Made by a program: the position numbers and the translations under genes. From positions 1 to 27,119 of IMG/VR virus record IMGVR_UViG_3300018080_000512: a DNA stretch of 27,119 bases, one strand, 5' to 3'. This DNA comes from a virus. Positions 1 to 27,119 of the stretch are shown one piece after another; positions within the stretch are counted from its first letter, which is position 1, and each line of letters begins with the position of its first letter. Below the pieces are notes generated by a model. That model was given only the letters and a program-made list of their open reading frames with translations, was not told the origin of the DNA and ran no database searches.

Positions 1-1644
1 CTGATTCAGATCGGTGATGACCGGAACCTCTCCGGTTCCGATCTTGATGTTGCCGTTGTACTTGGAAGTTGAGAAGCTCCATGTCGAGCTGCTCGGGAGA
101 ACCGAGGTCGGTGTCCCCAAGGTGAAGGTGACCTCGCCGCCCGCTGAGGTGTACTCAACCCCAACGGTCCCCGGACTCCCGACAACCTGTCCATCCCGGT
201 TCACCGCAAAGGTCGTCGCGTCAAGCTGAACCAAGGTCCAATCGTTATACCCCGCATCCGGGTTGACGATCACATCGCCTTGAATCGAGGGCGCATCCGG
301 ATCGCTCTGGACCACCCGAGGCACTCGCGTCAGCTGTGTGAAATTGACCGCCTGCACCAGCGACCCACGATCGATATCGAGAATCAGCTTGCTGAGCTGG
401 CTGATCGTGAAGGCACGACCGATCTCGATCTCGCGATAGTCGAGCGCGCCCAGTATCTCGTCGATCACCTTTTGCCGCACCGTAGCACGAGGAATGTCTG
501 TGGTTCGGGTATAGACATCGGCGGCGATGAGGAGCTCGGCGTTCTCGGTTGGCTGCACGTCAACCAGTGCACCGATCAGGGTGAGGTCTTGAAGCGTATT
601 GCGAACCGTATCGATCAATGTATTCGAGGCGCGGCCCCCACCATCCGGAACGATGTAGAGCGCGTACTGCGATCCGATGATCGAAGCGATCGCCGCATCG
701 AATACCCCAGCCACGTTTACCGCGATCGCAAGGAAGTCATCGTCGTTCACGGCCCGCTGTGCAGTCGAGGCCACAAACGGTGCCTGTTCCCGGATCGTAT
801 CGGCATCTGGTCCGTTCGATCCCCCACCGGCCCCCTCGGGATTGTTGACGGTAAACGAGCCGCTGACCGGCCCCACGATCTTCGTAATCGAGTTGGCCGG
901 AGTGTTGCCCGCCTCTCCCGAGGAGCGAATATAGGTCGCAGTGATCCTCGCGCCAGCTGGAGGTGCCGCACCGAACTCGTTATTGCCGAATCGGATCACG
1001 GTGATGTCGGGATCATCATCTTCCGGCCTGCAAATGAAATGCTGGTCTGTCGGAGAGCTATCGAATAGGGTGAAGGGCTGCCGGAGCCATGGCGTACCAC
1101 CCACGGCGATCTCGACAAACTGGTAGGGCGCAAAGGTCTGGGCCAAGCGGTACTCCTGATTCAAGGCTCCGCTGGCCGACTCCGTCAACACCTCTTCAAC
1201 CACCCGCTCCCCTTCGACTGCCGCAACCGTAGCTTGGCCCCCTACAATCTGTGCGCTGTCGATCGTAACGAATTTACGGGGCGGGGTCTCCGCCGTGGTG
1301 CAAACCAAGTACCGGGGAATCTGGGTGATGACGCCGGTCTGGGTAAACAGGAGGTCGGTACTGGCAGCGGAGGGTCCGGGATAGACCCACGGAATCCCTT
1401 GCGCCTGAGAAATCAAATTCTTGACCTGCTGTGCCAGACCCCAGAGGGATTCGAGGAAGTTAATATCTTGCGCGTAGTGGAGGTTATCAACCACCGCAAT
1501 AATTTCCTGAACCAGCAGACGGCCCGGATTCGATTGACTCGTATCCGTGATCTCCGGCAGAAACTCCGACAAGTACCGCTCGAAATCGGCGGTCAGCGTC
1601 GTGTAATCCTTGTTGCTATAACTCAGCTCGCGTCCCAGTGCCAT
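1..1644 (-). CDS. Baseplate wedge protein, gp6 / baseplate-J family (3' end beyond window)
   Basis: Reading the minus strand from an ATG at 1644 gives 548 codons with no stop, exactly in frame to base 1, so the C-terminus is missing. It begins MALGRELSYSNKDYTTLTAD. The middle carries the baseplate-J pattern: an N-terminal wedge part, a strand-rich core (ITVIRFGNNEFGAAPPAGA), then the helical segment STAQRAVNDDDFLAIA typical of J/gp6 proteins, and a C-terminal part with RATVRQKVIDEIL. Proteins of this family (P2 gpJ, Mu gp47, T4 gp6) form the baseplate wedge ring around the hub. The start overlaps the gp25-like stop as TGATG, so translation is probably coupled. A gp25-then-gp6/J order is usual in contractile-tail phages, which supports the call. 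Family assignment is confident; the exact length is unknown. Confidence 0.88.
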   Translation of the reverse strand, partial: MALGRELSYSNKDYTTLTADFERYLSEFLPEITDTSQSNPGRLLVQEIIAVVDNLHYAQDINFLESLWGLAQQVKNLISQAQGIPWVYPGPSAASTDLLFTQTGVITQIPRYLVCTTAETPPRKFVTIDSAQIVGGQATVAAVEGERVVEEVLTESASGALNQEYRLAQTFAPYQFVEIAVGGTPWLRQPFTLFDSSPTDQHFICRPEDDDPDITVIRFGNNEFGAAPPAGARITATYIRSSGEAGNTPANSITKIVGPVSGSFTVNNPEGAGGGSNGPDADTIREQAPFVASTAQRAVNDDDFLAIAVNVAGVFDAAIASIIGSQYALYIVPDGGGRASNTLIDTVRNTLQDLTLIGALVDVQPTENAELLIAADVYTRTTDIPRATVRQKVIDEILGALDYREIEIGRAFTISQLSKLILDIDRGSLVQAVNFTQLTRVPRVVQSDPDAPSIQGDVIVNPDAGYNDWTLVQLDATTFAVNRDGQVVGSPGTVGVEYTSAGGEVTFTLGTPTSVLPSSSTWSFSTSKYNGNIKIGTGEVPVITDLNQ

Positions 1645-2033
1645 CACGGTCTCTCGATCTGAAGGTTAATGGTAGCTTCCTCCCCGGTTGCCCCGACGAG
1701 GAAACGAATCAAGACGGTTGACGTATTGGTAAGCTCGGGATCGTCACTCGGCTCCACGTCGACCTCCACACTCTCGATCCGGACCCGTGGTTCCAACTCG
1801 ATCACTTCACGACGCAGCACAGTCTCCACTTGAACTGCAAAAACCGCGTCTTTTTGGGAAAATACTTTATTGTCTAAGGATGTCCCCTGCGGGTACTGAT
1901 ACATCCACTCGCCTTTCCGATCGCTCAGAATCTGAAACAGATCGGTGGCGAGCGCGTCCACATCGACGGCTTGCTCCAAGTCGCCGTTGGACTGAAAGGT
2001 CAGTGGCCCTTTGAATCCGCGCAAGTATTCCAT
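1644..2033 (-). CDS. Baseplate wedge protein, T4 gp25 / gpW family
   Basis: This 129-aa protein has the length and pattern of the GPW/gp25 family. An N-terminal FKGPLTF segment is followed by a helix with the DALATDLFQILSDRKGEW pattern. After a loop with YPQGTSLDNKVF comes a long helix and the hallmark EPRVRIESVEV strand near residue 80. In T4, gp25 sits at the junction of the wedges with the sheath and helps trigger sheath polymerisation. The ATG at 2033 overlaps the upstream stop as TAATG and no clear ribosome site precedes it, so translation is probably coupled to the 471-aa gene. The next gene, gp6/J-like, overlaps its stop. Identity is confident from the pattern and the neighbour. Confidence 0.88.
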   Translation of the reverse strand: MEYLRGFKGPLTFQSNGDLEQAVDVDALATDLFQILSDRKGEWMYQYPQGTSLDNKVFSQKDAVFAVQVETVLRREVIELEPRVRIESVEVDVEPSDDPELTNTSTVLIRFLVGATGEEATINLQIERP

Positions 2034-3448
2034 TATGCCAGTGCCGAGAAGAAGTTGTCGAAGGGGGCCAGCGAGGGTCCGCCAGCAAGGAATACGGTGC
2101 CGCCGACAAACGCATCAAACTGATCGAACGGCGGTTCATTGAGTGCATTCTGGAACTCGGTGACCCAGCCATCGATCCCGCTGGCAGAGCTCACATAAAC
2201 CGTGTAGATTCCAGTGGCCCCCAACATCACATTGAGCAGGGAAACGATGCGTTGCGACTCGTCGATCAGTTCTTGGAGCCGGGACAGCTTGTCGTCGAGG
2301 CCGTCAATCAGGGCAACCATTGCGTCTTGCGAGTTGGCCCCGGCCCGGAGCGCCTGTACGATCGGCAGCAGATAATTCTCCATCGCCTCGAAGACGAAGG
2401 GGAACAGTTTGTCGAGGTTGAGGGTGGTCCAATCCGGCGGGCTGCTGAACTCGAAATCCGGCGTGAACTGGACAACCAGCCTACCCGGATCGAAGATGTC
2501 GAACGACAAACCAGAAATCGTGCCTGCCTCGTAATCGATTGTGCCACCGTTGACGAACCAACCGCCGCGTCTCCGGAACCCGCCATTGAGGTCGTCGACG
2601 GCCAGACGACTGAACGTGTCGATCCCGAGGAAGTCGCGCACCTGATCGGTCCGTTCCTCCAATAGGGAGAGCTGGCGAACCTCGATCGATCCCGGCTCGA
2701 TGCTGCGTCCATAGTTCAAGGTGTAACCGGAGCCGTTGTCACCGTCGAGCTCTTGGGTCACCACGCTACGGCCCTGATCGAGGGTCGAGGGCATCCCCTT
2801 GCGGAACACCTCGCGCAACCGATTCTCCCAGCGCGCCAGCTCGCGATTGTTCGGCCAGAGGTCGACCAGCTGCACCGCCACGTCGATGAACTCGGCGAGG
2901 CTCGGCGCGCCCACCAAGACAACAACACCGGCTACGTCACCGGTAAACTGGGGCCGCTGGTCGTCGCCGATGTCGGTGAAGCTGCTGATGATCCGTGCCT
3001 TGAACCGCTCCAACGCATTGGTTTCCGGACCTAACAGGTAGCGGTTCCCGAAGTATTGCTTGAACGCCTTGCGGAGCCGGTCCTTGTCGTAGGTCGTAAT
3101 GTTCGGCTGGAACGTGGCACCGGCAGGCAGGAAGAGTCCATCCGGCGTGGTCTCCTCAAAGTTGAGGTTGAACGCGACGAGGTCTTCCAAGCCGAAGTCG
3201 ATTACGGGCAGATAGTAGACACCGGCGGCGCGGAAATCGTTGAAGAAGTCCTCCAGCGCCTGCGCCAGCGCCGAACCGATGTCGGCGACCGGGAGGCCGA
3301 TGAGGAAGGTCTTGGCGAGGTCGAGTCCGTCCCGGATCGTACCGAGGATCGGAGAGAGCACAGCGAAGGCGTCCGAGGCGTCCGTAATCGCATCGGTCAC
3401 TGCGCTCGGCAACAGGTTACCGAGGTTGGCGGATTTCCATTCGGCCAT
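2033..3448 (-). CDS. Unrecognised baseplate-region structural protein (471 aa) with internal duplication
   Basis: I do not recognise this family. The N-terminal 75 residues are helical and hydrophobic (PILGTIRDGLDLAKTFLIGL). A middle part contains Arg-rich and aromatic stretches. Residues about 360 to 410 look like a coiled coil (LDDKLSRLQELIDESQRIV). A short element occurs twice: GVVVLVGAPSLAEF at about 174-187 and GGTVFLAGGPSLAPF near the C-terminus at about 449-463, which suggests an internal duplication. It lies between the spike cluster and gp25 and overlaps gp25 by TAATG, so a virion role in or near the baseplate is inferred from position only. The ATG at 3448 lies three bases after the stop of the 29-aa gene and has no strong ribosome site, which fits coupled translation. 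Confidence 0.7.
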   Translation of the reverse strand: MAEWKSANLGNLLPSAVTDAITDASDAFAVLSPILGTIRDGLDLAKTFLIGLPVADIGSALAQALEDFFNDFRAAGVYYLPVIDFGLEDLVAFNLNFEETTPDGLFLPAGATFQPNITTYDKDRLRKAFKQYFGNRYLLGPETNALERFKARIISSFTDIGDDQRPQFTGDVAGVVVLVGAPSLAEFIDVAVQLVDLWPNNRELARWENRLREVFRKGMPSTLDQGRSVVTQELDGDNGSGYTLNYGRSIEPGSIEVRQLSLLEERTDQVRDFLGIDTFSRLAVDDLNGGFRRRGGWFVNGGTIDYEAGTISGLSFDIFDPGRLVVQFTPDFEFSSPPDWTTLNLDKLFPFVFEAMENYLLPIVQALRAGANSQDAMVALIDGLDDKLSRLQELIDESQRIVSLLNVMLGATGIYTVYVSSASGIDGWVTEFQNALNEPPFDQFDAFVGGTVFLAGGPSLAPFDNFFSALA

Positions 3449-3451
3449 CGT

Positions 3452-3541
3452 TTAGAACAGTGGGAGAATCCACTGGTAGAAAACGTAGCTGAAGACGCCG
3501 AAGCTCACGCATCCAATCGTTGCTTTGGTCTGCCACTTCAT
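3452..3541 (-). CDS. Tiny hydrophobic peptide (29 aa), possible single-pass membrane protein
   Basis: This short frame runs from ATG at 3541 to TAA at 3454-3452. The peptide starts MKWQTKATIG and then has a hydrophobic, aromatic stretch (CVSFGVFSYVFYQWILPLF) long enough to cross a membrane once. The sequence GAGGAGAGCAAG directly precedes the ATG and gives a strong, well-spaced ribosome site. That site overlaps the stop codon of the zinc-ribbon gene. The stop lies three bases before the ATG of the 471-aa gene. The tight fit between two genes and the ribosome site are the evidence that it is translated; no function can be named. It could also act mainly as a coupling leader for the next gene. 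Confidence 0.5.
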   Translation of the reverse strand: MKWQTKATIGCVSFGVFSYVFYQWILPLF

Positions 3542-3551
3542 CTTGCTCTCC

Positions 3552-3674
3552 TCAGTCGCAGCACGACATCAACAGGGTGTTGCATCGTGCGCAGAAAACC
3601 TTGCACTGGACCTGCCTGACCTCGGTCGAACCGCAGACCGGGCAGACCCACTTATCCTTGTCCTGATCCGGCAT
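3552..3674 (-). CDS. Small zinc-ribbon protein (40 aa)
   Basis: An ATG at 3674 opens a 40-residue frame ending in TGA at 3554-3552. The product has a CPVCG knuckle at residues 11-15, a CARC knuckle at about 28-31 and a CC pair near the end (SCCD). It therefore looks like a two-knuckle zinc ribbon. A GGAGAG ribosome site lies about seven bases upstream, inside the end of the 105-aa gene, with which it overlaps by 23 bases. Its stop merges with the ribosome site of the next tiny gene. The cysteine spacing is seen directly; zinc binding is inferred. A structural, regulatory or virion role cannot be told apart. Confidence 0.62.
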   Translation of the reverse strand: MPDQDKDKWVCPVCGSTEVRQVQCKVFCARCNTLLMSCCD

Positions 3675-3969
3675 CCTGTTCTCTCCACTGCATCGCACCC
3701 AGCATCTTCCCGGCCACCACGGTCTTCCCGACCAACTGGGTCTTGTAGGCCACGAGGCCGACGCGGGCCAGTGTCAGGATTCCGGCCACCCGGACCCCCG
3801 GATTCGGGTCGTAGCACCGATCGATCAATTTCTGGACCTCCGGATCGGCTGAAACGGGTGGTTTGGCTTGTTTTCCCGACGCAGGAACCGTTATCGGGCC
3901 TCCGGGCGGCTCGATATACTGCCAACGGGCCGATCGTGGCTTAGAGATGCTCTCCTTGGATTCGGTCAT
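3652..3969 (-). CDS. Hypothetical protein (105 aa) next to the spike genes
   Basis: I do not recognise this protein. It has a basic, Pro-rich, probably disordered N-terminal half (about 1-40) and a helical second half (DPEVQKLIDRCYDPNPGVRV, then GILTLARVGLVAY) that loosely resembles a HEAT-type helical pair. The ATG at 3969 overlaps the stop of the 82-aa gene as ATGA, so translation is likely coupled. Its end overlaps the zinc-ribbon gene by 23 bases. Position suggests a minor tail or baseplate part, but nothing in the sequence proves that. Confidence 0.6.
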   Translation of the reverse strand: MTESKESISKPRSARWQYIEPPGGPITVPASGKQAKPPVSADPEVQKLIDRCYDPNPGVRVAGILTLARVGLVAYKTQLVGKTVVAGKMLGAMQWREQDAGSGQG

Positions 3970-4214
3970 GTGACCAGCCCGTTAGCCAGTGGACCCCCGC
4001 CTGTGGGGCAGGTTCCGACCACCAAACTGTTTGCCACGATATGGGGAACGATGACATTGGCGATCGCGGTGGCAAGCGCGGTTGCAAAAGCAGTCTGCTG
4101 GGCCGCGCTAAATGCCGGATTGTTTGTGTCCGACGGAAACGTCGCCTGAATCTGAGCGAGGATCGCGGGCTGTAATGCCCCGATCAGTGTAGATTCTGAT
4201 CCGGTAAGTGGCAT
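3966..4214 (-). CDS. Small Ala-rich helical protein (82 aa) following the spike gene
   Basis: The frame could be extended upstream into the spike gene, but the ATG at 4214 is preceded by a perfect AGGAGG about five bases away, so this start is chosen. The protein is Ala/Thr/Ile-rich with a long amphipathic helix (AFATALATAIANVIVPHIVA) and a Gly/Pro-rich tail (CPTGGGPLANG). As I recall, short proteins of this kind often follow the spike gene in contractile-tail phages, but I know of no assigned function. It starts eight bases after the spike stop. It does not show the PAAR repeat pattern of a spike tip. Confidence 0.65.
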   Translation of the reverse strand: MPLTGSESTLIGALQPAILAQIQATFPSDTNNPAFSAAQQTAFATALATAIANVIVPHIVANSLVVGTCPTGGGPLANGLVT

Positions 4215-4222
4215 CTCGCCTC

Positions 4223-6082
4223 CTATCCTGTCGGGTTCGCCTTGACATAGGTGCTGCGGCACGGCGTCCAGTTCGGCGGGACGATCCCCAGTGTTGGTGG
4301 ACTCGTCGGCGATCCGGGTGCCGAGCTCGTATGGACATGCGCCAGATACTGGGCGGTGTGCCACGTGGTCCAGATATTGAGCCATGCGGTAAACGCCATG
4401 AAGAAATCGGTCTGGGTCTTCGCCGAGAGGTTGATGTCTTGGCTTACCACGTTCACGGTGTCGGCGGTCAGAGTCGATTCACCCAATGCTTGGTCCATCA
4501 ACAGATCATTGTTGCCGGTGACCAGATGAATGTTCCCGCTGGCGTCCACCTCGATCGTCGCCTTGTTTGCTCCGGCAGGTGTCACATCGATCTTGAGCGT
4601 ACCCGCGTCCTGCGTGAGCTCGAAGTTGCCGGAACCGATGTGCATCAGGATGTCACCGAGCAAGGTCTCCCAGTCGAGGTCGCCCTCGGCGGTCCGCAAC
4701 CGATAGTCACCTTCGGTCATCTGGCGAACCATGTCACCCTGATTGATCCGGATGCGGTGGCTGTTCTTGCGCGCCGCGATCCCCGCAGGCGGAACGACCA
4801 GAGCCGGACCGTACATCAGCAGATCGTAGCTGTAGTCAAGCGCGGTCGGCACGGGATCGGCAACCAGCAACCCGGTCGTCGTGAAGTTCATCGCGCCGCC
4901 GACGCTGTATTGCATATTGCCCATCACGTTCAACACCTGATCGTTGACCACGGTGCCGATGTAGTTGCCGTTGACCGTCTGGTCGAGGTTGCCGCCGATG
5001 TTCATCGTGCGGTCGCCGGAGAAGGTCTCAGACATGCTGCTGAGCTCGATCTCCTTCTTTCCGTTACCGATCTCTAGGATGCGGCGGTTCGCCGCATCGA
5101 ACACGAGCTGGTTGCCCGCGTGGTCGGCCAGCACGATCGGTGTCGGCGACTCACTGTCGATCACGAAGCGATCCCCGTTCGCACCCTCGATCAGGATGCG
5201 CGGCTCCCCCTTGTTCAACCCCAGCTCGATACGTTGGGTCTTCGAGCCTTCGCGATTCTGATTCTGGAGAACGATCCGTTCGTTGCCCCGACTCGCGTCG
5301 AGGAGAATCTCCTGCCCGGCCAAGTCCTTCAACCGAATGTACGATTTACCGGGGACCATCGCGTCCTGTCGCAGCTGGTCACCGCGTAATGCGGAGCGCA
5401 CGCCGCGCTGCTCGATGTTCCCTCGGTTCGGCGCGATCGCGTCTTCTTCGTCGCCCGGTGTCGCGGCGACGCCGCAGCTCATTTCAATGGCTTGCCCTGA
5501 ACGGTCGATGATGTGGAGATACTCTTGACCGTCCCGCTCCTCTGTGAGGATCGTGTGTCCCTTCGTTGTTTTGACGTGGACCGTTCGGGTAGGGATCGAA
5601 TCTTCAAACTCTTCTTCGGCCCCGTCTCGGAAGTAGACATCTTTCGGTGTTTCATTCTGCTGCTCCGGCGGCACCCATGGTGCATTCTCGTCGAACGGTT
5701 CGTCGGGGTCGGTCGTGCGCTTTCCGCTGACCGTTCGCATTTCCTGTGCGAACTGGGGACGGCCACGCCAACCACCCATGACAACCGGATTATTGATGTG
5801 GCCCTTCTCGAACTGAACCCAGACCGTCGATCCGGGAACCATTTGCGCGGCCAACGCACTACCGGAGTCGTAACCGCCGCACCCGAACACATTGATCTCG
5901 GCCCACGGGAGCACTTCCCGCGCCGTCGAGGTTTCGTCCCCATGGATGTCATGAATGCGGACCTGAACCCGGTCCAGACCTTCAGGATCGGCATTGTTCT
6001 CGACCACGCCCCGGTACATCCCGAAGCGGTGATCCTGTAGCTGCTCGATGATCTCTTGAGCGATTTCCCTACGCGAGGCCAC
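4223..6082 (-). CDS. Baseplate central spike, T4 gp5 / gpV-like, no visible lysozyme domain
   Basis: The product is 619 aa from a GTG at 6082. An in-frame ATG at 6139 lies deeper in the hub gene, but GGAGGACGACA sits immediately before the GTG, so that start is preferred. Residues about 22-106 form the OB-fold typical of gp5/gpV (YRGVVENNADPEGLDRVQVR then VWVQFEKGHINNPVVMGGW). There follows a linker and repeated strands (ILLDASRGN, FVIDSESPTPIVLADHAGN). At about 350-401 is a beta-helix-like stretch (MNIGGNLDQTVNGNYIG) expected of the trimeric needle. I see no lysozyme domain between OB-fold and needle, unlike T4 gp5. It overlaps the hub gene by 14 bases, and hub followed by spike is the usual order. 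Confidence 0.87.
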   Translation of the reverse strand: MASRREIAQEIIEQLQDHRFGMYRGVVENNADPEGLDRVQVRIHDIHGDETSTAREVLPWAEINVFGCGGYDSGSALAAQMVPGSTVWVQFEKGHINNPVVMGGWRGRPQFAQEMRTVSGKRTTDPDEPFDENAPWVPPEQQNETPKDVYFRDGAEEEFEDSIPTRTVHVKTTKGHTILTEERDGQEYLHIIDRSGQAIEMSCGVAATPGDEEDAIAPNRGNIEQRGVRSALRGDQLRQDAMVPGKSYIRLKDLAGQEILLDASRGNERIVLQNQNREGSKTQRIELGLNKGEPRILIEGANGDRFVIDSESPTPIVLADHAGNQLVFDAANRRILEIGNGKKEIELSSMSETFSGDRTMNIGGNLDQTVNGNYIGTVVNDQVLNVMGNMQYSVGGAMNFTTTGLLVADPVPTALDYSYDLLMYGPALVVPPAGIAARKNSHRIRINQGDMVRQMTEGDYRLRTAEGDLDWETLLGDILMHIGSGNFELTQDAGTLKIDVTPAGANKATIEVDASGNIHLVTGNNDLLMDQALGESTLTADTVNVVSQDINLSAKTQTDFFMAFTAWLNIWTTWHTAQYLAHVHTSSAPGSPTSPPTLGIVPPNWTPCRSTYVKANPTG

Positions 6083-7487
6083 TGTCGTCCTCCACCAGAC
6101 CGCCGATCTCGTCGAAAAATTTGACTCCGCCCGGCACATCCTCTACGCCACGCGCATGAGCATCGCGGTAGAGGTGGCAGACGACGCGATAATTGGTCGT
6201 GATCTCGTGCAACACTTCTTCGATCATGTAGAGACCCGAGGACCAGTGGATCGCACCGGTACGCGGGATGATGACAATCACTCGAATCAGATCACCGGCC
6301 CGCAACCCGACCGTCCGTTCCGAACCATTCAATTCAAGTGTTGCCTGTACCGCTGTCTGGGCCAACGTCTTCCACCGCCCATATGCCGCCGCTTCCGCCA
6401 ACACCAGATCAATCTTGCTCAACGAGATTTGGGCGGTGCGTGGTGCAGCTTCCTCCTCGGTTAGATCGATTGTCTTGGCGTCCCCGAAGAACAGATCGAA
6501 CAGAGCAGCCGATCCAGTATCGATGGCTTGCCCCAAGATACGACGGCGCAGCTCGGCTCCCCGGCTCTCGAACCGGGCACTGGTTTCGTCCTTGCCTAGT
6601 GAAACGGTTGCAACGCCCTTCCCCAAATATTTACTCATCCGCCCCTTTGCATTTGCCGATGTCGGATTGACCGGAATCGTTAAGGGCCGTTTGCTGATCG
6701 CGTCCCAACCGACAGCGGTGAGTCCGGCTTGCCCAAACCCCCCGAGAATGTCACTTTGAAAATCAGGCTCAAACGAGATCACATCGCTATCCGCTTCGCC
6801 GCGAAGCCATGTGAACGTGGGGACTCCACCAAGCTCGTCGACACGCTTCTGGTACAACCATTCACGGGTGCCGAAACGGATCGTGTCGCCGTTCGGCCCG
6901 TAGTTGACCATGAAGCCGGTCTTCCCGTCCGGGTCTTCGGCGTAAGGCGCGATCTCCTGACGGATGAAGTTCGTGTACGAACCGTAGGGTCGAACCGAAC
7001 CGGTGTAGAGCGGGCTGTCCACCTTGGTTTTCTGAATCCACGAGAGGTCCACGTTCTCGCCAAACAAATCTTTGGCGCACCGCTCCACGACTCGGTGATA
7101 CGGGGTGTCGACAAAGGACCGCTGCGGATTGATCTGCGTGTTGAGCGCACCACCGATCGCATATCCCCGAATACGTGCATCGAGACCGGCGCGGAACGTC
7201 GGCTTGTAATGTTCGAGGGCACAGCGCAATGTGGCACTTGTAATCGGCTGACCCTCAATCAAATAGCCGAACGAGGCAACCAGCAAATTGAATTTGTCGG
7301 TCGGATTGAAATCGAACAGCACGTCTTCGAGACGAGTGTACTCGACATCGTGCAGCAGCATATCGATGTCGTAGCCACCGGCCATCTTGTCGGTAAACGT
7401 GAACTCTCGGATATATTCTGGGGGAATATCCGAGAACGACACATCGTTGATTGTCAGGTTTACCGTTGGGAAGTTGATGTCAGGCAT
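6069..7487 (-). CDS. Baseplate hub protein, T4 gp27 / Mu gp44 / P2 gpD-like
   Basis: This 472-aa protein sits directly before the spike gene and has the size and layout of hub proteins. An N-terminal domain with mixed strands (VNLTINDVSFSDI) is followed by a region with HRVVERCAKDLF and DLSWIQKTK, like the helical and strand parts of gp27/gpD. A C-terminal beta domain carries GLRAGDLIRVIV and SGLYMIEEVLHEITTNYRV, the pattern seen at the end of hub proteins. It would form the trimeric ring between the tail tube and the spike. The ATG at 7487 overlaps the upstream stop as TGATG. The assignment rests on motif pattern, length and position. Confidence 0.78.
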   Translation of the reverse strand: MPDINFPTVNLTINDVSFSDIPPEYIREFTFTDKMAGGYDIDMLLHDVEYTRLEDVLFDFNPTDKFNLLVASFGYLIEGQPITSATLRCALEHYKPTFRAGLDARIRGYAIGGALNTQINPQRSFVDTPYHRVVERCAKDLFGENVDLSWIQKTKVDSPLYTGSVRPYGSYTNFIRQEIAPYAEDPDGKTGFMVNYGPNGDTIRFGTREWLYQKRVDELGGVPTFTWLRGEADSDVISFEPDFQSDILGGFGQAGLTAVGWDAISKRPLTIPVNPTSANAKGRMSKYLGKGVATVSLGKDETSARFESRGAELRRRILGQAIDTGSAALFDLFFGDAKTIDLTEEEAAPRTAQISLSKIDLVLAEAAAYGRWKTLAQTAVQATLELNGSERTVGLRAGDLIRVIVIIPRTGAIHWSSGLYMIEEVLHEITTNYRVVCHLYRDAHARGVEDVPGGVKFFDEIGGLVEDDSGLA

Positions 7488-7858
7488 CAGCCCACCAGCG
7501 TTGTCACGATTCGATTGTACTCCGGGGTCCGCAGACCCCGACCCGCAATCAGCTCGGTAAACGGATCATAGATCAGGTTCTGGGAAAGCACCACCCAGCT
7601 CACCAGATCGGTATTCAGGTAGATCGAACGACACACCAGATCGGACCGACGCTCCTCGGACTGCTTCACCTGATACACCTTGTCCGTTCCGCGTTGAGCG
7701 ATCTCGGGACGCCGCCACGACTCCACGGTCTGGTCATCGTTATACTCGACGACCTCCAAGTCCTTGAATCGGCTCAGGCTGTTGAGCCGAAACAGACGTG
7801 TCCCGGTCCTCCGAAACCGGAGCTCGGGAAACTGATAGTTGATCGGCAGCGCGTTCAA
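7487..7858 (-). CDS. Baseplate protein, T4 gp53 / LysM-like (tail X-like), TTG start
   Basis: The 123-aa product contains DKVYQVKQSEERRSDLVC, SIYLNTDLVSWVVLSQNLI and DPFTEL, then GRGLRTPE. This resembles the gp53/LysM-type modules that hold hub and wedges together. The frame has no ATG at its beginning. A TTG at 7858 overlaps the upstream stop as TTGA and has GGAGAG about five bases before it, so a TTG start is chosen. The gene stands between a tube/hub-initiator-like gene and the hub gene, as the small LysM-like genes of contractile tails do. The first 45 residues are less typical, so the exact T4 equivalence is inferred. Confidence 0.68.
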   Translation of the reverse strand: MNALPINYQFPELRFRRTGTRLFRLNSLSRFKDLEVVEYNDDQTVESWRRPEIAQRGTDKVYQVKQSEERRSDLVCRSIYLNTDLVSWVVLSQNLIYDPFTELIAGRGLRTPEYNRIVTTLVG

Positions 7859-8364
7859 AAGGCTCTCCGAATATCGCTGAAGCTGCGCGGCGTACCGGTC
7901 CGCTCAAAGACAAAGCCCACCTCGATCCGGGCAGGCATGTGATTGATGTCGAACGGTGGCTTTGCGGTCGAGGTGAACTCTTCGATCTTGCCTTCCTCGT
8001 CATAGAAATTGCCAAGCTTGAGGCGGACGCGGTGTGGGCCATCGATGTATGCTCCCGCGTCATAGTCTGGGTACATCAACGATTTGATAAAGGCCCACTG
8101 GTTTACCGCATCCACATAGGAGCCGCCGTCACCGTCAAATGCACTGGCGAGCAGGACAACTCCGTTCAGGATCAACGTATCGGGTCCGGTGAAGCTGTAA
8201 TGCTGGTGTGGACCTTCGCGTCCCCGCACATCGACCTTGTCGTAGGCCGGAGACACGTTGTTGGTCACATCGGTGTAGAAATAGATTTCGAGCACCTCAC
8301 CGGTAACCGTATCGACGAGCAGCGCAAAAGGGTTCTCGGAAAGTGGCGAGCTGATGATGGCCAT
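7855..8364 (-). CDS. Baseplate/tube-initiator-like protein (169 aa)
   Basis: A strand-rich protein beginning MAIISSPLSENPFALLVD. Features such as PDTLILNGVVLLASAFDGD and AVNQWAFIKSLMYPDYDAG resemble the P2 gpU / contractile-injection tube-initiator group, in which a tube-like fold caps the hub. The C-terminal segment GFVFERTGTPRSFSDIR ends the domain. It lies immediately after the tape measure gene (TAATG overlap) and before the gp53-like gene, which is where tube-initiator and LysM proteins are found in many contractile tails. Position is strong evidence for a baseplate-proximal role; the fold is inferred from a weak pattern. Confidence 0.6.
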   Translation of the reverse strand: MAIISSPLSENPFALLVDTVTGEVLEIYFYTDVTNNVSPAYDKVDVRGREGPHQHYSFTGPDTLILNGVVLLASAFDGDGGSYVDAVNQWAFIKSLMYPDYDAGAYIDGPHRVRLKLGNFYDEEGKIEEFTSTAKPPFDINHMPARIEVGFVFERTGTPRSFSDIRRAF

Positions 8365-11240
8365 TATCGGACATCCCCGTTGTTGTACCGCATCGCTTCA
8401 TTCATCGGATCGTTACGCCGATTCGAGGAGCGGGCGGACTGCGCAGACGCCCCACGTTTCAGATCACCGAGGACGCGGCGCGACAAGTCGATCTGCTTCT
8501 CGTTCTGGGATACCATGCGTTCGAGCAGCTTGACCATCTTGTCTGTATTCTGGTCCGGCTCGACCGTAACAATGGGCTTGCCCTCAACATCCTGACCGGG
8601 CAACGAGGGAGGACGCTGTGGAACTGCTGTGGGTCGCGGTGGCGCACCCGGCGGCTCGGCAGCTGTAGTTCCCATTTCGATCTGCGGACGGATCACCGGC
8701 GACACCTCGACTTCGGCTTCACTGATCCCAACCTTTTGGTTGATCTTGTCCATCGCATCCAAGTACCGCTCGGAGAATCGCATAAATGCGCTCTCAGATT
8801 CTTGCGCCGCTTTCCGGACTCGCCCTTCGGTCTCGACGGCTGCGACCTCAATTGTACGCCCGCCGATGTCGGACATCACCTTCTGTACCTGCTTCTCGTT
8901 CAATCCCATGTTGACGAGGAACAGTTCGCGTTTGGTCATGTCCTTGATCTGCATGGCCAGACCCTTGAGGGTGTTCTCCGCGTCCTGCTGCATACGCCGA
9001 AGCTGGGCCTCGCCAACCCATGCCTCTTCTTGACCGGTGCGGATCAATTCCTGCTTGGTCTTTTGGAGCTCACGAATCTTGTCCCGCATCTTATCGTACT
9101 CGCCAATCACATTCGCATTGGCTGCGGCAAACTCCTCGGCGAACCCCGATGCCTTGATTGTTTCGAGTCGATTCTTTTCAATCTGTTTAGTCCACTCGCG
9201 CCACTTCGCAATTGCGATGCTGACACCGGCCAAGACCGCACCCATGACACCGAGGAATGCCCCGAACCCGAGATTCGCAGACAGTAGTGTAGCTGCCCGC
9301 AGCCCCTTCATCTTCGCGGTGAGGGTTGTCAAATCCATACTTAGAAACTTGAATGCGCTCCGCAGACCTTTAGACCCCACGATCCAACCAATAAGTTTAC
9401 TCGTCGCACCGATGACCAAGCCGATCTTTTCGCTGAACGCGAACAAGGCAAGCCCCACAGTCCCCCATGTAACATAGCTCTTCTGGGTATCCTCACTCAA
9501 CCCATTCCACCATTTACGGAGGTCTTGAATCTTCACAATCAACCATTCGATTGCCGGGATCAAATGCTTATTGAGAATATCCACAACACGCATACCCTGC
9601 TCTTCCCAAAGTCCGGCTAAGGCATCCTGTGCCTGATTCCATGCACGGGTCAACCGATTCTGACGCGCCGCAGCCGCATCGGCTTGGAGTTTTCCTTCTG
9701 CAATAATCTTCCGTTGTGCCTCAACCATCTTCCGAATCGCCCCCGGCTCGAAGTTCTGAAGACGGAGCAATTCCCTTTCAGTGATCCCGATTGCATTTCC
9801 CATTGTACGAGCAAACGACATGATCTGCGGACCGGTCCGGTTGACCATGCTCTGGGTAAAGTCTTCCATCAACCCGACCACATCGCCACGTTTGAATCGA
9901 TCCTGAATCGCATCCATCGCCTCACCGGTTGCGAAGGACCATGCTCGCGACACCGGTCCGACCACACCGCGTGCGATCTCCTGCTGGAGACCCGTAAACA
10001 TCTCGGCGATGGTCTGAGGTTTGATATAGGTCGAAAGCGCACCAGCAATCGCTTGAAGATCGCCGGTCATCTCGGTCTGAGTATGCCCCATTCCGTCTGC
10101 CGAGAGGCGGAACATGTCCTCCAGCGAGGCGGTGAAGTCAAGCACCTCTTGGGAAGACAGCATCGATTGGTCCGCGATGAACTTGATCCCGGCACCGATG
10201 TTTCGCAGCTTGTTGACATCGGCGATCGCGCCGACACCGATGATCCGCTGGTAGAGCTGACCGATGTTCTCCGCCGACAATCCGGTGGCCTGTGCGGTTT
10301 CGAGGGTGGCCTTGGTGTAGTCACGCAGCACCTTCTCCCCGTCGCGCACCGTGCGGTTCAGGAAGGCGACCTGCACACCGGTCTGGACGATGCCCTTCAA
10401 CTCGTCAACCGACAAGCCGAGAGCCACCGCCTGCTGCCGGGTCTGGTCGATCACACCGGCGACCGCACGGCTCTGTTGGATCGTCATGTAGAGCTGCGCA
10501 TTCATATCCTTGATGCGCAGCGCCGCATTCAACCCCGCCTTGGCCAGCGACATGATGATGTAACCGATCGAGAGCTTGCGCATCACCGAGAACACCTTGC
10601 TCCACGACAACCCGAGCTGTTCGAGACCCAGTGCGTTCTCCTGCACCTGTCCGGCCATCCGACCGAGCTGTCCGCTTGCCGCCAGTGCTGCGGCACTTAG
10701 ATTGCGCAGTGACCCGGCAGCCCGTTGATTCGCGGTATCGCTCTTCTTAGTCTCTGTCGTCACCTTCTTCTCGATGCCGAAGAACTTACCGAGGAGCCGG
10801 GTTGCCTTTCCGAGCACCCCGCTACGCCGACGGATCGATTCGTTGGCCCGGTTGCTGGCTTCCTCGAACTGTGCAACCTCGTTGATGAAGGCGTCGTCGA
10901 TGATCGGTTCGCCCATCGGCTCCGGTTCAGGGCGTGGAGGTGCGGTCGGTTCGGGTTGAGGAGCCGCACCGGGGGCAGCTCCCGGACCGCCCATACCGGC
11001 CCGCTCGAACGATGAGAAGTCGGGAGTCGGCACGCGGAACGCAGACCTCAAGCGATCCGTGAACTCGATGGTTCGGGCGATCGCCTGATCCATGTAAGTG
11101 TTGAACACATCAAACACCTTACCGAGATCGTTGACACCGCTCTGCACCGCACGGATAAACGAATCCACCTGCGTCGTGATCGACTTCAGGGGACCGCTGG
11201 TCTGGTCGTTGATCTGGACAACCCAGATTAGCTCGTTCAT
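8364..11240 (-). CDS. Tail tape measure protein (958 aa)
   Basis: The longest tail gene lies directly after the tail-chaperone pair, as tape measure genes do. Residues 1-70 are helical. About 82-112 form a Pro/Ala-rich linker. A long helical part follows, with hydrophobic segments near residues 225 (IGYIIMSLAKAGL), 600 (TVGLALFAFSEKIGLVIGAT) and 660 (FGAFLGVMGAVLAGVSIAIA). These are the classic membrane-active stretches of tape measures. A second Pro-rich linker precedes the C-terminus, where VEPDQNTDKMVKLLERMVSQ looks like a short coiled coil. The protein fixes tail length and is ejected into the host envelope. The ATG at 11240 overlaps the stop of the frameshift extension as ATGA. No peptidase or transglycosylase domain was recognised. 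Confidence 0.88.
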   Translation of the reverse strand: MNELIWVVQINDQTSGPLKSITTQVDSFIRAVQSGVNDLGKVFDVFNTYMDQAIARTIEFTDRLRSAFRVPTPDFSSFERAGMGGPGAAPGAAPQPEPTAPPRPEPEPMGEPIIDDAFINEVAQFEEASNRANESIRRRSGVLGKATRLLGKFFGIEKKVTTETKKSDTANQRAAGSLRNLSAAALAASGQLGRMAGQVQENALGLEQLGLSWSKVFSVMRKLSIGYIIMSLAKAGLNAALRIKDMNAQLYMTIQQSRAVAGVIDQTRQQAVALGLSVDELKGIVQTGVQVAFLNRTVRDGEKVLRDYTKATLETAQATGLSAENIGQLYQRIIGVGAIADVNKLRNIGAGIKFIADQSMLSSQEVLDFTASLEDMFRLSADGMGHTQTEMTGDLQAIAGALSTYIKPQTIAEMFTGLQQEIARGVVGPVSRAWSFATGEAMDAIQDRFKRGDVVGLMEDFTQSMVNRTGPQIMSFARTMGNAIGITERELLRLQNFEPGAIRKMVEAQRKIIAEGKLQADAAAARQNRLTRAWNQAQDALAGLWEEQGMRVVDILNKHLIPAIEWLIVKIQDLRKWWNGLSEDTQKSYVTWGTVGLALFAFSEKIGLVIGATSKLIGWIVGSKGLRSAFKFLSMDLTTLTAKMKGLRAATLLSANLGFGAFLGVMGAVLAGVSIAIAKWREWTKQIEKNRLETIKASGFAEEFAAANANVIGEYDKMRDKIRELQKTKQELIRTGQEEAWVGEAQLRRMQQDAENTLKGLAMQIKDMTKRELFLVNMGLNEKQVQKVMSDIGGRTIEVAAVETEGRVRKAAQESESAFMRFSERYLDAMDKINQKVGISEAEVEVSPVIRPQIEMGTTAAEPPGAPPRPTAVPQRPPSLPGQDVEGKPIVTVEPDQNTDKMVKLLERMVSQNEKQIDLSRRVLGDLKRGASAQSARSSNRRNDPMNEAMRYNNGDVR

Positions 11241-11434
11241 GTCTGACCGTGTTCCGCTTTCAGCTTCTCGACAAGTTTATCGTAGAAGTGCCGGTACTCC
11301 AGCACCTTGAATAGTTTGAATCGAAACGGGTCTATGCCGCCAAAGAGCCACATGTTGACCCGGACCTGCTCGATGTCTGCAATCGAATACAGCTTCCCAC
11401 CGAATAGCGACAGCAGGTCAGGGTCGCCGGGGTC
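11237..11434 (-). CDS. C-terminal extension of the tail-assembly chaperone, reached by frameshift (65 aa)
   Basis: This frame runs from the slippery site to a TGA that overlaps the tape measure start. It reads DPGDPDLLSLFGGKLYSIAD and on to VEKLKAEHGQT, with a helical pattern (RFKLFKVLEYRHFYDKLVE). Its only in-frame ATG after the overlap is at 11356, and the codons upstream of the slip are merely the shadow of the chaperone gene. The simplest reading is that ribosomes reach it by a +1 (or -2) slip at 11436-11441, giving a fusion of about 320 aa. Position just before the tape measure gene is exactly that of the G/GT type chaperone pair in lambda-like tails. It could instead be translated alone from an unusual start, but no suitable site is visible. 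Confidence 0.65.
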   Translation of the reverse strand, partial: DPGDPDLLSLFGGKLYSIADIEQVRVNMWLFGGIDPFRFKLFKVLEYRHFYDKLVEKLKAEHGQT

Positions 11435-12200
11435 GAAAAAACTCGTCCATATCGAATTGGAAGTCGATCTTGTTTTCCCATCCGCACTCGTCGCACTCGC
11501 GTTCCAAGTCCAGATCGATACCGACCGCGTGCTCCTCCATGCTCTGGCGCAGCGCGTAGCCGTTGCCGCCATGGCTCAACGCCTTCTTGACAAACGCATC
11601 GGCCTCGACCGGTTCGAGCTCCTCACCGTTCACAGTAACGAGGCTCGCCTTGATCCGATGCCGGTAGGCCGGGTCACCCTTGTACGGGATACCCTTCTTC
11701 TTGAGCTCCGCAGCATTCTCGATCGCAGCCTGTTCGTCGTAGCCACGGAGATGCCGCCAGCCCACCTTGTAGTTCCCGTGGGGCAGCGTCACATAGCGGA
11801 CCTCTTCCCACTCCGGCAGTTCGCCGGTTTCCGGATCGGACTTCGGCCCCAGAATCCGAAACTGGGAGATTGGGATCGTCGTCGTGTTGCGAGTGTCGCA
11901 ACGCCGACACGCCCAATCAAAGGTCCAGCCTTCGCCGAGCGTGATCCGTCGAATCTGCATGAAGAGGTAGAGCCGATCGCCGGTCAGAAACTGATCCGGG
12001 GCTACCGGGCAGTTCTTGACACAGTTGGCAATGAGAGTGGAGATGATTTCGCGCCGGGCCTTCGAGCCAGCCTTCTGGAGGAGCTCTTCTTCCTCGACAC
12101 CGAAGGGATCGACACTGACGATCCCACCCGGCAGCTGGTCGCCATAGGGCAGCCCGAGAGAGGGGAGGGTTACTTGTTGGGTGTAGATGGTTTCCGACAT
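11418..12200 (-). CDS. Tail-assembly chaperone, T4 gp26 (baseplate hub assembly)-like, with two CxxC pairs
   Basis: The 260-aa protein begins MSETIYTQQVTLPSLGLPYG, the entry pattern of the T4 gp26-like family. GGIVSVDPFGVEEEELL and FLTGDRLYLFMQIRRITLGE match the family's next conserved parts. Two cysteine pairs, CRRC at 98-101 and CDEC at 236-239, suggest one zinc site bringing distant segments together. It lies between tube and tape measure, the slot of the tail-tube/tape-measure chaperone. Its last codons contain the frameshift site, so two products are expected: 260 aa and about 320 aa. The ATG at 12200 has AGGAG about seven bases upstream. Family membership is recalled from pattern; the chaperone role is inferred from gene order and frameshift. 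Confidence 0.72.
   Translation of the reverse strand: MSETIYTQQVTLPSLGLPYGDQLPGGIVSVDPFGVEEEELLQKAGSKARREIISTLIANCVKNCPVAPDQFLTGDRLYLFMQIRRITLGEGWTFDWACRRCDTRNTTTIPISQFRILGPKSDPETGELPEWEEVRYVTLPHGNYKVGWRHLRGYDEQAAIENAAELKKKGIPYKGDPAYRHRIKASLVTVNGEELEPVEADAFVKKALSHGGNGYALRQSMEEHAVGIDLDLERECDECGWENKIDFQFDMDEFFRPRRP
11435..11441 (-). other. Candidate programmed +1/-2 frameshift site (TTT TTT C GA)
   Basis: In the chaperone frame the mRNA reads GAG TTT TTT CGA CCC, and the stop follows five codons later. Skipping the C at 11435 lets the Phe tRNA re-pair on TTC and continues as GAC CCC GGC in the extension frame. A -2 slip on the T run gives the same frame with one extra Phe. CGA is often slowly decoded, which would favour a +1 slip. 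No stem-loop or upstream stimulator was proven. Confidence 0.6.
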
Positions 12201-12241
12201 TGGATTCTCCTAGACAGATGGATTGAGGCGGATAGCCGGAA

Positions 12242-12263
12242 AGGGGTGGGACGAACCACCCCT
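12242..12263 (-). terminator. GC-rich hairpin after the tail tube gene
   Basis: An 8-bp perfect stem (AGGGGTGG / CCACCCCT) encloses a six-base loop read TTCGTC on the transcript. TTTCC overlaps and follows its 3' edge, so it is only weakly terminator-like. It lies 37 bases beyond the tail tube stop in a 99-base gap. It may be a leaky terminator or an RNA 3'-end stabiliser for the abundant tube message. The remainder of the gap holds only the ribosome site of the chaperone gene. Confidence 0.55.
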
Positions 12264-12299
12264 CTAAAGACGATGTCAAACAGGATCAGGTGTTTGGGA

Positions 12300-12833
12300 T
12301 TACGCTCCGCCGCCGACGAGGTAGGCCCGGTCGCACCGGAGCGTGAACTCGATCATCAGGTTCTCGACGGTCGTGTAGGACAGCTCACCCCACGACTGGG
12401 CCTGCGGCCAGCAGCCCTCACAGAGCCACTCGCGTTCCAGCGTGCCGTCCGGCGCGAACAGCACCATCTTCACATCCTTCTTGTAGATGCGAGGCAGGTT
12501 GACGAGTCCGGTACGCGGATCGCCCACCTGATTGTACCATGCGAACGCGGCGTTGCGGCTCTGGGCATCCACGAAGTCCCTGATCCGCATCGCGAAGTTC
12601 TCGAAGCGAAGCGCACCGGCCATGAACACCTGCATGTTCACAAAGTCGATCGTGACTTCCTCGAAGCTGGACGAGGGGATACCACCGCCTTCGACGGCGA
12701 GGTAGAGCTCGCGGCCCTGCGTCAGCGTCGGGATGTCCGCGACCTGAATGTAAAAGTTGTTGGTCAGCTGCGGCGTCCACGTATTGGCACCGCCTCCCGC
12801 CGCGATATAATCGGGAGCGAGTTTATCGGCCAT
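12300..12833 (-). CDS. Tail tube protein, T4 gp19-like
   Basis: The 177-aa product has the length and pattern of contractile-tail tube proteins. NNFYIQVADIP opens the core barrel. GGIPSSSFEEVTIDF and a conserved Phe/Asn-rich loop follow. DVKMVLFAPDGTLEREW then CEGCWPQAQSW marks the conserved region of the gp19 family near residues 125-150. It would stack as hexameric rings inside the sheath. It starts at 12833 after GGAGG, with a 49-base gap from the sheath gene. The sheath-tube order is the universal one for contractile tails. Confidence 0.88.
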   Translation of the reverse strand: MADKLAPDYIAAGGGANTWTPQLTNNFYIQVADIPTLTQGRELYLAVEGGGIPSSSFEEVTIDFVNMQVFMAGALRFENFAMRIRDFVDAQSRNAAFAWYNQVGDPRTGLVNLPRIYKKDVKMVLFAPDGTLEREWLCEGCWPQAQSWGELSYTTVENLMIEFTLRCDRAYLVGGGA

Positions 12834-12882
12834 GATTTAACCTCCGATCCTGTCGTTTATAGACCTGTTACACCAACACCGA

Positions 12883-14400
12883 TTAAGCGGCGTTCAGCAA
12901 TTCGTTGAAGTCCGCGCCCTGCGACGTGATGACGAACTCCAGTTCGATCACCTCGGCGACCTTGGTGAACTTCAGGTAGATGCGTCCGCGCATCTCGTTG
13001 CGTTCCTGCACGATCTCGGTATTGAGGGTCTCGTCCATCACGAGCAGGAAGTCGATCAGACCACGTTGCGCCCGGATGTCGCGTAACGGGGGTTCCGCGA
13101 CCGACAGCCATTGCCGCCATGTGAACGAGTCCGAGAACTCGAACACGAAGGACTCGGTCACCGTCGCCAGAGTCGTCTTGATCTGGTTGAGCGAACGCCG
13201 CACATTGAGGCGGTCGAGCGCCGTGGTCTCGCGTTGCAGGGTCTTCTGTCCCTGAATGAAGATACCCTGACCCAGCTTGTTGACAATCGGGTTGACGCTG
13301 TTGCCGGGTCCATACATCAAATCGCGCTCCGCCTGATTCGGCGTAGTCACCGAACGCAGACTGTTGACCGCTCCACGCGGGTCACCGGCGGGGGCGTACC
13401 ACGGGTACGCGGCCCGGTCGGTCCGACCGAACGCGGCAGCGGCGAAGCAGGACGGCGCGAGGATCACTTCTTGATTGTTGAACTCGTCGAACACGACCTG
13501 CTCGGGCCAGTACAGCGCCGCATAGCTGCTGTTGAGCGCGGGCGAACCCGGACTCGGCTCATTGTGCCAGTCGACCACACCGGTCGCGGTAAGCCCGGTC
13601 GGCGGATCGACAATGGCAACCGCATCCTTCCGGGTCTCGGCGGTCGTGATGAGCTGATTGACCACCACGGTATCGCTGAAGCCGGGGGCGAGGATCGTGT
13701 CCACGAAGACCTGCTCGCGGTCATCGAACTCCTGAATCCCGGCGATCACCTTGCTCGCGATATTGCTACCGCTGAACCCGTTGCCCTCGACGATGCCGCC
13801 GCCGAGATCGACCATCTCGAAGCCCACCGCGTCCTGCGTCGGGTCCGGCTCACCGGCCACACCCAAGACTTCCGCCGTGATCCGCTCGCTACCGGTGTCG
13901 GGATCGTTGACGGTGTCCTCGACATTGGCACGGGTCAGGTTGTCCCATGTCTCCAGCAGCTCGGGGTTCCGGGTGCTGAACGTGTCATACAGATCGATCT
14001 TGAACCCGCTGGTCGAACCGGCGCTCACCCTGATCTCGTAGTCGGTCGAGTAGGTGCCATACTCGGACGCCTCGAATTTCACGCTGTCCGCCGCGAGCGC
14101 GTCGACCAGCGTGGCAAAGCCTTTGCCCAGCGGATCGTCGCCCATATCGCTGCCGACACGGACCACCCAGAGCGTGTTGAGCTCGCGGAGAATCTGCCGA
14201 GCCGCGTAGAATCCCTGACTGTTGGGATCGGCACGTCCGAAGGTCTCGGTGAAAGTGTTTTCGTCACCCACCAAGGTCCGCGTGTTCAACGGCCCCTTGG
14301 TCGCCGTGATGACGATGCCCACGCTCGTCGGAGCGGCTTGCGGCGCGTACAGACTCCGATCGATTTCTTTAATGTAGGTTCCGGGGCTGACAGGACTCAT
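12883..14400 (-). CDS. Tail sheath protein, T4 gp18-like
   Basis: The 505-aa protein begins SPVSPGTYIKEID, the common sheath N-terminus. At about residues 28-110 it has GIVITATKGPLNTRTLVGDE and LWVVRVGSDMGDDPL. The C-terminal domain is highly typical: LGQGIFIQGQKTLQRE, LDRLNVRRSLNQI and FTWRQWLSVAEPPLRDI, ending in FVITSQGADFNELL. Subunits polymerise around the tube and contract to drive it through the envelope. The ATG at 14400 follows AAGGAGAG. The gene is somewhat shorter than T4 gp18, as expected if an outer insertion is reduced. Confidence 0.93.
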   Translation of the reverse strand: MSPVSPGTYIKEIDRSLYAPQAAPTSVGIVITATKGPLNTRTLVGDENTFTETFGRADPNSQGFYAARQILRELNTLWVVRVGSDMGDDPLGKGFATLVDALAADSVKFEASEYGTYSTDYEIRVSAGSTSGFKIDLYDTFSTRNPELLETWDNLTRANVEDTVNDPDTGSERITAEVLGVAGEPDPTQDAVGFEMVDLGGGIVEGNGFSGSNIASKVIAGIQEFDDREQVFVDTILAPGFSDTVVVNQLITTAETRKDAVAIVDPPTGLTATGVVDWHNEPSPGSPALNSSYAALYWPEQVVFDEFNNQEVILAPSCFAAAAFGRTDRAAYPWYAPAGDPRGAVNSLRSVTTPNQAERDLMYGPGNSVNPIVNKLGQGIFIQGQKTLQRETTALDRLNVRRSLNQIKTTLATVTESFVFEFSDSFTWRQWLSVAEPPLRDIRAQRGLIDFLLVMDETLNTEIVQERNEMRGRIYLKFTKVAEVIELEFVITSQGADFNELLNAA

Positions 14401-14414
14401 GCTGCTCTCCTTCG

Positions 14415-15350
14415 TTAATTCGAGATACCAGTATCGGCGTTGCGCCCAGCCGTAACAAGCTGGTTGTAGCCCGTCGTGTCAGACGGGAACACCGCGTAGT
14501 AGTAGGTTCCGGGGGCGATTACATCCGAGATGCTGTTGGCGGCACCGGGGATCGGCGACGGGTCGGTCAGCACTTCGTCTCCGTCGGTCTCGTCGGTCGG
14601 GTACGACCCAACCTTCCGGCGCACCTTGATAGCGGTCAGCCCGCTCTCGTCAGGATTGGTCCAAGTCAAATCGACTTGGCCGTCCTCCGTATCGGTGGCA
14701 ATGAAGTCCAGAACCTGTGAAGGCGAGTTCGGAACCGCTGTCACCGCGTTCTCACCCGGAGTCACGTCCGTAGTCCAGTTCATCCCCAGATCGCGGGCCG
14801 TGATCCAGTAGTAATATGTCGTCTCATCGATCAACCCGACATCCTCGATGGCGAGGCCGATGCCGGGACTGTTCTCTTTCACCACGGCCACCAGCTCGGC
14901 GTCTTCGTCGTCGCGTCCCGTTGGATAGCCACCCTCCTTGCGGTAGATTTCCAAACGCTCCAGATCGTCGTCGCCCGGATTGGTCCAGCGCAGGATCGTC
15001 TTCTGGGACTGGCCGCTCTGGCCGGTCAGGTTCGTGACCCGTTGCGGAGGATCGGTATTGGGGATAACGCGAAGCTCGTTGGGCACGCGCCGCGCCAGAT
15101 CGGGCGTGATCTCAAACGGCGAGATAACGATCGTACCGGGCAAGTCTACATCTTCCGTCGGGACCAGCTGACCGCGAAATCCAACGGTTTCGTTGCCAAC
15201 GGTTACGTAGATACCCTGATCCGTCTTGTTGTAGATTTCACGGACCTCCTCCGGCGTCAGGATACCGGGGCTGTACGCGGGGAACCCATAGGGCAAGGTC
15301 ACCCCGATTTCCCCGACTCCGATCTGGGGATAGCCGTAGTTGAAGAACAT
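14415..15350 (-). CDS. Virion protein with two tandem fibronectin-III-like domains (311 aa)
   Basis: An unrecognised N-terminal part (1-95) is followed by two similar domains, about 100-187 and 208-300. Each has the Fn3 signature of a Pro-rich entry, a central LRWTNPGDDDLERLEIYRK or LTWTNPDESGLTAIKVRRK strand pair, a YPT turn followed by Asp/Glu, and a TTYYYWITARD or GTYYYAVFPSD strand. The shared motif shows an internal duplication. Fn3 and Ig-like domains decorate phage tails and heads, where they may bind cell surfaces weakly. Placement just before the sheath gene suggests a tail-associated or sheath-decorating role, which is inference. The ATG at 15350 follows GAGGAG, which overlaps the stop of the 76-aa gene. 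Confidence 0.78.
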   Translation of the reverse strand: MFFNYGYPQIGVGEIGVTLPYGFPAYSPGILTPEEVREIYNKTDQGIYVTVGNETVGFRGQLVPTEDVDLPGTIVISPFEITPDLARRVPNELRVIPNTDPPQRVTNLTGQSGQSQKTILRWTNPGDDDLERLEIYRKEGGYPTGRDDEDAELVAVVKENSPGIGLAIEDVGLIDETTYYYWITARDLGMNWTTDVTPGENAVTAVPNSPSQVLDFIATDTEDGQVDLTWTNPDESGLTAIKVRRKVGSYPTDETDGDEVLTDPSPIPGAANSISDVIAPGTYYYAVFPSDTTGYNQLVTAGRNADTGISN

Positions 15351-15353
15351 GGC

Positions 15354-15584
15354 TTACTCCTCGTTGTCCGGGATCGCGGGTCGCGGGGCGTTCTGCTCCC
15401 TGATCTCCGTGATCCGGATGAAATCCCGGCGTGCCAGTGTTTCGAGATGTTCGGACATCTCGGCCTCGTCGATCTCAATCGAACCCTTGCTCGGGAGGAA
15501 CTTCGCCTGCTGGCCCGGACGATCCAGTGCCTTCAGGTTGATGTAGATTCCCGTCTTCTTGCGGTTCGTTACCTTGATCTTCAT
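15354..15584 (-). CDS. Small hypothetical protein (76 aa) upstream of the Fn3 gene
   Basis: The product opens with a basic strand segment MKIKVTNRKKTGIYINLKAL, then has a short Gly/Ser loop, an acidic patch (SIEIDEAEMSEHLETLA) and a disordered Pro-rich end. It may fold as a small beta domain with one helix. AGGAGG lies seven bases before the ATG at 15584 and overlaps the stop of the gp15-like gene, so expression is well supported. I do not recognise the family; position among neck and tail genes is the only hint of role. EIREQ near its end is regarded as a chance match to the processing-type motif seen in the head proteins. Confidence 0.68.
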   Translation of the reverse strand: MKIKVTNRKKTGIYINLKALDRPGQQAKFLPSKGSIEIDEAEMSEHLETLARRDFIRITEIREQNAPRPAIPDNEE

Positions 15585-15593
15585 GCAGACCTC

Positions 15594-16271
15594 CTAGTTA
15601 GACCGTGGGATCGAGTCGATGCACAGCAAGTCGCCGTCCCAATCGTAGTAGTCCAGACGGATGCTCAAAATCTGATACGCCTTCTCGTAAAACAGTTCGT
15701 CGAGTATCAGATACTTCGCGTCGAACAGCGGGAAGAGATTTGCTTTCACCGTCAACGGATAGGTGTAACGGATCGTGCGCAGCTCGCCGCCCGGTTCGAG
15801 TTCCGAGGTATTGGTTCCGGTCTCGGAGTACACCTCGATCCACTTATAGCCCCACCAGCTGCCCACGTTGGCCCGCAGGTAGCGCGGCGGCAGGTTCCAC
15901 AGATACATCGCGATGCGACGCCGGTAGTAATTCATCTGCCACTGGTGCTGGGTCCAGATGTCGATCTGGTAGTCGATCTCGATCGGTGTCGGGTACTGGG
16001 AACGGTAGAACTCACCGTCCACCTGTATCCCGGAGACCCGCGCCGCCGATTGCCGCTCCTGATCCATCCGGTCATCGCCACGGCTCAGGATGATCCGAGG
16101 CAACGCGAGGTTCTCGTTCTCAATCGTCTTCCCCGACAGGTAGTCGAGGTAGCGCCGCTGCGGTGTCGCGAAGAGCACCTGCGGCGTAAAGTTCGGTACG
16201 GCATCGGAGATCGCACAGGCGATCATATCGAGCATACACGAATCGTAGAGTCGCAGCGTTTCGACAAGCAT
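15594..16271 (-). CDS. Tail terminator / sheath stabiliser, T4 gp15-like (225 aa)
   Basis: The frame extends upstream to 16379, but the first 36 codons there overlap the previous gene in another frame. The ATG at 16271, which overlaps the upstream stop as TGATG, gives a natural 225-aa product starting MLVETLRLYDS. It shares the layout I recall for T4 gp15: RRYLDYLSGK near the start, NLALPRIILSRGDD, then YPTPIEIDYQIDIWTQHQWQ and a late IRYTYPLTVKANLF strand pair. gp15 caps the tube and sheath and attaches the tail to the head neck. Position between neck and sheath genes agrees. Confidence 0.75.
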   Translation of the reverse strand: MLVETLRLYDSCMLDMIACAISDAVPNFTPQVLFATPQRRYLDYLSGKTIENENLALPRIILSRGDDRMDQERQSAARVSGIQVDGEFYRSQYPTPIEIDYQIDIWTQHQWQMNYYRRRIAMYLWNLPPRYLRANVGSWWGYKWIEVYSETGTNTSELEPGGELRTIRYTYPLTVKANLFPLFDAKYLILDELFYEKAYQILSIRLDYYDWDGDLLCIDSIPRSN

Positions 16272-16837
16272 CAGAGTACCTTCAGGATGCGCTCGATGAG
16301 CCGCCGGATCAGCCCCTTCTTTTTCTGGGGTACGAAGATCGGGGTCACCCGCTTGAGTTGCTCGTTGATGACACGCCACACATTGTTGACGTAGACCTTC
16401 TTCACCTTCCGGTTCAACAGGTACTCGCCACGTACAATGTTTTCCAGCTCACGTGCCGCTCGGCTCCGGAACAGCGGTTTCTTTTTCTGGATCGACTCGA
16501 CCGCCTCCGCCATCTGCTCAGGGGTCAGCTCCTCGGTCCCCTTGGGGCGCACCCCGAACGCGAGGTAGTCGCCCTGCCGCCAATGAGTCACCGGACCGAT
16601 CTCGGTCAGCGATGTCAGCTTCGGGGGCGGCTCCTGCTTCTCGATGGCTTTCGCCTCGGCGATCCGCTGTTCCCTGATCCGCTTATTGACTTCCTTCTCG
16701 ACCGCCTTGGCAAAGCTCTCGCCCATGCTGCGACCGGCGCGGAGATTGGCCCGCTCCATCACATTGGGAAAGTTGGCGGCGCTTACCTCTTCAGGCGGTC
16801 CCTTGACGACGAGTCCGATCTTGATCGTCGGGGCCAC
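16271..16837 (-). CDS. Hypothetical tail/neck protein (188 aa), GTG start
   Basis: This basic, helical protein begins after a GTG at 16837 that directly abuts the TAA of the previous gene; no better start is present and coupling is likely. It has a short strand start (TIKIGLVVKGPP), charged helices (SFAKAVEKEVNKRIREQRI) and a strongly basic C-terminus (VPQKKKGLIRRLIERILKVL). I do not recognise it. Its place just before the gp15-like gene hints at a neck or tail-completion role, perhaps like the HK97-gp10 group, but no signature supports that. Its IREQ tetrapeptide lies within a long helix and is not preceded by the multi-Arg linker. Confidence 0.62.
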   Translation of the reverse strand: MAPTIKIGLVVKGPPEEVSAANFPNVMERANLRAGRSMGESFAKAVEKEVNKRIREQRIAEAKAIEKQEPPPKLTSLTEIGPVTHWRQGDYLAFGVRPKGTEELTPEQMAEAVESIQKKKPLFRSRAARELENIVRGEYLLNRKVKKVYVNNVWRVINEQLKRVTPIFVPQKKKGLIRRLIERILKVL

Positions 16838-18058
16838 TTACATCCCCCACGGGAGTCCCTCGGATTCGTAGCTTCCCTCGTATTCCCCAGCCATCGACTT
16901 GAGCACCTTCTGGCGACGCTCATCGACGATTCCGGAGACCCGGACGGTCCACTCCCGCTCACCGGGCAGACCGCTAATCTGGGGCCAGCTCACGACAAGT
17001 CCGGCGAGCGTGTTGCGCACCGCCTCGTAGTATCCGTTTGCCAGCCATGCCTCGTTGAACGTGAAGTTCATCGTGATCTCGTTGTCATTGCTCACGTTCA
17101 TCGGGTCGGCACCGGCATCCGGGATAGGGCCGAAGGCATCCTCTTTGATCCGACGACGGCGCGGACGGCGACGCTCGAACAAATCACCCTCGCTAACCAT
17201 CTCGAAACTGAAACCGTAATTCGTATCCACGACACTCCATTGTGCTCCAGACGGATTATGTACGATCCACAACTGCCCATGCTCGAACACAGCATCAAAC
17301 TCATTTGGAGCCAGAGCATCTCGTCCCCGAGGCAAGCTGTCATACTCTGAGCTAGACAGGAACTCACCCAATGCTTCGTCTGCATTGTTCGGGTCTTCCG
17401 ATGCTAATGCTTCTTTGATCCGACGACGGGGACGGCGGCGCTCGGTCTGACCGGACACCATCTGGTCCAACTTCTTCAGGTCAGCGTCGATACTGTCGGC
17501 CCGTTTGAACAAGCCGGAGATGAAGCTCTTGGCCTTCTGGAACCAACCCTTGAGGGTATCGCCAACGCTCTCGCCGACGCCGCGTGCCTTGATGTCCTTC
17601 TTCGAGAATTTCGCATGGGTTGGGAACTTCTTGGCGGTGGCGGTTTTCTCCGCCTCCATCATCTCATCCATCAGCTTGGCGACATCAGCCATCTGCTCCT
17701 GCATCTTCTCGGTCAACTTATTCCACAGCTGGGCGTAGCGCGGATAGGATTGGGTCCGAACCTTCATCTTCCGCTGAATCTCATCGAAGTATGCAGTCTG
17801 ATCTTCGAGCCGCTCGATGATCTCGACGATGCCCACCTCTTCCGCAATCGCTTCGGCGTCTCCCTTGAGCTGTTCGGCCTGCGCCCGCAACTCGGACTCC
17901 TTGGTCTTGAGCTCCATCCACTGAAGCATGGCGGCACGTTGGTTCTTGCCCGCACCGCTCCCGGCGAACGGGTTAGCCTCGGCCTCCTTCTCGACGACGA
18001 GAGCCACCGGTTTCCGGCTCGCCTCGCGAATCATCTTGTCTGCGATAGGGGTGCGCAT
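16838..18058 (-). CDS. Coiled-coil structural protein with a module bracketed by Arg-rich linkers (406 aa)
   Basis: Residues about 40-140 form a long coiled coil (ELKTKESELRAQAEQLKGDA and onward). A basic amphipathic stretch follows (LKGWFQKAKSFISGLFKRAD, 169-188). ERRRPRRRIKE (206-216) and ERRRPRRRRIKE (295-306) then bracket a 90-residue acidic module (EFDAVFEHGQLWIVHNPSGA and onward). The C-terminal 100 residues form a separate domain with NFTFNEAWLANGYYEAVRNT. Both linkers end in Ile-Lys-Glu, like a gp21-type cleavage site. The linkers are shared with the 1022-aa head protein and nothing else in the window. GGAGG precedes the ATG at 18058. The function is unknown; a head-internal or neck role is inferred from the shared linkers. 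Confidence 0.72.
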   Translation of the reverse strand: MRTPIADKMIREASRKPVALVVEKEAEANPFAGSGAGKNQRAAMLQWMELKTKESELRAQAEQLKGDAEAIAEEVGIVEIIERLEDQTAYFDEIQRKMKVRTQSYPRYAQLWNKLTEKMQEQMADVAKLMDEMMEAEKTATAKKFPTHAKFSKKDIKARGVGESVGDTLKGWFQKAKSFISGLFKRADSIDADLKKLDQMVSGQTERRRPRRRIKEALASEDPNNADEALGEFLSSSEYDSLPRGRDALAPNEFDAVFEHGQLWIVHNPSGAQWSVVDTNYGFSFEMVSEGDLFERRRPRRRRIKEDAFGPIPDAGADPMNVSNDNEITMNFTFNEAWLANGYYEAVRNTLAGLVVSWPQISGLPGEREWTVRVSGIVDERRQKVLKSMAGEYEGSYESEGLPWGM

Positions 18059-18059
18059 C

Positions 18060-18263
18060 TCAGTCCTCCAGTAGACTCAGGTCTTCGGGGTTCTTGTGGG
18101 CACGGTTGATTGCAATCATCAGCTCGCGTTCCGTGAATAACATCGGCGTCAGCTGACCGGACAGGTCAGTCAACACCAAGTAGTAATTATCGTTGGCCGC
18201 TGGATGTGGCTGCTTGTTCTCCACCGAGAACAGGTGCCCCAACTTCTTTCGATCCAAGCTCAT
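18060..18263 (-). CDS. Small conserved-looking protein (67 aa)
   Basis: The product has a basic start (SLDRKKLGHLF), a strand pair (NYYLVLTDLSGQLTPMLF) and a C-terminal helix with the pattern TERELMIAINRAHKNPEDL. Small proteins with this sort of ending recur in large-phage genomes as far as I recall, but no function is known to me. Its ATG at 18263 overlaps the stop of the neck gene as ATGA, so translation is coupled. The stop overlaps the upstream side of the ribosome site for the 406-aa gene. Confidence 0.7.
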   Translation of the reverse strand: MSLDRKKLGHLFSVENKQPHPAANDNYYLVLTDLSGQLTPMLFTERELMIAINRAHKNPEDLSLLED

Positions 18264-18808
18264 GTCGTCACCGGTTGTCGGGTCAGCACCAATGGACAGA
18301 TCAGATGGAGCGGGTACTGCGTGTTGCCCCAGTAGTCACGCTCGATCGAGTCGAGCAGCTCGTACTGGTTGACCCGTACTCCATCGGCAAGGAAGTTCAA
18401 ACGATCGCCGCGTTTCGGCCCCTGTGTCGGGTCGCGGTAGTCGATCCCAAGGTCTTCGAGGATCGCGATGCTGAACACGGCCACCGCATCCACGTCCCGA
18501 TCGATCCCCCACTTCTCGGCCTCCTGCACCTCTTCACCGATCGCGATGTGAACCGGGAGCACGATTGGATCGCCGTAGAGCGGCGTGCTCGGTCCGTCGT
18601 CGGTCACCGTGTCCTCGTCCTCGTCGCCATAGAAGTTGACGCGGCCCCGATCCTCGGGTGCCGTCGGGAACTCCAGATCGGCGAGGCTGCCGGGCTGGTG
18701 AAAGAAGAGCTCGTGGCGCTGCTGATAGAGTCCGAAGCGTTCCCGGTCCTTACTCTTGATGAAGGCTCGATCCTTCGGAGTCTGGTAGAGCAGATCGGGG
18801 TATGCCAT
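18260..18808 (-). CDS. Putative neck / head-closure protein, T4 gp14-like position (182 aa)
   Basis: The protein has acidic loops and a C-terminal beta-barrel pattern: PKRGDRLNFLADGVRVNQYE followed by DSIERDYWGNTQYPLHLI. A GD-x-L-x-F turn, a YE strand and a late barrel strand in this order are seen in stopper/head-closure and related neck proteins. It is the second gene after the capsid gene, where T4-like phages may place neck components. The ATG at 18808 has a good GGAGGAG site, but that site lies inside a small hairpin. The neck role is inference from pattern plus order; equivalence to gp14 is not proven. Confidence 0.58.
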   Translation of the reverse strand: MAYPDLLYQTPKDRAFIKSKDRERFGLYQQRHELFFHQPGSLADLEFPTAPEDRGRVNFYGDEDEDTVTDDGPSTPLYGDPIVLPVHIAIGEEVQEAEKWGIDRDVDAVAVFSIAILEDLGIDYRDPTQGPKRGDRLNFLADGVRVNQYELLDSIERDYWGNTQYPLHLICPLVLTRQPVTT

Positions 18809-18921
18809 AGTACCGGAGCTCCTCCGTTAATACCGTAGTGATTATCGGAACTCCGTTATTAAAGAACGTGAAATAGCGGAGCTCGCTATTAAAGAAAACG
18901 GCGTTTTCTTGAATTAGCGGA
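18809..18921. promoter_or_regulatory. AT-rich hairpin-filled gap between the two neck genes
   Basis: This 113-base gap is the longest in the window and is clearly more AT-rich than its surroundings. It contains AATAGCG/CGCTATT arms (18872-18890), AAGAAAACG/CGTTTTCTT arms (18892-18910), a small CGGA/TCCG hairpin around 18846-18855, and CGGAG/CTCCG (18814-18826) around the ribosome site of the next gene. The motif CGGA(G/A)CTC recurs three times and TATTAAAGAA twice, so the gap looks like diverged short repeats. It may contain a terminator, promoter, RNA processing site or translational control hairpin. No consensus promoter can be called. Confidence 0.5.
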
Positions 18922-19719
18922 TCACCCCATCTTCGGAGGGATGAAGTCGCCATGGAACCGGACCAGCAGTTCGTCCAGCCGTTCCATCTCGGCTTGGGCC
19001 TCGGCCTTCAGGGCCGCACCGTTCACGTCCTGCCCCTCCTGCTCGCCGGGAACCCGGCCATACTTCTCTCTGATCTCGCCAACCACATACTTGGTTCTGG
19101 CGCACAGGTAGTCGAGGAAGTGCGGCTGATCCTCGAACCGGATCGCTTCGATATGCAAGATGTCCTGATACATCAGGATGATGTTTTCGGTGGCCGCGCT
19201 TCCGGGTTCCGGTGAGACCCAGAACGTGCCGAGTCCGACCGCTGGCATGTCGATCTCGAAGTCCCACTCGACCTCGGCCCCCAGCATCCGCTTGAGCTGC
19301 TCGAAGTAGCTCAGGCTGAGGTAGAGGTCGGACAGGTTCCAACTCGTCGGTATCCCGTAGGCCGCAATGAACTCCTGCGGAGTCAGCAGACCAGCACTCA
19401 GGCTCGTCAACTGACTACGCGGGTACATCACATCGACGATCCCGAATCCCCAATACTGATCCGGGTTGCTGTTGTCGAGGATGTACTTCTGCTGGCCGGG
19501 AACCGTGACCAGTACGGTCAGCCCATACTTGGGCCGGTAGCGGGAGAGCCAACGCAGGGCTTCCGCGATGATCCCGTCTCCCCGTAGATCGGACGCGCTG
19601 CCGCCGACGCCGTAGAAATCCTCATCGTCAATCTCGACCTCCACCGAGGTCAGACCGAGGCGGCGTCGAGCGATGTTCGGCAGATCGGCTACGGAAAGGG
19701 CACGTGCGATCGTGGTCAT
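18922..19719 (-). CDS. Putative neck / head-completion protein, gp13-like position (265 aa)
   Basis: The first gene after the capsid gene encodes a 265-aa protein. An acidic segment at about 25-50 (VEIDDEDFYGVGGSASDLRG) leads into helices (IAEALRWLSRYRPKYGLTV). A Tyr-rich helix pair follows (DLYLSLSYFEQLKRMLGA), and the C-terminal third contains a long helix with KYVVGEIREKYGRV and LKAEAQAEMERLDELLVRF. Mixed helical adaptor proteins of this size occupy this slot in several T4-like phages. I cannot name it from a diagnostic motif, so the adaptor role is inference from order. GAGGA precedes the ATG at 19719. Confidence 0.5.
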   Translation of the reverse strand: MTTIARALSVADLPNIARRRLGLTSVEVEIDDEDFYGVGGSASDLRGDGIIAEALRWLSRYRPKYGLTVLVTVPGQQKYILDNSNPDQYWGFGIVDVMYPRSQLTSLSAGLLTPQEFIAAYGIPTSWNLSDLYLSLSYFEQLKRMLGAEVEWDFEIDMPAVGLGTFWVSPEPGSAATENIILMYQDILHIEAIRFEDQPHFLDYLCARTKYVVGEIREKYGRVPGEQEGQDVNGAALKAEAQAEMERLDELLVRFHGDFIPPKMG

Positions 19720-19734
19720 GTCGAATCCTCAAAT

Positions 19735-19756
19735 GGGGAGGGCCGAAGCCCTCCCC
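19735..19756 (-). terminator. Strong TTCG-loop hairpin after the major capsid gene
   Basis: On the transcript GGGGAGGGC pairs with GCCCTCCCC around a TTCG tetraloop, giving a perfect 9-bp GC-rich stem 21 bases after the capsid stop. It is followed by ATTTGAGGA, not a T run, and the ribosome site of the next gene begins four bases after the stem. It is probably a transcript stabiliser or attenuator rather than a full terminator. Confidence 0.6.
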
Positions 19757-19777
19757 CATCTCCTGACCTACAGCCGG

Positions 19778-21244
19778 TTAGGGCTGGAGGGTGCGGTCGA
19801 TCTTCGCGGTCGTGTAGAACCGGGAGTCGATGTCCTTCAGGGCGTACCGCGTCGCGATAGCCTTTTTCATCAGGAACTCCGCGTTCGGCGAATGGACGGT
19901 CGGGGTCGTGTAGAACGGCACGTAGGGCGCGAACACGAAACCGGTGTCGAACATCTGGGTGCCGTTGTACCCGATCAGGATTTCGTCATCCGGACCGTAG
20001 GTATCGACGTAGATGTCCCAACGGTTGTTGAGGCGTCCTACCTTCCACACACCGCGTCCCTCGATCTTCTGGAGCGTACCCTCGAAACCGGGGAGCGATT
20101 CCAGAATGTTCGCCACGTCGATGCCGACGACGGCCCAATGCCCGCGACCACGCTGCGTGGCCTTCAGGATGTCATTGGACGACGGGATCATCACGTAGTC
20201 GAGCAGGGTCAGCTTGTGCTCCGGGAAGCCCACGCCACTGGGAGGCTTGCCGGGCCAGACGCGCTGACCACCGGCAACGCCGGGGGCCGCAACCGTGGTG
20301 GCACGGGCGATGGTGCGCAGACGCTCGATGATGCGCCGGTCGATCTCGAACTTCAGCTCCTGCCCGAGGGCACCGATGAGCTGGGTTTCGAGGTCTTCAC
20401 CGTAGACCACCTGCAAGTCGTGGCTCGCCTCGACGGTCCACTGGGCACGCAGCTTGCTCTCGCGAGGCTCGACCTGCGTGGACTCGATGGTGAGTTCCAT
20501 CTCCGGCAGGTTGTCGTTGCCTTCCATGCGGTACACGTAGTTGGCCGTGGGCTGGGCAACCGCCGCAACCGCGAAGTCGAAATCGACCGCGCCGGTCCGG
20601 TAGTCGATGGTGTTGGTTCCACCACCGTCCACGTCGCCCACGATGTTCCCGTTCCCGTCATCGGTCACGACCTGTGTGCCGTCGGTGGCACGGAACGTGC
20701 CGGGGCGCACCGGGAAGAACATCAGGGTCGCGGTCTGGTTCTGCACACCGCTCGCCCCGATCACCTCGCCAGTCACATCCTCGGAGGTGTAACCGAAGTT
20801 CGGGTTCTCGATCACATCCTGACCGGCGATCGCGGTGCCCTTGGTCTGGCCGTAGACGAACTTCATAAAGAAGACCAGTCCGGTCGGACCCTGCATCGGC
20901 TGAACGCTGACCAGCTCGTGGGCGATCAGGTTCGGCCAGACCGCACGCACCAGCGGGAAGGCGTACTTCTGGAACTTCCCAAAGTTGATGGCGCGGACCG
21001 ACTCGTCGATGCTCTGGATGTGGTTGTACAGGTTCTCGCACATAATCATCGTGCAAGCCGTCACCTGATCCGGACGCCGCTCCAGCCCCTCGAAGAGGTC
21101 GGCATAGCGAATGCGGATTTTGCGGCCACGGTTGTCACGGCCCTCCCACAGGCAAAAGTCCTTGTAGGGAGCTTTGCGAGCGAGGTTGACGCCGTGTTCC
21201 AGCAACTTCTCTTGATGCTGCTGGGCGTTCTGGAGGTTTTTCAT
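19778..21244 (-). CDS. Major capsid protein, T4 gp23-like (488 aa)
   Basis: The HK97-fold signature of the gp23 family is clear at about residues 97-127: FPLVRAVWPNLIAHELVSVQ followed by PMQGPTGLVFFMKFVYG. The middle part (250-300) has a long helix rich in acidic residues (AQWTVEASHDLQVVYGEDLE). The C-terminus has typical subunit parts (ILIGYNGTQMFDTGFVFAPY). In T4 the N-terminus is removed by gp21 at a hydrophobic-x-Glu site. Here LFE at 50-52 is a candidate, because the conserved core starts at a distance like T4's. The gene follows the protease-scaffold gene as in T4. AGGAGAGGGAA precedes the ATG at 21244. The 50-base gap upstream holds only that ribosome site. Confidence 0.92.
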   Translation of the reverse strand: MKNLQNAQQHQEKLLEHGVNLARKAPYKDFCLWEGRDNRGRKIRIRYADLFEGLERRPDQVTACTMIMCENLYNHIQSIDESVRAINFGKFQKYAFPLVRAVWPNLIAHELVSVQPMQGPTGLVFFMKFVYGQTKGTAIAGQDVIENPNFGYTSEDVTGEVIGASGVQNQTATLMFFPVRPGTFRATDGTQVVTDDGNGNIVGDVDGGGTNTIDYRTGAVDFDFAVAAVAQPTANYVYRMEGNDNLPEMELTIESTQVEPRESKLRAQWTVEASHDLQVVYGEDLETQLIGALGQELKFEIDRRIIERLRTIARATTVAAPGVAGGQRVWPGKPPSGVGFPEHKLTLLDYVMIPSSNDILKATQRGRGHWAVVGIDVANILESLPGFEGTLQKIEGRGVWKVGRLNNRWDIYVDTYGPDDEILIGYNGTQMFDTGFVFAPYVPFYTTPTVHSPNAEFLMKKAIATRYALKDIDSRFYTTAKIDRTLQP

Positions 21245-21294
21245 TTCCCTCTCCTAGCCTGAGTTGCGGTTTGGTCTGCTGCCGACGCTCGGCG

Positions 21295-22251
21295 TTACAG
21301 ACTCTTCTCGACGCCGGTGCGCACCGTCTCCAACAGCGAGTTGGTCGCATCGGTCTTCTGGGTGGCCGGGGACGGCTGACGACGCTCGTCGAGCGACTTC
21401 ACCTTGCTTCCCTTCATCGGCTCGCGGGTCGAGGTCGGCGGTTTGCGCCGCTCGTTCGTCTTCCGGCTCCGGGCCACATCGAGTACGGAGTCGAGGCGCT
21501 GCTTGGCCTCGTTCAGGCTGGCCGGTTTGCCGACCGCCTTCAGGATGCGCTTCTGGTCCTGCGGGTTCAGGTTGCCGATCCGCTCGTGGACGTAACGCTT
21601 CCATTCCGAGCTGCCGTGCTCCGCCATCAGCTTCTTAACCGCCGTCCGGGCCTTCTCGTACTTCTTCTTGGTCACGGTGTTGTGAGCCATATACTCGATA
21701 ATCCGTTTGGCGACCTTGAGCTCGCGGGCCTGCTTCTCGATCACGCGCTTCGCGGCGATCAGCTGGCGACGCTCGTTGGCCGAACCGTAGCCGGGCCGTT
21801 TGTTCTTCATCTTCTTCTTGTCCTTCGCGGCACACGCTTTCCCCTTCTCACGGAGCATGGCGCGCCGACGGCGCTCCAAGTACCGCCTGCGGGACACGCG
21901 GCGACGTTCGGGCATCTCTTCCTCCTCACCGGGGCTTTCGTTCGGGATGATGGTGATGATCCCATCGACTTCGAGTTCCGTGGGTTCGTCCACGACCTCG
22001 GCATCGAGTCCGAAATCTTCCTCGTCATCCTGTTCGCGGATGCGCTGGTTCCGCTTCTTGAGTTGTTCGAGACGGGCCTTCATGCGGCGGTTGGTCTCTT
22101 TCAAGTCAGCGTTTTCCTTGCGCAGGCGACGCACACGTTGCGCGCTCTCACGGATGCGTTCCGTGGCCTTCTTGTCCGCGAGAGCCTCGGCGAGCTCAAC
22201 CGTCTGGCCGATCGGGGTCCGGACGGGACGTTTCACGCCTTTGCGATTCAT
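21295..22251 (-). CDS. Candidate separate scaffold protein from an internal start in the protease gene (318 aa)
   Basis: Codon 240 of the protease gene is an ATG at 22251 preceded by a perfect AAGGAG with six-base spacing (AGCGCC). This in-frame start would give a 318-aa product beginning MNRKGVKRPVRTPIG, just before the coiled coil. It contains all of the scaffold-like region and none of the protease. Lambda makes scaffold Nu3 in the same way from inside the C protease gene, so such nested scaffold genes are established. The ribosome site is visible; the use of it is inferred. Confidence 0.6.
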   Translation of the reverse strand: MNRKGVKRPVRTPIGQTVELAEALADKKATERIRESAQRVRRLRKENADLKETNRRMKARLEQLKKRNQRIREQDDEEDFGLDAEVVDEPTELEVDGIITIIPNESPGEEEEMPERRRVSRRRYLERRRRAMLREKGKACAAKDKKKMKNKRPGYGSANERRQLIAAKRVIEKQARELKVAKRIIEYMAHNTVTKKKYEKARTAVKKLMAEHGSSEWKRYVHERIGNLNPQDQKRILKAVGKPASLNEAKQRLDSVLDVARSRKTNERRKPPTSTREPMKGSKVKSLDERRQPSPATQKTDATNSLLETVRTGVEKSL

Positions 22252-22968
22252 GGCGCTCTCCTTGCGGGTGTTCTTCATGCTTTCATTGATATGCCGAAGC
22301 ACGTCGCGTTTTTCCTCCGCAAACAGCTTCGTCTGAAGGTCAGCCACGATTCCTTTTACCGTCCGCAACTCGCGGTACTCGGTTTCAGATTCGCAGAGCT
22401 GAGCCGCTGTCTGGAGCACGATTTTGTTGTTGCGCTCCGTTTCAACCGATTCGATCCGCGTCGGGTACGCACCCCGTGTACTCGGGTTGGTCACCAAGTC
22501 CCACGTCTCCAACTCAAAGTCGTCTTCGTTGACATAGGATTCGCCGCCGCGTTCGATCACGCTGCCGGTGCCTCGGGAACTGATCCCAATCTTTACACCA
22601 GCGGCAACGAGACTCTCCACGATCCGCCCGGCGGGCGTGTCGAGAATCTCGATTTCCACATAGATTTCGTTGCCTTCCCGCTCGACCTGCGTGACCACAT
22701 GACTGACGCGGGGGATCGAGGTCTTACCGTCCTCGGGGTGATCGGCCTCGCCCAACATCTCGCGGGTCTTGAGACGCCCTTGGAACTTCTCGTCCATGAA
22801 GATGCGATCCCAGAGCGATCCCGAGTAGATGCGCTCGTTGGCATTGCGCTCGTCGGCCCGCTGCCCTAAGCCGCGCATCTTCATCAAGACACCCTCGCGG
22901 AGATTCTGCTTGTTCCGCTCGGTAACCTTGAACTCGAAGATTCTGGTTTCGATTAGCTTCTGGCGCAT
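21295..22968 (-). CDS. Prohead protease (T4 gp21-like) fused to scaffold-like coiled coil (557 aa)
   Basis: Residues 1-180 form a T4 gp21-type prohead protease. GRLKTREMLGEADHPED contains the presumed catalytic His77. AAGVKIGISSRGTGSV (122-137) contains the presumed nucleophile Ser130 or Ser131. DFELETWDLVTNPSTRGA completes the family signature. The remaining 380 residues are charged and include a coiled coil at about 262-311, an acidic patch, an Arg-rich ERRRVSRRR region (354-361) and a long basic helical end. Possible self-processing sites are IRE at 310-312 and LRE at 372-374. In T4, protease and scaffold are separate genes (21 and 22). The start is two bases after the upstream stop. The protease call is confident; scaffold function is inferred from composition and order. 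Confidence 0.88.
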   Translation of the reverse strand: MRQKLIETRIFEFKVTERNKQNLREGVLMKMRGLGQRADERNANERIYSGSLWDRIFMDEKFQGRLKTREMLGEADHPEDGKTSIPRVSHVVTQVEREGNEIYVEIEILDTPAGRIVESLVAAGVKIGISSRGTGSVIERGGESYVNEDDFELETWDLVTNPSTRGAYPTRIESVETERNNKIVLQTAAQLCESETEYRELRTVKGIVADLQTKLFAEEKRDVLRHINESMKNTRKESAMNRKGVKRPVRTPIGQTVELAEALADKKATERIRESAQRVRRLRKENADLKETNRRMKARLEQLKKRNQRIREQDDEEDFGLDAEVVDEPTELEVDGIITIIPNESPGEEEEMPERRRVSRRRYLERRRRAMLREKGKACAAKDKKKMKNKRPGYGSANERRQLIAAKRVIEKQARELKVAKRIIEYMAHNTVTKKKYEKARTAVKKLMAEHGSSEWKRYVHERIGNLNPQDQKRILKAVGKPASLNEAKQRLDSVLDVARSRKTNERRKPPTSTREPMKGSKVKSLDERRQPSPATQKTDATNSLLETVRTGVEKSL

Positions 22969-22970
22969 AG

Positions 22971-23378
22971 CTAGGTTCCCTGTGATGTGATCTCGCCTGT
23001 GTCGAGGTTTATCATTAGTTTCCGGTAGGTGCAGAGGCGATCTACCAGATGTTCGACCCGGATACTGGTCAGGTCGGAACGTGGGGTACGGAATCGTGGA
23101 CTATCCAGAATCGGGTGGAGCCGCTGCTTCAGCTGGAACATGTCCAGCTCGGTAACCTTCCCGCTCTGTCCCCAACCGAACAGGCCGGGAAAACGATCCA
23201 CGACGACTTCGCGGGGCGTGGTCTGTACGCTGTACTCCGGCTTCGCGATCAGCTTCAGGAAGATGAGTTGCGACGCATCATATTGACGGGGTTTGCGGGC
23301 GAGTATTGAATCGAGCCAACGCTCTAATCTGCCCGCGATTCCCGGCGTCAATTTTCTGATGTCGCGCTGCTTTGTCAT
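22971..23378 (-). CDS. Hypothetical protein (135 aa) upstream of the prohead protease
   Basis: The product starts with a basic amphipathic helix (MTKQRDIRKLTPGIAGRLER) and continues with ILARKPRQYDASQLIFLKLI, TPREVVVDRFPGLFGWG and a C-terminal strand pair ending LMINLDTGEI. I do not recognise it. Its first 101 bases overlap the end of the 87-aa gene in another frame, and the site before the ATG at 23378 is weak (AAGAGC). The start might therefore lie further in, but no clear alternative is seen. Position between the acidic multi-domain protein and the protease suggests a prohead core role like T4 gp67/gp68, which is inference from position only. Confidence 0.62.
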   Translation of the reverse strand: MTKQRDIRKLTPGIAGRLERWLDSILARKPRQYDASQLIFLKLIAKPEYSVQTTPREVVVDRFPGLFGWGQSGKVTELDMFQLKQRLHPILDSPRFRTPRSDLTSIRVEHLVDRLCTYRKLMINLDTGEITSQGT

Positions 23379-23541
23379 AACTGCTCTTGTGGGTCTGGTG
23401 AGCCTTCTTCGCGGCCCGGCTCCGTTTCGGATCGGGCGGGGAGTTCTTGTCTACGGCACTCTGCCGCTGAATCTCGGCGACCACTGCGGAAGCAGACCGC
23501 CCCCGTAGTACCTCGCGGATCATGTAGTCAGCGGTGTGCAT
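23278..23541 (-). CDS. Small basic protein (87 aa) between polyprotein and protease genes
   Basis: The ATG at 23541 overlaps the stop of the 1022-aa gene as TAATG. A longer frame up to 23625 would only overlap that gene in another frame. The protein starts with an amphipathic helix (HTADYMIREVLRGRSASAVV) and then turns strongly basic and disordered (SRAAKKAHQTHKSSYDKAAR). It resembles small T4 prohead core components in size only. Its last 34 codons overlap the next gene, and one of the two frames may have evolved over the other. Function unknown. Confidence 0.58.
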   Translation of the reverse strand: MHTADYMIREVLRGRSASAVVAEIQRQSAVDKNSPPDPKRSRAAKKAHQTHKSSYDKAARHQKIDAGNRGQIRALARFNTRPQTPSI

Positions 23542-26500
23542 TAGTACCAGTTGTCCCAAAACTCTTCGGGCACGTCTTCGCGAACAAGGAAGACATCGCC
23601 GCTGGGGCCGGAGATGGCATTCCACTCCATTCCCGATCCATCAATAATCTTGATGTTGTCGATGACCTCAACCCATGTGTCCCAGTACCACTCGCTGGCA
23701 TCTTCGGTTGAGAACACGCCTTCATCCGGTCCGGCCAACAGAATGTCCAAGGTCTCTTGTCCGAACTGGTTGAAGATTTCGTCACTGAAGTATTCGGCGA
23801 AGCGTTGCGGGACATAGATTCCGGCTGAACCGTCAACCACCAAATCTACGTATTGATCGAAGTCCTCGTCCTGTTCGCGGACCTGCTTGCGGCGCTTCGC
23901 CTTCAGGGCTTCCATCCGATGCTTCCGGGCCGCACGGCGCTTGCGCTCCGTCAGGCCGCTCAGCAGGTCGTCCGGCGTGTCGTCCCGGATCAGGTAGATA
24001 CCTTCGTGCGACGGCCAGATCGTCCATGTATGGCCTGCCTCGTCTTCTTCCGAGTAATTGTCGACCACTTCGTCCCATGCCCAGTCGTAATCTTCCCCCT
24101 CGTCCGGACCGGCCAGCAAGGTCTGCAAGGTATCCTGATCGCAGCACGCCGCAATCTCGTCACTGAATTTCTGGGCGAAGCGTTGGGGCATGTAGATGCC
24201 GTACTGTCCATCGACGACGTACATGCTGTACTCTTCCTCGTCCTGTTCGCGGACCTGCTTGCGGCGCTTCGCCTTCAGGGCTTCCATCCGGCGCTTCCGG
24301 GCCGCACGGCGCTTGCGCTCCAGTGCCGGGCCGCTCAGCTGCTGGTCCGGCGCGGGGATCACCCCGTCCTTGCCGGGCTTCTTGGCCACACCGCTCTCGT
24401 CCGGAGCCTTGGCCTTCGGATCGTCTCCGAGCTTCTTGTCGGACGCGGGGAGCACCCCGTCCTTGCCGGGAAACTTCACCTCGCCGCTGTCGTCTGTGGC
24501 CGGGGCCAGCGCGGTATCGCCGAGCTCCTGATCCCGAGGCGCGATGATATTGTTCATCATGGCCGAGGGGATCGTGCCTTCCTCGTCGGGAACGCTGCCG
24601 AGCGGATCGTCGCCGATATTGCTCTGGTCGTTCTTGATGATGCCCAGCTTGTCGGGCAGGTTCGGGTTCACCTCGTCCTCGTCATCGTCCACCGGATCGA
24701 GATCGGGGGCGGTGATCTCGGCATCCTCGCCATCGATCACGCCGCCACCCATCGTGTCGTCCGAGACCGATACGCTCACGGTTCCCTCTTCATCGGGCAC
24801 CGAACTCAGAGCTTCGTCGCCGATGTCGATCACATCGTCGATCATCGACATGAAGGTGTTAGTGTTCATGCCGAGCGGGTACTCGGGAGCCTCGGGCACC
24901 GGGGTATCGTCGAGGTACTCCTGCTCCCGCATCGCCTTGCGACGGCGCGCCCGGAGCTGCTCCAGCTTGGAGAGCTTGCGACGACGTTCATAGGTCGGAT
25001 AGGACAAGTCGTCCCGATCAAACCACGCATTGACGTATTGCTGTGCCTCCTTGTCGGAGATTTTCAACCCCCGTGCCAAATGAGACGCCATCGCTGTTGC
25101 GAGATCGGTTTTGCTCTTCACATCCGCAACGTCCTGAGAGATATCATCGAGAAACGCAAACGCCTCTTTGCGACGATCACCCGCCTCGCTCACCCGGCGA
25201 CGCGGACGGCGACGCTCCCCCATCCCTCGGGACTGGTCGATGGTGATGCTGTCACCCTCGAACGGGATGGTCTCGCCGTTGGCCATCTTGACATACCACT
25301 GCCCGGCCTTCTGGATCACGTTGTAGCCCAAGCCATACTCGTTGGACGCTTGGTTCATCCGGGTCTTCGTGGTCGCCGATTTCCAGCCGCCGGTGTTCAG
25401 CTCGATCTTGGTATCGTCGAACACGACCACCGGGGTGCCCCGGTAGGTCACGATGGTCTCGCCACCACGCTGGACCACATCGGTCTTGACGCCACGCACC
25501 CGCTGTTGCTGGGCCAGCTCGCTGACCCGGCGGCGCGGACGGCCAGAACGCCGCGTCCGGGGTCCGCAGCCCTCGATGTAGCGGTCCACGGCCTCATCCG
25601 TGTCCGAGAAACCGTTCCCGCCCTTGGACGGCTTAAAACCGCCCTCAGCGCCCTTGGCGTCCTCCTCGCCGGGATCGAAAATCGCCAGCGGGTCGGCACC
25701 CAGCTCGTGGTCATCGTAGGAGGACTGGAGAAACTCGCCGGTATCGGTGCCCAGCGGGAACTCCTCGGCCTGATCCACGTTGTAGGAATCGGACATCGCC
25801 TCCTCGGCCTCATCCTCTTCCTTGAACATCGGACCGTCGTAGTCGTACTCGTATTCGTAATCCTCGTCCTCCATGTCCTCGTCGGACATGTCGAAGGAAT
25901 CCTCGGAGTCGTCTTCCTCTTCCTCGTCCTCATCCTGTTCGCGGATCGAGCGGCGGCGTTCCACCGGCTCCTCGTCGGCGAACTCGACGAAGTTCCCATC
26001 GTCGTCGACCACGACATCGCGCCAGTTCTCGGCGAGCTCGCCGTCCAACGTGGTGTAGGAGTCCTCCTGATCCGCCATCTCGATCAGATCGTTGGGGACG
26101 CCGACCGTGCCGTCGTCGAACCGATTGCTGACCTCGCCGTTGCGGTACGCCACGATCCCGATGGGTTCGCCGCTGTCGGCCTCAGCTACCTGAGCGATGA
26201 ACTCATCGTAGGCGTTCAGCCCGGACTTGTCCTTCTCTTCGAGCTCGGCATCCGTGAAGACCCAGCGTTCCACCTTCCCGTTGTCGGCCTGCTCGGTCAC
26301 CATGTAATTGGAGATCGGGTGGGTCAGCAGTACGGTGTAGTGGTAGGGCCACATCGGCTTGATCTCGCTGCGCGCCACATCCTGATTCGGGTAGCCGACG
26401 AGATCGCTGGCCGGGACCGACTGCTCGACACCGGCTCCGTCGAGAACCATGATCGCAGTCAGCGAGCTGCCGCCCGCCTTCGAGATGCGCACGGGGAAGT

Positions 26501-26609
26501 AGCTCAGGTTCTCCCCGTACTTGTCACCGCGCATCAGCGCGAAATCGCCGGGGCCGACCTGTACGGACTGTCCCGATTTCGTCTTGATCGTTGCTTCATT
26601 AAGCACCAT
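23541..26609 (-). CDS. Large acidic multi-domain protein with Arg-rich hxE linkers; candidate head polyprotein (1022 aa)
   Basis: An upstream frame exists to 26759, but AGGAG before the ATG at 26609 fixes the start (MVLNEATIKTKSG). Domains in order: a beta-rich N-terminal domain (1-215); a very acidic region (225-275) and FPLGTDTGEF module; a beta module (365-464) with KAGQWYVKMANGETIPFEGD; a helical module (476-545); acidic tandem repeats (595-758); and two copies of a globular domain (about 796-880 and 918-1022), each with GIY(M/V)PQRFA and FSDEI. The modules are joined by basic tracts ending in IRE224, VSE364, VSE475, MRE562, VRE788 and VRE912. These match the hydrophobic-x-Glu preference of gp21-type proteases. 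The protease is encoded three genes later. Role as cleaved internal head protein is inference. Confidence 0.78.
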   Translation of the reverse strand: MVLNEATIKTKSGQSVQVGPGDFALMRGDKYGENLSYFPVRISKAGGSSLTAIMVLDGAGVEQSVPASDLVGYPNQDVARSEIKPMWPYHYTVLLTHPISNYMVTEQADNGKVERWVFTDAELEEKDKSGLNAYDEFIAQVAEADSGEPIGIVAYRNGEVSNRFDDGTVGVPNDLIEMADQEDSYTTLDGELAENWRDVVVDDDGNFVEFADEEPVERRRSIREQDEDEEEEDDSEDSFDMSDEDMEDEDYEYEYDYDGPMFKEEDEAEEAMSDSYNVDQAEEFPLGTDTGEFLQSSYDDHELGADPLAIFDPGEEDAKGAEGGFKPSKGGNGFSDTDEAVDRYIEGCGPRTRRSGRPRRRVSELAQQQRVRGVKTDVVQRGGETIVTYRGTPVVVFDDTKIELNTGGWKSATTKTRMNQASNEYGLGYNVIQKAGQWYVKMANGETIPFEGDSITIDQSRGMGERRRPRRRVSEAGDRRKEAFAFLDDISQDVADVKSKTDLATAMASHLARGLKISDKEAQQYVNAWFDRDDLSYPTYERRRKLSKLEQLRARRRKAMREQEYLDDTPVPEAPEYPLGMNTNTFMSMIDDVIDIGDEALSSVPDEEGTVSVSVSDDTMGGGVIDGEDAEITAPDLDPVDDDEDEVNPNLPDKLGIIKNDQSNIGDDPLGSVPDEEGTIPSAMMNNIIAPRDQELGDTALAPATDDSGEVKFPGKDGVLPASDKKLGDDPKAKAPDESGVAKKPGKDGVIPAPDQQLSGPALERKRRAARKRRMEALKAKRRKQVREQDEEEYSMYVVDGQYGIYMPQRFAQKFSDEIAACCDQDTLQTLLAGPDEGEDYDWAWDEVVDNYSEEDEAGHTWTIWPSHEGIYLIRDDTPDDLLSGLTERKRRAARKHRMEALKAKRRKQVREQDEDFDQYVDLVVDGSAGIYVPQRFAEYFSDEIFNQFGQETLDILLAGPDEGVFSTEDASEWYWDTWVEVIDNIKIIDGSGMEWNAISGPSGDVFLVREDVPEEFWDNWY
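23863..23949 (-). repeat. 87-bp direct repeat, copy B (with 24235-24321)
   Basis: This stretch matches 24235-24321 at 85 of 87 positions by eye; the spacing is 372 bases (124 codons), so the reading frame is kept. It encodes the Arg/Lys-rich linker ERKRRAARKHRMEALKAKRR before VREQDED. The DNA match is far closer than the match of the domains that follow, which suggests recent copying or selection on the linker. Confidence 0.85.
24235..24321 (-). repeat. 87-bp direct repeat, copy A (with 23863-23949)
   Basis: This is the upstream copy in the direction of transcription. It encodes ERKRRAARKRRMEALKAKRR before VREQDEE. It differs from the other copy at two adjacent bases (His to Arg). Confidence 0.85.
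24336..24827 (-). repeat. Degenerate acidic tandem repeats within the polyprotein (residues 595-758)
   Basis: At least four units share the pattern (I/L)GDxxLxxxPDExG, the last two also having PGKDGV(L/I)PA(S/P)D. Examples are IGDEALSSVPDEEGT, IGDDPLGSVPDEEGT and LGDDPKAKAPDESG. The repeats are acidic and probably disordered. They sit between two basic linkers. Confidence 0.75.
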
Positions 26610-26637
26610 GATCGTCTCCTGTCGCTCGGTGGCCAAG

Positions 26638-27119
26638 TTAAATACCCTCGAAAGCGTTGGCTTCGTATTCCGCCTCGAAGCTGTCGCGCAGCTGCCGCGC
26701 CACCTCCATGCGGGTGTTCTTATTGAATACCGAATCGACTCGTTCGCCCGCCGTGCCATGCTCCCGGATATACTTCCGTGCGCCCTCGTTCGCGAGGTAC
26801 ATGAACAGCTTGACGGCCAGCTCGGAGTCGTAAGTTCCTTTTTCCTTTTTCCGCTTCAGGTTCTTGATCTGCGGAACATACATCTGCCGGTACAGATCGG
26901 CATCGTTCTCGATGTAAAGCAGGAGCTCGCGTGCCGCCTGCTCATCGGCGGGTCCGCTCGCCGCCTCATTGACCGCATGGATCGAGGCTTGCCAGTAACC
27001 GTCCCATCCGAGCTTCTCGCGCTCCAGCACCAGCTGGAGGATGCGCTCGGCGGCTTCCCTGACACACCGCTTCTCCAGCTTCGGGGCGACCATGCGCACC
27101 AGCTTGATCGGCACATCCA
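26638..27119 (-). CDS. Unrecognised helical protein, 5' end beyond window (at least 160 codons)
   Basis: The frame is open to the right edge, where the last readable codons are GAT GTG CCG, so the start may lie outside the window. A GTG at 27114 or an ATG at 27093 are possible internal starts. The protein is helical and charged: CVREAAERILQLVLEREKLG, then LYRQMYVPQIKNLKRKKEKG, then DSELAVKLFMYLANEGARKY and a final helix VARQLRDSFEAEYEANAFEG. I associate this helical pattern with small uncharacterised phage proteins but know no function. It ends 28 bases before the polyprotein start, the gap holding only that gene's ribosome site. Confidence 0.65.
   Translation of the reverse strand, partial: DVPIKLVRMVAPKLEKRCVREAAERILQLVLEREKLGWDGYWQASIHAVNEAASGPADEQAARELLLYIENDADLYRQMYVPQIKNLKRKKEKGTYDSELAVKLFMYLANEGARKYIREHGTAGERVDSVFNKNTRMEVARQLRDSFEAEYEANAFEGI

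Follow-up and report, generated by a model that had tools for sequence, protein, structure and literature searches.

A 1022-residue protein encoded beside a T4-type prohead protease is a candidate polyprotein of injected head cargo

A 1022-aa protein encoded in the head region of a T4-related myovirus is probably a head-cargo polyprotein, which an S77 prohead protease would cut into pieces, at least three of them probably injected; judging from the sequence, we give this reading a probability of about 0.6. The DNA analyzed here, referred to as the window, comprises an entire virus record of 27,119 bases, probably a genome fragment, and we know of no isolate of this phage. Its minus strand encodes a T4-type head and tail module with a gp23 capsid protein, an S77 prohead protease and tail-side genes. 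The polyprotein ORF lies on this strand at 23541–26609 (ATG at 26609, stop codon at 23541–23543), coordinates that a preliminary description of this DNA had given correctly, and a short distance 5′ of the genes for the protease and the capsid protein. The listed ORF begins further upstream, at 26759 (1072 aa). We prefer the start at 26609 because an AGGAG is found about 7 nt 5′ of this ATG and because the homolog in L003, a 40-kb contig whose capsid protein is 77% identical to that of the window, has a matching start (MIISEVTIKTK). The L003 homolog (L003:5071–7359) has 763 aa and is 49% identical. Overall the polyprotein is acidic, with 227 D/E residues, 104 of them Glu, as compared with 114 K/R.

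In T4, gp21 cleaves after L/I-x-E, and internal proteins are packaged via short leaders and then ejected (PMC9026906, PMC3012670). Six junctions in the polyprotein carry a hydrophobic-x-Glu motif (hxE, counted here as [ILVMF]xE), and all lie where the preliminary description had placed them: IRE224/Q, VSE364/L, VSE475/A, MRE562/Q, VRE788/Q and VRE912/Q, with the slash marking the predicted cut. The triplet alone says little, since 20 occur in this Glu-rich protein, 14 of them away from the six junctions; the signal is its pairing with basic tracts, defined as at least 5 K/R per 8 residues. Five of the eight basic tracts in the polyprotein end in hxE (within 4 residues). When the tracts were held fixed and the other residues shuffled 20,000 times, the mean was 0.5–0.7, and five or more were obtained at a frequency of ≤5e-5. 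A basic tract had been claimed for every junction; five exceed chance, while that at IRE224 (ERRRSIRE) is weaker and falls outside the five counted. Among the 24 proteins of the window, hxE-ended basic tracts are restricted to head-region proteins, with five in the polyprotein, two in the product of 16838–18058, two in the protease ORF, one in the product of 16271–16837 and none in the others; the 14 tail-side ORFs (1644 to 16379) contain no basic tracts.

The gp21-type protease reported close by is indeed present. The ORF at 21295–22968 (minus strand) encodes an S77 prohead protease whose extended tail is charged and coiled (PF03420, 9.9e-14; phrog_207, 1.2e-37; 5jbl profile match, 3.1e-18), and a gp23-type major capsid protein (PF07068, 1.1e-61) is encoded at 19778–21244 on the same strand. 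The protease tail itself carries IRE312/QDDEEDF, which reads VSE in L002 and L003. A second multi-piece protein, encoded at 16838–18058 (minus strand), has a leader ending in VVE23 and junctions at IKE216 and IKE306. These occurrences of the junction motif outside the polyprotein had gone unremarked. The gene upstream of the polyprotein, of which the 3′ part (26638–27114, minus strand) is present before it leaves the window, has a 530-aa homolog in L003 with junctions RRRRIKE/QGE and SRRDPVTE/AIG. In SP-15 and LIS04, a positional counterpart of 16838–18058 carries conserved RRRRFKE/SMDML and RKRRIKE/SFDML motifs; it was set aside as evidence because homology between its sequence and that of the window protein was not detected. 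T4-like portal synteny was unconfirmed, and in G002 the portal lies ~35 kb away from the protease.

An 87-aa basic protein with a leader of the capsid-targeting type, MHTADYMIREVLRGRSASAVVAE, is encoded at 23278–23541 (minus strand), its ATG overlapping the TAA of the polyprotein gene. A leader pattern derived from starts of this kind gave 12 matches across the six-frame ORFs of the window, L002 and the records of three relatives (179,000 aa), as compared with 1 match in 20 whole-set shuffles, and all 12 fall within head/protease clusters; the count is descriptive only, because the pattern was written after examples had been seen. The leader-bearing set in L006 and L036 includes a protein with a 2′-5′ RNA ligase-type domain in its N-terminal half (PF13563, 7.9e-11), for which an Acb1 match of 0.00034 was under its cut-off, as well as FHGTS-motif proteins, one of them weakly Tpt1/KptA-like (0.022, under cut-off). 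The N-terminus of the polyprotein, MVLNEATIKTKSGQ, lacks a leader such as its neighbors bear, and this counts against reading it as a cargo polyprotein.

Cutting at the six junctions would divide the chain into seven pieces, all encoded on the minus strand. Piece 1 (residues 1–224; 25938–26609) is a conserved N-terminal domain ending ERRRSIRE/Q, with residues 1 to ~110 kept in L003 (50%) and L006 (39%); searches of phages, PHROGs and PDB sequences returned nothing worth naming for it, and we consider it a candidate core-docking part. Piece 2 (residues 225–364; 25518–25937) is acidic, lacks predicted structure and closes with a basic linker ending in VSE364. Piece 3 (residues 365–475; 25185–25517) consists of a Kyano_Gp96 module (PF23790, phrog_554), found at residues 366–450 (Pfam, 3.9e-10; PHROG, 2e-15), and a basic tail ending in VSE475. 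Piece 4 (residues 476–562; 24924–25184) is a helical module with a weak phrog_10981 match and a basic tail ending in MRE562. Piece 5 (residues 563–788; 24246–24923) contains an acidic repeat segment, with repeats of ~31 aa ([LI]GDxxL..PDEEG) at residues 596, 665, 696 and 727, followed by a basic helix ending in VRE788. Piece 6 (residues 789–912; 23874–24245) and piece 7 (residues 913–1022; 23544–23873; PHROG, 2.3e-5) are phrog_21544-type copies 1 and 2, the first with a basic tail ending in VRE912.

The duplication of some modules, claimed earlier, is evident in these last two pieces, which are paralogs with 44% identity (E value 7e-24) and both match phrog_21544. The DNA of the linkers at 788 and 912 is identical at 85 of 96 nt with zero synonymous differences, so that their likeness points to recent duplication or recombination and not to selection. 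The chain joins several disparate domains, Gp96-type, phrog_21544-type and further, unassigned modules. Kyano_Gp96 was the sole Pfam match above cut-off in the polyprotein, with no known effector or metallopeptidase domain found, and a PDB sequence search gave weak, chance-like matches only. The regions between junctions had been described as independent modules. This is upheld by two families related to free-standing phage proteins and by units absent in a relative. Residues 225–350 and 563–760 are predicted to be unstructured. These two acidic segments, in part made of the ~31-aa repeats, suit a core or scaffold role better than cargo.

Comparison with L003 bears directly on the junctions. 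VSE364 is replaced by MQE, with the following LAQ kept, and VSE475 by VRE, with the following AGD kept; the Glu475 codon is GAG in the window and a synonymous GAA in L003. Near IRE224, L003 reads LRRSLKLIE (LIE), and in the second multi-piece protein IKE216 becomes IRE and VVE23 remains VVE. On this alignment, every junction that can be aligned in L003 keeps its putative hxE site although other motif residues differ; modules kept with hxE lost, the outcome named beforehand as evidence against the polyprotein, did not occur there. Modules do vary between the kept junctions, as a comparison of relatives had been expected to reveal. The L003 homolog is without the module at 476–562 and without everything past about residue 788, and the L003 counterpart of 16838–18058 lacks the stretch bounded by IKE216 and IKE306. 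These long gaps have five internal edges, each 0–3 residues from hxE (475, 562, 788, 216 and 306), a placement that linker homology alone could produce; this caveat does not touch the finding that the window and L003 both keep hxE. The comparison shows modules entering and leaving as cassettes at linkers, in the polyprotein and in neighboring head proteins, and homologous linkers could guide such exchange. At the place corresponding to 788, the L003 protein terminates in KEVE and a stop codon; this end is not hxE and counts against the cargo polyprotein.

Only one full-length relative of the polyprotein was found in the collections searched. A whole-polyprotein search of viral contigs gave no confirmed relative, and relatives were obtained with capsid protein and protease queries instead. 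Scans with the N-terminal domain and the second multi-piece protein brought up no relatives other than known ones and ones from the same samples, and protease scans of genome contigs gave zero matches. A single viral-contig match to the ERRRPRRR-hxE linker DNA was judged to be due to chance, since its reading frame seems unrelated.

Several modules have relatives that stand alone. Gp96-type relatives occur at at least 487 viral loci and, in the best 80 of these, are nearly always free-standing proteins called at ~75–195 aa, the greater lengths often reflecting upstream start choice; in the four cyanophage records inspected, the gene lies amid small hypothetical genes. Free-standing homologs start with MAQTSVVRG (L040) and MAQTQVFRG (L052), which align with VSE364/LAQQQRVRG in the polyprotein and MQE/LAQTQRVRG in L003. 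The predicted cut at E364 would therefore restore the native start of the free protein, with Leu (CTG) replacing Met. In L002 a Gp96-type module is inserted into a small leader protein, between VVE/LAQTR and TVE/FVQHQ, and the uninterrupted form of that protein is found at L123:8067. The domain thus occurs in three ways: free-standing, inside the polyprotein and behind a leader. For phrog_21544, a 110-aa family, weak tblastn matches were found to ORFs lying among small genes in phages GAP32 and Serratia BF.

Structure prediction, suggested earlier for each module, was informative for the Gp96-type module, which is modeled as beta-hairpins with one helix at a pLDDT of 82, and not for the full-length chain, for which a pLDDT of 40.5 is too poor for fold claims. 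In the full-length model, the module regions form helices or strands, and residues 225–376 and 568–759 have neither. No module shows a clear PDB fold. The Gp96-type model gave no Foldseek match below 0.001 and a maximum VIA-align Z of 5.2, and we claim no function for this module because no solved structure matches it clearly.

Taken together, these observations suggest the following mechanism. Placement of the chain in the prohead core would fall to the N-terminal conserved domain, perhaps together with the acidic repeats. The S77 protease would then cut after hxE at about six junctions to release about seven pieces; cutting there is suggested by the conserved motif and by the protease encoded nearby. 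Since each cut would fall C-terminal to Glu, the basic tract would stay as a C-terminal tail on the preceding piece, where it could hold the piece on packaged DNA. The Gp96-type module and both phrog_21544-type copies, at the least, would probably accompany the DNA into the host and serve there as small takeover or anti-defense proteins; this is the least certain step of the scheme. The preliminary description had proposed a string of cargo or core modules released in the prohead, and the layout, the kept junctions, the S77 protease and the leaders of neighboring proteins agree with this; not every piece looks like cargo. The broader proposal, that some T4-type phages deliver an injected set as one polyprotein in which hxE linkers serve both as cut sites for the prohead protease inside the head and as recombination joints, leaving each freed module a basic tail as its hold on the DNA and making the arsenal swappable, seems to us to fall somewhat short of even odds.

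The main rival reads the polyprotein as part of the prohead core or scaffold, comparable to T4 gp22, gp67 or gp68 and cut up to let the core out of the head ahead of DNA packaging, its fragments being waste. Cleavage of T4 gp22 and gp67 yields several fragments, most of which exit the head (PMC9026906), and a gene lying shortly before those of the protease and capsid protein, encoding an acidic protein with long, unstructured, acidic, repeat-bearing segments, would fit such a role. We nevertheless think it unlikely, because three modules of two families are free-standing in other phages, amid small hypothetical genes in the records inspected, and one module lies behind a capsid-targeting-type leader in L002. 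Gain and loss of modules among close relatives is also unlike an essential scaffold, and the protease ORF already bears a scaffold-like tail.

A multidomain protein of the polyvalent type, packaged and injected uncut, would assign the basic tracts to DNA-binding linkers or recombination joints and leave hxE incidental or inherited with the cassette. The near-identity of the two linker copies (85/96 nt) shows that linkers are similar DNA cassettes, and multidomain polyvalent phage proteins, some of them transferred whole, are known (PMC5512222). We regard this reading as distinctly improbable, since hxE persists between the window and L003 while the linkers differ, the predicted cut at 364 coincides with the native start of free-standing homologs, and the tail of the protease, an expected target of self-processing, contains the same type of junction. 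Finally, the junctions could be an accident of composition in a protein rich in Arg and Glu, as the abundance of Glu (104) and of hxE triplets (20) might suggest; this idea is largely refuted, and now very hard to credit, given the shuffle test (P ≤5e-5), the limitation of hxE-ended tracts to head-region proteins, and the persistence of junctions in relatives together with their coincidence with module boundaries.

If the cargo-polyprotein reading is true, phages with T4-type heads would use a polyprotein strategy like that of many RNA viruses, loading several proteins into the head at a fixed ratio from one gene. A sequence rule (a basic tract plus hxE, and a short VVE leader) would then find unknown injected proteins around prohead proteases, and it may point to anti-defense cargo, since the leader-bearing set in relatives includes the 2′-5′ RNA ligase/Acb1-like phosphoesterase match. 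One could then also test whether Kyano_Gp96 and other widespread orphan families act as infection begins.

Among known systems, T4 IPI–IPIII and Alt are alike in protease family, hxE cutting motif and head location, and also in the short VVE-terminated leaders at the N-termini of proteins neighboring the polyprotein in this phage group. In T4, each cargo protein is made separately with a leader of its own, whereas here modules share a chain that has basic linkers and no such leader. T4 gp22, gp67 and gp68 resemble the polyprotein in gene location near protease and capsid and in having several hxE sites in an acidic protein, a likeness seen here at the motif level. The polyprotein has no Pfam or PHROG core-protein match, such proteins being short and fast-diverging, and unlike them it has modules that are free-standing elsewhere and a content that varies among close relatives. 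The ejection proteins of phiKZ and SPN3US, cut by gp175 and gp245, likewise have several x-x-Glu sites per head protein (PMC10052503); they differ in that the extra sites sit in removed propeptides, and no module string is described in the literature searched. Polyvalent proteins, including P1 DarA and DdrB, also carry many domains per virion-delivered chain, and an analogy with polyproteins was drawn by the authors, who ascribed processing to built-in metallopeptidase domains or left it open (PMC5512222); none of the domains in that study was found in the polyprotein. Multi-site cutting in the literature we found concerns core proteins or propeptides (T4, phiKZ, SPN3US). A head polyprotein cut into retained modules is not described in this literature, drawn mostly from outside subscription journals, which is weak evidence of novelty. 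We rate a multi-module chain freed by the prohead protease as a new twist on the T4 system of internal proteins and prohead protease.

Cargo candidates bearing a capsid-targeting-type leader (a short segment ending VVE) were found on two related viral contigs, L006 and L036. Both carry a 324-aa ORF (L006:5566-6540; L036:6063-7037) in which a domain of the 2'-5' RNA ligase type (PF13563), weakly matching Acb1, is fused to a second part that opens with such a leader (MTIANELIERVVRGETPEAVVE). This ORF may encode an anti-defence cargo. In L006, what stands behind the leader also includes a DLYRQM...GTYD...A..YLANEGARKY-pattern domain, which is common to ORFs of the window (26638-27114), the related contig L003 (L003:3465-5057) and L006 (L006:5566-6540), and lies upstream of the polyprotein.

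Within the 1022-aa polyprotein itself, about four ~31-aa repeats with the consensus [LI]GDxxL..PDEEG... occupy residues 596-757 (about 24339-24824 of the window), and a related segment is present at residue 303. Its junction type possibly has a laboratory-accessible instance in the isolates SP-15 and LIS04, where RRRRFKE↓SMDML and RKRRIKE↓SFDML, respectively (arrow, predicted cut), occur about three-quarters along a protein encoded downstream of the gene for the capsid protein (L133:13809-14825; L134:12660-13685).

In the window protease ORF (557 aa; 21295-22968), a coiled, charged tail comes after the S77 domain, a predicted layout like that of a protease-scaffold fusion. A hydrophobic-x-Glu site, IRE312↓QDDEEDF, sits inside the tail and is retained, as VSE↓Q, in the related contigs L002 and L003. 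In this record of 59% G+C, long plus-strand ORFs (280-1068, 11307-12908 and others) mirror minus-strand genes and seem spurious.

Several adjoining L036 and L006 proteins (L036:1043-2089, L036:2080-3141, L006:435-1592, L006:6465-7268), the majority with a capsid-targeting-type leader, have a (F/Y)(F/Y)HGTS-like motif in common. One resembles Tpt1/KptA weakly, and the group is possibly ADP-ribosyltransferase-like. A 317-aa L003 protein (L003:946-1899) carries a leader-type motif, MIQQVLKGAKVERVVE↓AARK, at its C-terminal end rather than its N-terminus. T4 injects Alt, an ADP-ribosyltransferase for which cutting at both ends has been reported.
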